64,000 nucleotides of DNA from Nitrosospira sp. Nl5 (GTDB lineage Bacteria; Pseudomonadota; Gammaproteobacteria; Burkholderiales; Nitrosomonadaceae), in the NCBI RefSeq assembly GCF_900102495.1, contig NZ_FMVQ01000003.1:1-64000 (forward strand). The letters are read 5' to 3'. Under the pieces are notes generated by a model. That model saw only the letters and a list, made by a program, of their open reading frames with translations. It was not told the origin of the DNA and ran no database searches. A program made the position numbers and the translations under genes. Positions 1 to 64,000 of the stretch are shown in pieces; the stretch's first letter is position 1, and the number at the start of each line of letters is the position of its first letter.

Positions 1-436
1 GTCTCGTTTGCTCCGCCATGCCTTAAATTACACATCTGTTCCTTCCTCTCCAGTAGCGGCTCCCATCGTGGCCGCTCAACCACGAGGCTTCTCGGAAAAG
101 CCGGTTCGCGTGAGCTTGGCATAACGCCGCCAGCCGAGATCATATGACAAGTATCAAGCCCCAGTAAGGCGTTTGGCGCTGGTTAAATTGAACTCCTTTG
201 CGTTTTCTCTGATGATGCTCGGGGCCTGACTTTTTGCCGTCAGAAACCCGCCCACGCATTTGCCGGCCATCTTTCTCACCATCACTCTCCGGTATGATAT
301 GCTCATGCAAACCGCGTGAGAACTGGCCTTTAGTACAGGTTCTTTTATTGGAATTCGCCCCGATAATTCTGGATGAGGGCGGCGGTCACGGCATTACCTG
401 CGCCGGTATGAATTATAAACAGAACGGAGATAACTT
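1..436. other. Leader region, no gene recognised
   Basis: I see no convincing coding frame on either strand. The last bases carry an acceptable ribosome-binding sequence (CGGAGA, about 8 nt before the ATG at 437) for the nucleotide-sugar dehydrogenase. A TATGAT hexamer near 293 could be a -10 box but has no good -35 partner, so I do not call a promoter. Confidence 0.4.
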
Positions 437-1717
437 ATGAGTGTGGTGGCTGTGGTTGGATTAGGTTATGTAGGATTACCCTTGGCGGTGGAGTTCGGGA
501 AGAAGCGGCAGACCATAGGCTACGATCTTTCAGCCAGTAAAGTCGAAAGCTATAAAAGACACATAGACCCGACTGGCGAAGTGTCGATTGATGACATGAA
601 AGCCGCAAGCCATCTCCTTGTCACCACCGATCCGGCCGAGCTGTTGCGGGCCGATTATATAGTGATTGCGGTTCCGACGCCGGTAGATCCTGCTCATCAG
701 CCTGATTTTGCATCGCTCATTGGCGCTAGCGAAGTCGTTGCAAGAAATATGAAGCCGGGAGCCATCGTTATCTATGAATCTACCGTTTACCCAGGGGCAA
801 CGGAAGATATCTGCGTTCCGGTTCTGGAACGGCATTCGGGTATGAAATGGAAAGCCGATTTTCACGTTGGCTTTTCTCCCGAGCGAATCAATCCTGGCGA
901 TAAACTACATACGCTTACAACTATTTTAAAGGTAGTAGCGGGAGACGACGAGGACACGCTGGAGAAAATAGCTGTACTTTATGAGAGCATAATTACCGCT
1001 GGGGTACACCGGGCATCCAGTATCAAGGTCGCAGAAGCCGCGAAGGTAATTGAAAATACCCAGCGTGACCTGAACATCGCATTGATGAACGAGTTAGCCA
1101 TCATTTTCGAAAAACTGGGAATTGACACGCTGGAAGTCCTTCAGGCCGCAGGCACCAAGTGGAATTTTCTTCCCTTCCGTCCCGGTCTGGTGGGGGGGCA
1201 TTGTATTGGTGTGGATCCATATTATCTTACCCACAAGGCGGAGATGATCGGCTATATACCCCAGGTCATTCTGGCCGGCCGGCGCATCAATGACAGCATG
1301 GCAAAGTTTGTTGCAGAACAAACGATAAAGCAGATCATCAAGGCTAACATTAACGTCAGAGGCGCCCGGGTAAATATTCTCGGATTATCTTTCAAAGAAA
1401 ATTGCTCTGATCTGAGAAACTCTAAAGTTGCTGACTTGATTTTTGAACTCCAATCCTACGGAATTGAGATTCATGTCCATGATCCTGTGGCAAGCCATGA
1501 AGAAGCTCGGCAGGAATATGGACTGGAACTTGAGTCGTGGGAAAATCTTCCCTGCGCTGATGCGATAATAGTGGCGGTTTCGCATCGGGAATTTATGGGC
1601 AGGCCATTGACCGATTTCCAGTCTAAAGTTACCGATAAAGGATGCTTTATTGACGTTAAATCGCAGTTCGATCAAACAGCGCTGCGCGAGGCCGGTTTGA
1701 ACGTCTGGCGACTTTAA
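437..1717 (+). CDS. tviB: Nucleotide-sugar dehydrogenase, TviB/WbpO-like
   Basis: This 426-residue protein of the UDP-glucose/GDP-mannose dehydrogenase superfamily should oxidise a UDP-N-acetylhexosamine to the uronic acid with NAD+ in the cytoplasm. The N-terminal Rossmann motif GLGYVGLP is at residues 8-15. The catalytic-cysteine motif GGHCIGVDP lies near residue 256, followed by the C-terminal UDP-binding domain. Length and motifs fit the Vi-antigen TviB / Pseudomonas WbpO group, which makes UDP-GalNAcA or UDP-GlcNAcA. The next gene, 16 bp downstream, is a WbpP/TviC-like epimerase, and this pairing is known to make UDP-GalNAcA. The start has an RBS (CGGAGA). The exact sugar substrate cannot be read from sequence alone. 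Confidence 0.9.
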   Translation: MSVVAVVGLGYVGLPLAVEFGKKRQTIGYDLSASKVESYKRHIDPTGEVSIDDMKAASHLLVTTDPAELLRADYIVIAVPTPVDPAHQPDFASLIGASEVVARNMKPGAIVIYESTVYPGATEDICVPVLERHSGMKWKADFHVGFSPERINPGDKLHTLTTILKVVAGDDEDTLEKIAVLYESIITAGVHRASSIKVAEAAKVIENTQRDLNIALMNELAIIFEKLGIDTLEVLQAAGTKWNFLPFRPGLVGGHCIGVDPYYLTHKAEMIGYIPQVILAGRRINDSMAKFVAEQTIKQIIKANINVRGARVNILGLSFKENCSDLRNSKVADLIFELQSYGIEIHVHDPVASHEEARQEYGLELESWENLPCADAIIVAVSHREFMGRPLTDFQSKVTDKGCFIDVKSQFDQTALREAGLNVWRL

Positions 1718-1733
1718 AAAAAGTTAGCCGGAT

Positions 1734-2771
1734 ATGACAAAATATCAAAGTGTCCTGCAGCACCTGGAGAACCATCAATATCATTGGCTGATCACGGGTG
1801 TTGCGGGGTTTGTCGGATCTAATCTGCTGGAAGCCTTGCTCAAGCTGAATCAGAAGGTGGTTGGACTGGACAATTTCTCGACTGGCTATCAGCATAATCT
1901 TGAGCAGATAAAAGAGCTTGTCGGGGAAGAAGCGTGGCTTAATTTCAAATTTATTGAGGGCGATATCCGTCAACTGGAAGTTTGCAGGAATGCATGCCGA
2001 GACGTGGATTATGTATTACATGAAGCAGCCCTGGGGTCGGTACCGCGTTCCATTCAAGACCCTATCCAAACAAACGAAAGCAATGTTTCGGGTTTCCTGA
2101 ATTTACTGGTGGCATCCCGAGACGCCCCTGTGAGGCGCTTTATTTACGCCGCTTCCAGCTCCACTTACGGCGATCATCCTGATTTACCCAAGGTGGAATC
2201 GGTAATTGGCCGGCCACTTTCGCCATATGCTGTCACGAAGTATGTTAACGAATTGTATGCCGACGTATTTTTTCGTTGTTATGGCACACAATCCGTCGGA
2301 TTGCGCTATTTTAATGTCTTTGGCGCCAGGCAGGACACGAATGGCGCTTATGCGGCAGTGATTCCCCAATGGGTCGCCGCGCTTATCCGGAACAAGCCTT
2401 TGTTTATCAATGGAGACGGCGAAACCAGCCGGGATTTCTGTTTTATCGGGAACGTCGTCCAAGCCAATTTTCTTGCAGCCTTGGCTGAAAATCCCGCGGC
2501 GGTTAATCAGGTTTACAACGTGGCGATTAATGAACGCACCAGCTTGAATCAACTTTATGAGATGATGCGGGCGTTGCTTTTGGAGAAGTTTCCGAGCCTG
2601 CAGAATCATAAACCTGAATATGTGGATTTTCGCCAGGGTGATGTACGGCATTCTCAAGCTGATATTTCCAAGGCTCGCGAATTGTTGGGATTCGAGCCGA
2701 CCCATCGAATTAATGAAGGACTTAAGCAGGCCATGGACTGGTACGTTACCCATCTCAGTCCTGAATCCTGA
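1734..2771 (+). CDS. tviC: UDP-N-acetylglucosamine 4-epimerase, TviC/WbpP-like
   Basis: This is a 345-residue extended short-chain dehydrogenase/epimerase. The NAD-binding motif GVAGFVGS is at residues 22-29, a SSSTYGD segment carries the catalytic Ser/Thr, and the YxxxK motif (YAVTK) is near residue 165. WbpP and TviC interconvert UDP-GlcNAc/UDP-GalNAc or their uronic acids, and this protein has their size and adjacency to a TviB/WbpO dehydrogenase. With glmU and glmS, which make UDP-GlcNAc about 42 kb away, it completes a plausible precursor route for the locus polysaccharide. A weak inverted repeat (2779-2785 with 2797-2803) follows the stop but lacks a U-tract. Confidence 0.88.
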
Positions 2772-2878
2772 GAAAGAGAAGACCAACGAATCAAGCTGGT
2801 CTTGTAGTCTATCGCTATAACAGTTCTTTTCAATCATCCAAATGACTTGAAGAATTGATTCACTCTGGCTTGCGGAGC

Positions 2879-3505
2879 CTAGTCATCCCATTTTCCCGCT
2901 TCGACCAACTTATTCTTGAGGCCAGGCAGGGGAAATCCCAGTTCATAAGCCTTCTTCGCATAAGTTCTTGCCTGCTCGTAATCTTTTTTCTGTATGTAGA
3001 GCAAGCCGAGATTGTAGTTAATGGCAGGATTTTCCGGTTGAAGATTAATTGCTTCCTTGAGTTGCTCAAGGGCTTCATTGGATTTTCCCATTTTCAGCAA
3101 GTGGTTACTATATATCACGCGAACTGCGCTGTCCCTCGGCCTGAATCGAATAGCGCGATCAAAATAGCAGTCAACAGAATACCTTGCGCCTCTTGGTTTC
3201 GGGATCTTTTCTTTGATTGAGAGCTTTCCCATTGCTGTCAGTGCCCGATGATGATTTGGAAAAGCCATAAGCGTATAGTTCAAATCCGCTCCGAGCAGCC
3301 CCGTACTCCCCCTGATCAGTTTCTCAACGTCTGGCCCAAAGTGATGCGCTTCGACGACGGGCAGTTTGGTAGCCTTATCGTCGGGATTGGTGTAATCGTA
3401 GGGACCATAGCCGCCTGGTCGATCCACTTCCCCGCAATGGGGGGCCGCATGAAGATTTGATGCCGCCAGGATTATTAGCGCTGCAATACCAGATATAACT
3501 TTCAT
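2879..3505 (-). CDS. Exported TPR protein
   Basis: This 208-residue protein has an N-terminal signal peptide (hydrophobic run after MKVIS, ending near LHAAPHC). A conserved-looking segment CGEVDRPGGYGPYDY follows, and then two or three tetratricopeptide repeats (for example ALEQLKEAINLQPENPAI). I chose the ATG at 3505 because GAGGTG lies 6 nt upstream and the signal peptide begins there; an in-frame upstream start at 3529 lacks this. TPR proteins of this kind occur in exosortase-A loci and probably scaffold polymer assembly in the periplasm, but the specific role is unknown. It is convergent with the tviC-like gene. Confidence 0.75.
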   Translation of the reverse strand: MKVISGIAALIILAASNLHAAPHCGEVDRPGGYGPYDYTNPDDKATKLPVVEAHHFGPDVEKLIRGSTGLLGADLNYTLMAFPNHHRALTAMGKLSIKEKIPKPRGARYSVDCYFDRAIRFRPRDSAVRVIYSNHLLKMGKSNEALEQLKEAINLQPENPAINYNLGLLYIQKKDYEQARTYAKKAYELGFPLPGLKNKLVEAGKWDD

Positions 3506-3719
3506 AAGAGCACCTCTATAAAATTCCAATCCAAGTCATACGCAGTACTTTGGAAACGTGGGAAGTTTATTGGTTACAATCCATTCTTATCATTACAGCG
3601 CGCGTCCGCGTCCAGTTCGCGTGGATGCTTAGCTTGGTTTGAATTTCGAATCTTATACGGATCAGAAGGTTTCTCCTGTTCCTGTATGGTCCACAGAGCA
3701 TTGGGGAGAAGGCCCAAAA
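3506..3719. other. Intergenic spacer
   Basis: This spacer lies between two leftward genes. I see no coding frame, hairpin or promoter that I can support. Confidence 0.3.
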
Positions 3720-4967
3720 TCACGATTCCTGGACTACCCTGTCAAGGAGATTGCTTAACTCTCTGGTCCTTGATCTGCGGGAGGCTGCTAGTACCTTCTC
3801 CATCGATGCAATCTGTGCCGTCTTTCCCTCGACTAACGCCAGAAAACGTACCAGTTCCCGCATAATATCATTCTTGGAATCCAGGGGGGCTATTGTGTCA
3901 ACCCCCATTTTTTTTAGTGCCGCAGCGGTATTTCCGGTGGGGTCTGTCAGAGCCAGGATGGGGCGGCGAGCACGCAGATATTTATAGAGCTTTGCCGGAA
4001 TCTGGTTATTGCAATTGGATGCCTGAAGAATCAACAGGCCGTCCGCAGCCAGCATCTCCGATAACGCCTCCCGGTAGGATATGGGTGGCGCAAGCGAAAC
4101 AATATCGCCAATCTTATATTGATCTATGAGTTGGCGCAGGTGCTCATCGTGAGCCGTGGCCCGTAGGATGACGTTGAGGCGCGCGCCAGAAATCACCTCC
4201 TGTCGGGATAGGGCCGCCAAAGCTTCGAAGAATTGCGCCGGGTCACGCTCTGAAGGATAGATTACTCCGCTATGAACCAGAATGAAGGGCTGGTTCTTTT
4301 TTTGTTCCTTCATGATCTTTGCCTCGGCTACCGTAAAATTCTCTTCATCATACCCATTCTCAATGAGATGGAATCGCGAAGGGGCGGCCTTCGGGAACTT
4401 TGTTCTATAGGCATCTATTGCTCCCGGGGTGGTGAGCACTGCGCGAGTGCAATGGGCAATCGTTTTTTCTTCTATCCATTCATATAGGCGGCGGGTGCGC
4501 GGGTTGGGCGGATAATCCACATCGGTCATCGGATCCCTGAGGTCGGCTACCCAGGGAAGTCCGGTCAAACGGCACAAACTGAATCCTATCAAATGCGCCG
4601 TTGCGATCGGATATGTTGACCAGATGACATCGGGCCGATATTTTTTGATCAGGTACAAACCCATGGGAACGGCACCGAGCCACCAGGAAACCCAGCGGTC
4701 GGGGAGGGCCAGTATGCCTGGATAACGCCCCATGGCAGACATGTGTTTTGAAGCATCCAGGGCAAAGGCGCGATAGACGCTCACCTGATTTGAAATTTCC
4801 GCAATTTGATCATTACTCACGCTCGAATATGCTCTGGGATGCGCTGTCAGGACGATCGGCTTCCAGTTAAATTCCGGCAGATACTGAGAAAATTTGAGGG
4901 TGCGCTGGATGCTGCTGCTTCCGCGCATTGGCGGATAATGAAATGCGATCATGAGAACACGTTTCAC
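3720..4967 (-). CDS. Glycosyltransferase, GT-B fold (exosortase locus)
   Basis: This is a 415-residue family-4-type glycosyltransferase that should add a sugar to the lipid-linked exopolysaccharide intermediate at the cytoplasmic face. The N-terminal acceptor domain begins VLMIAFHYPPMRGSSS. The C-terminal donor domain has LVHSGVIYPSERDP and the PAKLYKYLRARRPILAL segment typical of GT-B enzymes. I use the GTG start at 4967: it overlaps the stop of the upstream hydrolase gene as GTGA (4964-4967), which implies translational coupling. A TTG further upstream (4994) would also be in frame but is less likely. The sugar specificity is unknown. Confidence 0.85.
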   Translation of the reverse strand: MKRVLMIAFHYPPMRGSSSIQRTLKFSQYLPEFNWKPIVLTAHPRAYSSVSNDQIAEISNQVSVYRAFALDASKHMSAMGRYPGILALPDRWVSWWLGAVPMGLYLIKKYRPDVIWSTYPIATAHLIGFSLCRLTGLPWVADLRDPMTDVDYPPNPRTRRLYEWIEEKTIAHCTRAVLTTPGAIDAYRTKFPKAAPSRFHLIENGYDEENFTVAEAKIMKEQKKNQPFILVHSGVIYPSERDPAQFFEALAALSRQEVISGARLNVILRATAHDEHLRQLIDQYKIGDIVSLAPPISYREALSEMLAADGLLILQASNCNNQIPAKLYKYLRARRPILALTDPTGNTAAALKKMGVDTIAPLDSKNDIMRELVRFLALVEGKTAQIASMEKVLAASRRSRTRELSNLLDRVVQES

Positions 4968-5836
4968 CACGATCGAATCCAATCCTTTGTCCAAACAGCA
5001 ACCTGATCACGCCACTCTCGCCGGGAAAATGTATGGTTCGCCTCTGCTAAGTCGAATCGGGAGACTCGCGAGGAGGCCAGCAATTTTTTCCACTCGCGTG
5101 AACCTTGAGCCAGATCTGAAAACTCCTGAGCCGTAAGGTCATTGCCGCTGATAATCAGAAGTATTTTCCCCGTGAAATGATTAAGTCCGTAAAACATCCG
5201 TTCCGGCAAGGGAGCAAGATTGCAAGAGTTGTCGCTAGCCGCATTCTCGATGGCGGCAATTTTTTCTTTTCCCGCGAGGGCATTGCCGACAATTTCTGAA
5301 AATGACCGGGCCGCGGCAGCATAATTGAAATTACCGCGCCAAACCTTGCTCCAGAATTCCGGCGCAAAAATACGGGTGATGTAATAGTGCTTCAGATAGG
5401 CCTTGGCCGCCCCTTGATGCGTTCTTACCCATGGATTCACCAATACTAATCCTGTCACCCGCCGATCCCGGTATGCATAAAAAAGCGCAGCTGAGGCCGC
5501 ATCGCATAATCCCCAAATTACTAAGCCGTTGAGAGCCGGCACCTCTTCGAAAAACTTGTCTATCGCGCAACGGAAATCATCCTCAAGATCTTCAAAAGTC
5601 CTCATATCTCCTTCGCTGTCTCCCATTCCCCTGCAATCAAAACGCAGAACCGGCACACCATGAGCGGCAAGATGGCGAGCGAGCAAGGTAAACTGGCGGT
5701 GGCTTCCAACCCGATACTGAGGACCGCCGACCACGATCAGCACACCTTTGGAAACGGTTGACTCGGGTAAGCTCAAAATGCCATACAACCAGGAGTCTTT
5801 GCAGGGAAAGGTGATGGGACGTTCCTCGAAGCTCAT
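4964..5836 (-). CDS. Exosortase A system-associated hydrolase 1
   Basis: This 290-residue alpha/beta hydrolase belongs to the family found beside XrtA-type exosortase loci (TIGR03100-like). Signature segments are the GGPQYRVGSHRQF turn near residue 38, FDCRGMGDSEG (oxyanion region), and a nucleophile elbow WGLCDAAS with Cys instead of Ser. A late His (EANHTF) completes a Cys-Asp-His triad. Its substrate is not known; an acyl or thioester group is plausible because an acyl carrier protein lies in the same operon. It overlaps the downstream glycosyltransferase and the upstream hydrolase 2 by 4 bp each. Confidence 0.88.
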   Translation of the reverse strand: MSFEERPITFPCKDSWLYGILSLPESTVSKGVLIVVGGPQYRVGSHRQFTLLARHLAAHGVPVLRFDCRGMGDSEGDMRTFEDLEDDFRCAIDKFFEEVPALNGLVIWGLCDAASAALFYAYRDRRVTGLVLVNPWVRTHQGAAKAYLKHYYITRIFAPEFWSKVWRGNFNYAAAARSFSEIVGNALAGKEKIAAIENAASDNSCNLAPLPERMFYGLNHFTGKILLIISGNDLTAQEFSDLAQGSREWKKLLASSRVSRFDLAEANHTFSRREWRDQVAVWTKDWIRSW

Positions 5837-6681
5837 AGGGACTCTTCAGCGAAAATATTTGCCGTAGCCGACACCAGTTCAGCACATTCCGAAATTTCCT
5901 GAGTCGCCCAAAATGGTAAGCACGGTACAACGTGTAAATGCAGATCGACCCCGCTCCGCTTCCATGCATCCACTACCTTCGCCCCCGCGGGCGTAATGGA
6001 GCGCCCCGCTTCGGCCACGATTTCGAACCAGTGAACGCGACTCCCTGCAACGACAAGTTCAGACGCTCTCAAACTATCGATAGCGGCAGCCAGTTCTGGC
6101 GCAAGTTCATACCCGGCCACTTCAATCGTTTCCCCGTTTGCCAGGCAATCGCGCATCGTATTTGTTCCTGTCGCCTTTCCGGTGCCACCGAGCATTTCAT
6201 TCGCTAGCCGGAACCGCAAAAACTGGGTCAGAAAGGATTCTCCGCTAATCACCGGCTGCCACAGAATGATTTGCGCAATAGTGTTTTCTAAATTTCTGGC
6301 GAAATCCAGCGCGAGCAACGCGCCCAGTCGCAGACCCCAAAGGCTGATTGGGACAGTGGCCCTATTCTCCAGCCAACGTCTCGCAATGGTCAGATCCTGT
6401 TTCCAGATATCCCAGCGTGCATCCGCGAACTCGCCGCTGCTATCCCCGCAGGCAAAAAGATCCATTTGCAGCACGCCAAATCCCATTGTGGCAAGTGCCC
6501 TTGACTGCATCGCAGCCATTCGGCGGGCTTTGTTCATTTCGTCGCCAAAGGGAGGAACATAGATTATTCCCCCGCGGCATTTCCGATCGGGACGGGGGGG
6601 ATGGTAAAGACAGAAACGCTTTCCGGAGTCCGCCTCCAGGAAAAAAGGCTCGGACGGACTGCCCGATGGGATTTCCTTCAT
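5833..6681 (-). CDS. Exosortase A system-associated hydrolase 2
   Basis: This 282-residue alpha/beta hydrolase-fold protein is the usual partner of hydrolase 1 (TIGR03101-like). It keeps the fold markers IIYVPPFGDEMNKAR and FACGDSSGEF. At the nucleophile elbow it reads WGLRLGALL, with Arg where a Ser or Cys nucleophile is expected, so it may be non-catalytic or use another mechanism. The same elbow is, to my knowledge, common in this family and not a lesion here. It is translationally coupled: 4-bp overlaps with hydrolase 1 (5833-5836) and with the acyl carrier protein gene (6678-6681). Confidence 0.86.
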   Translation of the reverse strand: MKEIPSGSPSEPFFLEADSGKRFCLYHPPRPDRKCRGGIIYVPPFGDEMNKARRMAAMQSRALATMGFGVLQMDLFACGDSSGEFADARWDIWKQDLTIARRWLENRATVPISLWGLRLGALLALDFARNLENTIAQIILWQPVISGESFLTQFLRFRLANEMLGGTGKATGTNTMRDCLANGETIEVAGYELAPELAAAIDSLRASELVVAGSRVHWFEIVAEAGRSITPAGAKVVDAWKRSGVDLHLHVVPCLPFWATQEISECAELVSATANIFAEESL

Positions 6682-6929
6682 CCAGCCAATTTCTGTTCGA
6701 CAAAACGGGTCAGACTGCCGAGGGTTTCGAAGGTCCTTGCGCTTATCTCGTCATCGTCCACTGTAATGCCAAAGTGGTCTTCCAAAGCAGTGATCACGTT
6801 AACAACCGCCATGGAATCCAGTTCAGGAATGTTTCCCAGCAAGGTTGAATCCTCCTTGAGAGAATCCTTCTGCTCACGGAGACTCAATACATCGGATAGG
6901 ATGTTTTTCACTTCTTCAAGGTGCTCCAT
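6678..6929 (-). CDS. Acyl carrier protein of the exosortase locus
   Basis: This is an 83-residue acyl carrier protein. The phosphopantetheine attachment Ser is S39 in the motif PELDSMAVV. Helices I-IV are recognisable and the N-terminus is acidic. The start at 6929 has GGAG six bases upstream and lies 2 bp after the stop of the GNAT gene, so this is a four-gene operon: GNAT, ACP, hydrolase 2, hydrolase 1, then glycosyltransferase. Carrier proteins in XrtA loci usually come with an acyl-CoA/AMP ligase. None is adjacent here, but the CapK-like enzyme at 16469 is a candidate loader. Role: carrying an acyl or aminoacyl group for polymer modification (inference). Confidence 0.88.
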   Translation of the reverse strand: MEHLEEVKNILSDVLSLREQKDSLKEDSTLLGNIPELDSMAVVNVITALEDHFGITVDDDEISARTFETLGSLTRFVEQKLAG

Positions 6930-6931
6930 GA

Positions 6932-7699
6932 TTACTCCATAGTTGATTTGTCTTGCGAGGCGGATAGGACCCCGCCGAGGCCCTGCGTATCGAGGCGGAA
7001 CTCTGGAAATGAACCGGAGTGGGTGGATAGATGAAAGAAAGGGGCTATGGAAGCGACCGTTATTTGCAATCGGCCCGCGCAAAAAAAGATGGCACTGCCC
7101 AGGGACACGGTTCCAAGGCGCGCATGGGATTCCAGCGAGCCAGCATTAAATGCGGAAATCCGGCTACATGTCCACCGAACACCTTTCTTGTTCAGCATGC
7201 GGTTCGCCTCGTCCCAGAGCCGCGGAAAGGTTAAGCCTAAACGGAAATCAGGTGCAACATAGACGTCAAAATCCCAGGCCGTTCGTCCAGCAGGTAGTGG
7301 GATATAACGCGCCCTCACTTCATCTTCCTGGTAGCCACCGATCAATAGCCACAGAAAACCAATAAACCGCTCCTCTTTAAATGCGGCCAGGCACTTTGCT
7401 CCTTGCTCGAATCGAGCCTGGATCACCGCAGCTGGTCTGGGGCTCTGCTCGGCAATTTCGCCCTCTTCATGAATCAGGCGCACCTCAATTTTCTTACCCC
7501 TCCCCGGCGGGAGCAGGGACGCTTCCGCTACTGGCTGAGCGACTAGATAATACCTGTCCAATTTCAGGTCTCCTTTTGACATCATGACCAGAAATCTGTT
7601 TAGCAGGTAAAGGCTCAGATTGAACCAGCCCCATTGCTCCAACATTACATAGAAAGCTTTTTTGCGTCTTCTTATTGATACCATTATGCTCGTACACAT
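6932..7699 (-). CDS. GNAT-fold acyltransferase of the exosortase locus
   Basis: This is a 255-residue protein. The central part (AAVIQARFEQGAKCLAAF, FIGFLWLLIGGY, WDFDVYVAPDFRLG) resembles the beta strands of a GNAT acetyltransferase, with a later segment SRISAFNAGSLESHARLG typical of the acetyl-CoA end of such folds. It is first in the leftward operon with the acyl carrier protein, so it may transfer the carrier-bound acyl group to a sugar (inference). Starts at 7699 or 7684 are possible, and neither has a strong RBS. I do not recognise a named family beyond the fold. Confidence 0.65.
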   Translation of the reverse strand: MCTSIMVSIRRRKKAFYVMLEQWGWFNLSLYLLNRFLVMMSKGDLKLDRYYLVAQPVAEASLLPPGRGKKIEVRLIHEEGEIAEQSPRPAAVIQARFEQGAKCLAAFKEERFIGFLWLLIGGYQEDEVRARYIPLPAGRTAWDFDVYVAPDFRLGLTFPRLWDEANRMLNKKGVRWTCSRISAFNAGSLESHARLGTVSLGSAIFFCAGRLQITVASIAPFFHLSTHSGSFPEFRLDTQGLGGVLSASQDKSTME

Positions 7700-8237
7700 A
7701 GATTAGCCCCCGGCTTTAATACCGCGGCCACCGAGGCGTAGTTTAATCCGAACTTGTCCAGCCGCCCAAATATTGTTAGCCGAACGGGAGGACCGAGCGA
7801 CGATTATCTGAACCTCTTTGAATCTTTCCCGCAGCGTTCCGGTAAATTCCGCTGCGGAGAGTAAGCTTGCAAGAGGAATAATAATGTTTTTAGAAGCGCT
7901 CGCAGCACGCGCTTATTTTGCCCTGAGAATAAGACTTTCCCATGCTCCGCTTTGAGCCACTGTCAAAAACGCGTTCAATAGTACTATAGGTCTACGAAAA
8001 TGATTCATCAAAAGTGAGAAGTGACTTTACTTTTCAGCATGTTTCCTTGTACCCTTCACCTATAGCTGCCCTCAGGATTTCCTTTCGAAGGGTTTACCAT
8101 AGAACCGGCCGAAAAGCCGGAAAAAGCAGAGTGATGACGTTGCGTAAACCCAAGCGCTGCACGATTCGGAATTGGACGCGGATGAGGAATTCGCGTTAAG
8201 ACGATTCTTGTTTCTTTCATTTAAGGAGGAAGAGGGC
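7700..8237. promoter_or_regulatory. Divergent intergenic region upstream of PEP-CTERM gene
   Basis: This 538-bp region separates the leftward GNAT operon from the rightward PEP-CTERM gene and must hold both promoters. I see an 8-bp inverted repeat CCGCAGCG/CGCTGCGG (7829-7836 and 7850-7857) and a small stem CCGGC-N6-GCCGG (8105-8120). I could not find a convincing sigma54 -24/-12 pair, which might be expected because PEP-CTERM genes are often under PrsK/PrsR-type control. No gene is supported here. Confidence 0.35.
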
Positions 8238-9752
8238 ATGAATACAATGAGTGTACAGAACAAACAGGGAAATTCGAAGTCTGTTTTCAATAAAGATAGG
8301 CTTCAGACATCATATCTAGCGCTTGCTTCCCTCCTGATCGCGAATTCATTCCCCGGATTCGTCGCGCAAGCGCACGCAGTAACATCCTTTGAACGTTTAT
8401 CGTCTTTGCTGGCTGCAACGCCGGAAGGTGGTTGGGTCAAGGCGAGCACAAATTTCTATTCCGATGCGTGGCCAACCGGTGCTGATGGGGTACAGTTGGC
8501 GAGTGTCCAATTCCCCGGGTCAATTGTGCGCGCGTGGAGTTCTTTCGCCTGGGATCCCGCCGATGGAAAGCTGATGCTCTGGGGTGGCGGCCACGCAAAT
8601 TATGCGGGTAACGAAATGTATGTCTGGGATGGCGCTACTGGTGCATGGGGCCGGGGTTCCCTGCCGAGCAAGACAGATATGGACGGAATGGTTATTGGCG
8701 GCACTGCGCCGCAATCCGCGCATACCTACGACAATAATATCTATCTTCCTGTCAACGACATGTTTTTGACGTTTGGCGGTGCGGCTATTAGGACTGGCGG
8801 CAATTTTCAGACGATGGAGGACGCAACCATAAGACGTGCGGGGCCTTATTTGTGGGATCCGGCCAAAGCGGACCCAAACAAGGTCGGGGGTAGCAACGAT
8901 TCTGGCTGGAATCCCGATAATGCGGCGCAAAACGGGAATATGTGGATTGACCGGCACGATAATTGGACGGGCTCCGAGCCTTCTGGCTACATAAACAGCA
9001 CTACCGCCTACGCCACAGAGAACGGCCAGGACGTGGTCTATCTGACCGCAGACCGGAATTCTTCAGGGTTCCCGTCGCTTTATCGCTATACTCTCGGCGA
9101 TGTAAGAAACGGCGGTCAAGATAAATGGGAGCAAGTTGGCGTGACGGTTAACTCGGTCGGTTCTCAAAGCACTGGAACGATCGATACAGAAAATAATCTT
9201 TACATTAAAACAGCCCTTGTTACCGGTTCTTACACATCCGATCTGACGATATGGGACCTGGACAAGGCTAATGCCGCTGATCCTCGCAGCAATCCCGATA
9301 TCGGAATCAATCTGGTTAAAGAGGACGGTAGCGACTTTGTCATGACACGCGCGTTCGGCATTGATTACGACAAAGCTAATAACCAGATCCTCCTATGGGA
9401 TGGCAAAGGCGATGGCGGGACAGTCTGGTCGGCCAGTGTTATCACTGACGAAGCCGGCAATATCGGTTCCAACACCACCTGGACGGTTATCGAACATGAA
9501 AGCTCAACCTTGGACCATCCTCACGGCAATTTTGCTACTGGAGTTCTTGGCAAGTGGCACTATGACGAGTCATTAGGTGCCTTCATCGCCCTGGACGAGC
9601 TTGCCAGTGCGGGCGGAGGAGCGTGGGATGCAAGTATTTGGTTGTATAAGCCGACCACCGTCGTTCCGGAGCCGGAGACATATGCGCTCATGCTCGCAGG
9701 GTTGGGTCTTATTGGATGGGTTGCTCGCCGCCGGTCCCGTGAAGACCGGTAG
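8238..9752 (+). CDS. PEP-CTERM sorted protein with beta-propeller-like body
   Basis: This is a 504-residue exported protein. The start at 8238 is set by a strong RBS, AAGGAGGA at 8223-8230. A signal-type hydrophobic segment lies near residues 25-45 (LALASLLIANSFPGFVAQA). The body has kelch-like repeats such as KLMLWGGGHANYAGNEMYVW and QILLWDGKGDGG. The C-terminus is a textbook sorting signal: VPEPETYALM, a hydrophobic helix (AGLGLIGWVA), then RRRSR. Exosortase A would cleave at PEP and hand the protein to the surface or glycosylation route. Being the only PEP-CTERM protein in this locus, it may bind or process the cognate polysaccharide (inference). Confidence 0.9.
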   Translation: MNTMSVQNKQGNSKSVFNKDRLQTSYLALASLLIANSFPGFVAQAHAVTSFERLSSLLAATPEGGWVKASTNFYSDAWPTGADGVQLASVQFPGSIVRAWSSFAWDPADGKLMLWGGGHANYAGNEMYVWDGATGAWGRGSLPSKTDMDGMVIGGTAPQSAHTYDNNIYLPVNDMFLTFGGAAIRTGGNFQTMEDATIRRAGPYLWDPAKADPNKVGGSNDSGWNPDNAAQNGNMWIDRHDNWTGSEPSGYINSTTAYATENGQDVVYLTADRNSSGFPSLYRYTLGDVRNGGQDKWEQVGVTVNSVGSQSTGTIDTENNLYIKTALVTGSYTSDLTIWDLDKANAADPRSNPDIGINLVKEDGSDFVMTRAFGIDYDKANNQILLWDGKGDGGTVWSASVITDEAGNIGSNTTWTVIEHESSTLDHPHGNFATGVLGKWHYDESLGAFIALDELASAGGGAWDASIWLYKPTTVVPEPETYALMLAGLGLIGWVARRRSREDR

Positions 9753-10087
9753 CCTGATCACAATTGAAGAAGAGGAACCTTTCCCAAGCGAGTCTGTGGA
9801 TGCGAAGATACAATCCAGGATCGATGAGGTGAAGCTGAAGTTCAGATCATTTTCATGGCATTTCGCCGCTCATTTTGACACTCTGGATTATTAACAGGTT
9901 GTACGAGTCGTCTCCAACAATTCTATTTGACGAAGCAGGTTGTCATACTCAGAAATTGTATCGGAGGGCCAACGGAAACATTCGTTACTATTCCATTTAT
10001 AAGATCTGGTACGTCTCGTGCTCCAAGAAGGTGCAGAGACAATCTTACCCATTGCCTACGCAGTCTCATTCCGGCGCGTAGAAACCT
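9753..10087. other. Intergenic region, no intact gene
   Basis: This stretch after the PEP-CTERM stop has no frame with family-level features or an RBS. It may be decayed coding sequence leading into the broken frame at 10088-10393. Confidence 0.3.
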
Positions 10088-10393
10088 ATGTGGGATCTTT
10101 CTAATAACAAGTATAAACTCAGTTTTGTCATGCCGTTGTGCACTCCGATCGAACAAGACGCCGGACCGGAAGCGCTGGGGCGGTATAAGGGTGGACGGTG
10201 AAGCGTTGAGTCAGTCCTGGGTATTTGGGGCATACTGTGTAATTGCCAGAAAGCCATCAAGCGCTTAGCAGCATCCGACCGGGTGCAAAAGCCGCGAGTA
10301 CTGCTCGGCATTCTTATCCGTCACCCTCGTTGGAAATCAGCGGTCTTTTTCATAGCGGTCTTCTTCAGCGGAATATTTACGAAAGGAGTTTGA
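10088..10393 (+). pseudogene. Possible remnant reading frame with one internal stop
   Basis: A 102-codon frame runs from an ATG at 10088 to a TGA at 10391-10393 and is broken only by a TGA at 10199-10201. The part after that stop reads like a natural protein C-terminus (basic segment, then RHPRWKSAVFFIAVFFSGIF, ending TKGV). It ends immediately before the ATG of the methyltransferase gene, the spacing expected of a former upstream operon partner. I do not recognise the family. It could also be a chance frame. Confidence 0.3.
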
Positions 10394-11062
10394 ATGGCGA
10401 ATAGATCGAATGACCGTAATTGGGACGCTACTCAGCATTACAAGAATGCTGCTGTGGCAAAAGACTACGACCGGGTGCGTTTTTCGAGCACGGCGGGCCG
10501 GGTATTCAATAACCAGGAGAAGCGCGTCATCAGGGAGTGTTTTCAGGATATACCGCGCGATACCGTTATCCTGGACATACCATGCGGCACAGGCCGCCTT
10601 GCCGAGGCACTTCTTGGATCCGGATTGAGGGTATATGGCGCGGATATCTCGGCAGAGATGCTTGACGTAGCGAACGAGAGGCTCGCCGGTTATGGTGGCC
10701 GCTTTACTACCGAAGTGATGGATGCATTCAAGCTGACTGGAAGCGAGAGACAGTTTGAGGCAGCATTATGCGCCCGGGTACTAATGCATTTTCCACTCGA
10801 AACGCAGATCAAATTTTTGCGCGGTGTAGCAGCGGTTACCCGGAAAAGAATTGTGATCAACCATTCCCTGAGTTCTCCTTATCAGCGCTTCAGGCGCTGG
10901 GTTAAGGTCCTGCTGGGTCATCAGAAATCGGCGGGTTATCCTATTACCAACAGCGAAATTAAAAGACTGTTGGGCGAATCAGGGCTCGCCGAGGTTAAGC
11001 GAAGGCGTATCAATGCGCTGATTAGCGAGGCCGTATATATTGTGGCCGAAAAAATTCGCTGA
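10394..11062 (+). CDS. Class I SAM-dependent methyltransferase
   Basis: This 222-residue methyltransferase carries motif I as VILDIPCGTGRLAEALL near residue 57, the acidic strand end VYGADIS, and a motif IV region (FEAALCARVLMHFP). The RBS AAAGGAG lies just upstream of the ATG. Within the exopolysaccharide locus it most likely methylates a sugar or a transferred group, but no substrate can be assigned. The kinase-like gene starts 3 bp after its stop, so the two are probably co-transcribed. Confidence 0.8.
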   Translation: MANRSNDRNWDATQHYKNAAVAKDYDRVRFSSTAGRVFNNQEKRVIRECFQDIPRDTVILDIPCGTGRLAEALLGSGLRVYGADISAEMLDVANERLAGYGGRFTTEVMDAFKLTGSERQFEAALCARVLMHFPLETQIKFLRGVAAVTRKRIVINHSLSSPYQRFRRWVKVLLGHQKSAGYPITNSEIKRLLGESGLAEVKRRRINALISEAVYIVAEKIR

Positions 11063-11065
11063 TTA

Positions 11066-12043
11066 ATGAGGACAGTTGTACTGCGTTGGATCTACGAGAA
11101 TTATTCGTTCTGGGATCTGGCATGTCACGCATGTGGCGGTCGCGGAGGCTGGCGCACATCATTTTGTAGCTGGCGCAGTAATTCATATATCGCTGTCGCG
11201 GCCTGCCGTCTGTGCGGGGCGGAACAGTTTCTCAAGAAATACCGCCGGCCCGGTAATGGCACTAAATCCATAGCCCAAAGTGAATATGAAGTGCTACGGC
11301 ATATGGATGGGGGCGTCGGGAGCGAGCCTTCCTTTTTGCTGCCGCGGGTCTACCATTTTGCCGGCACCACCTGCTCGCTCTCCATGGAGTATCTTCAGGG
11401 TGAGTCCATGGACGAGAGGATGCGGCGTGCGCGAGATAGAAAGGAATTCGAGGAGTGTTTACGACTTTCCGCTGCCTGGCTGCGGGGGTTGCACGCGGCG
11501 CCCTCCATCTACGACAAGACCGGAAACGATTGTGAAACACTACTGCAACAGCTTGAGCCGGATTGCGGGCCTTTAGCAGACCGAAACACTACGGCGGCGC
11601 AAGTACTAGCGCGCCTGCGAAGAAATTTAAGCAAAATTAAAGACCTGCCGGTGGAACACGTGCTGCTGCATGGAGACTTCAAGCCATCGAACCTGATATG
11701 CGCGGCGGAGGGTGTTCACGGCATCGATGTCGGCTTGCGCTTCAAGAACCCGGGGCTTATGGATGCCGGCCAATTTATTGCCAATGTGCTTGTCAACCGG
11801 CGCAGCATGCCGGCGATAGCAGGCGATCACGAGGTGGCACCTATTCTGGATGTATTCCTGGAAACTTATGGTGACAATAGTCAGCCAACCCGCGATTTCG
11901 CCGCCTGGTGGTTACTGTATTTCCTGCTTTCTCGATGGCAATACGACCTGGAAGGCTGGAAACCATCGATATTTATCGATCGAATCTATGCCGTGACCCT
12001 TGCTGACGTCATGGCATTTTGTGACAGAACCGCTTCGCCGTGA
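11066..12043 (+). CDS. Kinase-like phosphotransferase (APH/LPS-kinase fold)
   Basis: This is a 325-residue protein with the small-molecule-kinase fold. An N-lobe Lys segment (EQFLKKYRRPG) comes first, then SEYEVLRHM, then the catalytic loop LLHGDFKPSNLI near residue 204, and a metal-binding Asp in HGIDVGL. This matches aminoglycoside phosphotransferase / LPS-heptose-kinase-like enzymes, so sugar phosphorylation is the likely role. The first 50 residues are unusually Cys-rich (CHAC near 20 and CRLC near 47), which could be a zinc site. It follows the methyltransferase gene by 3 bp. Confidence 0.72.
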   Translation: MRTVVLRWIYENYSFWDLACHACGGRGGWRTSFCSWRSNSYIAVAACRLCGAEQFLKKYRRPGNGTKSIAQSEYEVLRHMDGGVGSEPSFLLPRVYHFAGTTCSLSMEYLQGESMDERMRRARDRKEFEECLRLSAAWLRGLHAAPSIYDKTGNDCETLLQQLEPDCGPLADRNTTAAQVLARLRRNLSKIKDLPVEHVLLHGDFKPSNLICAAEGVHGIDVGLRFKNPGLMDAGQFIANVLVNRRSMPAIAGDHEVAPILDVFLETYGDNSQPTRDFAAWWLLYFLLSRWQYDLEGWKPSIFIDRIYAVTLADVMAFCDRTASP

Positions 12044-12500
12044 TGGAGTGACTAGAGGTGGGGAGGCAGCGTGCTATGTTTAGCGACAATGTTGTCAACG
12101 ATGTCATATTTTGGGGGTATGTACGACTTCGTCAAGCAGGCCTTGTGAACCGAAAACATCATGTCCACATCCCAGAGATTTTTATAGTTTTGCCAATAAT
12201 TAAATCTACTAGCGTTTAGCGGTCATCTTATATAAGCTAGCTTGCCGACTGCGGCCATTACAATCCGCCATGCCGGTACAATTCGTCCGTTGCGGACTTC
12301 ATGACGAAGCGATATCTGGCGCTCCACGGTCTAATTTCGATTTTGTCTAATGCGGGGAGAAAAGATATGAAAGGCCAGTTCTTCGAGTTGAGGTGGCAGA
12401 GGATGAATTAGCTAAGCAGGCTCAGGCTGATCATTCTTTGGAATTATGACTTTCATTGGCGGCAATTCCAAACTAAAGAGCTAACCCATAGTGGTCCACC
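12044..12500. other. Intergenic region upstream of beta-helix gene
   Basis: This is 457 bp without a supported gene. It contains a short GACAA-TG-TTGTC dyad near 12081-12092 and the longer inverted repeat annotated separately at 12437-12472. Confidence 0.35.
12437..12472. promoter_or_regulatory. 9-bp inverted repeat before beta-helix gene
   Basis: TTTGGAATT (12437-12445) and AATTCCAAA (12464-12472) are perfect reverse complements, with an 18-nt spacer, ending 28 nt before the ATG at 12501. The half-site spacing of about 27 bp suits either a protein operator or an RNA hairpin in the leader. No regulator is known for it. Confidence 0.35.
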
Positions 12501-13646
12501 ATGATCAAAAGCATCCTGTGCATCGTACTTCTGCTTCTCTCGCAAGCTGCCATGGCTGCAATCATCCTTGTCGGTCCGAATGAGAACATTACTCGTATTG
12601 CCGATGCCGCACGCATAGCCAAGGACGGTGATACCGTACTCATCATGCCCGGAGAATACCGCGGCGATGTTGCCGTATGGATGCAGAAGCAACTCACTAT
12701 TCGCGGCCGCGGGGAACGGCCCGTACTGATGGCCGATGGTAAAGATGCGGAAGGTAAAGCCATTTGGGTCATCCGCAATGGCAACTTCCTGATCGAAAAT
12801 ATTGAATTCCGTAACGCGCGCGCCGCCGATGGTAATGGTGCCGGCATCCGCTTTGAACGCGGCACGCTTCAGGTAAAGGATTGTGTTTTTGTCGACAACC
12901 AAACGGGGCTGCTGACCGCCAATTTTGACGGCGCTGAACTTACCATAGAAGACAGTATGTTTATACAAGCTCCTAAACAGGAACGGCCACATCCCCATTT
13001 GCTCTACGTCGGCAAAATTGCAAAACTGCAGGTGACGGGAAGCCGCTTTCACCAGGGTTATAGCGGTCATCTCATCAAATCACGAGCCCGCGAAAATAAC
13101 ATCCGCTATAACCTCATTTACGACGGCCCAACCGGTAGCGCATCTTATGAACTGGAATTTCCCAACGGCGGTATCGCCTACGTTGTCGGTAACGTTATTG
13201 GGCAAAGCGCCAAAACCGACAACCGGGTACTTATCTCGTATGGAGCAGAAGGGCAGGCATGGCCAGAGAACATCCTTTATCTCTCAAACAATACGTTGCT
13301 CAGCGATCAAGTTGGCGCGTGGTTCCTTCGTACCTGGTCGGAAAAATTTCCGAATGGCATTGCGGTCAAGGGCATCAATAACCTGACTGTAGGGCTGGGT
13401 GTCTTCACGCAGGGCGTCAGCGGCGCATTCAAAGCCAATTTCCCCGCCATCTCGTCGATGCTGAACGCGCCGGAGATGCTCGACTTCACGCTCTCATCCG
13501 ATTCGATTCTGCGTGGTCGAGGCATTGACCCCGGTCCTGCTCTCGTCCCTCATGCCGAATTCAAACTGCCCATTGGTATACGCGCGATCGAGGCACCTGC
13601 CCAATGGTCTCCAGGGGCATTCCAGACACAGCTTTACGTCCAGTAA
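12501..13646 (+). CDS. Secreted right-handed parallel beta-helix protein
   Basis: This 381-residue protein has a clear Sec signal peptide (MIKSILCIVLLLLSQAAMAA). The body consists of short repeating beta strands (for example NFLIENIEFRN, TLQVKDCVFVDN, LQVTGSRFH), as in pectate-lyase-like single-stranded beta-helix proteins. Such proteins bind, cleave or epimerise acidic polysaccharides in the periplasm or outside the cell. In a locus predicted to build a uronic-acid polymer, a lyase or epimerase is plausible (inference). No PEP-CTERM signal is present. The RBS is weak. Confidence 0.78.
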   Translation: MIKSILCIVLLLLSQAAMAAIILVGPNENITRIADAARIAKDGDTVLIMPGEYRGDVAVWMQKQLTIRGRGERPVLMADGKDAEGKAIWVIRNGNFLIENIEFRNARAADGNGAGIRFERGTLQVKDCVFVDNQTGLLTANFDGAELTIEDSMFIQAPKQERPHPHLLYVGKIAKLQVTGSRFHQGYSGHLIKSRARENNIRYNLIYDGPTGSASYELEFPNGGIAYVVGNVIGQSAKTDNRVLISYGAEGQAWPENILYLSNNTLLSDQVGAWFLRTWSEKFPNGIAVKGINNLTVGLGVFTQGVSGAFKANFPAISSMLNAPEMLDFTLSSDSILRGRGIDPGPALVPHAEFKLPIGIRAIEAPAQWSPGAFQTQLYVQ

Positions 13647-14139
13647 GCAACGAGGTAGGTTCTTTACTTTGAAGGAAGTTTTATTGTAGTCTATGGCCCA
13701 GTCGTTATACTCCACAAACCGCTTATCCCGTGCGATTCGCAGGGCTGCCCACAGCAGTATCCTACCATGCCGCCGATCCCCGGTTTCTCCCGTTGGAGTC
13801 TAAAACCGAAAGCTGTTAGCCTCCAGCTTTACCGACTTCTGGCGGCGTATAAAGTTACTGGAAGGACTCATGCGGAAATCTTCTATCCAGTGGCTCTCAA
13901 GTTACGCCAACTGGGTACGACGAACGCAATCGTGGTGGCAACGCTATAGGTATTCATGCTTCCACGGTTTCTGCACACATACAGTAGTTTTGTTACGCGA
14001 AATCATGCTGCTGGTTCCGCAGAATACTTTATTCTGGCATTCCGGCCCTGACTGGGACTGTAAATGATGACAAGCGTTTAATGGGGCTTGATAACAAGAT
14101 GCGGCTACGGCTCAGAAAAACAAGGAACCGGAAATATTA
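13647..14139. other. Intergenic region upstream of glycosyltransferase operon
   Basis: This is 493 bp with no supported gene. A 7-bp inverted repeat AAAGCTG/CAGCTTT with an 8-nt loop lies at 13809-13830. The promoter for the three-gene operon at 14140-17851 should be here, but I find no convincing consensus. Confidence 0.3.
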
Positions 14140-15357
14140 ATGCGAATCCTGCATATCCTTGACCACTCCATTCCACTGCATAGCGGTTACACTTTTCGCA
14201 CCCTCTCCATCCTCAAGGAACAGCGCGCCCTGGGATGGGAAACCTTCCACCTGACCGGGCCAAAGCAGGAGAATTGCAATCTGTTCCAGGAAGATGTCGA
14301 CGAGTGGCATTTCTATCGCACTCCGCCGAGAGGTAGTCTGGCGTCGAAACTGCCTGTCTTGAATCAGATCGATGTCATTAATAGCCTGACCCACCGCTTG
14401 AGTGAGGTGGCTAAGCTCGTCAAGCCGGATATCCTGCACGCCCATTCGCCGGTTCTGAATGCTCTGCCTGCTTTGCGCGTGGGCCGGAGGCTAGGCATCC
14501 CGGTCGTCTACGAGGTCAGGGCATTCTGGGAAGATGCCGCGGTAGACCATGGCACCAGCAGTGAATGGGGAATTCGATATCGTCTCACCCGGGGATTGGA
14601 GAGTTATGCGCTACAACGCGCTGATGCTATCACCACCATCTGTGAAGGGCTAAGGAGCGACATTCTCGAACGAGGCATTGCGCCCGGGAAAGTGACCGTT
14701 ATCCCGAACGCGGTAAATATCGAAAATTTCAGCATGGGGGAGACTCCCGATGCGCAACTCTCCAAGGATCTCGGCCTTGAGGGCAAGCTCTCGCTAGGCT
14801 TTATCGGCTCTTTCTACGCTTACGAAGGCTTGCGCGTTCTACTGCAGGCCTTACCGGAAATGTTGTCGAAAAACCGTGACATTCGTATCCTGCTGGTCGG
14901 CGGGGGCCCGCAGGCAAAAGAACTGAAAGCTCTTGCTAAGCAACTCGGGATCGAGGACAAGGTGATCTTCACTGGTCGCGTTCCTCATGACCAGGTGCGG
15001 CGCTATTACAATTTGATCGATGTGCTCATCTACCCGCGCCTGAAAATGCGGCTTACGGACCTCGTAACGCCGCTCAAGCCGCTTGAAGCCATGGCGCAAG
15101 GCAGGCTGGTCGTAGCCTCGGATGTCGGGGGGCATCTGGAGCTTATTCAGGACGAAAAAAACGGCATCCTTTTCAAGGCAGGCGCTGCGGATGCTTTGGC
15201 GGCCAAGGTGTTAAACCTCCTTTCCCGGCCTGACCTATGGCCCTCGCTACGCGCCGCGGCCCGAAACTTCGTGGAGACACAACGCAACTGGCCAGGTAGT
15301 GTGGCCCGCTACAAGGACGTCTATGGTCCGCTTGCACGCAGGAGCGTACCCGAGTGA
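14140..15357 (+). CDS. Exosortase A-associated glycosyltransferase (Daro_2409-type)
   Basis: This is a 405-residue GT-B glycosyltransferase. The N-terminus MRILHILDHSIPLHSGYTFR matches the exosortase-A-associated family typified by Daro_2409 (TIGR04063-like). The donor-binding domain shows FTGRVPHDQVRRYYNLIDV and the acidic EAMAQGRLVVASDVGG segment. It should extend the lipid-linked polysaccharide unit. It is the first gene of a tight operon: its TGA overlaps the GTG of the next glycosyltransferase (15354-15357). Confidence 0.88.
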   Translation: MRILHILDHSIPLHSGYTFRTLSILKEQRALGWETFHLTGPKQENCNLFQEDVDEWHFYRTPPRGSLASKLPVLNQIDVINSLTHRLSEVAKLVKPDILHAHSPVLNALPALRVGRRLGIPVVYEVRAFWEDAAVDHGTSSEWGIRYRLTRGLESYALQRADAITTICEGLRSDILERGIAPGKVTVIPNAVNIENFSMGETPDAQLSKDLGLEGKLSLGFIGSFYAYEGLRVLLQALPEMLSKNRDIRILLVGGGPQAKELKALAKQLGIEDKVIFTGRVPHDQVRRYYNLIDVLIYPRLKMRLTDLVTPLKPLEAMAQGRLVVASDVGGHLELIQDEKNGILFKAGAADALAAKVLNLLSRPDLWPSLRAAARNFVETQRNWPGSVARYKDVYGPLARRSVPE

Positions 15358-16472
15358 AAGCGTCGGGCATGCGGATCGGGCTGGTTGGACCTTTACCTCC
15401 TCCTTCGGGAGGAATGGCGAATCAAACACTACAACTCGCAAAGTTGCTGCGTGAAGAGGGGGCCGCAGTGGAGTTGATCCAGGTTAATCGCGCCTACCGC
15501 CCCTACTGGATCGGCAGGCTCAAAGGAATAAGGGCGATCTTTCGGCTTCTGCCCTACCTGGCCCGCCTATGGCAATCCGCGGGCAAGGTTCAGGTATTCC
15601 ACGTAATGGCCAATTCCGGTTGGTCGTGGCACCTCTTCGCCGCTCCGGCAATCTGGATAGCCAGGCTCACGGGAATACCGGTCGTTGTCAATTATCACGG
15701 CGGGGAGGCGGATGCCTTCTTTGACAACGCCTTTTTCTGGATCAAGCCCAGCCTGTACCGGGCAGATGCGATCATCGTTCCTTCGAGCTTTCTTGAAGCG
15801 GTGTTTGAAAAGCGTGGTTTCTCTACCAGCATCGTGCCAAACATCATCGACCTCAGCCGCTTTTCGGCTGAAACCGATGTTGAAGCTTCGTCGAAAACAA
15901 ATTCGCCACATATAATTGTTACCCGCAATCTGGAGCTAATTTATGATAATGCTACGGCCTTGCGCGCTTTCAGTATTGTCAAGCATACATTTCCCGGGGC
16001 AACACTCATTATTGCCGGCTCCGGTCCGGAGCGGGAAGCGCTGGAGAAGCTCGCAGCCGTGCTTGGCATGACGGATGCGGTCACTTTTACCGGCCGTATG
16101 GATACCGATGGCATGGCCGCCCTCTACCGTGGCGCTGACGTCATGGTGAATCCCAGCTTGGCCGATAATATGCCCATCTCCATATTGGAAGCATTGGCGA
16201 GCGGCGTTCCCGTGGTGAGCACCGACGTCGGCGGGGTGCCTTATATGGTGGAACATGGAAAAACTGCATTGCTGGTGCCCGCACAAGACCCGGCGGCGAT
16301 GGCGGATGCTATTCTTACGCTACTCAACGAACCTGTTCAGGCCAGGCAAATCAGTAAAGCGGGCAAAGAGTCCGTCCAGCAGTATGCCTGGTCGGAAGTG
16401 CGTGACCGTTTGCTGTGTGTTTACGAACAGGTGCTGACAAGACCACGCACATCCGCAGTGGGTATTAAGTGA
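15354..16472 (+). CDS. Glycosyltransferase family 4
   Basis: This is a 372-residue GT-B enzyme. It has a glycine-rich acceptor loop near the start (GLVGPLPPPSGGMANQ), a middle segment NYHGGEADAFF, and the donor domain motif NMPISILEALASGVPVVSTD, with the Glu typical of retaining family-4 transferases. The start is GTG at 15354, overlapping the previous stop; an ATG at 15369 is a possible alternative. It is coupled to the downstream adenylating enzyme by another GTGA overlap (16469-16472). The role is addition of a sugar to the repeating unit; specificity is unknown. Confidence 0.87.
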   Translation: MKASGMRIGLVGPLPPPSGGMANQTLQLAKLLREEGAAVELIQVNRAYRPYWIGRLKGIRAIFRLLPYLARLWQSAGKVQVFHVMANSGWSWHLFAAPAIWIARLTGIPVVVNYHGGEADAFFDNAFFWIKPSLYRADAIIVPSSFLEAVFEKRGFSTSIVPNIIDLSRFSAETDVEASSKTNSPHIIVTRNLELIYDNATALRAFSIVKHTFPGATLIIAGSGPEREALEKLAAVLGMTDAVTFTGRMDTDGMAALYRGADVMVNPSLADNMPISILEALASGVPVVSTDVGGVPYMVEHGKTALLVPAQDPAAMADAILTLLNEPVQARQISKAGKESVQQYAWSEVRDRLLCVYEQVLTRPRTSAVGIK

Positions 16473-17851
16473 AGGCTAGTTCGCCTGCGGGAACGGACTT
16501 ATACACGTTACTTATCTCCGGCCTGCTTTTCCCTCTCCATGAGCGGCTCAAGAAGCACAATAGCGTGACGGTGCGTAAAGAGATGGAGCTCTCCCAATGG
16601 TGGGATGAGAAGCGCCTGGAGGAGCTCCGGCTTTCGAGGCTGCGCCAGTTGCTTGCGCATGCCCAGGCGCATGTCCCCTATTACCGCCGGCTATTCGCGG
16701 AGGTTGGCTTCAAGGCGGAAGGTTTCAACTCCCTTGCCGATCTTGCATTGTTGCCCTTGCTCGATAAATCCAGGATCCGTTCCAATCTGGAAGCACTGAA
16801 ATCCGAAAAAGCCCGGCACCTTGCCCGCTTCAACACGGGCGGCTCTGGCGGAAATCCATTGATCTTCTACATCGGCAGGGAGCGTATTAGCCACGATGTG
16901 GGCGCGAAATGGCGCGCCACACGCTGGTGGGGAGTGGATATCGGCGATCCGGAGATCGTCGTCTGGGGGTCTCCAATTGAGCTTGGCGCGCAGGATGGCG
17001 TTCGTGCCCTGCGCGACCGCCTGCTTAGGACCCGGCTGCTCTCCGCCTTCGAAATGTCGGAACAGAAACTCGACCTGTTCCTCGATGCATTACGTGCAAC
17101 GCGGCCCAAGATGCTCTTTGGCTACCCCTCCGCGCTGGCGCATATCGCTCGCCATGCTGAAGCAAAGGAGCTGCGCATGGATAATCTCGGTATCCGGGTT
17201 GCTTTCGTCACGTCGGAACGGCTCTACGATGAGCAGCGCCAAAAAATCAGCAAAGTCTTCGGCTGCCCGGTGGCAAATGGTTACGGTGGCCGCGATGCCG
17301 GCTTCATCGCCCACGAATGCCCTCATGGCGGCATGCACATCACCGCCGAAGATATCATCGTCGAGATCTTGGACCCTCAAGGTGTTCCGCTGCTTCCCGG
17401 CGAAGCCGGGGAGATTGTGATAACCCATCTCGCCACGCAGGACTTCCCTTTCATCCGCTATCGTACTGGCGACATCGGTGTGTTGGACAACAAGTCTTGT
17501 AGCTGCGGGCGAGGGCTTCCCCTGCTCAAGGAGATACAGGGCCGCAGTACGGATTTTCTGGTTGCTCAGAATGGAACAGTCATGCATGGTTTGGCGCTGA
17601 TTTACATCCTGCGCGACTTGCCCCAAGTACGCAACTTCAAGATCATCCAGGAAAGCTTGGACTTCACTCGCGTATTAGTGGTATCCGCGGATCGGCTCAA
17701 CTCGAAATTTGTCGAGAAAATCGAATCAGGATTCAAGGCAAGGCTTGGACAAGGGGTACAGATAGCGGTTGAGGAGGTGGCGGAAATCCCCGCTGAAAAA
17801 TCGGGAAAATTTCGCTATGTTATTAGCAAGGTCCCGGCAACTCATGTATGA
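16469..17851 (+). CDS. CapK/phenylacetate-CoA-ligase-like adenylating enzyme
   Basis: This 460-residue ANL-type enzyme is related to capsular CapK proteins and phenylacetate-CoA ligases. It shows the P-loop-like NTGGSGGNPLIFYI near residue 118, the A5-type YGGRDAGFIAHEC, and the RYRTGDIG motif near residue 331. The C-terminal swivel domain ends AEKSGKFRYVIS, with a Lys in the right region. It should activate a carboxylate as acyl-AMP and pass it to a thiol, possibly the acyl carrier protein of this locus, for polymer acylation (inference). It is last in the operon with the two glycosyltransferases; the GTG start at 16469 overlaps the previous stop. Confidence 0.82.
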   Translation: MKASSPAGTDLYTLLISGLLFPLHERLKKHNSVTVRKEMELSQWWDEKRLEELRLSRLRQLLAHAQAHVPYYRRLFAEVGFKAEGFNSLADLALLPLLDKSRIRSNLEALKSEKARHLARFNTGGSGGNPLIFYIGRERISHDVGAKWRATRWWGVDIGDPEIVVWGSPIELGAQDGVRALRDRLLRTRLLSAFEMSEQKLDLFLDALRATRPKMLFGYPSALAHIARHAEAKELRMDNLGIRVAFVTSERLYDEQRQKISKVFGCPVANGYGGRDAGFIAHECPHGGMHITAEDIIVEILDPQGVPLLPGEAGEIVITHLATQDFPFIRYRTGDIGVLDNKSCSCGRGLPLLKEIQGRSTDFLVAQNGTVMHGLALIYILRDLPQVRNFKIIQESLDFTRVLVVSADRLNSKFVEKIESGFKARLGQGVQIAVEEVAEIPAEKSGKFRYVISKVPATHV

Positions 17852-17875
17852 GAGCGATGAACAAAACAGCTAGCG

Positions 17876-19366
17876 CTAGATTGAATCGTCTTTAAAGTAC
17901 TGACGATAGCGAAGGCTGACCTCGCTTACCGCCCAGGCAAACGCATAACGGCGCAGCCGGCTCGGACTGTCAAGCGAAGTTTGAGGCCCCAGCCGCCACA
18001 GCAGAGGGGTTTTGTGCAGTGCAGATCCTAAGATGTCCAAGGCTCGGCCGGCGAATCGCTCATAGCCTTCGCTGAGTGGTGGCGGCAGTCTCCCGCGCTT
18101 CAGCCATTCGACTCGATGTTGCGCGAGCCACGCGCGATAAGCCTTTAGCGATGGAGGGCTCAGGAATTCGGTAAATGCCACCGCACTGGCTCTTTTAACC
18201 ATACCGAAGACCTCGCGTGGGACATCGGCTGATTCGACAATGCGGCGCGGAATAGGCCGGCTATAGTCGCCGGGTACGTCCCAAGGGCGCATTTCCTCTG
18301 AATTGCTCAGAGAGTTGATAGCCCCGATTTGCCGTACTCCCCAGAAAGTAACCGGACAATGGATGAATCCCGCCCAAAGCCGATACTCGGATAGCGAAAG
18401 CCCGGAAGAGTCGCCCCGTACAATATTTTCGCTCAGGTCCCTGGTGTCTTTTGCCCATACCTTGTCGCCATGATAACCTGTAAGCAACACCCGCCCTGCC
18501 AAGGCCGTGGCGGCACTAGCAAGTGGCACTGCTTCGGACGTGCCATCGGCTGCGATAAAGAGAACCTCCGACCCGCCAAGCTCGCGCCATGCATTGCGCG
18601 CTACGCGGATAGGGCGCAAACCAAGATAAGCCGCCACTTGCTCTCCGTTCTCCGTATCTCCAAATCGGTCCTTATCGATGCACAGCGCTTCTTCGCACCC
18701 GGCCGCGCGAGCAAGCGCGGCAATTGCCGGAGAATCGTAGCCCGACGATGCGGTAGCGAGAAATCGGTAGCTCCGCTTTCTGGTGCGATCGGTTATATTG
18801 CCCGACATCGCCATGAGATTTTCCTCGATAAATTGCTGGTAGCGAGCGAAGCTACTGAAATCCCTCCAAATTACATCCCTGGATGCATATGCCGCTTCAC
18901 GGCCATCCCATGTAACGAATCCGAACATCGTGATATGGATATCGCCCAGCGAAGTCGCCAGCGTGCGCTTGTATGCAGAAAGACCATGAATAATACTGGT
19001 AAAGTCCTCGTAGTAGCGCGGGTAGGTAGGATCAGTCGTTGCGCCGGATATAGCCAGTAGGCATGGCAGCGAATTGGAGACCAGCAATCCGTTGCCCGTT
19101 TGCAGCGATAGGATACGATCTACCGTATTGCCAGGCGCCACAAAAGTTACGATGTTATCGCGGCAGCGGCCGCCTGTTCCCGCCACGAGGTCGGTCCGAT
19201 CAAAATCCCCTGCGTCAAAGGAGCCTGGCCACACAGCCTCGCAAAACCAGTCGGGACGGGTCTCAACCTGGCTGCCGTGCCACACCGTGATCGCCCCGTT
19301 CACGCGACAGCGTGTAATCCAAGCAAGCGGAGCCCATTGTTTGATGCAGTAGTATTCTATTTGCAC
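17876..19366 (-). CDS. Asparagine-synthase-like protein, paralog 1
   Basis: This 496-residue protein has an ATP-pyrophosphatase (PP-loop) motif in ATASSGYDSPAIAALA near residue 205. Asparagine-synthase domain helices follow, including SENIVRGDSSGLSLSEYRLW. The N-terminal domain starts MQIEYYC and lacks the Cys2 nucleophile of class II glutamine amidotransferases, so ammonia is probably not taken from glutamine. It is clearly paralogous to the next gene: both share DWFCEA, FDRTD-VAG, GNTVDR and LVSNSL. The reaction is probably carboxyl adenylation followed by amide formation. Substrate unknown. It is convergent with the CapK-like gene (24-bp gap). Confidence 0.75.
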   Translation of the reverse strand: MQIEYYCIKQWAPLAWITRCRVNGAITVWHGSQVETRPDWFCEAVWPGSFDAGDFDRTDLVAGTGGRCRDNIVTFVAPGNTVDRILSLQTGNGLLVSNSLPCLLAISGATTDPTYPRYYEDFTSIIHGLSAYKRTLATSLGDIHITMFGFVTWDGREAAYASRDVIWRDFSSFARYQQFIEENLMAMSGNITDRTRKRSYRFLATASSGYDSPAIAALARAAGCEEALCIDKDRFGDTENGEQVAAYLGLRPIRVARNAWRELGGSEVLFIAADGTSEAVPLASAATALAGRVLLTGYHGDKVWAKDTRDLSENIVRGDSSGLSLSEYRLWAGFIHCPVTFWGVRQIGAINSLSNSEEMRPWDVPGDYSRPIPRRIVESADVPREVFGMVKRASAVAFTEFLSPPSLKAYRAWLAQHRVEWLKRGRLPPPLSEGYERFAGRALDILGSALHKTPLLWRLGPQTSLDSPSRLRRYAFAWAVSEVSLRYRQYFKDDSI

Positions 19367-19416
19367 ATCACGGCCGCTTTCAAATGCTCATATTTGGCTA
19401 CTGCTAAGAGAATTTC

Positions 19417-20961
19417 TCACTTGTCCCCAATGTACTTGCGCTTGGCCATGTCAATTGCCCAAGGGAAGAGGAAACGCCGGAGCGGCAGCACCCATGGTGG
19501 TTTAGGATTATTAGCCCAATCTACAGTTTCGAACCAATGCAGAGGTCTTCGCACGAGGTCCAACGTCGCAAATGAGTGGCCAATAGAACCTAATTTCCCG
19601 GCAGCACGCTGAGTGGACTTAAACATTTTGAAGAATATCCGGTCAGCATTTCGGCTGGTTAAAATTGTGGAGAACGGGCCATGAATCAGACTTGGGCGAT
19701 TGTATTCTAGCCACTGCAGGTAGTTTTCCATAGACTGCGGTGTAAGAAACTGGGCTGAACTGTTAGGCCAGCTTGAGGCGGCCTTTTTTTTTCTGCCGAA
19801 CAATTCTCGTGGTACGCCAGAACTCTCTACGATCCGTCGGCATATCGGACGGCTGTAACCACCGCTGACATCCCATTTGTGCATGGTTTGCTGATTTGAA
19901 AGCCGGACGATGTCCGCTGATTGCCGAGCTCCCCAGAACGGAATTGGGCAATGGAGGAAATTTGCCCAGAGCCGATACTCGGTAAGAGAAAGCCCGGATG
20001 GATCTCCCCTGACAAAATTCTCCGACGCATGATCTATATCCTTACCCCACACGACATCACCGTGGAATCCTGTCAGGAGAATCCGAGAACTCAGTATTGA
20101 GGCAGCTGCGGTATATTGGACTTCCTCACCCAAGCAATCGGCTGCTATATGGGGTACTTCTGGGTTCGCGCTGTCTCGCCACTTGCCTATATCAATGATA
20201 TCAAGATCGACCCCCAGGTAACCAGCGATTTCACTACCCGAATCGGTTGATGGCTCCTCCATACCTCCGAACGTAAATCCTCTTACTTTCGGAGCGACCG
20301 TCTTTGCTACCGCAGTGACTGTTGGCGAGTCATAGCCCGTAGAAAGTGTCGTTAAGAGCTGGAAAGGGTATCGGCGGCTGTTGTCAGCACTGTTGAGGTG
20401 AACACAATGCAGCGTTTCAACGAGGAAGTCGTAGTAGCATTCAAAGCTTGACAAGTTCCGATGAATCCTTGGTTTTTCGACTCGCCTGAGGGTATGTCCG
20501 TTCCAAACAAGATTGCGGTAATAAGTCAGCAGTATATTTCCGCGTGAACTCGGGATCTCGGACTGATAGTGTTCGATCCCTTTCACGATACTGTGAAAAG
20601 CCGCGTGCCAGTCGTGGTCAAGCAAGAAATCGAGGTCGGCAGTAGCGGCAAGACAGGCGAGGGAGTTTGATACCAGTATAGTCCCCGCTAGGTTTAATGA
20701 GACCAACCGGTCGACGGTATTTCCCGCCGAAACGAAAACCAGTTGCCCACTCCGCTTCCGTCCACCGCTACCGGCCACAATATCCGTACGGTCAAACCCG
20801 CCATCATTGAATTCCCCGTCCCATGCTGCTTCACAAAACCAGTCATCCATAACTTCAACATTTGGCCCATGACTGATGACAACTGCCTCCGTGTCGGGTT
20901 CACAGCGGGCCAGCCAAGCTAGCGGGGGCCAGGCAGGAACCAAGGCAAAGGATAGATTCAT
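19417..20961 (-). CDS. Asparagine-synthase-like protein, paralog 2
   Basis: This 514-residue paralog of the preceding gene has the same layout: the N-terminal DWFCEAAWDGEF block, FDRTDIVAGSGGR, GNTVDRLVSL and LVSNSLACL, then the PP-loop TTLSTGYDSPTVTAVA near residue 205. The C-terminal synthase domain contains FVRGDPSGLSLTEYRLW. The N-terminus MNLSFAL again lacks a Cys2 glutaminase nucleophile. It lies 50 bp from paralog 1 in the same direction, consistent with tandem duplication and divergence. It probably forms an amide or ester on a sugar uronate or amino acid. No recognisable RBS precedes the ATG. Confidence 0.75.
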   Translation of the reverse strand: MNLSFALVPAWPPLAWLARCEPDTEAVVISHGPNVEVMDDWFCEAAWDGEFNDGGFDRTDIVAGSGGRKRSGQLVFVSAGNTVDRLVSLNLAGTILVSNSLACLAATADLDFLLDHDWHAAFHSIVKGIEHYQSEIPSSRGNILLTYYRNLVWNGHTLRRVEKPRIHRNLSSFECYYDFLVETLHCVHLNSADNSRRYPFQLLTTLSTGYDSPTVTAVAKTVAPKVRGFTFGGMEEPSTDSGSEIAGYLGVDLDIIDIGKWRDSANPEVPHIAADCLGEEVQYTAAASILSSRILLTGFHGDVVWGKDIDHASENFVRGDPSGLSLTEYRLWANFLHCPIPFWGARQSADIVRLSNQQTMHKWDVSGGYSRPICRRIVESSGVPRELFGRKKKAASSWPNSSAQFLTPQSMENYLQWLEYNRPSLIHGPFSTILTSRNADRIFFKMFKSTQRAAGKLGSIGHSFATLDLVRRPLHWFETVDWANNPKPPWVLPLRRFLFPWAIDMAKRKYIGDK

Positions 20962-21164
20962 TAGAAATACTAATCCGGGATGAAAGGAAAGTAGGAGGCA
21001 TAAATATCGCCATCGGCAACCTCAAAGCATTTCTGCTGGAAGACCCTATTGATGGGGCTATCGTCCAAGTATCGCAAATAATCAATAAATTCTGTTACTC
21101 GTTTAACCGGTGTTATCAACAGTTTAGAAGCACTTCGACATATACGCTTGGTTACTATTAATCA
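20962..21164. other. Intergenic spacer within leftward block
   Basis: This 203-bp AT-rich spacer lies between the ATP-grasp gene and paralog 2 of the synthase-like pair. No gene or clear hairpin is seen. Confidence 0.3.
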
Positions 21165-22208
21165 TTAGTCTTCTAAAATACCAAGGCGACTAACAAAATC
21201 TTTCCAAATAGCATCTTCCGGTCTCATTGAGCCGGCAATCCAAACAAGCTGTTGCGAGTCATCATATAGTTCCCAGTGTCCCGGACAAGCCGCGATGGCC
21301 CATCCTTCATAGTAATAACTGATTTCCGCAATTACAGGCTCCTCATCCCGGCGCAGCACGTCGACCGCCAATGATTGGGTCTCGAGTATCCTAGCTGTTT
21401 CAAAAGCAAGAAAAATAGCATCTTCCGGGATCTGCGCTGGGTCCCAATCGATACGACCGCTACCGCTTGCCCGGAAGTCGTTGGGGCGATTGTGCCGTCT
21501 GAATGCAAATGCGCGATTACCAATTACAGTGATACGAATATCAAACTCATTTCCTGGTAAAAACTCTTGAAACAGTAAATACCCTTTATGAAATTCGTCA
21601 TTATTTTTTTCGGAAAGCAGGATACGGCGTGCTTCACGGCACCTCCCCGCAAACCATCGGAAAGGAAGGTTGGGAGGTGGCAGAGTATGCATACCAGAAC
21701 CGAAAAGTTCTTTGGCGTATCGCCGTGCTTCTGAGGCGTTATGTATCAATTCCACATTTCTTGAGACTATCCCAGAAGCGAGCTTCAGAACCAACGGATA
21801 TTTAGCTGAAGCTATGAATTCTTCTGCTTGGCGTTGCCACCAAAGCACGTATGTTTCTGGGATAGGAACACGAGTCGCGCTTAGCAAATAATACTGAGCT
21901 ACTTTATCATCGAAATGCCAGATAGTATTGAGGTTAGGAAATGTCGGTATCTTGCTAACGTGCGCAAGTGACGCAATAACTCGGCGACCGGGCCTGATTG
22001 CGGGAAGTGGCTGCCCAAACCACCACATCAGTGCATCGCAACCACTAAGCTGTTCGAAGTAGTTTTGTGGGTTCGAGTAAATATCTATTTTACGTGTTGC
22101 AATGCCTTGCTTAGAAGCTAGCTCATGCCAGCGTGTTGAGAAAGACTGGTAACGACCACTCGAAAGCTGTAAATAATCTTCCTGGATTGCAATGATCGGC
22201 TTATTCAT
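21165..22208 (-). CDS. ATP-grasp ligase (RimK-like)
   Basis: This is a 347-residue ATP-grasp protein. The pre-ATP-grasp domain comes first, then the NTIWHFDDKVAQYYLL helix. A nucleotide-binding strand PLVLKLAS is followed by FQEFLPGNEFDIRITVIGNR (adenine contact) and the metal-binding end AVDVLRRDEEPVIAEIS. RimK-like enzymes join a carboxylate to an amine through an acyl-phosphate, often adding amino acids. Sitting between asparagine-synthase-like genes and a flippase, it supports a polymer-aminoacylation module (inference). The gene is visibly AT-richer than the atp operon, suggesting transfer. Confidence 0.78.
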   Translation of the reverse strand: MNKPIIAIQEDYLQLSSGRYQSFSTRWHELASKQGIATRKIDIYSNPQNYFEQLSGCDALMWWFGQPLPAIRPGRRVIASLAHVSKIPTFPNLNTIWHFDDKVAQYYLLSATRVPIPETYVLWWQRQAEEFIASAKYPLVLKLASGIVSRNVELIHNASEARRYAKELFGSGMHTLPPPNLPFRWFAGRCREARRILLSEKNNDEFHKGYLLFQEFLPGNEFDIRITVIGNRAFAFRRHNRPNDFRASGSGRIDWDPAQIPEDAIFLAFETARILETQSLAVDVLRRDEEPVIAEISYYYEGWAIAACPGHWELYDDSQQLVWIAGSMRPEDAIWKDFVSRLGILED

Positions 22209-22257
22209 AGAAAACTCTATTAATAATAATAGTTAAATGTAGGAGGCGAGCCATGCT

Positions 22258-23727
22258 TCATCCCGCAACTGATTTCGTCGGTTTGAGCGTTGCAATACTC
22301 CGTAGCATCTCAAGCACTTCGTGGGTTCCTTTACGGTTGAGCCCGAATGAGATAGCGCAGTACGCCAGCGCGCCTACCGCAACCAGAACACACAGGCGCA
22401 ACGCTCCTCCTTGGCCGTCCGCAAAAATGTAGCGCGTTGCGGTAACGGCGGCATACATGATGAAACCGGCACCCGCTGCAGGCATCATTGCCTTGAAGAG
22501 CTGACTCATGCGTAGGCCAAGCGCCGGCAACACCCTCCACATGCTCTGCAGAAACATGAGTGGCGACGCGACGAGCCACGCCAAGCTTATGCCGAGTAGC
22601 CCCCAGTTTACACCGATGAGAAATGCCAGGGGTAAAATCACCGATGCCCAGATAGCGTTGCGTAGCAGGATATCGGAACGGCCCATTCCCTGGACGGCGG
22701 CCGGTACAAAGTTGGCAATCATCCGCAGCGGCATAATCAGTCCCAGCACCTGCAGAGGGATGGCGGATGGTGTCCATTTAGCGCCAAGGATCACCTCGAC
22801 AATTTCCTGGGCAGTGCTGGATATGCCCCACATCAAGGGGAAGGCAAAGAAGCTCAAGATCCGAATACCCAGCAGCACGTTTTCTCCTACCTTGCGGACA
22901 TTGTCCTGCATGCGTGAAAACGTCGGGAACGCAACCTGATTGATGATGCCCAGGACGCGCTGGGTCGGCAGCGAGGCGATATGCATGGCAACCGAATAGA
23001 AGCCAAGGGCTTCCTTGCCCAACCATTTTCCGCAAATGATGGTGTCGACCTGGGAGAAAAATAGCCATAGCACTTGGGAAGCGGTGACTTGACCACCGAA
23101 GCGCAGCAATGATCGCGTTCCTTGCAATGAAAACTCCGGCCAGTGCAAGAAGGGCGCTAGCCAGTTGAGTCCGATAGCCTTCCAGACTTGACTGATAAGC
23201 GTCCCCAGGACAAGCGCCCAGACTCCCCAACCGGCCAACGCCATAGTTAGCGTAGCAAGGCTGCTGATAATTGTGGCTGACAAGTCCAATAGTGAACGCC
23301 TGCGAAATTCCATCCGCCTCTGCAGTTGGGTATCCGGCATAACGACGAACGCGGTTAGAATGAATTGCAGGGAAAGAACACGAATGATTGCGGTTACCCG
23401 CGGTTCATCGTAAAAGCTGGCAATAAGCGGCGCCGCAAGCATTAGAAGGGCGGCCAGTGAAAAGTGGATGACAAGGGTCGTGCCGAATACTCGTCGAAGG
23501 AGTGATTCGTCGACTTCGGATTTCTGAATGACCGCCGCGCCAAGGCCGAACTCGGAGAACGCCGAGAAAAACAGAACAAAGACGGTGGACATTGCGAGTA
23601 GCCCATAGTCCTCCGGCGTCAGGAGCCGAATCACGATGAGCGTGATTGCCCACGTGATCATCTGGCTGGCGAGTCTCGCGCTGGCGTTCCAGCGAAAGCC
23701 AGACAGGGCTTGCTCGCGTAATGTCAT
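22258..23727 (-). CDS. Wzx-type polysaccharide flippase
   Basis: This is a 489-residue polytopic membrane protein of the MOP/WzxC-like family with roughly 12-14 hydrophobic segments. The N-terminus MTLREQALSGFRWNASARLA and the early IRLLTPEDYGLLAM motif are typical of lipopolysaccharide/O-unit flippases. It should move the undecaprenyl-linked repeating unit across the inner membrane for polymerisation. It is the first gene of the leftward block with the ATP-grasp and synthase-like genes, so decoration probably occurs in the cytoplasm before export (inference). Confidence 0.88.
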   Translation of the reverse strand: MTLREQALSGFRWNASARLASQMITWAITLIVIRLLTPEDYGLLAMSTVFVLFFSAFSEFGLGAAVIQKSEVDESLLRRVFGTTLVIHFSLAALLMLAAPLIASFYDEPRVTAIIRVLSLQFILTAFVVMPDTQLQRRMEFRRRSLLDLSATIISSLATLTMALAGWGVWALVLGTLISQVWKAIGLNWLAPFLHWPEFSLQGTRSLLRFGGQVTASQVLWLFFSQVDTIICGKWLGKEALGFYSVAMHIASLPTQRVLGIINQVAFPTFSRMQDNVRKVGENVLLGIRILSFFAFPLMWGISSTAQEIVEVILGAKWTPSAIPLQVLGLIMPLRMIANFVPAAVQGMGRSDILLRNAIWASVILPLAFLIGVNWGLLGISLAWLVASPLMFLQSMWRVLPALGLRMSQLFKAMMPAAGAGFIMYAAVTATRYIFADGQGGALRLCVLVAVGALAYCAISFGLNRKGTHEVLEMLRSIATLKPTKSVAG

Positions 23728-24270
23728 GCGCGGAAATCCGGATGGACCTTTTCACTCAAGAGTAGAAATTCTGTCCAATCCGGTAGTTGGGTCACGAAGA
23801 CGGCCCCGGCACTTCCGTCATAGTCACAATATTAAGTGCCTTGCTTTTGCGTAAGCTTGAATAGCAGCTCATAAAATATAGTCGTACAACGCTATGTGTT
23901 AAGTGGGTGGCGCGTTACGAGCTTCAATTAGCAAGGAATTGTTAGTTCTGCGCTATCGACATGCAAAGATTACGGACAGACGTAAGCCGAGCGCTGATCA
24001 ATCAAGGGTATCTCGAAGGCAGGGCGAACAAATAGTGTATTCTTTCACAATTAGTGCGGTAATGTTAATCTCGTTAACGGCGGTAGTAGAGGGAACAGTA
24101 GTATAATTCAGTTAAGAAAGAACTGCAGAATTTGCGTTACCTTACGGGGATGGGGAAAGTGGTTTCGGCGGCGGCTCGACTTATTTTCGAATAAGAGGGA
24201 ATGGCCGATAGCCGCTTATGACCCAAACTAGTCAGTATAAAAGTTATAAGTTAAAAAAGTATCAAGGGCC
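23728..24270. promoter_or_regulatory. Divergent intergenic region with inverted-repeat fragment
   Basis: This 543-bp AT-rich region between the leftward flippase gene and the rightward synthase-like gene should hold both promoters. TATAAA at 24236-24241 could serve as a -10 box for the rightward gene, but no good -35 is seen. A 14-bp match to the terminal repeat of the family A element lies at 23777-23790. No gene is supported. Confidence 0.35.
23777..23790 (+). repeat. Solo fragment of family A terminal inverted repeat
   Basis: AATCCGGTAGTTGG is identical to bases 5-18 of the consensus terminus of the family A elements at 29815 and 63248. The sequence on its right diverges at once from the element interior. 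It may be a decayed end or a recombination scar; chance is unlikely but not excluded. Confidence 0.35.
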
Positions 24271-26037
24271 ATGTCGGTTTTCGCCGGAGTTTTCGCATAT
24301 CAAGCCAATAAAGCAATACCCGTAGAGCTTATTGATGAGCTTCGCGCCGAAGTATCACGCTACCCCGGGGACGCGAATGCCAGGATTGAGTTCGCTGCTG
24401 CAGGGATCTTCATTGTAAAGATTGACGTTGGGGCGCTGCGTGAGCCAGGGGAATATTCCAATTCTGCATTGACAGCCTTTGTTGCGGGCGACCCTATTTT
24501 GCAGTGCAATCCTGGCGCGCTTCCGATATCGCGAGCTGAAAGTCTGCGGGCTCTCGCACACGAGCTGGTGACCGGGCAAGATAATGCCCTGCGTTCATGC
24601 CGAGGAACGTATTGCGCAACGGTCTACGAAGGCTCCGACCACAGGTTGCACCTGTTTACCGACAAGCTTGGTGTCAGACCAATCTATTGCTGGGTTTCGG
24701 GGGATTACATCGTATTCGCCACTGCGTTGCGGATCCTGGAAGCCATATCCTTTTGTACAAAATCCCTCAACCTTCAAGGTGTGGCGGAAACTGCTTGTTT
24801 TGGCTACCCGCTTTCGGATCGCACGCCTTACCAAAATATCTTCTGCCTCCATGCGGGGGAGGTCGTAAGCATCGACATTTGCGGTCTTCAGCGCCGGCGG
24901 TACTGGCGATGGGACGAAGCCCCGACGGCGCCGGCGTCTGAGGTAGATGCGCCTAAGCGGCTTTATCGGCTTTTTACCGATGCGATCGGGATACGCCTAC
25001 GCGGCCAGAAGGTTGTTGCCGCGTTTATAAGCGGCGGCCTGGACTCTCGAGCGGTAGCAGCGGCGTTAAAGGGCGCCCCTGCGGAGGTGATCGCGGCGAA
25101 TTTGGGCGCACCCGCTAGCCAGGATCAGGTATTTGGCAAACTAGCCGCGGAGAAGTTGGGAATCCACTATTCGTATCTCCAGTCTCGCCCGTTAGTCGAA
25201 GGCGACGCGTATAGTAAAGCCACTATCAGTGACTGGCTAAACTCGGCGGAATCACTCGCCCTCGGTCTGCAACGACCGCGCGTTATGTGGGGCGGCGACG
25301 GTGGCAGTCTCGGTCTCGGTCATATATATCTCAATGCGGATATTGTCGCGGCGGCTCGTGCGGGTGATTTGCAGGCGGCTATCGCGAAATTCATGGCGTA
25401 CAACCGATGGGGTCTCCAGGGCAAACTCCTCAGGCCGAACATTGCCAAAGCAATGCGTGACATGATCCACGACGGTATCAATGCGGAACTGGAGTCAGTC
25501 CATCCTGCGGATCCGGGCCGTATTTTTTATTTGTTCCTCATGCTGAACGACCAGCGCCGACATATGTTCAACCATTTCGAAAATATGGATCTAACGCGCA
25601 TTGAGTTCGAAATGCCATTCTTTGATGCCGAATTCATTGCAGGGGTACTGAGGGAACCAATAGATTCCTTTCTACGCCACGGTTTTTATCTCGAATGGCT
25701 AAAGTGCTTTTCCCAGCCGGTTCTGGAGATCCCGTGGCAGGCATATCCCGGCCATTTGCCTTGCCCGCTTCCACTCCCCGAAGGCCTGACTCATCAATGG
25801 CAGAGTAATCTCTCCCCGGAACAGGACCGAGAAAGACGGCATTGTGCCCTGAATGGTGCTCGCGCCCTGCTTTGCGATAAAGGTTTTTCGCGCGAATACC
25901 TCAGCTATGGGTGGATTCGGCTATTCATACTATTGATGAAATGGGGGAAGGGAGACCGCTCTTACCTAATGCATGTGCCGTCTTTGATAAGACGTTACTG
26001 GTCCCAGACTACTCGTGGCACGGCTAGAAACAACTAG
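24271..26037 (+). CDS. Asparagine synthetase B-like protein without Cys2
   Basis: This is a 588-residue two-domain protein laid out like asparagine synthetase. The N-terminal Ntn-type domain includes TDKLGVRPIYCW and GYPLSDRTPYQNIF. The PP-loop synthase domain has FISGGLDSRAVAAAL near residue 255, then MWGGDGGSLGLGH. The first residues are MSVFAGVF, so the essential Cys2 glutaminase nucleophile is replaced by Ser. Either it uses free ammonia or another amine, or it is a beta-lactam-synthetase-like cyclase. Its stop overlaps the convergent methyltransferase stop by 4 bp (26034-26037). It is more canonical than the tandem pair at 17876-20961. Confidence 0.8.
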   Translation: MSVFAGVFAYQANKAIPVELIDELRAEVSRYPGDANARIEFAAAGIFIVKIDVGALREPGEYSNSALTAFVAGDPILQCNPGALPISRAESLRALAHELVTGQDNALRSCRGTYCATVYEGSDHRLHLFTDKLGVRPIYCWVSGDYIVFATALRILEAISFCTKSLNLQGVAETACFGYPLSDRTPYQNIFCLHAGEVVSIDICGLQRRRYWRWDEAPTAPASEVDAPKRLYRLFTDAIGIRLRGQKVVAAFISGGLDSRAVAAALKGAPAEVIAANLGAPASQDQVFGKLAAEKLGIHYSYLQSRPLVEGDAYSKATISDWLNSAESLALGLQRPRVMWGGDGGSLGLGHIYLNADIVAAARAGDLQAAIAKFMAYNRWGLQGKLLRPNIAKAMRDMIHDGINAELESVHPADPGRIFYLFLMLNDQRRHMFNHFENMDLTRIEFEMPFFDAEFIAGVLREPIDSFLRHGFYLEWLKCFSQPVLEIPWQAYPGHLPCPLPLPEGLTHQWQSNLSPEQDRERRHCALNGARALLCDKGFSREYLSYGWIRLFILLMKWGKGDRSYLMHVPSLIRRYWSQTTRGTARNN

Positions 26038-26777
26038 AACGCTAAAACGTCAGGATCAGGTTGACCCGATGTGGTTTTTTTACCCGTCGCAATGGCAAGG
26101 GCATCCTCAAGTTCTTTGGACGAACGGGTTGGCGCATGATTCTGGGCATAAGCGAACAGAATTGGCATCTCAAATTTCTCGTCCTTCATCGTCTCGACGA
26201 AAACAGACTTGAAGCATGCCGAAAGCTCCTTCGTTAGGGTCTCTTTCGTAAATTTTATGACGTGACTCGGCTCGTCGATGGGGCCAAGACAATTGTCCGG
26301 AACGAATATTATCAGCGTTCCCATGGGCTTGAGGATGCGGCGCAAACCATATAGAAACTTCCGGCGCCAAATGATGTGCTCAAGTACTTGGGACGCAATG
26401 ACGACATCGAATTGCTGGTCGGGTAGAGGAAGATTTGGAAGCCGAGCATGATGCATCGTAATTCCGCGCTCGCCCAAAACCTCCACAGCCCTGCGGGAAA
26501 TCTCAAGGCCCTCAAGGTTTGCGTAGCCGTACTCCTGCAAATATCGAAGCAGCGAACCCGTACCGCAGCCGACATCAAGGATTCGGTCCGTGGTCGAGGT
26601 AAGAGCTCGTATCAGCTGATTCTTGGTCGGCCAGTCGCGGCTTCCCAGTTGCCAGCTTATGTCGAAAGCCATGTTCCAGTACTCTTCCGATTCATGCCGG
26701 GCCTGAACGTTAGCCAGTAAATGGTAACCCAGCGGGAAATGCTCGGAGAAAAAATTTTTTATGCGCCACGGCAACAT
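26034..26777 (-). CDS. Class I SAM-dependent methyltransferase
   Basis: This is a 247-residue methyltransferase. Motif I is RILDVGCGTGSLLRYL near residue 65, the motif II acidic end is LEGLEIS, and motif IV is FDVVIASQVLEHI. The C-terminal region (PMGTLIIFVPDN) is typical of methyltransferases of the UbiE/Methyltransf_11 type. It is the last gene of the leftward set after the GNAT/FemAB-like genes. It likely methylates a sugar or a transferred aminoacyl group, but the substrate is not recognisable. Confidence 0.8.
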   Translation of the reverse strand: MLPWRIKNFFSEHFPLGYHLLANVQARHESEEYWNMAFDISWQLGSRDWPTKNQLIRALTSTTDRILDVGCGTGSLLRYLQEYGYANLEGLEISRRAVEVLGERGITMHHARLPNLPLPDQQFDVVIASQVLEHIIWRRKFLYGLRRILKPMGTLIIFVPDNCLGPIDEPSHVIKFTKETLTKELSACFKSVFVETMKDEKFEMPILFAYAQNHAPTRSSKELEDALAIATGKKTTSGQPDPDVLAF

Positions 26778-26919
26778 AAGGCACTCCTTAATTCACGGTC
26801 CAGAGTTTCTTGAAGAAATCTTAAAGCCGAGGTTTCGTCACTTCGGTTATCAGTGGAAGTCTTGATATCGATGTAGGAAGAGACCTGCTCTAACCTTTAA
26901 GCCCATTCATTTTTTCAAC
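26778..26919. other. Intergenic spacer
   Basis: This 142-bp AT-rich spacer lies between two leftward genes. No clear terminator or promoter is seen. Confidence 0.3.
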
Positions 26920-27633
26920 TCAGATATTGCTTTGACTACGGCGATAGTAAATACTCTTGTTTGATGATGGGGGGATGCGGATATATGTAATGTGGCCTAA
27001 TCGTTTCAACCCAGCCTTGATTATCCCACGTTGAGAAGCGTGATTTTTGTGGTCGGCCATCATGTAAACGCGTTCAACCCCATTCTGGAACTGAAGATTT
27101 GATAGAAATCGGATCGCATAAGGATAAATTCCAAGACCACGAAATTTTTCTAATGTAAAACAATTAACAATTTCTACTTCAAGCTCTTCCAGGGCTAACC
27201 GCTGGAAAGGCTCCAGCGAATATTGGGCCGCCGTATAAATCCAGCTCATGTGAGCCAGTTCTCCGCCTATGTAGACGCCATACGCGGTGTCGATCCCCCG
27301 GTTCGCATGATATAGCCTTGCTTGTTCCCCAAATCTCCCGTCGCAACGAGTAAGGGTAAACAGATCCTCTGGAGACATCTTTCTAATGTCGAGGCCTGGC
27401 CGAAATTCCAGAGGTTGCATTTGTTCATGGCTCCAGCCAAACAATACAAACCTGCTAAAGTCAATAAAAGACCCGATAGAGACTCGACTAGTAGGGATCA
27501 TGCGTTTTAGATTAGCCTTGGCGAGAGTAACGGTCTTTTCTCTGACGTCCTGTATGGTCGGCATAGGGTTGTTTAACGATATGGCGAAGCTTCTGGGAAA
27601 ACTGATACCCCTTTTTAGAATGGCTGGGTTCAT
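26920..27633 (-). CDS. GNAT-family N-acyltransferase
   Basis: This is a 237-residue protein with a GNAT core. It has the substrate-side strand AYGVYIGGELAHMSWIY and the acyl-CoA pyrophosphate loop EIVNCFTLEKFRGLGIYPYA, which fits the R/Q-x-x-G-x-G/A motif. Later strands read VYMMADHKNHASQRGI, another GNAT hallmark. It probably N-acylates an amino sugar or the added amine of the polymer. It belongs to a leftward run of three GNAT/FemAB-like genes and is AT-richer than its surroundings, which may indicate transfer. The exact start is uncertain (several Met near the beginning). Confidence 0.75.
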   Translation of the reverse strand: MNPAILKRGISFPRSFAISLNNPMPTIQDVREKTVTLAKANLKRMIPTSRVSIGSFIDFSRFVLFGWSHEQMQPLEFRPGLDIRKMSPEDLFTLTRCDGRFGEQARLYHANRGIDTAYGVYIGGELAHMSWIYTAAQYSLEPFQRLALEELEVEIVNCFTLEKFRGLGIYPYAIRFLSNLQFQNGVERVYMMADHKNHASQRGIIKAGLKRLGHITYIRIPPSSNKSIYYRRSQSNI

Positions 27634-27704
27634 GCACTGGCCTGTGCACCACTGATTGGATTTATATTGTGAACACTCATTCTAGAAGCCATTGGCCTAC
27701 TCAA

Positions 27705-28838
27705 TTATACCAACGATTTGTCGCCAAGCTCATCAAGGTTAACCCAAGAGCACCCAAGGTCTACTTGCCGCTGAAATTGCGGTGGAATTTCGGCATTCCA
27801 GCTAATGGCTCTCAGCCTCCCCTCCGTACATTCGAGTAGTGGAGTTGATGCGAGAAACGATTGCGATGCTGCCGATCCCAGATCGAGCTTTGCACCGACG
27901 AAAGATCGTGATCCCTCTATTTGACCGTCCACAAATCTTACTTCAGGAGGTACCATGGTCGCTCCCCACTTGAGTTTGAAATTCAGGGGACCGTCCTTAA
28001 CAAAGGCGCTGCTTGAGCCCATATTGAATTCCGTGAATTCATTCTCCTGCGCCCATGTTAGAGATCGATAATAGAGAGCGGCTACAATCCCCTTCTTTAG
28101 CCACGCGTCGTCTCCATTCCGCCAGCCTAAATTTGCGATTCGAATACTATTTGCTCCCTCTATAGCAAGGAGGATGGCTCCAACCCACTCGTCGTCCAGA
28201 TGAGCGGCAATAAGAACACCGTTCTGATGGATATGTTGTATATCTTCCCATTTTGAAAAAAATCCGCGCTCCTCATGCCGATTCTGTACCGTTGGGATTA
28301 GCATTTGCTGAAAAAACTCATGAAGCGCCTGATCGCTCTTTTTATTCTCAAAACGGTAGTCAAAGCGACGCGCAACCCGCATGGGATGATTAGCTCCCTT
28401 GCTCGTGATCAACTCATTAATTGGCTTGCGCAAATCGATAAGGCAATTCACGAACAACGGCATAACATGCCACCCGCGTTTTGCGAATAAAGGCATGGTC
28501 CACGGATTTAATGGGCAAAGGGTGATATCAGCAGCCAACGCAGGGGTGCGTTCTCCCAATATCTGAAAAAGCGAGAAGTTGCCCAGGAAGGCAGGCTCTA
28601 TTGCATGGCCGAACAATTTGTGGGTCCACGAGGCATACTGAGGCCGGTCTCCGAGGTAGAGAATTGAGCCTTCACTTTTACCGTCGGGAAGCTCTGAACG
28701 CACACGATATGCAGGCATGCGCCAGTTTCTGAGCGTGTCCTGCAGGCTGACCGAGCCGATGTCTATTTGACGACGAAGATTATCCGGCAAAGCGGCGTGC
28801 AAGGGGCGGAGCAAAGACTTAAGTGAGTGCAAACCCAA
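27705..28838 (-). CDS. FemAB/GNAT-like acyltransferase (Acetyltransf_6 type)
   Basis: This is a 377-residue protein. The C-terminal half carries the typical GNAT_6/FemAB segments: VLIAAHLDDEWVGAILLAIEG, ALYYRSLTWAQENEFTEFNM and GPLNFKLKWGA. FemAB-related enzymes transfer amino acids from tRNA or acyl groups from CoA or carrier proteins. It starts 2 bp after the stop of the neighbouring FemAB gene, so the two are co-translated. In this setting I infer transfer of an acyl or aminoacyl group to the exopolysaccharide precursor. No substrate is evident. Confidence 0.72.
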   Translation of the reverse strand: MGLHSLKSLLRPLHAALPDNLRRQIDIGSVSLQDTLRNWRMPAYRVRSELPDGKSEGSILYLGDRPQYASWTHKLFGHAIEPAFLGNFSLFQILGERTPALAADITLCPLNPWTMPLFAKRGWHVMPLFVNCLIDLRKPINELITSKGANHPMRVARRFDYRFENKKSDQALHEFFQQMLIPTVQNRHEERGFFSKWEDIQHIHQNGVLIAAHLDDEWVGAILLAIEGANSIRIANLGWRNGDDAWLKKGIVAALYYRSLTWAQENEFTEFNMGSSSAFVKDGPLNFKLKWGATMVPPEVRFVDGQIEGSRSFVGAKLDLGSAASQSFLASTPLLECTEGRLRAISWNAEIPPQFQRQVDLGCSWVNLDELGDKSLV

Positions 28839-28840
28839 AC

Positions 28841-29809
28841 CTATCCCTTCCCGGAAATAAAAAGCCGCCGCAGCAGGCAGGAAGCAACACTTGCCGGCCT
28901 GAACCTTGCAGCCTCAAGATTAATTCTTTCAGTTGCCGTTCCGAAGCCGGTTTTGAATTTGACCAACCCCGATTCCGGATCCGGATCGTCGGTGCCTCCC
29001 AGATTGAATACCTCCTTTCCTTCATCTCGCAGCGTACAGGCAATTTCATGAATAAGAAAATGGGCTGCACCGCAGTCCATACCCTCCGGGCTGGTGCCCT
29101 GAGTGTGACTGTATCCCGCCTTTTCGGCCAACAGTATAAAGTTAGAGGAAACCACCTGACCGCCTAGAACCGCCTGAAAAATCTCTGCTGCGCCGGAATC
29201 GACCAGCTGATGCAGGCTTTCCACGGGCGCCGTCGTCGTTACATTCTCTCCGCGCTCCTGTCGTCGCTGCATGGAGGCGCTGATTAGGCGCGCGTGCGCA
29301 TCGGCCGCTTGCCGGTTGCGCACACGTTGCATTTCCACCCCCATTTTCTTCGCACGCTTGACTCTGTAAGCATGTCCTTTCGACATTTTTTTCAAGAAGT
29401 CGGAATGGCTTAACTTCAGCACATACTCCCAACGCGCCTTGCGGCTTTCTTCATGATGTAGTGGCGGAATTACGCCACCTTCCGAGCAAAAGCTATTCAC
29501 TGACAAGTCAGAGACACCTTTCAAACGGCAGAAATCCATGATCCCTTTCCAGAAGGATCCATTCGCTGGAAGATCTGGCGCGGAGGGGATTTCCAGCGAG
29601 CATCTCATCCGTCCGCTCTTCATGAATGCGGGGCAGTATACGTCTGATCCGGCAGGGTCGCCATTGATCAGAATCCATGGCGTAAATCCCTGCGCACGTC
29701 GAAAGGCAAAATATTCGGGAGTATAAAACGGGTTTGCCGGATTTAAAGCGGCAATCTCCCGGACCAGTACCGATGTCATGCCAGGTTCAACTCTGAATAT
29801 TCCGGTCAT
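28841..29809 (-). CDS. FemAB-family acyltransferase
   Basis: This 322-residue protein has FemAB-like architecture: an N-terminal NPANPFYTPEYFAFRRAQGF block, then the mid-protein helix SKGHAYRVKRAKKMGVEM. The GNAT fold follows (LLAEKAGYSHTQGTSPEGMD, GKEVFNLGGTDDPDPESGL, LVKFKTGFG). FemAB-type proteins are recurrent in PEP-CTERM/exosortase-A loci. Its ATG at 29809 lies 5 bp from the terminus of a family A element. The element end reads TTTAGG upstream of the start, so it provides the only Shine-Dalgarno-like sequence. Confidence 0.82.
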   Translation of the reverse strand: MTGIFRVEPGMTSVLVREIAALNPANPFYTPEYFAFRRAQGFTPWILINGDPAGSDVYCPAFMKSGRMRCSLEIPSAPDLPANGSFWKGIMDFCRLKGVSDLSVNSFCSEGGVIPPLHHEESRKARWEYVLKLSHSDFLKKMSKGHAYRVKRAKKMGVEMQRVRNRQAADAHARLISASMQRRQERGENVTTTAPVESLHQLVDSGAAEIFQAVLGGQVVSSNFILLAEKAGYSHTQGTSPEGMDCGAAHFLIHEIACTLRDEGKEVFNLGGTDDPDPESGLVKFKTGFGTATERINLEAARFRPASVASCLLRRLFISGKG

Positions 29810-29814
29810 TTCAA

Positions 29815-30200
29815 CCTAAATCCGGCAGTTGGACGGGATGAAGTGGGCGGTTTTTGGGGTGCAGGGCAAGGCGCAACGACGCGGAATGCGACTGCGCAGG
29901 GCGGAGCAGTGCCTTCCGCAGGAAGGTGCGACCCCGAAGTGGGATGCGGGCACCCCTGAATGCGAGGGCGGTCGCGGCATCCCTACGCTGCCCGATCCCC
30001 GCTTCGCGGTGCCCCTCATGCCACGCTTCGGGGCGCCGTTCCATTCCAAGACGTTGCGAACAACGCAGCCATGTGCCGCAAAAACTGTGCAATTCGCCCC
30101 GTAGCGCCTCACCCCGGAAGGTGAGCGTCAAATAATCCAGAACATCGTTATTTATCACAACATTGATCTATTAAATGAGCAGCCAACTACCGGATTTAGG
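29815..30200. mobile_element. Family A MITE-like element, copy 1 (386 bp)
   Basis: This non-coding element is bounded by imperfect terminal inverted repeats: CCTAAATCCGGCAGTTGG at 29815 and CCAACTACCGGATTTAGG ending at 30200. It is collinear with the second copy at 63248-63632, including shared interior segments such as GGGGTGCAGGGCAAGGCGCA. The flanks TTCAA (left) and TTCGA (right) could be a 5-bp target duplication with one change. No transposase is encoded, so it would be mobilised in trans. It fills most of the space between the divergent FemAB gene and the rightward toroid gene. Confidence 0.8.
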
Positions 30201-30280
30201 TTCGATCTGCTTTTCAATTATTTATTTGTCTCCTCAAGCTAAGAGTGCCATATGGATATATTATTTTCGTGTTGGCAGGA

Positions 30281-30313
30281 AACAATAAAAAGCAGGTTCA
30301 GCTTTTTATTGTT
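30281..30313 (+). promoter_or_regulatory. Perfect 13-bp stem-loop just before RBS
   Basis: AACAATAAAAAGC (30281-30293) and GCTTTTTATTGTT (30301-30313) are perfect reverse complements with a 7-nt loop. The RBS GAAGGA (30317-30322) of the next gene starts 3 nt later. This position suits translational control of the leader RNA, or an operator. It lacks a following U-tract, so it is not a standard terminator. Confidence 0.5.
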
Positions 30314-30328
30314 CTTGAAGGATTTGCA

Positions 30329-31768
30329 ATGCCTCAAGAATTAACCACAGGTTACGAGCATACAAAATGTGGAGAAGTCGAACCAGATTACGGTACATCG
30401 CAAGCGATATCGTGTCAAGGCGACCAAAGTACGGGATGCGCGGCAAACAAGCCGTGTTATGATTTTACGCCAAATGGACATGACAGAATGAAATTCACCT
30501 CGATGGCGCGCATCGCGCGGGACAAGTGTTTCGGCGTAGGGTGGCGCCAGAACTACTGGGACGCCAGAACATTGGCGAGCGAGATTGCGCGGCTGTTCAC
30601 CCCGGACAATCGGGTTTTCAAGCAGCTGGCAATACGGGACTATTGGCGCTACCTGACGCGCACGACTTGCCCAAAGCAGGGTGAAACCGCCCTTCGAGCC
30701 CATGCAGCAGTGCAATGGCTGCTGCGTGCGCAGCAGGCGGCGCAGGACGACGGCGTGCCGCTGGGGTATTTTCCATGCCGCGGCGAGCCAAACGGATGGA
30801 CGGCTTCATATCCAGAAACCACCGGCTATATCATTACGTCGCTTCTTGCGTATGCCGAATGTTTCGCTGACTCTGCTGCGCGTGACGCGGCGCTGTCGAT
30901 GGCCCGCTGGGAGATCACAATTCAAATGCCATCGGGAGCGGTTCAGGGCGGGCCGGTTTCCGAGCCGGCCCGGCAGACGGCTGCGGCATTCAATACCGGT
31001 ATGGTGCTCGACGGATGGTGTTCCGCGTTCCGTGCGACCGGCGCTGCGGAATTCCTGGAAGCAGGGCGCCGTGCCGCCGATTTTCTGGTTGCGGATCTGG
31101 ATGAAAATGGCTATTTCCGTACCAACGGAGCGTATGTCAGCGCAGGTGAGATCAAGACGTATACCTGTCTTTGCGCGTGGGCGATGTATCGGTTCGGAGA
31201 AATTGCGGGCGAGAGTCGTTGTCTGGACGCTGCAATCAAGGTAATCGAGGCGGCATCGAGCCAGCAGCGCTCGAACGGCTGGTTCGCGCACAACTGCCTG
31301 ACGCAATCAGCCGCACCGCTCACGCATACAATAGGATATACATTGCAGGGTGTACTGGAAGTCGGTGCAGCGTCGCAGCGACCGGATTTCATGACGGCTG
31401 CAAGAATGGGCGCTGACCCGTTGATTGAGCGCGTCGACCGCCACGGATTGCTGGCTGGACGCTTCTATTCGGACTGGGAGCCGGCGGCATTATCATCCTG
31501 CCTTACCGGCAACGCCCAGATTGCGATTGTCTGCTACCGTCTTTTTGAATTGACGGGTACGGCCAAATATAAACAAGCTGCGGACGCATTGGTCGACGCA
31601 TTGAAGGTATTGCAGATACTGGAATCACCGAACCCTGCACTCAATGGCGCGATCGCGGGTTCGTTTCCGCTGTTTGGCGGATATATGCGGGCGGGTTACC
31701 CGAACTGGGCAACCAAGTATTTCATCGATGCGCTACTACTGCAACACCGGCTCACTCGACGAACATAG
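30329..31768 (+). CDS. Alpha-toroid (alpha/alpha barrel) protein, VpsJ-like
   Basis: This is a 479-residue cytoplasmic-looking protein of repeating helical hairpins, each with a Gly-rich turn: WTASYPETTGYIITSLLAYA, GAVQGGP, NGYFRTNGAY, NGWFAHNC, HTIGYTLQGVLEVG. This pattern matches six-hairpin glycosidase / prenyltransferase-like toroids such as proteins annotated VpsJ in polysaccharide clusters. It could be a glycosidase, epimerase or lyase acting on the polymer. I chose the ATG at 30329 because GAAGGA precedes it. A GTG at 30245 is in frame but would put the stem-loop inside the coding region. The assignment is structural, not functional. Confidence 0.65.
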   Translation: MPQELTTGYEHTKCGEVEPDYGTSQAISCQGDQSTGCAANKPCYDFTPNGHDRMKFTSMARIARDKCFGVGWRQNYWDARTLASEIARLFTPDNRVFKQLAIRDYWRYLTRTTCPKQGETALRAHAAVQWLLRAQQAAQDDGVPLGYFPCRGEPNGWTASYPETTGYIITSLLAYAECFADSAARDAALSMARWEITIQMPSGAVQGGPVSEPARQTAAAFNTGMVLDGWCSAFRATGAAEFLEAGRRAADFLVADLDENGYFRTNGAYVSAGEIKTYTCLCAWAMYRFGEIAGESRCLDAAIKVIEAASSQQRSNGWFAHNCLTQSAAPLTHTIGYTLQGVLEVGAASQRPDFMTAARMGADPLIERVDRHGLLAGRFYSDWEPAALSSCLTGNAQIAIVCYRLFELTGTAKYKQAADALVDALKVLQILESPNPALNGAIAGSFPLFGGYMRAGYPNWATKYFIDALLLQHRLTRRT

Positions 31769-31817
31769 CATCCGCTAATAGCTTATTCGTTTCATGCAGA
31801 TTATTTGCGGTTGGCGC

Positions 31818-31823
31818 TATAAT
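31818..31823 (+). promoter_or_regulatory. Candidate -10 box for O-ligase gene
   Basis: A perfect TATAAT hexamer lies 122 bp before the ATG at 31946, in the 177-bp gap after the toroid gene. The -35 region at a 17-nt spacing (TGCAGA) is poor, so this is tentative. Confidence 0.35.
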
Positions 31824-31945
31824 TCCCGCTGACGCTATTTTTGGCAGTTTTTTAGGCGGTTTGCCTCGGGAGTCTTCGTTTTTTCTGTTAGCTTTTTTCC
31901 TCTGCACAGCGGGTTCGATTTCCCATATGAAAACCGATTAGAGCC

Positions 31946-33292
31946 ATGAGAGACATCCTCGTCACTTTGATTGTCTTCGGTTCTTTGCCCTTCATTTTCA
32001 AGAGGCCGTACATCGGTGTACTGATGTGGGTGTGGATCAGCGTCATGAATCCTCATACTCAAGGGTGGGGATTCGCCACTTCATTTCCATTTGCCGCGAT
32101 TATTGCCGCAGTAACAATGGCGAGCCTTCTTTTTACCAAGGAGTCAAAAAACCTCCCCCTTACCCCAGTAACCTTGGTTCTCATCGCTTTTGTGTTGTGG
32201 ATGAATGTGAGCACGGTCTTTGCTTTTCATCCGGAAGAAACATTTATCCAGTGGCAGAAGGTGATGAAAATCATGCTCATGACTTTCGTCACCCTCATGC
32301 TCATAAAAACAAAGCAACAGATACACCTTTTGGTCGTGGTAGTGATCATTTCTCTCGCGTTCTACGGGGTCAAAGGCGGGATTTTCACTATAAAAAGCGG
32401 GGGAGTGGATTTAGTCTGGGGGCCGGCCGGTACCTTCATCCAGGGTAACAACGAGCTTGCTCTTGCGCTCATCATGACCATTCCGCTCATGCACTATTTG
32501 CAAATGATTTACCGCAATATGTGGGTACGCCACGGTCTCACAATCGCGATGCTTCTTTGTGCAGCAGCAGCTTTTGGAAGCCATTCACGGGGAGCGCTGC
32601 TAGCTATTGCAGCAATGAGCGCATTCCTATGGCTAAAAAGCCGTCAAAAAGTCTCCCTTGGATTGCTGCTCGTTCTTGCTATTCCGCTGCTGGTTACGTT
32701 CATGCCCGAAAAGTGGTCAGAAAGAATGGACAGTATCAACACTTATGAAATGGATGGCTCGGTCCAGGGACGCTTCAATGCCTGGTGGATGGCCTTCAAT
32801 CTGGCTAGTGACTATCCACTGACCGGCGGAGGCTTCGAAGTCACGACACGTGAACTTTTCAACCGCTATGCTCCCGATATTCTGGATATTCCCCGTGCCG
32901 CCCACAGCATTTATTTCCAAGCACTTGGAGAGCATGGTTTTGTTGGTTTGGCGTTATATCTTTTGCTTGGCATCGTCACATGGAAGACGGGATCATGGAT
33001 TATCCGCAATACAGCCAATATGGAAGAATACCGGTGGGCTTCCAATTTGGCTACCATGATCCAGGTAAGCCTGGTGGGTTTTGCCACCGGTGGCGCCTTC
33101 CTCAGCCTGCTTTATTTCGACGTGCCGTATTATCTGATGTCGGCAATGGTGGCCACACGCGTTCTCGTCGAAAAAGAGCTGAAGGAGAAGGCTGTGTCTG
33201 TAAGTAATGAAAAGGGCAAAGGATCCCAGCGACAGTTTGGAAAATTAAATCCCCCAGGACCGGCATCCATTATCAGGAAATCAAGCGAATAG
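31946..33292 (+). CDS. Exosortase A-associated O-glycosylation ligase
   Basis: This 448-residue polytopic membrane protein belongs to the O-antigen ligase / Wzy-C family. The N-terminus (MRDILVTLIVFGSLPFIFKR, then WVWISVMNPH) is characteristic of the exosortase-A-associated family TIGR03097. The GNNELALALIMTIPL and SHSRGALLAIAAMSAF segments match the periplasmic loop region of the Wzy_C domain. It should transfer or polymerise the undecaprenyl-linked glycan in the periplasm, possibly onto PEP-CTERM proteins. The 3' tail is basic and soluble. Weak RBS. Confidence 0.88.
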   Translation: MRDILVTLIVFGSLPFIFKRPYIGVLMWVWISVMNPHTQGWGFATSFPFAAIIAAVTMASLLFTKESKNLPLTPVTLVLIAFVLWMNVSTVFAFHPEETFIQWQKVMKIMLMTFVTLMLIKTKQQIHLLVVVVIISLAFYGVKGGIFTIKSGGVDLVWGPAGTFIQGNNELALALIMTIPLMHYLQMIYRNMWVRHGLTIAMLLCAAAAFGSHSRGALLAIAAMSAFLWLKSRQKVSLGLLLVLAIPLLVTFMPEKWSERMDSINTYEMDGSVQGRFNAWWMAFNLASDYPLTGGGFEVTTRELFNRYAPDILDIPRAAHSIYFQALGEHGFVGLALYLLLGIVTWKTGSWIIRNTANMEEYRWASNLATMIQVSLVGFATGGAFLSLLYFDVPYYLMSAMVATRVLVEKELKEKAVSVSNEKGKGSQRQFGKLNPPGPASIIRKSSE

Positions 33293-33348
33293 AATGGGCG
33301 TCAAAACGGGTTATCCCTTCATGTACTGTATGGCAGCGCTTCCGGATA

Positions 33349-34377
33349 GTGTGTATGGCAGGGCATGAATCCGGTTATTTGAAAAGCTCGGTTAAACCTG
33401 CGGAAGCCTGGACTTTATTGCCGAGCCTCGCACTGCTGCACCTCTGTTCCCCAGGGGGGTTGCGCAGCCGCCTGTCGATATTGATGTATCACCGCGTATT
33501 GCCGCAGCCGGATCCCTTGTTTCCGGGAGAGGGAGATGTGGAAACCTTCCATGTTCAAATAAGGAATCTTGCAGCCTGCTTCAGAATAATTCCTCTTCTT
33601 GATGCGGTGCGGGGCCTGCGCCAAGGTAAGCTGCCACCCCGTGCGGCGTGTATCACCTTCGATGACGGCTATGCGGACAACGCAGAAATCGCCCTGCCGA
33701 TCCTGCAAAAATATGGGATACCTGCAACGTTTTTCGTGGCGACAGGTTTCCTTAATGGCGGGCGGATGTGGAATGACACCGTGATCGAATTGATCCGCCG
33801 GGCTCCCGGAGATATCCTTGATCTCGCCAAGGTAGGTCTGGGTCAATTCGAGATCGGGACTATGCCTAAACGCCGCCAAGCTCTTCATTGCGTGCTGGGA
33901 AAGCTCAAGTACTTGCCCCTGGATTCAAGGCGATCACGGGTGGAAGCAATGCGTGCTCTCATTCCCGTGATTCTCCCCAGTAATCTCATGATGACTTCGG
34001 AGCAGATCAGCATCCTGCACAATGCGGGGATGGAGATCGGCGGGCATACTGCTAATCATCCTATCCTTGCGCGTATGGAAAATGATGCGGCTCGCGCCGA
34101 AATTGCTGATGGGAAGGAGATGCTGGAGGGGATAATTCGCGCCCCAGTGCGGCTTTTCGCTTACCCAAACGGAAAACCGGGAAGCGACTACCTGCTGGAT
34201 CACGTCAAAATGGTCAAGGATCTGGGTTTTGACGCGGCGGTTTCAACCGCTCATGGCGCCGCCAGGATGAGTAGTGACGTATTCCAGCTCCCGCGATTTA
34301 CTCCTTGGGATCGAGGGCAGCTACGTTTCACGCTTCGCATGGCTCAAAACATGCTTGGGGGCGTAGAAACGGTTTAG
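33349..34377 (+). CDS. Polysaccharide deacetylase (NodB domain)
   Basis: This is a 342-residue protein with a NodB-type catalytic domain. It has ILMYHRVLP near residue 45, the catalytic/metal Asp pair in ACITFDDGYADN near residue 102, and the metal-binding His pair in GHTANHPILARM near residue 228. A C-terminal substrate-binding motif FAYPNG follows. It should remove N-acetyl groups from amino sugars of the polymer, exposing amines that neighbouring GNAT/FemAB enzymes could re-acylate. The start is GTG at 33349 or ATG at 33355. Confidence 0.88.
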   Translation: MCMAGHESGYLKSSVKPAEAWTLLPSLALLHLCSPGGLRSRLSILMYHRVLPQPDPLFPGEGDVETFHVQIRNLAACFRIIPLLDAVRGLRQGKLPPRAACITFDDGYADNAEIALPILQKYGIPATFFVATGFLNGGRMWNDTVIELIRRAPGDILDLAKVGLGQFEIGTMPKRRQALHCVLGKLKYLPLDSRRSRVEAMRALIPVILPSNLMMTSEQISILHNAGMEIGGHTANHPILARMENDAARAEIADGKEMLEGIIRAPVRLFAYPNGKPGSDYLLDHVKMVKDLGFDAAVSTAHGAARMSSDVFQLPRFTPWDRGQLRFTLRMAQNMLGGVETV

Positions 34378-34553
34378 GCATCGAAAATTCGATCCGTTAC
34401 GGTGGAAAGCGCCAATAGATGGGTTAATTCTCGGCTCCGGGAATAGATAAAAATGTTATTCTGTCGATAACTCAGGGCTTTATCGCAATATGACCCTAGC
34501 AACTTATCACCGAGCGACGCCCCGTATTTTTTAACGACTTTTTACTTCAAGCT

Positions 34554-35015
34554 ATGGAACGCCCGATTACAGGATTTGAATTCGATAGTGAGGGAGATCC
34601 GGTAGCGGTTCTCAATTGTGGGCATTTGCAGCACGTGCGGCATAATCCCCCATTTATCAATCGTCCCTGGGTGACTACCGAGGAGGGTCGCAACAGTATG
34701 CTCGGGGAGATGCTCAACTGTGTGCGATGCGATAAATTCGAGCTGCCTGATCATTTCGTGGCGTATAAGCGCACGCCCGACTTCACCGAGGAATCGTTAC
34801 CGGTCGCCTTGAGAAAAGACCACTCGACAAGAAGCGGTGTCTGGGCAAAAATCATCGTGGGAGAAGGGAGGGTCCGCTACCGCGTCCCGACTCTGGAAGC
34901 GGACATGGAATTATCCCCGGAAAAGATTGGAGTTGTCGTGCCGGAAGTTCCGCACAATGTGGAGCCTTTGGGCTCCACCCGTTTTTTTGTCGAATTCTAC
35001 AGGGCGCCTGTTTAG
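34554..35015 (+). CDS. DUF3565-DUF1971 fusion protein
   Basis: This is a 153-residue protein in two parts. Residues 1-60 match the DUF3565 pattern, with two Cys clusters (VLNCGHLQHVRH and LNCVRCDKFELP) that could bind a metal. Residues 65-153 match the DUF1971/YeaR-TehB-like cupin: FVAYKRTPDFTEESLP, then HSTRSGVWAKI and a final PHNVEPLGSTRFFVEFYR. Homologous cupins are linked to tellurite or nitrate/nitrite stress in other bacteria, which would suit an ammonia oxidiser (inference). It stands alone between the polysaccharide genes and a convergent secreted-protein gene. Confidence 0.75.
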   Translation: MERPITGFEFDSEGDPVAVLNCGHLQHVRHNPPFINRPWVTTEEGRNSMLGEMLNCVRCDKFELPDHFVAYKRTPDFTEESLPVALRKDHSTRSGVWAKIIVGEGRVRYRVPTLEADMELSPEKIGVVVPEVPHNVEPLGSTRFFVEFYRAPV

Positions 35016-35102
35016 AATATTGATATCAATGGCTGGAAGGAGAACGCGGCGCTGAGTTGTCCGCTGTTTTATGTGCGTCCCATCAGCAAAAATGCTGCGT
35101 AT

Positions 35103-35122
35103 CCGCTTTTGACGAAAAGCGG
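35103..35122. terminator. Possible bidirectional hairpin between convergent genes
   Basis: CCGCTTTT-GACG-AAAAGCGG is a perfect 8-bp stem with a 4-nt loop between the DUF3565 gene (ends 35015) and the convergent secreted-protein gene (ends 35141). It lacks a clear U-tract on either side, but its position suits transcription termination. Confidence 0.4.
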
Positions 35123-35140
35123 GGATTGGGTCAATTTAGG

Positions 35141-36028
35141 TTAAGGAATTAACATTTTTCCGGGTTTGATTACCACAGGGGAGGATGTGGCAATAGCGAC
35201 GGACATGCCAGGTCTTGAACTTGAGTCGACAATTGGCGCATAGCCGTCGACTGGAAGAAAAAACGCATGAAATGAAATACCCCACCCTGAAAGCCCTTTC
35301 GACGTAAGTCCGGCATTGAGCGCGTGGCTCGCCTGCAGTGGATTAATGATGGGGTTTTGCTCCGCGCCGGCGTAACTCACAACCCCGTCGAGTTCGCTGT
35401 GCAGGAAAGAGTCGACATTCGTCCACCAAAAAGATCCCGGATGCTCTCCATCCAGAAACGAGACAATTCCAAGCCCATCGCCACGTGCCGCCCAGTTGAC
35501 GGCGTTCACCAAATGTCCCAAAGCGCCATCCCAACAATCCGGCGAGATTAGCACGGGAGCGCATTTGCCGCCGCCATCCAGCGCATCCGGATCGTATGGA
35601 ATATTTCCCGTATTCCCCCGAATGGCGTGAAAATCAGAATCGGCGGTGGTAATGAAGGTTCGATCGCCACGAGCAGCTTTTATCTCCGCCTTATTCTCCA
35701 GAATGCCGCTGTAATCCGGTATTGCGAGTGGGCCACCCGGTGCGCCGGTAAGAAAAGCTTCTCCGCTTTCAATTACCAGGACATCAAACGCAGCGAGATC
35801 CGGCACTGCGCTGCCCGCTTCCCAGTAAGTCAGGTTCCAACTCGATCCGCCGCTTTGCGGAAGTGTAGGCACGATGCTGGCCAGTTGAGAAATTTTCTGC
35901 CGGTATTCGGAAGCCGGATCAGCATAGGTATACCACAATACCTTGATAGGAGCTGTTTGTGCCAGCGAAGTAAAGCTTAAGCACGCGATTAACGCGGCAA
36001 GCAAAATCCAGGTATGAACATTTTTCAT
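35141..36028 (-). CDS. Secreted protein, GATase-like fold, no PEP-CTERM
   Basis: This is a 295-residue protein with a clear Sec signal peptide (LLAALIACLSFTSLAQT). The mature part reads like an isolated class-I-glutaminase/ThuA-type Rossmann fold (KVLWYTYADPA, FDVLVIESGEAFLTG, GDGLGIVSFLDGEHPG). It has no obvious catalytic Cys-His-Glu triad that I can place. The C-terminus ends KPGKMLIP without a sorting signal. Function not recognised. It is divergent from the atp operon. Confidence 0.6.
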   Translation of the reverse strand: MKNVHTWILLAALIACLSFTSLAQTAPIKVLWYTYADPASEYRQKISQLASIVPTLPQSGGSSWNLTYWEAGSAVPDLAAFDVLVIESGEAFLTGAPGGPLAIPDYSGILENKAEIKAARGDRTFITTADSDFHAIRGNTGNIPYDPDALDGGGKCAPVLISPDCWDGALGHLVNAVNWAARGDGLGIVSFLDGEHPGSFWWTNVDSFLHSELDGVVSYAGAEQNPIINPLQASHALNAGLTSKGLSGWGISFHAFFLPVDGYAPIVDSSSRPGMSVAIATSSPVVIKPGKMLIP

Positions 36029-36252
36029 CCTAATTTTCCATCATTTTCAGCACTGCAAAACGACGTTAACAGCCAACACTGGTCGCGCCTCGACATTGCC
36101 GTGCGGCCTGGACAGACAATACGAAATTTACTATATCGCGTTTGACTGATTTCCATGCTCATAGTTTTCCGCCGTATTGCGGATACCTGCCATCCGTCGT
36201 GCGTTGTTGATAACCGCCGCCGGGATTCCTTGAAACCGGGGAAGACTTTCCA
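36029..36252. other. Upstream part of atp leader region
   Basis: The 416 bp between the secreted-protein gene and atpI hold no gene. The rightward atp promoter and a leader hairpin are annotated separately. The promoter of the leftward gene should lie in this first half, but I see no clear consensus. Confidence 0.3.
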
Positions 36253-36281
36253 TTGACTGGCGCGCTCAAGCAGATTAAAAT
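36253..36281 (+). promoter_or_regulatory. Sigma70 promoter of atp operon
   Basis: TTGACT (-35, 36253-36258) and TAAAAT (-10, 36276-36281) are separated by 17 nt. Each matches the consensus at 5 of 6 positions. Transcription would start near 36288, giving a leader of roughly 157 nt before atpI. Confidence 0.65.
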
Positions 36282-36302
36282 CCGCGTGTTTTGAAATTCA
36301 GT

Positions 36303-36325
36303 CAGCGCTAACTCGGATAGCGCTG
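36303..36325 (+). promoter_or_regulatory. Hairpin in atp leader
   Basis: CAGCGCTA (36303-36310) and TAGCGCTG (36318-36325) form a perfect 8-bp stem with a 7-nt loop about 15 nt after the predicted transcription start. The sequence GATTTTAC follows. It could be an attenuator or an RNA-stabilising stem; evidence is structural only. Confidence 0.35.
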
Positions 36326-36444
36326 GATTTTACTGTTTCGGCATGGCCTAAAAAGAAGAACCCGGAGAGGGGCGCCGGCTGGGATGAAAATTTAGATATT
36401 CTGCTAGTGTCAACCCCGGCCGCCTTCTGACAAACGCCAAAATT

Positions 36445-38010
<1,566 letters not shown>

Positions 38011-38047
38011 TAATGCCTGCTCTCGGTGCCATTATCGGAGGCTAGCC

Positions 38048-38518
38048 ATGAATATCAACTTTACCCTTATTTCCCAGGCAATGGCGTTTGCCATATTTAT
38101 CTGGTTCACGGTCAAGTTTGTCTGGCCACCATTGATGCGTGCGATAGAAAACCGGCAGAAAACGATCGCCGACGGTCTGGCCGCAGGAGAACGCGGCAAA
38201 CACGAACTGGAGCTGGCCAGCCATCGTTCCGCCGATGTGGTGAAGGAAGCCAAGCAGCGGGCGGCCGACATTATCGTCCAAGCGGAAAAGCGCGCTTCCC
38301 AAATTATCGAGGAAGCGAAAGTGGCTGCGCAGGACGAAGGCAAGCGTATTCTCGTCGGCGCCAAGGCAGAGGTCGAGCAGGAGGTATTTCGCGCCAGGGA
38401 AACATTGCGTCAACACGTGGCGGATCTGGCCGTGGCAGGTGCTGCAAAAATCCTGCATCGCGAAGTGGATGCCAAGACGCACGCCGATTTGCTCACATCC
38501 ATCAAAGCGGAGCTTTAG
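38048..38518 (+). CDS. atpF: ATP synthase F0 subunit b
   Basis: This 156-residue peripheral-stalk subunit has one N-terminal membrane helix ([20 protein letters not shown]) followed by a long charged coiled coil ([22 protein letters not shown]). I chose the ATG at 38048 because CGGAGG sits 6 nt upstream (38036-38041) and the product begins with the canonical [11 protein letters not shown]; longer frames upstream lack this. It links F0 to subunit delta. Confidence 0.95.
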
Positions 38519-38521
38519 ACG

Positions 38522-39058
38522 ATGGCTGAAGCCCGTACGATCGCACGGCCCTACGCTGAGGCGGTCTTCAGGTTGGCCCGAGCGAATGATGCGCTGCCCG
38601 CGTGGTCCGGCATGCTGCAACTTGCGGCGGTGATCGCTGCTGATGAAAGCATTCGTGCGCTCATCGGTAACCCAAAAGTATCAAGCAGGCGCTTGGGCGA
38701 GTTGCTTCTCGGCATATGCGGTGACAAGCTCAACGACGAAGGCCGCAATTTTGTTTTGCTGCTGGCGGAAAATGGCCGGCTCCAGGTATTGCCTGAAGTG
38801 AGCGAGTTGTTCGAGCAGCTCAAGACCCAGCATGAAGGTGTTCTGGGAGCCAAGATCACTTCAGCATTTGCCATGAATGATGCGCAATTGAAAGATCTGG
38901 TCGCCAACCTTGAAGTCAAGTTCAAGCGCAAAATAGAAGCCAAGGTAAGTATCGATCCGGAATTGATAGGTGGAGTGAAAGTTGAAATCGGCGACGAAGT
39001 GCTCGACGCGTCCGTGCGCGGCAAACTGGAAGCCATGGCTGTTGCCCTTAAAAGCTAG
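38522..39058 (+). CDS. atpH: ATP synthase F1 subunit delta
   Basis: This is a 178-residue delta/OSCP subunit. The N-terminal helix bundle begins ARTIARPYAEAVFRLARAND, and the C-terminal motif DPELIGGVKVEIGDEVLDAS is diagnostic. It joins the peripheral stalk to the alpha3beta3 head. It starts 3 bp after the atpF stop. Confidence 0.96.
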   Translation: MAEARTIARPYAEAVFRLARANDALPAWSGMLQLAAVIAADESIRALIGNPKVSSRRLGELLLGICGDKLNDEGRNFVLLLAENGRLQVLPEVSELFEQLKTQHEGVLGAKITSAFAMNDAQLKDLVANLEVKFKRKIEAKVSIDPELIGGVKVEIGDEVLDASVRGKLEAMAVALKS

Positions 39059-39067
39059 GAGTTATAA

Positions 39068-40609
39068 ATGCAGTTAAATCCATCCGAAATCAGTGAACTG
39101 ATTAAAAGCAGAATTGAGGGACTTGCCACCTCCGCGGAAGTCCGCACCCAAGGCACCATCGTTTCCGTGACAGACGGCATCGTGCGTGTCCATGGCCTTT
39201 CCGATGTGATGCAGGGAGAAATGCTGGAATTCCCCGGCAATACATTCGGTCTCGCACTTAATCTCGAGCGCGACTCAGTTGGCGCGGTGATTATGGGGTC
39301 ATACGAGCATATTACCGAAGGCGATACCGTCAAATGTACGGGGCGTATCCTGGAGGTTCCAGTCGGTGAAGAGTTGCTGGGCCGGGTAGTCAATGCGCTT
39401 GGGCAACCGATCGACGGCAAGGGCCCGATAACGACCCAGCGCTCCGAGCCGATCGAAAAAATCGCACCAGGGGTCATATGGCGCCAGTCCGTGAACCAGC
39501 CGGTGCAGACCGGGCTCAAATCGATTGATGCCATGGTTCCCGTTGGGCGTGGCCAGCGGGAATTAATCATCGGCGATCGCCAGACAGGCAAGACGGCGGT
39601 GGCGATAGACGCGATCATCAACCAGAAGGGCGAGAACATGGTTTGCATCTACGTCGCGATCGGGCAGAAAGCCTCATCCATCGCCAACGTAGTGCGCAAG
39701 CTGGAAGAGCATGGGGCAATGGGCTATACGATCGTGGTGGCGGCTACCGCCTCGGAATCGGCGGCGATGCAATTTATCGCACCTTATTCCGGATGCACCA
39801 TGGGCGAATATTTTCGCGATAAGGGCGAAGATGCCCTCATTATTTATGACGATCTGACCAAGCAGGCATGGGCCTACCGCCAGATTTCACTACTCCTGCG
39901 ACGCCCTCCCGGGCGGGAAGCTTATCCCGGGGACGTGTTTTACCTGCACTCACGGTTGCTGGAACGTGCTGCGCGAGTCAGCGCGGCCTACGTGGAGAAA
40001 GCTACCAATGGAGCGGTTAAAGGTAAAACGGGCTCGCTTACCGCGCTTCCGGTGATCGAGACTCAAGCAGGCGATGTAACCGCCTTCGTTCCCACCAATG
40101 TGATTTCGATTACCGACGGCCAGATTTTTCTGGAAACCGATTTGTTCAATGCTGGTATCCGTCCCGCGATCAATGCGGGGGTATCGGTGTCGCGGGTGGG
40201 TGGCGCTGCCCAGACAAAGGTTATCAAAAAACTTGGCGGCGGGGTACGCCTTGCATTGGCACAATATCGCGAGCTTGCGGCATTCGCACAATTCGCCTCT
40301 GATCTTGATGAGGCTACCCGCAAGCAACTGGAACGCGGCAAAATGGTGACGGAGTTGATGAAGCAGGCGCAGTATGCCACCTTGAGCGTATCTGAAATGG
40401 CGCTTACGCTGTTCGCCGTCAACAAGGGGTATCTGGACGATGTTGAAGTCAAGCGTGCGCTGGCGTTCGAGTCGGCGTTGAAAGGTTACATACGCGGCAA
40501 GTATGGCGCCATCATGGAAAAAATAGAAACCACCAAAGACCTCGACGCAGCCACCGAGAAAGAACTCGATGCCGCGATTCAGGATTTCAAGAAGAACGGA
40601 ACGTACTAA
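39068..40609 (+). CDS. atpA: ATP synthase F1 subunit alpha
   Basis: This 513-residue non-catalytic nucleotide-binding subunit carries Walker [14 protein letters not shown] near residues 169-181 and the alpha signature [17 protein letters not shown]. The RBS AGGAG is 6-7 nt before the ATG. The length matches other proteobacterial AtpA. It alternates with AtpD in the F1 head. Confidence 0.98.
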
Positions 40610-40612
40610 CCG

Positions 40613-42903
<2,291 letters not shown>

Positions 42904-42969
42904 AAATGTTTCATAAACTGGCTTTGTAAACATACATAAGCCATCGATCAATCGGTAATGGAAAGAAAA

Positions 42970-43389
42970 ATGGGCGTGTTTCACGTGGATATTGTCAGCG
43001 CGGAGGAATCCATCTATTCCGGCCCCGCTGAGTTCCTGGTGGCTCCGGCGGAAGCGGGCGAGGTTGGCATTTATCCGCAGCATACGCCCATGCTGACCCG
43101 AATCAAGCCGGGTTCGGTACGCATCAAGGCGCCGCTGCAGGACGAGGAATTAGTCTACGTTTCGGGCGGCATGCTGGAAATACAGCCGGACGTGGTAACC
43201 ATCCTTGCCGACACCGCCGTGCGCGGTGCAAATCTTGACGAGCTGAAAGCCATTGAAGCCAAGAAACGGGCGGAAGAAGCGCTGAAAGACCGATCCTCCG
43301 CGATGGACTATGCCAGAGCGCAGGCCGAACTCAGCCAGGCTATTGCACAATTGGCGGCAATTCAGAAACTGCGAAAACGCGGGCATTGA
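42970..43389 (+). CDS. atpC: ATP synthase F1 subunit epsilon
   Basis: This 139-residue subunit has an N-terminal beta sandwich ([20 protein letters not shown] with the conserved [10 protein letters not shown] turn) and a C-terminal helical hairpin that regulates ATPase activity. The start at 42970 ([10 protein letters not shown]) follows GGAAAG. It is the last gene of the atp operon; a strong terminator begins 23 bp after its stop. Confidence 0.96.
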
Positions 43390-43411
43390 CCCCCGTATCC
43401 GGTTTCTCGTA

Positions 43412-43436
43412 AAGGCGGCCGTGGCCGCCTTTTTTG
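43412..43436 (+). terminator. Rho-independent terminator of atp operon
   Basis: AAGGCGGCC (43412-43420), a 2-nt loop GT, and GGCCGCCTT (43423-43431) form a GC-rich 9-bp stem running into a T-run. It ends the atp transcript. Confidence 0.9.
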
Positions 43437-43717
43437 TTGGTCGGAACAAGCCGCGCAGGGAGAACCTTCCGGCTACGGATGCAGCCTCCGCATCTGCCGG
43501 TATGGCGTTTGTACTGCTTGCTCGCAGATCAATAACTTGGATTTTGAAGGCGCCATGTGATAAATTAGCCTTATTCAATTTCCTGGCATGAAGCTTTCTC
43601 GGTCTGTTTTTGCCGGGCAGACATACCGTCGCCCGCCTGATCATAGGCGACAATAAGCGGCAATAACCATGCGCCCGGTTGCCTCAGCGGCCGAGGTTCT
43701 TCATCACTCTTCATTAA
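43437..43717. promoter_or_regulatory. Upstream region of glmU
   Basis: These 281 bp between the atp terminator and glmU hold no gene. A weak promoter candidate TTGGAT-N18-TAAATT lies at 43537-43566, and glmU must have its own promoter here because of the terminator. Confidence 0.3.
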
Positions 43718-45100
43718 ATGTCTAAACTACATATCGTCATCCTGGCTGCCGGGCTCGGCAAGCGCATGTACTCCACACTGCCCAAGGTTTTACATCCGCT
43801 GGCCGGAAAACCCTTGCTCGGCCATGTCCTCGATACTGCCCGTTCACTGTCGCCACGGAGAATTTGTGTTGTCTATGGACATGGCGGCGAGGCCGTGCCC
43901 CAGGCGATCTGCGACGAGACGCTTATCTGGGTGAAACAGGTGCCGCAGTTGGGCACCGGTCACGCGCTCATGCAAGCACTGCCGCATCTGGACAACGACG
44001 GCCTGACGCTGGTGTTGTATGGCGATGTGCCGTTGACCGGCATCGAAACCCTGAAGAAATTGATCGCAGCGGCGGAATCAAAAACTCTTGCGCTGCTGAC
44101 GGTGGATCTGGAGGATCCATCCGGCTACGGTAGAATCGTGCGGAACAGTAAAACAGGCGGAATTGCCGCTATTGTCGAGGAGAAAGATGCCAGTAACGCA
44201 CAGCGGCAGGTCCGCGAGATCAATACCGGCATCATGGCGGTTCCAAACCAGTATCTCCACGGCTGGTTGCACAAGCTGGAAAACAAGAATGCTCAAAAGG
44301 AGTATTACCTGACCGACATTGTCGCGATGGCGGTCAAGGATGGCGTCAAGGTAGATGCCACGCAGCCGGATTACGCATGGGAAACAATCGGCATCAATAG
44401 TAAAACTCAGTTGGTGGCGCTTGAGCGCATTTATCAGAATGAGTGCGCAAAAGAATTATTGGAACAAGGGGTAACCCTGGCTGATTCGTCCCGCATTGAT
44501 GTCCGTGGCCAGCTTGTGTGTGGCAGGGATGTGGAGATTGATATCAACTGCATCTTCGAGGGTCATGTACAATTGGATGACGGCGTGAAAGTGGGTGCTC
44601 ACAGCATACTGAAAAATGTCAAGATTGCCGCAGGATCGGCAATCGCACCGTTCAGCCTGATCGACACCGCCGAAATCGGGAAAAACTGCCGCATTGGACC
44701 GTATGCTCGTATCCGTCCCGGAACCAGGCTTGCCGACGATGTGCATGTCGGGAATTTCGTCGAAGTCAAAAATAGCACCATTGCCGTCGGCAGCAAGGCG
44801 AATCATCTGAGCTACATCGGCGACTCCGTAGTCGGCAAAAACGTCAACATCGGCGCCGGAACGATCACCTGCAACTACGATGGCGCCAACAAATACCAGA
44901 CGATTATCGAGGATGACGTTTTTGTTGGTTCCGATACGCAATTGGTTGCGCCGGTGAAGGTTGCGCAAGGCTCCACCATTGGCGCGGGCTCGACAATTAC
45001 CAAAGATACACCGCCGGAGACGCTGACGCTGTCACGCGCCAAGCAAGTCAGTATCGACGGATGGACGCGGCCGGTTAAAAAAGTGAAGGGCGAGAAATGA
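43718..45100 (+). CDS. glmU: Bifunctional UDP-GlcNAc pyrophosphorylase / GlcN-1-P acetyltransferase
   Basis: This 460-residue enzyme makes UDP-GlcNAc from glucosamine-1-phosphate in two steps. The N-terminal uridylyltransferase domain has ILAAGLGKRM at residues 8-17 and the conserved LYGDVPL. The C-terminal half is a left-handed beta-helix acetyltransferase with hexapeptide repeats (IGKNCRIGPYARIRPGT, VHVGNFVEVKNS). UDP-GlcNAc feeds peptidoglycan and the locus polysaccharide made by the TviB/TviC-like pair. It is followed by glmS. Confidence 0.96.
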   Translation: MSKLHIVILAAGLGKRMYSTLPKVLHPLAGKPLLGHVLDTARSLSPRRICVVYGHGGEAVPQAICDETLIWVKQVPQLGTGHALMQALPHLDNDGLTLVLYGDVPLTGIETLKKLIAAAESKTLALLTVDLEDPSGYGRIVRNSKTGGIAAIVEEKDASNAQRQVREINTGIMAVPNQYLHGWLHKLENKNAQKEYYLTDIVAMAVKDGVKVDATQPDYAWETIGINSKTQLVALERIYQNECAKELLEQGVTLADSSRIDVRGQLVCGRDVEIDINCIFEGHVQLDDGVKVGAHSILKNVKIAAGSAIAPFSLIDTAEIGKNCRIGPYARIRPGTRLADDVHVGNFVEVKNSTIAVGSKANHLSYIGDSVVGKNVNIGAGTITCNYDGANKYQTIIEDDVFVGSDTQLVAPVKVAQGSTIGAGSTITKDTPPETLTLSRAKQVSIDGWTRPVKKVKGEK

Positions 45101-45167
45101 AATATGAAGTGGCAAAATCTTCTCAACCTTGTCATTCCCTGGAGCGAAGCAGAGAGGAAATCCATCA

Positions 45168-47012
45168 ATGTGCGGAATAGTCGGTGCGGTAGCCAGAAGT
45201 AACATTGTCCCCACCTTGCTGGAAGGTTTGCGCCGTCTCGAATACCGTGGTTATGATTCAGCGGGGCTGGCGCTGATGAACGGGGGACTGCACCGTCTGC
45301 GCACAACCGGCCGGGTTGCGGAACTCAGCAAACTGGCGGACGAGCAGCATTTTCATGGTGAAGTTGGCATCGCTCACACCCGCTGGGCTACTCACGGCGC
45401 GCCTTCCGAGCGCAACGCTCATCCACATTTTTCCGGTGAAATTTCGAAAGTGGCGGTGGTGCATAATGGCATCATCGAAAATCATGAGGCGCTGCGTCAG
45501 CGCCTGCAGGCTTTAGGGTTTGCATTCGTTTCCGATACGGATACCGAAGTGATCGCTCACCTCATTACATCCAAGCTGAAAGAAAATCCGGATTTATTTG
45601 AAGCAGTATGTCATTCAGTAGCTGAATTACAAGGCGCTTACGCAATCGCCGTCATGGAAGAGTCGCGGCCGGAGCGCATCGTCGTTTCCCGCAACGGTGC
45701 GCCTTTATTGCTGGGGCTGGGTGAATCCGGCAATTATGCCGCCTCCGACGCCTCCGCTTTGTTGCAGGTGACGCGGCACATGATCTATCTGGAAGAAGGC
45801 GACGTGGCCGAGCTGCGCCGCGACGGCTACCGCATTGTCAATCTACGCGACGGTACGCGCAAGGAAGTGGCGCGCCCCGTGCACGAAAGTGAACTGACCA
45901 ACGAAGCGGTGGAAATGGGACCTTATGCCCATTTCATGCAGAAAGAAATATTCGAGCAGCCGGGAGTGGTGGCGAATACGCTGGAAATGGTGCTTAATGC
46001 ATCTTCCATTTCTCCACGATTGTTTGGAAGCGAAGCGGAGAATATCTTTAAAGATACCGACAGCATTCTGATACTCGCCTGCGGCACCAGCTACCATGCG
46101 GGACTGGTTGCCCGCTACTGGCTGGAAACGTTGTCGGGATTACCTTGCAATGTCGAAATCGCCAGTGAATACCGCTACCGTGATCCGGTCGCCAATCCCA
46201 ACGCGCTAGTGGTAGGAATATCCCAATCGGGGGAAACAGCGGACACGCTGGCCGCGCTCAGCTATGCCAAGTTGTTGGGCCATCGTTACAGCCTCGCTAT
46301 CTGCAATGTCGCGGAAAGCGCCCTGGTACGGCAGACGGATCTACGCTTCCTCACCCGTGCCGGGCCGGAAATCGGCGTGGCCTCGACCAAGGCATTCACC
46401 ACGCAGCTGGCTGCGCTGATGCTGCTTACCATGACATTGGCAAAATTGCGCGGCAAACTATCGGGCGAGGGTGAACGTGAGATGATCGCTGCCCTGCGGC
46501 ACTTGCCTGTCGCGCTACAGCACGCGTTGCAGGTGGAACCCCAAGTCAAGGCTTGGGCTGAAGGATTTGCTCAAAAAAACCACGCCTTGTTTCTCGGACG
46601 CGGCATGCATTATCCCATCGCCATGGAAGGCGCGCTCAAGCTCAAGGAGATTTCTTACATCCACGCAGAAGCCTACGCCGCCGGAGAACTGAAACATGGT
46701 CCCCTCGCGCTGGTGGACAAGGACATGCCGGTGGTTGCTATTGCTCCCAACGACGCCCTGCTGGAAAAACTCAAATCCAATCTACAGGAAGTCCGCGCTC
46801 GCGGCGGTGAGCTCTACGTTCTCGCTGATGCCGATTCCCGCATTCAGGAGAGCGAAGGCATTCATGTCATTCGCCTGGCGGAACATGCCGGGCTGCTTAG
46901 CCCCATTCTCCATACTATCCCACTTCAATTGCTCGCCTACCACGTTGCGCTGCAAAAAGGCACCGATGTGGATAAGCCACGGAATCTGGCGAAATCGGTG
47001 ACAGTGGAGTAG
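45168..47012 (+). CDS. glmS: Glutamine-fructose-6-phosphate aminotransferase
   Basis: This 614-residue enzyme makes glucosamine-6-phosphate, the first committed step to UDP-GlcNAc. The start at 45168 gives MCGIVGAV, with the Cys2 glutaminase nucleophile and RBS AGAGGAAA. An N-terminal glutaminase domain ([12 protein letters not shown]) is followed by two SIS domains ([26 protein letters not shown]) and the C-terminus [12 protein letters not shown]. Unlike the three synthase-like proteins in the polysaccharide locus it keeps its Cys2. The gene pair glmU-glmS is transcribed together. Confidence 0.97.
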
Positions 47013-47089
47013 TCAAAAGTAATAAACTTGGATCTGATTTTGATAGAGATGTCAAGCGTCCGAGCATCTAGCTTCGTAATACGACGCCT
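47013..47089. other. Convergent spacer after glmS
   Basis: This 77-bp spacer separates glmS from the leftward TPR lipoprotein gene. I see no strong terminator hairpin. Confidence 0.3.
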
Positions 47090-48811
47090 TTATCTCATCG
47101 ATAGAAACGCCTTGGCATGGGCGAGCTCAGGACGCTCCGTATCACGAGCGATGGTCAAGGCCTGTAGTTTGACGTAGTACTCGCGAGCGACCTGAGGGTT
47201 GCCGGCGGCTTCCGCGGCGCGGGCAGCGCCATAAATGCCACGGAACCGGTTCGGATCCCGCTTTAGGGAGTGCTCAAATTCGGCGAACGCCTGTTTGGGC
47301 CGCCCGAGCGCCAGGAGCATCTCGCCCAGCAACTCGCGCGAGGGCACGACGTTCCCCGGTGTCACAGGGTGCTTGTCGCTCGCCTCTTCGGCTTCCGCGG
47401 CGGCACGCATAAGCTGTAGCGCCTCCTCGTTGCGTTTGTCGGCAAGCGCAATCCACCCATTGACAGCCTTGATCTGGAAGTCGGCTTGGCTCGCCCAGTA
47501 GGCATCCTTAGCCGCGCTCAGCGCCTCCTTGAGCGCCTGCAGTCGGTCCACGTCCCTACGGGCGGCCGCGACGTCGCCGCTACGCGCCGCTCCCAGCCCG
47601 CGGGCGAATACCAGAATACCCTCCGCTTGAGGGAACTTGCTCCAGGTGAGGTCGGACGGGGAGAGAGTCAGCTTCGCGGCTTGCGCCCAGTCGCCGCGCT
47701 CGAGCGCGTAGCGGGCGGGCATGGCGGCGAAGGCATAGGCTGCGACCACATTTTCCACATTCACCTTGCGGATCGCACCGGCCTCGTCCACCAGTTGCTT
47801 CGCCGCCTTGTCCTGTGCCTGCTGGAGCTGGCCGAAAACCATGTAGTCCATTGCATGTAGCGCGTCATAGGCGCCGATGCCCAGCGTCTTTTCCTTCAGC
47901 TCACCCTTGGCGGCGAGATAGGAGGCGCGATTGGCGTCCACCATTTCCTTCCACAGGCCAACACGCGAGAAGATGTGCGAGGGCATGTGCAGTACATGGG
48001 GCACGGTAGGCGCGATGGCGCCGTAGGCACGCGCCGCGGGAAGTCCTTTTTCTGCCAGTTCCGCATAGTCATAGGTATGGATCAGGTAGTGGGCCACACC
48101 GGGATGATGGGGGTACTTCTTGAACAGAGGCTCCAGGATTGCCGCCGCCTTGAGCTGATTTGCGAAGCTCTTGTCCGTGGGCAGCGCCGTAATGTTGAGC
48201 GCCAGCGCGTAGAGGATCTGTGCCTCCTCGTCCTTGGGATACTTCGCCGCCACGCCTTCCATCGCCTTCTCGAAGGCGATGGCGCGAGGCCGAAATTCGG
48301 TGGTCTCCCAGTCCTTGAAGAACGTGCCCAAGGCAGCGATGTAGTCGCGTTCGCGCTCGCTCTTGGCGCCAGCTCGATTCGCCTCCGCCGCAGCCGGGGC
48401 GCCAGCTTTGGAGGCACTCGGATTCGTCGGCCAGGTGAAGGGATTGCCCATGGACACGATGGAAATGCCCCAGTATGCCATGCCGCACTCGGGATCATGC
48501 CGCAGGACTTTGGCGAAGGATGCCTTGGCCGGATCGAACCAGAACGAATGGAACAATGCCATCGCCCGATTGAACTCCTGCTGCGCGGCAACGTTGCATG
48601 AAACGGCAAAATTCAGCTCGCCAAGCTGTTCCAGTCGGGCGGTTCGTGGAGTGCGGTCTGTGTGTATCAGCTCCAACCCGGACGTCGATTGGGACGAAGA
48701 CCGCGCTGCCGGCGCAGACACATGGTCTTGCGTGGCGCATCCGGCAAACAGCAGAGCGCTAGCAATAAGCGCAGCGCGTCCATGTGTGTGAGGGACTAGC
48801 GCTCTTTTCAT
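47090..48811 (-). CDS. TPR lipoprotein
   Basis: This is a 573-residue protein. The N-terminus (ALIASALLFAGCATQ) is a lipoprotein signal with lipobox LFAGC. The rest is helical with many tetratricopeptide-like repeats (NRAMALFHSFWFDPAKASFA, GRPKQAFAEFEHSLKRDPNR). Starting at 48811, AAAGGATC precedes the ATG; the in-frame ATG at 48841 is upstream of the signal. Likely an outer-membrane-anchored scaffold; function unknown. It is leftward and alone, followed by a gap to the macB-like gene. Confidence 0.75.
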   Translation of the reverse strand: MKRALVPHTHGRAALIASALLFAGCATQDHVSAPAARSSSQSTSGLELIHTDRTPRTARLEQLGELNFAVSCNVAAQQEFNRAMALFHSFWFDPAKASFAKVLRHDPECGMAYWGISIVSMGNPFTWPTNPSASKAGAPAAAEANRAGAKSERERDYIAALGTFFKDWETTEFRPRAIAFEKAMEGVAAKYPKDEEAQILYALALNITALPTDKSFANQLKAAAILEPLFKKYPHHPGVAHYLIHTYDYAELAEKGLPAARAYGAIAPTVPHVLHMPSHIFSRVGLWKEMVDANRASYLAAKGELKEKTLGIGAYDALHAMDYMVFGQLQQAQDKAAKQLVDEAGAIRKVNVENVVAAYAFAAMPARYALERGDWAQAAKLTLSPSDLTWSKFPQAEGILVFARGLGAARSGDVAAARRDVDRLQALKEALSAAKDAYWASQADFQIKAVNGWIALADKRNEEALQLMRAAAEAEEASDKHPVTPGNVVPSRELLGEMLLALGRPKQAFAEFEHSLKRDPNRFRGIYGAARAAEAAGNPQVAREYYVKLQALTIARDTERPELAHAKAFLSMR

Positions 48812-48841
48812 GGCGGATCCTTTCGTTATTGGTTGAGTCAA

Positions 48842-49053
48842 GATGCGTGAAACGGTCCCGAAAAGGCAGGGTAGCAGCGTGTAGTAAAGGTCATGCGTGT
48901 AACCGCATTTTCTTTGCCGCGATTGCTACAACTATGCCGGAGATCGAGCGCCTGTCCCAGCATAAAAAGTCCTGCACTTAACCCAAGATTAATACTGTCT
49001 GGCAAAACTATCTTACCTAATACAAAGTGGGCTGTTAAGTTGCACTGATGGCG
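48842..49053. other. Intergenic spacer
   Basis: This is 212 bp between two leftward genes, with no gene, clear hairpin or promoter supported. Confidence 0.3.
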
Positions 49054-50277
49054 TTATTCATACCGCAACGCCTCCACTGGTTTCAAAGCGGCTGCCTTTT
49101 TCGCCGGATAAAACCCGAAAAATATCCCCACTGCGGAGGCGAAGGCGAACGCCAGGGCAACCATGCCAAATGTGATTACCACCACCATATCAGCTGCGCG
49201 GCTCACTGCCCACGCGCCGCCGATGCCGATTGCGATGCCCGCCAGCCCCCCCAGGATGCAGATCACCAGTGCTTCCAGCAAAAATTGTGTGAGGATGGCG
49301 CGGCGGTTTGCGCCGATGGCCATGCGGATGCCGATCTCCCGGGTACGTTCCGTTACCGATACCAGCATGATATTCATGATGCCAATGCCCCCGACCAGCA
49401 GCGATACCGAGGCGATTGCACCGAGCATCAACGACATGACCTTGGCGGCACCGGTTGCAACGGCGGCAAGTGCCGCCAGGTTGCGCACGGTGAAATCGTT
49501 TTCCATGCCTTCCGCGATACGATGGCGCTGAAGCAACAGACGGTTAATCTCGATTTCCGCTTCTTCCATCACTTCCGCCGACCGGGCTTGTACCATCATG
49601 AACTGTATTGATCCTGGAAACTGGGTGCCGAAAATCTGGCGCTGCCCGGTTGTAACGGGAACGAAAACGCTATCGTCCTGATCGCGTCCATCCAGGCTCT
49701 GCCCCTTCGCTACCAGCACACCGGCGACCTGAAAGGGGCTGTTCTTGATACGTACGATTTTGCCCGTCGGGTCTTCCTCGCCAAACAGGTTTTTTGCGGT
49801 AGTGGAACCGAGAATTGCCACGCGAGCGGCAGCCCTCAGATTGGCATCGGAAAAAATCTCGCCGCTTTCCATCGCCCAATCCCGCACCTCAAAATAATCG
49901 GGCGTGACGCCGGTAACCACGGTGCTCCAGTTATTGGCGCCATAATTCAGTTGCGCGGTGCCGGTGATAAGCGGGACGGTCGTCTTGATGGAGGGCAGGC
50001 CGGCGATGGCCTGTGCATCGCTGATCGTCAGGGTTTGCACGCTGCCGCTGCCGGAACGCAAAGCGCCGGAAGAAGTGGCGCCTGGTAACACAATAAACAG
50101 ATTACTGCCCATCGAGGCGATAGCCTGGTTGACCGTTGTCTGGGCGCCTTGACCGATAGCGAGCATCAACACTACCGCCGCGACGCCAATGATCATGCCG
50201 AGCATGGTCAATCCGGTGCGCAGGCGATTGAGCCGTAACGCCCGTAGCGCTTCGCCGATGATGGCAAAGAAGTTCAT
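49054..50277 (-). CDS. MacB-type ABC transporter permease
   Basis: This 407-residue permease has one N-terminal membrane helix (RTGLTMLGMIIGVAAVVLML), a large periplasmic MacB_PCD domain and three C-terminal helices with the FtsX signature (for example MNIMLVSVTERTREIGIRMA). It pairs with the ATPase just upstream (ATGA overlap 50274-50277) and the MacA-like adaptor at 51285. MacAB-type systems export peptides, lipoproteins or macrolides with an outer-membrane channel. Here permease and ATPase are separate polypeptides, unlike E. coli MacB. Confidence 0.88.
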   Translation of the reverse strand: MNFFAIIGEALRALRLNRLRTGLTMLGMIIGVAAVVLMLAIGQGAQTTVNQAIASMGSNLFIVLPGATSSGALRSGSGSVQTLTISDAQAIAGLPSIKTTVPLITGTAQLNYGANNWSTVVTGVTPDYFEVRDWAMESGEIFSDANLRAAARVAILGSTTAKNLFGEEDPTGKIVRIKNSPFQVAGVLVAKGQSLDGRDQDDSVFVPVTTGQRQIFGTQFPGSIQFMMVQARSAEVMEEAEIEINRLLLQRHRIAEGMENDFTVRNLAALAAVATGAAKVMSLMLGAIASVSLLVGGIGIMNIMLVSVTERTREIGIRMAIGANRRAILTQFLLEALVICILGGLAGIAIGIGGAWAVSRAADMVVVITFGMVALAFAFASAVGIFFGFYPAKKAAALKPVEALRYE

Positions 50278-51008
50278 GCGGGTACTTCGTCATCGTGCAC
50301 CACTCGCCCATCCTTGACGCGAACCAGCCGCCGGGTGCAGGCGGCGATATCATCCTCATGCGTCACGAGCACGATGGTGATGCCTTGCTCGCGATTCAGT
50401 TGCTGAAAAATCGTCATGATCTCACCGCTGGTTTGGGTGTCGAGATTCCCGGTAGGCTCATCCGCAAGGATAAGCTGCGGATTATTGACCAGTGCGCGGC
50501 TGATGGCGACGCGCTGCTGCTGTCCGCCGGAAAGCTGATTGGGCTGATACGCGGCGAATTTCCCCAAGCCGGTCTGCTGCAATCGTTCGAGCGCACGCTT
50601 ACGGCTTTCCGAACGGCTTACGCCGGCATAGAGTAGCGGCGCCGCAACGTTATCCAGCGCTGTCATGCGTTTCAGCAGGTTGAACCCCTGAAATACGAAA
50701 CCGATATTTCGATTCCGCACGCGCGCAAGTTCATCGTCCGAAAGCTTTGCGATATCGCGGCCGTTAAGCCAATAGCTGCCGCTGGTGGGCGTATCGAGGC
50801 ACCCGAGTATATTCATCAGAGTGGACTTGCCTGAGCCCGAGTGTCCCATGATAGCGACGAATTCGCCGCGATTGATAGTGAGGCTGACATCGAATAGAAC
50901 TTGGCTGTTGACCGTCCCATTGCCGCCATTCTCCAGGCTATAAATTTTGCAAAGATTCTCTACCTTGATCAGCGGTTCACTGGACGCATGATGCCGAAGC
51001 GGTGTCAT
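50274..51008 (-). CDS. MacB-type ABC transporter ATP-binding protein
   Basis: This 244-residue ATPase has Walker [13 protein letters not shown], the signature [14 protein letters not shown], Walker [10 protein letters not shown], and an H-loop in VTHEDD. It powers the permease encoded 4 bp downstream. I chose the ATG at 51008 ([16 protein letters not shown]). The frame stays open through the inserted element to 51263, but nothing there looks like an ATPase. No good RBS is visible, because element family B ends 2 bp upstream. Confidence 0.86.
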
Positions 51009-51010
51009 TG

Positions 51011-51286
51011 AGGAATCTCTGAATAAGTCTTGCATGGGCGCGACGGCGGGTTTGCGGGATGGAATGCGCGAAAGGCGAGGACGTGAATGGCCATTCCCTT
51101 CGCTATGAGCCTGACAACGCAGACCGCCCGCAAGGCCGCCGTCCCTTTGGGTTACTGGCAAAATCGGGCGCTCACTGCGTGGCACTCCTTGGCATCGTAG
51201 ACTAGCTACGACCTGCGTCGTGCGCCTTCTGATCATCCCGATTTTACCAGCAACGCGCTCCACGAAGGACTTGTTCAGAGGTTCCT
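51011..51286. mobile_element. Family B MITE-like element in macAB operon (276 bp)
   Basis: The ends are inverted repeats: AGGAATCTCTGAATAAGTC at 51011-51029 and GACTTGTTCAGAGGTTCCT at 51268-51286, matching at 17 of 19 positions. The interior encodes no transposase. The right end overlaps the stop codon of the MacA-like gene (51285-51287), and the left end lies 2 bp from the ATPase start codon. I see no clear target duplication. It sits entirely between macA and macB ATPase, so it may carry or block transcription between them. Confidence 0.65.
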
Positions 51287-52433
51287 AGAACATTCTGAAT
51301 CTGAGTTTACTGCCGGATTTTTCCTTGTCGACGATTTCGCGAGTGATCAGTTTATCGCCTTCCTTGATTTCACCTTGCAGGATTTCGGTAAAGTTGTTAT
51401 CGGCAATGCCAGTTTTGACGCTGATGGGAATGGGCTTGCCCGCTTCCAGCCGGTAGACCACACGCTTACCCGGCTGCCCGGCAGCCGTCGTTGCTGAATT
51501 CGTATCGGCCTCCGGTGGCTTATAGCGCAGCGCAGCGTTGGGAACCCGCAATACATCTTTTTTATGCTTGACGGTGAAGCGCACATTGGCGGTCATGCCA
51601 GGAAGCAATACCCCATCGTCGTTGGTCACTGCAACCACGACATTGTATGAAACGACATTATGCTGAATTGTGGGATTGAGGCGCACCTGTTTTACCGTAC
51701 CCGTAAACTCCCGCTCCTGAAAAGCATCCACCGTGAAACTTACCGGTTGGCCGAGATGCAGCTGGCCGATGTCAGCCTCCGCCACGTTGGTATCGATCTG
51801 CATGTGGCGCAAATCCTTTGCAATCTGAAACAAGGTAGGCGTCTGGAAGCTGGCGGCCACAGTCTGCCCAATATCAACGTTGCGCGCGATGACAACGCCG
51901 GAAATGGGTGAACGGATCACACTGTAATTGAGATTGGTACGGTCCCGCGCTAGCTGGGCCTCGCTTACCGCTAGCTGGGCGCGAGCTGTTTCCAGCTGTT
52001 GTTCGACCGCGTCCAGCGCTTCGGGAGAAATAAAACCCTGTTCCACAAGGGCGCGGTTACGGGTCATTTTGTTGTTTGCCAGTTTCAGGGCAGTTCGGGC
52101 ATTTACCACATTGGCCTGTGCCTGCTGCAATTGGGCCTGAAACAGCGCCGGATCAAGTTCCGCCAGTATATGCCCCGCTTCGACCCGGTCATTGAAGTCG
52201 GCAAGCAGCTTGAACACGGTGCCTGATACCTGGGTACCGACATTCACCAGCACGACGGGGTTGAGCGTGCCGTTGGCCGAAATGTTTTGTACAACCTCTC
52301 CGTGGTCGGCTGCCTGGGTTTTGTAGTGTTCCTGCCCGGGTTCCGTTCCTGCCTTCCAGTACCACACGCCAACCGCGGCCAACAGCAGCGCTGCGACTAC
52401 CGTATACAGCCTCATGCGCGGGTTAAACGTCAT
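51285..52433 (-). CDS. MacA-type periplasmic adaptor (RND/ABC membrane fusion protein)
   Basis: This is a 382-residue adaptor. An N-terminal membrane anchor (YTVVAALLLAAVGVWYW) comes first. The lipoyl halves (SANGTLNPVVLVNVGTQVSG and YSVIRSPISGVVIARNVDIG) flank a coiled coil of about 70 residues, followed by the beta-barrel domain. It bridges the MacB-like permease to an outer-membrane channel. The stop codon TAG (51285-51287) lies within the terminal repeat of a family B element, so the last residues may be altered by the insertion. Confidence 0.88.
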   Translation of the reverse strand: MTFNPRMRLYTVVAALLLAAVGVWYWKAGTEPGQEHYKTQAADHGEVVQNISANGTLNPVVLVNVGTQVSGTVFKLLADFNDRVEAGHILAELDPALFQAQLQQAQANVVNARTALKLANNKMTRNRALVEQGFISPEALDAVEQQLETARAQLAVSEAQLARDRTNLNYSVIRSPISGVVIARNVDIGQTVAASFQTPTLFQIAKDLRHMQIDTNVAEADIGQLHLGQPVSFTVDAFQEREFTGTVKQVRLNPTIQHNVVSYNVVVAVTNDDGVLLPGMTANVRFTVKHKKDVLRVPNAALRYKPPEADTNSATTAAGQPGKRVVYRLEAGKPIPISVKTGIADNNFTEILQGEIKEGDKLITREIVDKEKSGSKLRFRMF

Positions 52434-52635
52434 ACCTGACCAAAGGAACTGGGGGACATCCGGCGCCGGGCGGTAAAAAATGAAAGCCGGATATTACCTG
52501 AATATGGGGAGCTTATAAGGGAGTTTATAAAATCATGCTGCAGGGTAGGAAAACCTGGCCCTGGATAGACACCGGCCAGATCGCATTTGTTGTCGCCCCT
52601 TTCCCGGAAGACAGCGATCAATGCGTTACCGAACT
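52434..52635. other. Intergenic spacer
   Basis: These 202 bp between the MacA-like gene and the M48 metalloprotease gene hold no gene. The promoter of macA is probably here but is not clear. Confidence 0.3.
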
Positions 52636-54345
52636 TCAATTCTCTTTTTTCTCATCGGCGGCCAGTACGCGTAATTCCTTAAGGCGCGCCTCCGCGCTGG
52701 ATTTCTGGTAGAAGTCCCCGTCGTCGCCTCTCAAAGCAATCTGCAGCTGTTCAATGGCAGCGTGGATTTTCCCCTGCCGCGTGTAGACTTCCGCTTGCGC
52801 GCGATGCTGCATCATCATATCCCCAAGCGCTCCATAGCTTTGCGCCTGCAGCCGGTAAAGGCGTATGTCATTGGGCGTAAACTGCAGTTGCTGACTAACA
52901 AATTTGAGCGCCGCATCGGCGTTATTGCCGCGTAGCAGCGCATCGGCATAGTCATAGATTAATGCCCGGTGCTGTGGATATATTCGTAGCGCAGCTTTAT
53001 AAATATCGAGGGCTTCCGCGTATTGTCCCACTGCAAGTTTGACGCGGGCCGCAAGGGTCTCAATCATTGCGCTTGGCTGCGGCGTTTTACGCGTAATCTG
53101 GATCGTCGCGCCAAGCCGATGATTTTCCACTGTTTCATCCGTGTCAGCGGGTTTGTATTTTAATGGGCGCTGCCGAGGCGCCAGCCGTGGCGCAGCTTTG
53201 TAAATGTCGAGAGCTTCAGCAGGTTGTCCCATAGCGAGCCTCGCACGCGCCGCAAGAGTCTCAATCATGGCGGCTGGCAGGGGGGTCCGATGTGCAATCC
53301 GCGGGGTTGCATCCAGGTGCGGATGCTCCAACGCCTCATCGGCGTCGGACTGCAAATCTTCATACAGTTGCGCTAATTCTTTATCCGCGCGTACGTACTT
53401 TCGGTCCCGCAACAAGGCATTGATTAGTCCGTAGCGCTCCACGGCTTCATTGCTATAACGTTTATCCTGCAACACGGAGTCAAAATGTTCTACCGCCTCC
53501 CTTGGACTCTCCAGCGAAGCGCGCAGCTTGGCTCGCACCAATTGGAAATCGAGGCTGTCGGGAATTTGCCGGTAAGGGATATCATGAATGCGGCTCTCAA
53601 TATCCGCGATGCGCTCATAAGTGATTGGGTGGGTACGCAAATATGAAGGTGCGCCATTCTCCCGGAATCGTCCAGCCCTTTGCAGACGTTCGAAAAACGT
53701 CGACATCCCGTGCGGGTCAAGACCGGCACTCATCAGAATGCTCAAGCCGATACGATCGGCCTCTTTCTCATGGGCGCGGGTAAAATCCAATTGCGACTGA
53801 ATTCGATGGGCCTGCGAGCCAACAAGAATAGCCTGTCCCGCCTGGGGGTTTGAACGCGAAGCCAGGATCGCCAACGCTGCCGCCACCAGGGAAGTCAGCA
53901 TGCTGTATTTTTGTCCCGAGATCATGCGCGCGAGATGTTTCTGGGTGACGTGCGCAATTTCGTGCGCCATGACGCCCGCCAGTTCCGATTCCGCTTGCGC
54001 AGTCAGGATAAGCCCGCTATTGAAGCCCATGAAGCCGCCGGGCAGCGCAAACGCGTTGATCGTGGAATCTTGCAGGGCAAAGAACTCGAACTCCTGATCG
54101 GGATGGGCCTCGTCCGAACTGAGAATCAACCGATTGCCGAGATTGGTGAGATAACCGGCGATTTCCGCATCGTCGAGATATGCCGGATCAGCGCGAATCT
54201 CGGACATGATTTGCAAGCCCAGTTCCCGCTCCTGGCGCGGCGAAATGGTCGCCTGCGATACGTCGCCCAGATTAGGCAGTTCTCCAGCAAAGCCGTTTGC
54301 CGTAAACAGCATTGGCAGAATAGCCGTCAAATAGCGAAATTTCAT
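52636..54345 (-). CDS. M48 metalloprotease with TPR domain (BepA/YfgC-like)
   Basis: This 569-residue protein has a Sec signal (YLTAILPMLFTANGFAGE) and an M48 peptidase domain with the zinc motif HEIAH near residues 126-130 and the downstream Glu ligand in EKEADRIGLSIL. C-terminal TPRs follow. It should act in the periplasm on outer-membrane protein quality control, as BepA does. The start at 54345 is chosen because the signal peptide begins there. A block of about 48 residues in the TPR part is duplicated (near 352-399 and 418-465), making it longer than usual family members. Confidence 0.86.
   Translation of the reverse strand: MKFRYLTAILPMLFTANGFAGELPNLGDVSQATISPRQERELGLQIMSEIRADPAYLDDAEIAGYLTNLGNRLILSSDEAHPDQEFEFFALQDSTINAFALPGGFMGFNSGLILTAQAESELAGVMAHEIAHVTQKHLARMISGQKYSMLTSLVAAALAILASRSNPQAGQAILVGSQAHRIQSQLDFTRAHEKEADRIGLSILMSAGLDPHGMSTFFERLQRAGRFRENGAPSYLRTHPITYERIADIESRIHDIPYRQIPDSLDFQLVRAKLRASLESPREAVEHFDSVLQDKRYSNEAVERYGLINALLRDRKYVRADKELAQLYEDLQSDADEALEHPHLDATPRIAHRTPLPAAMIETLAARARLAMGQPAEALDIYKAAPRLAPRQRPLKYKPADTDETVENHRLGATIQITRKTPQPSAMIETLAARVKLAVGQYAEALDIYKAALRIYPQHRALIYDYADALLRGNNADAALKFVSQQLQFTPNDIRLYRLQAQSYGALGDMMMQHRAQAEVYTRQGKIHAAIEQLQIALRGDDGDFYQKSSAEARLKELRVLAADEKKEN
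53100..53300 (-). repeat. Internal duplication in M48/TPR gene
   Basis: Two similar segments of about 145 bp sit about 200 bp apart (near 52950-53095 and 53150-53295). They encode MIETLAARARLAMGQPAEAL and MIETLAARVKLAVGQYAEAL, each preceded by TP-P-AM and followed by DIYKAA. It is an in-frame tandem duplication within the TPR region. Confidence 0.65.
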
Positions 54346-54530
54346 GTGGATAAGATAGCTGTTCGCAGGCGAAGTTCCACCGTGCGTGCGACGACAGACC
54401 CTGGAATGGGAAATATGGATTATTTGTGGATGCGATGCCGCGCCATACGCGATCAACGCGATATAAAAAGGAGGCCGATTTACGAACGCACCTCAGGCCG
54501 GTTGTTGTATGGGGAAATAGATATGTGCGG

Positions 54531-54952
<422 letters not shown>

Positions 54953-54988
54953 CGAGGTTCTAAAGGCTTTAATCCCGGTTCACGGCTA

Positions 54989-56605
54989 CTAAAATTCGTC
55001 TCGGTATTTTGATGTAATCGGGTAACGCCAATCCTTACCGAAGCCTCTCTGGGTAACGCGGATGCCCGGCGGAGACTGGCGGCGTTTATATTCATTCAGG
55101 CGGATAAGTTGTACCACCCGCCGTACATCGGCTTCTGCATAATTCATCCCGATAATATCCTGCAACGAAATGTCATGCTCCACGTAAGCTTCGACAATGG
55201 CATCAAGTACCTCGTAAGGCGGCAGGCTGTCCTGATCGGTCTGGTCAGGACGCAATTCCGCCGAAGGAGCACGGCTGATAACACGTTCCGGGATAACATG
55301 TCCCAGCGTATTGCGATAACGGCAAAGGCGGTACACCATGGTTTTGCTGATATCCTTCAATACTGCGAAGCCGCCTGCCATATCGCCGTACAGAGTACAG
55401 TAGCCTACCGCTATTTCGGATTTATTGCCCGTGGTAAGAACAATAGAACCGTATTTGTTCGATAATGCCATCAGCAGGCTGCCGCGTATACGCGCTTGCA
55501 AGTTTTCCTCCGTGATGTCAGGAGTGTTTTGCTGCTGCGGCTCCCTGAACTCCCTCTCCAGTGTGTCCCCGAATTTTCCGAAAATGGGCCCGATGGGGAG
55601 CTCGCTGTAACGCACATTCAATGTTTTGGCGATCGTGCGCGCATCGGATAAGCTGATGTCGGCGGTAAACCGAGACGGCATCATTACTGCCTGCACTGTA
55701 TCGGCGCCCAGTGCATCCACCGCAATTGCCATTGTAAGCGCCGAATCCACCCCGCCGGAAAGCCCCAGCAGTACGCCCCGGATGCCATTCTTTCCAATAT
55801 AATCCTTGAGGCCGAGACACAGCGCCTGGTAAACGCTCGCTTCCAAAGCTTGCGGCGGTGCGATTTCCCCTGGTACGGGAGCGCCATTTTGCAATTCGAC
55901 CAAGCCCAGGGTTTCCCTGAACTCATCAAACTGATGCGTAACTTCCCCCTTGTCATTCATGGCAAAAGAGGCGCCGTCGAATATCAGTTCATCCTGACCA
56001 CCCACCAAGTTGGCATAGATGATGGGTATTGCTGTTTCACTGATGCATTGGCGCACGATCTGGTAGCGCAGAACCTGCTTGCGCATGTGGTAAGGGGAAG
56101 CGTTCAGTACCAGCAGAACGTCCGCTCCCGCCTCCCTGGCGCGCATGGCCGGGTCTTCTTGCCAAATATCCTGACAAATGTTGACGCCGAATTTTATCCC
56201 TTCAAGATTGAATATGCAGGAATCGCAGCCGGGTTCGAAATAACGTCGCTCGTCGAATACGCTGTCATTGGGAAGCTGATTCTTGAGATACGTGGCGATA
56301 ATTTTACCGTCGCGTATCACCGAAGCCGCGTTGTAGAGGTTGTTGCCGGCAACATGGGGATGTCCCACCAGCAGCGTTATACCGTATATTTCCTTGGCCA
56401 GATCAGCAAGCGCATCTCTGCAGGCGAGATGGAATCCCTCGCGCAATAACAGGTCTTCAGGCGGGTACCCTGACACAGCCAGCTCGGGTGTGATGACCAA
56501 TTTGGCTCCCGCATTCTTTGCGCGGCGGGCGTAATCGAGAACCTTTCCGGTATTACCGCTAAGGTCGCCGACGATGCAGTTGATCTGGGCAATGGCGAGC
56601 TTCAT
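54989..56605 (-). CDS. nadE: Glutamine-dependent NAD+ synthetase
   Basis: This 538-residue two-domain enzyme performs the last step of NAD synthesis. The N-terminal nitrilase-type glutaminase has the catalytic Glu (ITPELAVSGYPPEDLL), Lys (LKNQLPND) and Cys (VNICQDIW). The C-terminal synthetase has the PP-loop LLGLSGGVDSALTMAI near residue 283. Unlike the asparagine-synthase-like proteins in the polysaccharide locus, its ammonia-supplying domain is intact. It precedes glnB. Confidence 0.95.
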   Translation of the reverse strand: MKLAIAQINCIVGDLSGNTGKVLDYARRAKNAGAKLVITPELAVSGYPPEDLLLREGFHLACRDALADLAKEIYGITLLVGHPHVAGNNLYNAASVIRDGKIIATYLKNQLPNDSVFDERRYFEPGCDSCIFNLEGIKFGVNICQDIWQEDPAMRAREAGADVLLVLNASPYHMRKQVLRYQIVRQCISETAIPIIYANLVGGQDELIFDGASFAMNDKGEVTHQFDEFRETLGLVELQNGAPVPGEIAPPQALEASVYQALCLGLKDYIGKNGIRGVLLGLSGGVDSALTMAIAVDALGADTVQAVMMPSRFTADISLSDARTIAKTLNVRYSELPIGPIFGKFGDTLEREFREPQQQNTPDITEENLQARIRGSLLMALSNKYGSIVLTTGNKSEIAVGYCTLYGDMAGGFAVLKDISKTMVYRLCRYRNTLGHVIPERVISRAPSAELRPDQTDQDSLPPYEVLDAIVEAYVEHDISLQDIIGMNYAEADVRRVVQLIRLNEYKRRQSPPGIRVTQRGFGKDWRYPITSKYRDEF

Positions 56606-56919
56606 GGTTTGGGGCAGATTCCGCTATCTTTTCATTGAAAAACTGTCGGATCATACCAGAATGGCCATCCTTCACGGGCCTCGCAGCCGCTCGCCATCCT
56701 TTCCACTTTAACAATGTACGACCTCGTAGGGCGCCAATAAGCAGAGCGCATTGCACCGCAAGAGTCTTCCCGATATATCGTAGCTGGCGAAGGGCTATGA
56801 AAATGTGCTTGAATATGAAAATTGACATACCGTGCAATGCTCCGCTTATTGACACCCTACTACTATTGGAGAAATTCCATCGCATTTTATGCGAGCGGAA
56901 ATGTGCCTGAAAATTCTTC
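56606..56919. promoter_or_regulatory. Divergent region nadE / FemAB-like gene
   Basis: This 314-bp gap has two TTGACA hexamers (56822-56827 and 56849-56854) in the rightward direction, but neither has a convincing -10 partner. The promoters of both divergent genes should lie here. No gene is supported. Confidence 0.35.
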
Positions 56920-58098
56920 ATGATTCCAGAACTTCAAATTAAGATAATCGATACACTTGACAGCATTTCTGTTGCGGCATGGAACGCGCTTGCGGGAGAT
57001 GATCCGTTTCTGCGGCATGAATTCTTTTCCGCCTTGCATGAAACCGGGTGTGTTTCAAAAAAAACCGGTTGGTTACCGCAATTCATCACATTGTGGGAAG
57101 GCCAGGCCCTGCGTGGCGCGCTACCACTTTATATGAAGAGCCATTCCTACGGAGAGTACGTATTCGATTGGGCTTGGGCGGACGCCTACCGGCGCTACGG
57201 TTACCCTTATTACCCCAAGCTGCTGAGCGCAGTCCCTTTCAGCCCTGTGACGGGACGACGGCTGATGGCGGAGACCGCGGAGCATCGCGCCTTGCTTGTC
57301 TCGGCCGCATTGAAAATGACGAAAGACAGAAACGCGGAGACGGTGATTTCGTCTTTCCATTGCCTGTTCCCGCGAGAGCATGAAGCGCGCGAAATGGAGG
57401 AAGCGGGAATGACGTTGCGGCATGGCATCCAATTCCACTGGAAAAATCGGATGGGGGAGAATTACGAGAATTTCGAAGCATTTCTGGAGGGGATGAGTCA
57501 TGGCAAACGCAAGAACATCAGGCAGGAGCGACGGAAAGTCCACGCCGCCGGTATCCATTTTCAATGGTTGACCGGATACGATGCGAGCGACGATCACTGG
57601 CGTTTCTTTGTCAACTGCTACAATAAAACTTACCGCGATCACCATTCTACGCCTTACCTCAATCTGGAATTCTTCACGCGGCTCGGCAAAAGCATGCCGG
57701 AGAATGTCCTGCTGATTCTGGCGTTGCGTGATAACCGACCCATTGCCGCATCATTCAACTTGCATAACTCCCACACGCTGTATGGGCGCTATTGGGGCGC
57801 TATGGAATTTGTGCCGGGCCTGCATTTCGAGACCTGCTACTATCAAGCCATCGAGTTCTGTATTGCCCGTGGTATCGCTTTGTTTGAAGGCGGAGCCCAG
57901 GGAGAGCACAAGCTTGCACGTGGCTTTCTTCCCGTGCGGACTTGGTCGACGCACTGGCTTGCACATCCCGAATTCGCCGCCGCTATCGGAAATTATCTGA
58001 AGCACGAGGCGCAAGACATCAGTCACTATTTAGACGAACTGAACGAAAGCTCGCCGTTCAGGAAAGAAAAAGGGAGCAATACCAAACCCGGGGGTTAA
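56920..58098 (+). CDS. FemAB-like acyltransferase (DUF482)
   Basis: This is a 392-residue protein of the FemAB_like / GNAT_N peptidogalycan family (DUF482). It shows AWADAYRRYGYPYYPKLLSA, the GMSHGKRKNIRQERRKVHAAG helix near residue 190, and a GNAT-like stretch (AASFNLHNSHTLYGRYWGA, FEGGAQGEHKLARGF). These proteins are widespread in proteobacteria without a firmly known substrate. It is probably followed, after a 100-bp gap, by the Nudix gene. It is a different lineage from the FemAB gene at 28841. Confidence 0.85.
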   Translation: MIPELQIKIIDTLDSISVAAWNALAGDDPFLRHEFFSALHETGCVSKKTGWLPQFITLWEGQALRGALPLYMKSHSYGEYVFDWAWADAYRRYGYPYYPKLLSAVPFSPVTGRRLMAETAEHRALLVSAALKMTKDRNAETVISSFHCLFPREHEAREMEEAGMTLRHGIQFHWKNRMGENYENFEAFLEGMSHGKRKNIRQERRKVHAAGIHFQWLTGYDASDDHWRFFVNCYNKTYRDHHSTPYLNLEFFTRLGKSMPENVLLILALRDNRPIAASFNLHNSHTLYGRYWGAMEFVPGLHFETCYYQAIEFCIARGIALFEGGAQGEHKLARGFLPVRTWSTHWLAHPEFAAAIGNYLKHEAQDISHYLDELNESSPFRKEKGSNTKPGG

Positions 58099-58198
58099 CC
58101 GCTCATTTTTTAGTTTGGGCTATAATCCACCAACGCTTTTCATTCTCACTTGATTTTCACATTATGGCGGGTTCACTACAATTTCCGGATTTGGGATA

Positions 58199-58738
58199 AT
58201 GAAATACTGCAGCAACTGTGGCACCCCGGTTGAATTGCGTATTCCCGAAGGCGACACGCTGCCACGTTATGTTTGCTCCGCATGCAGCGTTATTCATTAT
58301 CAAAACCCGAAAATAGTGGTGGGCTGCATACCCGAGTGGGAGGATAGGATATTGTTGTGCCGCCGGGCTATCGAGCCGCACCACGGTTTATGGACATTGC
58401 CTGCGGGGTTCATGGAAAATGCCGAAACGCTGGTCCAGGGCGCCGCGCGCGAAACACTGGAGGAAGCCAATGCGCGAGTGGAGATGGGAGCCCTTTATGC
58501 CATTTATAATGTTCCCCATATCAACCAGGTGCACATCCTGTTTCGTGCGCAGTTGCTGGATCTCGATTTCAAACCCGGAATCGAGAGCTTGGACGTCCAG
58601 CTTTTTGGAGAGGCGGAGATTCCCTGGGAGACGCTGGCGTTTCGTGTTATCCGGGAACCTCTGAAGCGTTACTTCGAGGAGCGCCGCCAAGGAAAATTCG
58701 AGTTTCATATGGGGACTATAGAAGAGGCTGGCAAATGA
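58199..58738 (+). CDS. Nudix hydrolase with N-terminal zinc ribbon
   Basis: This is a 179-residue hydrolase. The zinc ribbon has two CxxC pairs (YCSNCG near residue 4 and VCSACS near residue 27). The Nudix box GFMENAETLVQGAARETLEE retains the essential RE and EE residues. The box Gly after EE is replaced by Asn, which I believe is common in this subfamily. It probably hydrolyses a nucleoside diphosphate derivative such as NADH or a sugar nucleotide. The start at 58199 is preceded by a CCGGATTTGGG sequence resembling a family A element end. Confidence 0.85.
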   Translation: MKYCSNCGTPVELRIPEGDTLPRYVCSACSVIHYQNPKIVVGCIPEWEDRILLCRRAIEPHHGLWTLPAGFMENAETLVQGAARETLEEANARVEMGALYAIYNVPHINQVHILFRAQLLDLDFKPGIESLDVQLFGEAEIPWETLAFRVIREPLKRYFEERRQGKFEFHMGTIEEAGK

Positions 58739-58792
58739 TTATTTCATGGGAATTCGGGAATGCGCGGCAGTGCTGGGGCGATTTCATGGGGG

Positions 58793-59959
58793 TCAAGCTG
58801 CCCGTAACGCATCCACGATATTGAGGCGGGCGGCCCGGGCGGCGGGAAGAAAGCCGCCGGCAACGCCCATGATTAGCGCAAATGCAAATGACTTCAGGAT
58901 AATGGTTACGTTCAGGGTGAAGCCGAATGCCAGTTCCGAGAAAGATTGCCAATTCATGGTGGAGATGGTAAAGAATTGCATGAACGACGCTAATACCAAA
59001 CCGGCTACGCCACCCGTCGCACCGAGCATCATTGCTTCGACGAGAAACGCTGACAGTATATTTTTTCTGCGGAATCCCAGCGCCCGGAGGGTGCCGATTT
59101 CAGAGGCGCGATTGGCGACGGAAGCGTACATGGTGATCATCGCGCCGATAATCGCGCCGGCGGAAAAAACAACCGACAATATCATTCCCAGATAGCGGAT
59201 GAAGTTTGCCAGCACCCGTGATTGCTCGGCATAAAAAACACTTTCCTGCTTTGCTTCCAGGGTAAGACGCGGATCATTTTCAACGCGGGTCTCGAATTGA
59301 GTAAATGCCGCCGGATCATTCAATTTCAATATCACCGAAGAATAGACTGGCCTGCGAAAAGCTTGCATCAGTTGGTCCGCATCGCCCCATATTTCCGAGT
59401 CGAAGCCGGTTTTGCCGGCGTCTATGATGCCGACTACATTCCATTCACGCTGCCCGAAGCGCAGCGTTTCGCCAACACCGGCGCCCGTGTAGCGTTCGGC
59501 GACGCTCTTGCCCGCAATGATTTCCGTTGACCCGGGGCGAAACATGCGTCCTTCGACGATTCTTACCTGTGGGCGAAGTTCAATTCCTTTTTGGCCCATT
59601 CCGCGGATCAATATGTTGGACGCTTTATCGGAGTTGCGCTTGGCTAGGGAAATTAATACGATGGCCTCCTTCGATGTCAACCGCGTGCCGTCCATGCCGT
59701 AGGCGACTTCCGGCTGGCCTTCCACGATGGCGGCCTGCTCGCGATCGATGATGCTTTGCACCTCGGTGCCTGCGGAACGGCGGGTAACCACCACATTGTC
59801 AGGTGAGCCTGTTTCCACCAGCGTTTTCCTGAGGCCCTCTTCCAGCATTAATACCGTCGCAAATACAAACACCACGAGGGCCATGCCGCCGGCGGTAAGT
59901 AGCGTCGTCAGCTTGCGTGCCGCTAGGCTACGCAGCGTGTATGAGAGGGGAATCGCCAT
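58793..59959 (-). CDS. FtsX-like ABC transporter permease
   Basis: This is a 388-residue permease with one N-terminal membrane helix (LTTLLTAGGMALVVFVFATV), a periplasmic domain and three C-terminal helices including NRASEIGTLRALGFRRKNIL. It is of the DevC/MacB_PCD class. It is the last of a four-gene leftward exporter operon (adaptor, ATPase, permease, permease). The two adjacent permeases probably form a heterodimer. The substrate is unknown. Confidence 0.85.
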   Translation of the reverse strand: MAIPLSYTLRSLAARKLTTLLTAGGMALVVFVFATVLMLEEGLRKTLVETGSPDNVVVTRRSAGTEVQSIIDREQAAIVEGQPEVAYGMDGTRLTSKEAIVLISLAKRNSDKASNILIRGMGQKGIELRPQVRIVEGRMFRPGSTEIIAGKSVAERYTGAGVGETLRFGQREWNVVGIIDAGKTGFDSEIWGDADQLMQAFRRPVYSSVILKLNDPAAFTQFETRVENDPRLTLEAKQESVFYAEQSRVLANFIRYLGMILSVVFSAGAIIGAMITMYASVANRASEIGTLRALGFRRKNILSAFLVEAMMLGATGGVAGLVLASFMQFFTISTMNWQSFSELAFGFTLNVTIILKSFAFALIMGVAGGFLPAARAARLNIVDALRAA

Positions 59960-59984
59960 ATTCCAGTCTCCTTGGGCTCATTCA

Positions 59985-61142
59985 CTAACCAATGCTTCGC
60001 AAGCCTTCCACGATGGGCACTCGCGCTGCGCGCAAGGCGGGCAGTACCGCTGCCGCGATGCCAACCGCAATTGCAGCGGCGGCCTGCATGTAAACTGTTT
60101 CCACCGAAACACCGAATACTGGAAACAGCGTGCCAACTTGTTTGCTGAATTTATCGGCGACAGGGAAGGTGAGCAGAATCCCAACCGCCGCGCCGGTAAG
60201 CGCAATCGCCAGAGATTCTCCATAAATTAAGCCGGCAAGGAAGCGCGGGCCAAAACCCAATGCCTTAAGCATGGCGTATTCCCTGATGCGTTCGCGCGCG
60301 GTCATTGCCATCGTATTGGCCATTACCGCAAGGATGATGAAAATCACCACGAACGAGACGATTCGGATGGCTACCACAATGGCTTCAGTCATGGAAACAA
60401 ATCCCAGTTGAAATGCTTTTTCTGTTTCGGTGAGGGTTTCTGCAAGAGAATTTCTGAACATGGCGTCCACCTCAGTCGATATTTCCGCCGCCCTGTCGGC
60501 ATCCGAGATTTCGATCACGTATACACCCACGTGATCGGTTCTGCGAGACGCGGCCTTTTTTATTGTTTCGTTAAGGTAATCCCAGTGAAAGAAAAACTGC
60601 GAGGTATCGGTCCCGGCCTCTGCACCATCATAGATGGCGCGCACCGTAAAGCTCCATGCGCCGGAATAGATCGTGCCGCGCAGAGGAACGGTGTCGCCGA
60701 TTTTGAAACCGTATGTGTTCGCCACCTTGCGGCCTATCATGCAGCCCTTGCGGTCGGCGCCAAATGCTTTCATTTCGTCCGGGGAGATGAGGTATTCAGG
60801 ATAGAGATCAAAATAGGTTTTTGCATCGACTGCGAACTGTGGAAAAAAATTCTTTTCGGTAACATAAACCCCGCCGAACCAGCTCGCATGGGAAACCGCT
60901 GTAACGCCCTCAATTCTGCGAATCCGTTCCTGATAGTTAATTGGTAGCGGAAATACCAGCGAAATCGCATTTCGCGTCACCAGTCGGGTTGATGAAGCGC
61001 TTTCCGCGCCTGAATACCAGGCGTCCACTACCGTACGCAATAGTCCAAAAGCAAGTATCGCCACCACCAATCCCAGCACGGTCAGACCGGTGCGCAGTGT
61101 GTGGCGCAATGTATTTCTCAGAATAAGCTTCAGAAAATGCAT
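59985..61142 (-). CDS. FtsX-like ABC transporter permease
   Basis: This is a 385-residue permease. The N-terminal helix (RTGLTVLGLVVAILAFGLLR) is followed by a large periplasmic domain and three C-terminal helices (FVVIFIILAVMANTMAMTAR, IREYAMLKALGFGPRFLAGL). It is paired with the neighbouring permease 25 bp downstream and should heterodimerise with it. The ATPase gene lies 66 bp upstream. It is a second exporter separate from the macAB-like one at 49-52 kb. Confidence 0.85.
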   Translation of the reverse strand: MHFLKLILRNTLRHTLRTGLTVLGLVVAILAFGLLRTVVDAWYSGAESASSTRLVTRNAISLVFPLPINYQERIRRIEGVTAVSHASWFGGVYVTEKNFFPQFAVDAKTYFDLYPEYLISPDEMKAFGADRKGCMIGRKVANTYGFKIGDTVPLRGTIYSGAWSFTVRAIYDGAEAGTDTSQFFFHWDYLNETIKKAASRRTDHVGVYVIEISDADRAAEISTEVDAMFRNSLAETLTETEKAFQLGFVSMTEAIVVAIRIVSFVVIFIILAVMANTMAMTARERIREYAMLKALGFGPRFLAGLIYGESLAIALTGAAVGILLTFPVADKFSKQVGTLFPVFGVSVETVYMQAAAAIAVGIAAAVLPALRAARVPIVEGLRSIG

Positions 61143-61208
61143 CGTTGCAGAATCCGCATGCGGGACGCCCGAAAAGCTGAAGGAAAAAGATAGGAATTGA
61201 CTCGTTAA

Positions 61209-61901
61209 TCAACTTCTTACATCCAGTTCCCCTTTCTCCAGGTGGCGAATTGAATGGGCGGATTTCGCCGCATGAGGATCGTGTGTCACCATAATGATGG
61301 TTTTACCCATTTCGCTGTTGAGGCGTTCGAGCATGGATAGAATTTCGTCCGCCGAGGCGCGATCAAGGTCGCCTGTCGGTTCGTCCGCGACCAGGATGAC
61401 GGGGTCGGTGATGAAGGCGCGAGCGATCGCCACGCGTTGCTGCTGACCGCCGGACAGCTCCGAAGGATAATGCTCCATACGATCAGTTAATCCCACCATC
61501 GACAATGCCAGTTCCACGCGTTCTCGCCTTTGACTGCGCGAAAGCCGCGTCAACAACAATGGTAATTCCACATTCTCAAATGCAGTCAGCACCGGCATCA
61601 GATTGTAGAACTGGAAAATGAAACCAACGTTGGCCGCACGCCAGTCGGCCAGGTCCGCTTCGGAAAGCGTGGCGATGTCTGTTCCGTTAACTTTCAACGA
61701 ACCGCTATCCGGCTTGTCAATCCCGGCAATCAGGTTGAGCAGTGTACTTTTGCCGGAGCCGGAAGGTCCCATCAGGGCGATGAATTCGGATGAAATAATG
61801 TCAAAAGAGATGTTGGTCAGGACCGGCACCAGCTGTTCGCCGCGACGATAGCTTTTGGTGAGATGCCTGATCTGGACAATGGGCTCGGAAAGATTTTCCA
61901 T
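61209..61901 (-). CDS. ABC transporter ATP-binding protein
   Basis: This 230-residue LolD/MacB-type ATPase has Walker [18 protein letters not shown], the signature [14 protein letters not shown] and Walker [14 protein letters not shown], with an H-loop VTHDPHA. It drives the two permeases that follow. The gene starts 17 bp after the adaptor stop. Confidence 0.9.
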
Positions 61902-61918
61902 GCAAAAATCGACACCTT

Positions 61919-63136
61919 CTATTTAGCCGCTATTTTGACGTTATCTCCACTATCGAGTCCGTGGCTGGGGCGCAATATTACCTTGTCACCGGCCTCGGCA
62001 CCTTTCAGGACTTCAACCATATCACCAATTTTTTCGCCGGTTTCGATAGGCGTCTCAATTGCTTTCTCGTCTTTAATGACGAATACCACGTTTTTTCCGT
62101 TGCGCTGGACAATCGCGTTGGGCTGTACTACGGTGCGGGCAGCGCGTTGGCCGGCAGCCATTTCTTTTTCCAAAAAGGCGATCTTCGCGCTCATTTCCGG
62201 GAGAACGCGGGGGTCACGATCGACAAACCGTATTTTTACCACTACGGTGGCTTTAGCCCTGTCCACTGTTGGCACGATGCCCTGCACCACCCCTCGTAGA
62301 CGCACCTCCGGTAGAGCATCCAGCTGGATTTCGCACGGCTGCCCGAGCTTTACCTTTGATAGATTGGATTCGGCTACATCGGCTTCGACTTCCAGCGTAT
62401 CCATATCCGCCATTGTGACCACTGCGCCTTTTGCATCGAGCGCGGAAGAGAAGGGTGTCACGACATCGCCGATATTTGCACTTTTAGTCAATACCACCCC
62501 ATCAAACGGGGCGCGGATCAGTGTCTGTTCCACCGAGATTTGAGCCGCGCGATGATTTGCCTTCGCTACACTGACGGACGCCTGATAACCACGAACCGCG
62601 GCTTGCGCCTTATGGTAGCGGGCGGCGGCGATATCGTACGCGGATTGCGAAATGAAATTCTTGGCACGCAGTTCGTGGCTTCGGTTGAATGCTGCCTGCG
62701 CATCCGCCAACTCTGCTTCTCCATGCTGTAAATTTGCCTCGGCTACCTTGACGCTTGCCGCTGCCTGTTCCATCGCGGCGCTGACATCTGCGTTCTCCAG
62801 TCGCGCGATAATTTCGTTTTTCGTTACCTCGCTGCCTTCTGTCACGCCCAGCCATTCCACGCGCCCCGTCGCCTTTGACGCTACCGCTGCTTTACGCTGC
62901 GCAACGACATACCCGGTGGCGTTGAGCAATGTGAACGATTGTGAAGGATAGGCTGTGGCAACTGTGGCGGACTCCACCTCTACCGCCGCACTGGCACGTA
63001 AATAGAGGGCAACCAGCAATATCAGCGCCGTAGCGGCCGCGAAGGTGACCATCAATTGTGGGCGTTTCCTGCGACCGGTTATACCGGTAGCACCGCTCCG
63101 GTCGATTTTTAATCTGGAAAGATCTTCCTTTGCCAC
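61919..63136 (-). CDS. Periplasmic adaptor of ABC exporter
   Basis: This is a 405-residue membrane fusion protein. The N-terminal membrane anchor (ALILLVALYLRASAAVEVES) is followed by lipoyl halves around VEWLGVTEGSEVTKNEIIA and LIRAPFDGVVLTKSANIG. A coiled coil of Ala-rich heptads and a beta-barrel domain complete it. It is the first gene of the leftward exporter operon. Upstream lies a family A element (ending 63248) and then the amiC-like gene. Confidence 0.87.
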   Translation of the reverse strand: MAKEDLSRLKIDRSGATGITGRRKRPQLMVTFAAATALILLVALYLRASAAVEVESATVATAYPSQSFTLLNATGYVVAQRKAAVASKATGRVEWLGVTEGSEVTKNEIIARLENADVSAAMEQAAASVKVAEANLQHGEAELADAQAAFNRSHELRAKNFISQSAYDIAAARYHKAQAAVRGYQASVSVAKANHRAAQISVEQTLIRAPFDGVVLTKSANIGDVVTPFSSALDAKGAVVTMADMDTLEVEADVAESNLSKVKLGQPCEIQLDALPEVRLRGVVQGIVPTVDRAKATVVVKIRFVDRDPRVLPEMSAKIAFLEKEMAAGQRAARTVVQPNAIVQRNGKNVVFVIKDEKAIETPIETGEKIGDMVEVLKGAEAGDKVILRPSHGLDSGDNVKIAAK

Positions 63137-63247
63137 ATCAACGTCCTGGGTAATTCAACGACGTGATTATGGCGTAGAAGCGGTAGTAGGGCTAGGAACC
63201 CGCGGAACAGGAAGACGGATTTGTCCTTGGCAAGAAGAAGAAATTAT
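63137..63247. other. Spacer between adaptor gene and family A element
   Basis: These 111 bp between the adaptor start and the element hold no gene. The exporter promoter is probably here or within the element. Confidence 0.3.
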
Positions 63248-63632
63248 CCTAAATCCGGTAGCTGGGCGGGGTGAAGTGTGCGGGTTTTGGGGTGCAGGGC
63301 AAGGCGCAACGACGCGGAATGCGACCGCGCAGGGCGGAGCAGTGCCTTCCGAGAGGAAGGCGCGACCCCGCAGCGGGATGCGGGGGCCCAAACGCTGAAT
63401 TCGGTCGCGGCATCCCCTACGCTGTCGATACCCGCTTCGCGGGGTCCCTCGGGCGACGCTTCGGGGCGCCGTTCTATTCAAAGACGTTGCGAACAACGTA
63501 GCCATGTACCGCAAAAACTGTGCAATTCATCCCGTAGCGGCCTCACCCGGAAGGTGAGAGTAAAACAATACGAATATCGTTATTAATCATACCACTGATC
63601 TATTAAATGAGCGGTCAACTACCGGATTTAGG
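63248..63632. mobile_element. Family A MITE-like element, copy 2 (385 bp)
   Basis: Terminal inverted repeats are CCTAAATCCGGTAGCTGG at 63248 and TCAACTACCGGATTTAGG ending at 63632. The element is flanked by an exact 5-bp duplication ATTAT (63243-63247 and 63633-63637), which strongly supports insertion by transposition. The interior is collinear with copy 1, including GGGGTGCAGGGCAAGGCGCA. No transposase is encoded. Its right end lies at the 3' end of the amiC-like gene, and the stop codon (63634-63636) is inside the duplicated target. Confidence 0.85.
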
Positions 63633-63633
63633 A

Positions 63634-64000
63634 TTATTCCAGTGACACGATTGTTGAGCGTGATAGTGGCGGGTTGTTGGCGAAATAACGCTTGATTCCG
63701 GCAAGTATCGCCTCGGCCAGCTTGTCCTGGTAAGCGGCGTTTTTCAATTTCTTTTCTTCATCCGGATTACTGATAAAAGCGGTCTCTACCAGGATGGAGG
63801 GAATATCAGGAGACTTGAGTACGGCGAATCCCGCCTGTTCCACGTTGCTCTTATGCAGGTGATTGATATCGCCGATTTGCGAGAGTACTTCCCTGCCAAG
63901 CTTGAGACTGTCGTTGATCGTTGCCGTTTGCGACAGATCCAGCAAAGTTTGCTTGAGATAGGGATCTCTAATGTCCAGATTGACGCCGCCGACCAGGTCG
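63634..64000 (-). CDS. amiC: N-acetylmuramoyl-L-alanine amidase, 3' part
   Basis: This is the C-terminal part of an Amidase_3 domain; the gene continues upstream beyond the window. Visible motifs are [39 protein letters not shown] and the catalytic Glu in [14 protein letters not shown]. The enzyme cleaves the stem peptide from peptidoglycan and helps daughter-cell separation. The stop codon is the TAA at 63634-63636, inside the target-site duplication of the family A element. Assignment to AmiC rather than AmiB is tentative. Confidence 0.88.

Follow-up and report, generated by a model that had tools for sequence, protein, structure and literature searches.

What do several putative amide-forming enzymes do beside a flippase in an exopolysaccharide locus of Nitrosospira sp. 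Nl5? We analyzed a 64,000-nucleotide stretch of DNA (hereafter, the window) in which the initial annotation had recognized such a gene set at 16469-26037, and all of it was confirmed: a PaaK/CapK-like enzyme, two tandem asparagine-synthase-like proteins (AsnL1 and AsnL2), a RimK/LysX-like ATP-grasp enzyme, a Wzx flippase, and a third asparagine-synthase-like protein (AsnL3). We propose, with a probability of about 0.48, that AsnL1, AsnL2, the ATP-grasp enzyme, and AsnL3, which lie within a variable cassette, amidate the repeat unit of the polymer, which is then flipped by a matched Wzx. In this way, these putative ligases may attach amines or amino acids to the acidic sugars of the slime ahead of export.

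Organization of the locus

The features on which our analysis draws are as follows (positions are those of the window).

437..1717, + strand: TviB-type UDP-GlcNAc C6 dehydrogenase, the likely uronic acid source (NF011729, 6e-145, under the equivalog cut-off; TIGR03026 nucleotide sugar dehydrogenase, over the cut-off)
1734..2771, + strand: TviC-type UDP-GlcNAcA C4 epimerase (NCBIfam NF011728, 2e-146, under the cut-off)
8172-9752: PEP-CTERM-like protein (45 bits; cut-off, 50)
14140..15357, + strand: XrtA-system glycosyltransferase of the left flank (TIGR04063, 645.9 bits; cut-off, 442)
16469..17851, + strand: CapK/PaaK-like AMP-forming enzyme, last gene of the left flank (AMP-binding, 2.2e-9; PaaK in PDB, 1.7e-28)
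17876..19366, - strand: AsnL1, AsnB-superfamily putative ligase without a Cys nucleophile, GTG start (predicted AsnB/BLS fold)
19417..20961, - strand: AsnL2, the second AsnL (Asn_synthase, 0.0026, under the cut-off)
21165..22208, - strand: RimK/LysX-like ATP-grasp putative ligase
22258..23727, - strand: Wzx flippase of the clade linked to AsnL3 (Polysacc_synt_3, 1.2e-81; genome distribution)
24271..26037, + strand: AsnL3, AsnB-like with a degenerate Ntn domain (Pfam; alignment to the genome's own Cys2 enzyme; profile comparison, 99.5%)
26034..26777, - strand: SAM-dependent methyltransferase of the cassette (Methyltransf_11, 2.2e-19; Wzx-adjacent orthologues in genomes G130 and G069)
26920..27633, - strand: small Wzx-linked protein (no Pfam match; orthologues of 58-62% in G130 and G069)
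27705..28838, - strand: possible FemAB/GNAT-like protein (TIGR03019 only at 0.074; no Pfam match; orthologues exist)
28841..29809, - strand: FemAB/GNAT-fold protein, possibly a further amide-forming enzyme (Acetyltransf_6, 5.1e-11; FemAB, 9.3e-10)
30245..31768, + strand: Wzx-linked protein with a weak epimerase/GH127-like signal under cut-offs (orthologues of 68-69% in G130 and G069)
31946..33292, + strand: O-ligase/polymerase-like TIGR03097 protein, conserved right flank of the cassette (6.9e-158)
33349..34377, + strand: polysaccharide deacetylase-like protein, conserved right flank (deacetylase models under the cut-off; 66-75% in relatives of the genus)

The locus belongs to an XrtA/PEP-CTERM exopolysaccharide system. 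XrtA-system hydrolases 1 and 2, TIGR04063, and TIGR03097 were found within the window, the XrtA exosortase gene lies 13 kb past its end on the same contig, and a profile search of that contig (C20, 68-82 kb) placed XrtA, TIGR03007, TIGR03018, TIGR03015, TIGR03006, TIGR03019, and TIGR03108 above their cut-offs. The suggested co-occurrence of the gene set with TviB/TviC-type and XrtA genes holds here.

CapK had been counted as a member of the amide module, a view that our survey does not bear out: it belongs to the core of the locus, being present in 51 of 125 genomes of the family (E <= 1e-60) and in 22 of 23 genomes of the genus, and it flanks the variable cassette that holds the other genes. 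In the 18 stretches from other Nitrosospira that were retrieved via CapK, this gene shows 73-82% identity and the O-ligase, where reached (14 of 18), 69-76%; a Wzx was found in 17 of the 18, at just 23-36% identity, and none of AsnL1/2, AsnL3, or the ATP-grasp enzyme was labelled in any of them. The genes lying between CapK and the O-ligase form a serotype-like variable cassette in an XrtA-type exopolysaccharide locus. Decoration before export, as originally suggested, thus finds partial support, in that amide-forming families adjoin Wzx in the variable part of the locus; no amine-supply gene was recognized among the cassette proteins in Pfam and NCBIfam profile scans.

The exosortase context also raises the possibility that these enzymes leave the polymer undecorated and instead build an exosortase-attached compound for PEP-CTERM proteins, namely, an amino-acid-bearing linking sugar. 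Such a role has been proposed for VimA-related proteins of exosortase genomes, Nitrosomonas eutropha included, in PMC7468200, and the window's contig carries XrtA, the FemAB-family TIGR03019 gene, a WbpS-type enzyme, and the PEP-CTERM-like protein listed above. A general anchor would be expected to be conserved, but the module is rare and sits within a variable cassette, which makes this explanation quite unlikely.

Predicted fold and sequence of AsnL1 and AsnL2

The AF2 model of AsnL1 (pLDDT, 90.6) has the overall fold of AsnB, and its closest structures are beta-lactam synthetase (BLS), which ranked first in Foldseek, AsnB, TsnB9, and carbapenam synthetase (CPS). The BLS, CPS, and TsnB9 folds stand alongside AsnB as the nearest, yet they share 11-14% identity with AsnL1 and occur in other gene contexts. 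To our knowledge, BLS and CPS likewise have no working glutaminase.

The sequence-level case for AsnL1 and AsnL2 as AsnB kin is weak. AsnL1 matched no Pfam or NCBIfam model (PF00733 and TIGR01536 included), AsnL2 scored 17.9 bits against Asn_synthase, below the cut-off of 21, and the AsnL profile was not recognized as AsnB-related by PF00733, TIGR01536, or profile comparison, with hhalign of the AsnL alignment (A3) giving 14.9% to Cys2 enzymes and 50.9% to AsnL3 over 58 columns. A PDB sequence search with AsnL returned just chance matches of the naphthalene-dioxygenase type, and neither AsnL1 nor AsnL2 matched TIGR03108. About 13 residues of AsnL1 precede the position equivalent to the Cys nucleophile, and AsnL2 was aligned with AsnL1.

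The PP-loop of the synthetase domain is retained as S[ST]GYDS in 22 of the 24 rows of the AsnL alignment (SGMDS in one, a changed loop in one), including both window copies (SSGYDS in AsnL1, STGYDS in AsnL2). In addition, dN/dS was 0.10-0.13 across AsnL1, AsnL2, the ATP-grasp enzyme, and AsnL3 (~0.13 for AsnL, where dS is saturated). The conserved loop and the low ratio argue against AsnL proteins being catalytically dead scaffolds or regulators, a reading that the degenerate Ntn domain and the failure of AsnL1 and AsnL2 to reach Pfam cut-offs might otherwise favor and that we regard as very improbable indeed. The tandem is not a recent duplication, as the tree rejects this origin: AsnL1 clusters with G085 and Nitrosomonas single copies (five rows, 100/100), and AsnL2 forms a starred group solely with its orthologue in G016.

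AsnL3, the ATP-grasp enzyme, and a possible decoration pathway

As the initial annotation had noted, Cys2 is missing from all three asparagine-synthase-like proteins. AsnL3 has Ser2 in its place and lacks the NGE motif, with AGD aligned to NGE of the genome's own Cys2 enzyme, and its PP-loop (SGGLDS) is intact despite the degenerate Ntn domain. The genome's own Cys2 enzyme is a TIGR03108 (WbpS-type) member located outside the window. WbpS, invoked as precedent, is consequently an imperfect one: the AsnB superfamily and the occurrence in polysaccharide or XrtA loci are points of likeness, as its HexNAcA amidation would be, whereas WbpS/TIGR03108 enzymes are glutamine dependent with Cys2, and AsnL3 reached only 73.1 bits against the curated TIGR03108 cut-off of 816.9.

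The ATP-grasp enzyme matched PF08443 above the cut-off and has an ATP-grasp fold, which identifies it as RimK-like. Its best matches, RimK, LysX, and ArgX (17-21% identity), are all amino-acid ligases, for which the acceptors known to us are protein carboxylates.

Under our preferred reading, the ATP-grasp enzyme would most likely couple an amino acid, through its amino group, to the carboxylate of a uronic acid via an acyl phosphate. Since none of the AsnL enzymes has the nucleophile for obtaining ammonia from glutamine, they would make further amides by adenylating a carboxylate, which would then react with an amine or with free ammonia. The lipid-linked unit, once decorated, would be flipped by the matching Wzx.

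A simpler chemistry has to be weighed, in which AsnL1/2 and AsnL3 add ammonia, either free or passed on from a different enzyme, to UDP-GalNAcA or another uronate in the manner of WbpS, with an amino acid used by the ATP-grasp enzyme alone. Ammonium is expected to be plentiful in this ammonia-oxidizing group, which we count in favor of this chemistry, as are the AsnB-superfamily fold of AsnL1 and the TviB/TviC-type genes of the locus; uronamides are indeed made by WbpS-type enzymes, according to PMC6025236 and PMC7468200. The missing glutaminase nucleophile speaks against it, the genome already encodes a Cys2-bearing WbpS-type enzyme, and three additional enzymes would be redundant for a single reaction. 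We therefore consider simple uronamide formation unlikely.

Relation to described systems

The claim that a multi-enzyme version had not been described proved too strong in view of the Wbp/Vim and psc1 systems. In the sections consulted, PMC7468200 describes for Wbp/Vim of Porphyromonas and Tannerella a single sugar that bears both a uronamide and an amino-acyl amide, the products of two kinds of enzymes; these are the FemAB-related VimA and WbpS, and neither AsnL nor a RimK-like ATP-grasp enzyme is named there. The PEP-CTERM-type psc1 locus of Rubrivivax gelatinosus (and Thauera MZ1T) contains three asparagine-synthase-like genes, CapK, FemAB, and wzxC (PMC3684757, Table 1); the synthase-like genes are annotated as wbpS, two of the three being glutamine hydrolysing, and the likeness to our locus is one of annotation. 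Two asparagine synthetase genes are also listed for a Zoogloea/Aquincola exopolysaccharide cluster in PMC9012009. The C-terminal amidoligase of Campylobacter jejuni Cj1438, as presented in PMC11800379, is an ATP-grasp enzyme that amidates glucuronic acid of a surface polysaccharide; it is TupA-like and uses serinol-P or ethanolamine-P, whereas the enzyme encoded in the window resembles RimK and LysX. PMC7281560, which deals with pseudaminic acid carrying a lactate in amide linkage, was judged irrelevant here.

Within a limited search of open-licence literature (titles and starts of abstracts), neither AsnL, which is our own label, nor a fusion of a Mur ligase with a peptidyl-tRNA hydrolase (Mur-PTH) appeared; what is new in that scope is the AsnL family, together with the absence of overlap between it and these fusions.

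AsnL loci beyond the Nitrosospira and Nitrosomonas exopolysaccharide loci

Across the class, AsnL was detected in 19 of 369 genomes (E <= 1e-3, at most four candidates scored per genome), with a whole-length match in just 4 of them, the window's own included; AsnL3 was found solely in the window's own genome (1 of 369; E <= 1e-40, at most three candidates scored). Plasmid records gave no match to AsnL1 or the ATP-grasp enzyme. We analyzed polysaccharide markers at 15 of 18 AsnL loci other than the exopolysaccharide loci of Nitrosospira and Nitrosomonas, omitting L022, L023, and L025 as short contigs. A marker originating from elsewhere than the tested locus was found at 6 of 15 loci and at 2 of the 20 controls (p = 0.051), the control stretches coming only from Nitrosospira and Nitrosomonas genomes rather than from the phyla of most test loci, and one of them (L107) lying near its own tviB. 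The raw count was 8 of 15, from which L016 and L024 were excluded since they were matched just by their own genes; the reduced count may be low because Pfam places formyltransferase and PIG-L genes at L016 and sulfotransferase and ABC transporter genes at L024. No marker was found at 7 of the 15 (L015, L018, L027, L029, L087, L088, and L102). On whether homologs occur mostly outside polysaccharide loci, the picture is mixed, with the marked loci on one side and the unmarked ones and L022 on the other.

Some of these loci bear on a further explanation, in which a small-molecule or RiPP pathway is inserted in the locus and the AsnL proteins are lactam or macrolactam synthetases, for instance of the lasso-peptide cyclase type. 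Besides the Foldseek ranking, it can draw on L022, where AsnL is flanked by lantibiotic-dehydratase and NRPS genes, and on L029 (Rhodospirillaceae), where a trio of AsnB-like, ATP-grasp, and AsnL genes has no polysaccharide marker nearby. Inspection by eye of small ORFs in two gaps of the window and in one gap each of L029 and L014 revealed no convincing precursor peptide, NRPS and protease families were not found in the scanned cassette proteins, and the linkage to Wzx also argues against this pathway, which we deem distinctly improbable.

Co-distribution with Wzx and possible exchange with Mur-PTH fusions

Orthologues of AsnL3 (>=49% identity) occur in 9 of the 125 family genomes, all of them among the 11 that carry the Wzx clade (>=45%). 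For this association, Fisher gives 3.6e-12, a value uncorrected for relatedness and obtained with cut-offs chosen after the lists had been seen. Two Wzx-clade genomes, G130 and G069, lack AsnL3; G008 has an AsnL3 relative (36%) beside the O-ligase, with a Wzx of just 26%; and three further family genomes (G026, G097, and G127) have a divergent AsnL without AsnL3.

Five of the nine AsnL3 genomes contain the AsnL1 clade, four contain Mur-PTH fusions, and none contains both. All genomes with either are AsnL3 genomes, and the non-overlap (Fisher, 0.008) rests on these nine, which are related and partly fragmented. In N. eutropha the ATP-grasp orthologue adjoins AsnL, and in G076, G077, and G087 it adjoins Mur ligases; it is not obligatory, being absent from G104 and G085, both of which have AsnL1 and AsnL3, and G071 and G073 have Mur-PTH fusions without a close ATP-grasp orthologue. 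This non-overlap, together with the AsnL3-Wzx linkage, fits an exchangeable amide decoration of the repeat unit before export.

A broader proposal, which we offer as tentative and rather doubtful, is that AsnL proteins constitute an undescribed, multi-phylum group of AsnB-superfamily amine:carboxylate ligases without glutamine hydrolysis, which in Nitrosomonadaceae would swap with Mur-PTH fusions as the enzyme specific to a given repeat unit, aminoacylating uronic acids of the exopolysaccharide before its export by a matched Wzx. If true, one decoration step would be filled by unrelated ligase superfamilies, a ligase family would have been missed by Pfam, polymer chemistry would be tied to flippase choice in ammonia oxidizers, and a gene signature would be at hand for environmental exopolysaccharides with amide or peptide-like decorations. 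The idea is testable in N. eutropha Nm24, since AsnL1, the ATP-grasp gene, AsnL3, and Wzx occur together in its deposited genome (L019).

Organization of the exopolysaccharide locus

The gene module considered here lies between a CapK/PaaK-like gene (CapK, 16469..17851) and an O-ligase gene (TIGR03097, 31946..33292); AsnL is our label for asparagine-synthetase-superfamily proteins without the Cys nucleophile.

17876..19366, AsnL1
19417..20961, AsnL2
21165..22208, RimK/LysX-like ATP-grasp
22258..23727, Wzx flippase
24271..26037, AsnL3 (AsnB-like, Ser2)

Also in the window (G000:C20:1-64000) are genes of TviB and TviC type, two XrtA hydrolases (1 and 2), and a TIGR04063 glycosyltransferase. XrtA itself is on the same contig (C20) at about 77 kb, outside the window, and its usual partners, together with a Cys2-bearing TIGR03108 amidotransferase, are found at about 68-82 kb, past the ATP synthase genes. 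The entire module is present in the nearest named relative, a Nitrosospira MAG (locus L014), with 66-82% identity.

CapK-adjacent DNA was sampled from 18 other Nitrosospira genomes (genus n = 23; G002, G003, and G009 were left out). CapK is 73-82% identical across these stretches, and the O-ligase, reached in 14 of the 18, is 69-76% identical. Gene content between the two varies and includes unknown genes as well as other glycosyltransferases; the Wzx detected in 17/18 stretches is only 23-36% identical to that of the window. None of the 18 stretches carried genes labeled AsnL1/2, AsnL3, or ATP-grasp; G008 has an AsnL3 relative (36%) beside the O-ligase, on a contig other than its CapK-adjacent stretch. 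Since both borders are kept and the genes between them differ, we regard CapK, which the initial annotation had counted in the module and which occurs in 51 of 125 Nitrosomonadaceae genomes, as a flank gene instead, and the amide-ligase candidates as cargo. The interval may thus resemble a repeat-unit-defining region, for which O-antigen and capsule loci are the model.

AsnL3 occurs together with a Wzx clade

Orthologues of AsnL3 (at least 49% identity) were found in 9/125 family genomes, with G008 as a tenth at 36%; matches at E <= 1e-3 extend to 69/125, the remainder being 19-29% identical. The Wzx clade (at least 45%; next best 40%) occurs in 11/125 genomes and includes all nine AsnL3 genomes (Fisher 3.6e-12, ignoring kinship and with both identity cut-offs picked after the lists were inspected). 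AsnL3 and this clade are common to the window and Nitrosomonas species and are absent from most Nitrosospira congeners. G130 and G069, which have the Wzx clade without AsnL3, instead have a methyltransferase and genes corresponding to 26920, 27705, 28841 (FemAB-like), and 30245, all of which are also in the window. These include the following:

window 27705-29809, adjacent FemAB/GNAT-kind gene pair (28841 clear, 27705 uncertain)

The pair is common to G011, G130, and G069, and it possibly encodes further amide-forming enzymes.

In the best reading, the uronic acids of a lipid-linked unit would receive an amide decoration matched to the Wzx flippase. Judging from its nearest folds, the ATP-grasp enzyme would use an amino acid, and AsnL would act by adenylation, which is the chemistry of its superfamily.

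Mur-PTH fusions and AsnL1

Loci of the Nitrosomonas genomes G071, G076, and G087 encode proteins of ~620-650 residues in which the middle and C-terminal domains of a Mur ligase are followed by a peptidyl-tRNA hydrolase (PTH) domain. A Pfam scan of four proteins gave this architecture, each in or near an exopolysaccharide locus of a Nitrosomonas relative:

L043:3989-5863 and 7892-9844, Mur-PTH fusions
L045:10605-12476, Mur-PTH fusion
L081:12803-14668, Mur-PTH fusion

One more fusion, in G073, was called by similarity. By eye, the PTH part of the single L045 protein retains the GLGNPG, PHN, MN, and HDDMD motifs, which we take to have catalytic meaning.

Matches spanning both parts occur in 4/125 genomes and the AsnL1 clade in 5/125, each with AsnL3, and the two sets have zero overlap among the 125. 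We read this pattern, seen in nine related genomes, as one putative amide-forming ligase swapped for another. The fusion and AsnL3 share one stretch in G087 and G071 and are on separate contigs in G076 and G073. AsnL3 is absent from G026, G097, and G127, which have a divergent AsnL, and from G030, which has a close match to the Mur part alone. An ATP-grasp orthologue is present in 6/125 genomes at 68% identity or more (12/125 at E <= 1e-3). In Nitrosomonas eutropha its neighbour is AsnL, and in G076, G077, and G087 Mur ligases sit next to it, that of G077 being without PTH.

In addition, a sugar-transfer-associated ATP-grasp (PF14397, L043:10835-12073) and its 73% relative (L019/L086; L086:13426-14535) each lie beside the RimK-like ATP-grasp in loci of Nitrosomonas; tblastn at 1e-4 found no window counterpart.

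Relation to known systems

Uronamide synthesis by WbpS-type enzymes is already known (PMC6025236, PMC7468200). The Wbp/Vim pathway makes a uronamide sugar that is also amino-acylated, and the authors of that work had already drawn attention to the exosortase locus of N. eutropha (PMC7468200). Rubrivivax psc1 has CapK, FemAB, wzxC, and three asparagine-synthase-like genes, with reported transposon insertions in two of these three, CapK, and wzxC (PMC3684757), and a Zoogloea/Aquincola cluster has two such genes (PMC9012009). C. jejuni glucuronamides are reported to be made via a different ATP-grasp enzyme (PMC11800379). As far as our searches of the open-licence literature show, three features are new: an AsnL family lacking the Cys nucleophile, the pairing of this family with a RimK-like ligase, and the absence of overlap between it and Mur-PTH fusions. 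A search there for a Mur/PTH fusion found no paper.

AsnL beyond Nitrosomonadaceae

A single genome-collection scan with two short patterns uncovered 16 AsnL loci in Pseudomonadota, Gemmatimonadota, Acidobacteriota, Rokubacteria, Rhodothermia, Mycobacterium, and a deltaproteobacterium. Their gene contexts are mixed, which suggests that AsnL enzymes are carboxylate-amine ligases of general use, not confined to polysaccharides. A Burkholderiales locus (L017) has an XrtA-type flank with CapK (69%). Its Wzx is distant (28%), and it encodes an AsnB-like protein, divergent and 23-24% identical to AsnL3, that has an internal MTILYG start and scores below cut-off for GATase_7. In locus L100, a third AsnB-like gene is flanked by two AsnL genes, with a GT2-like gene near. 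Two distant lineages have an Asp/Glu racemase gene near AsnL, a hint of an acidic amino acid substrate:

L018:11548-12270, adjoining AsnL
L026:7808-8656, <=1.5 kb from AsnL

In Rhodospirillaceae (L029:6612-11515), an AsnB-like protein, an ATP-grasp (about 50% to that of the window), and AsnL occur together, and no polysaccharide marker was found nearby. On an Acidobacteriota contig (L022:2-5878), AsnL has on one side a protein with a lantibiotic-dehydratase N-terminal domain and on the other an NRPS fragment (AMP-binding/PCP/thioesterase).
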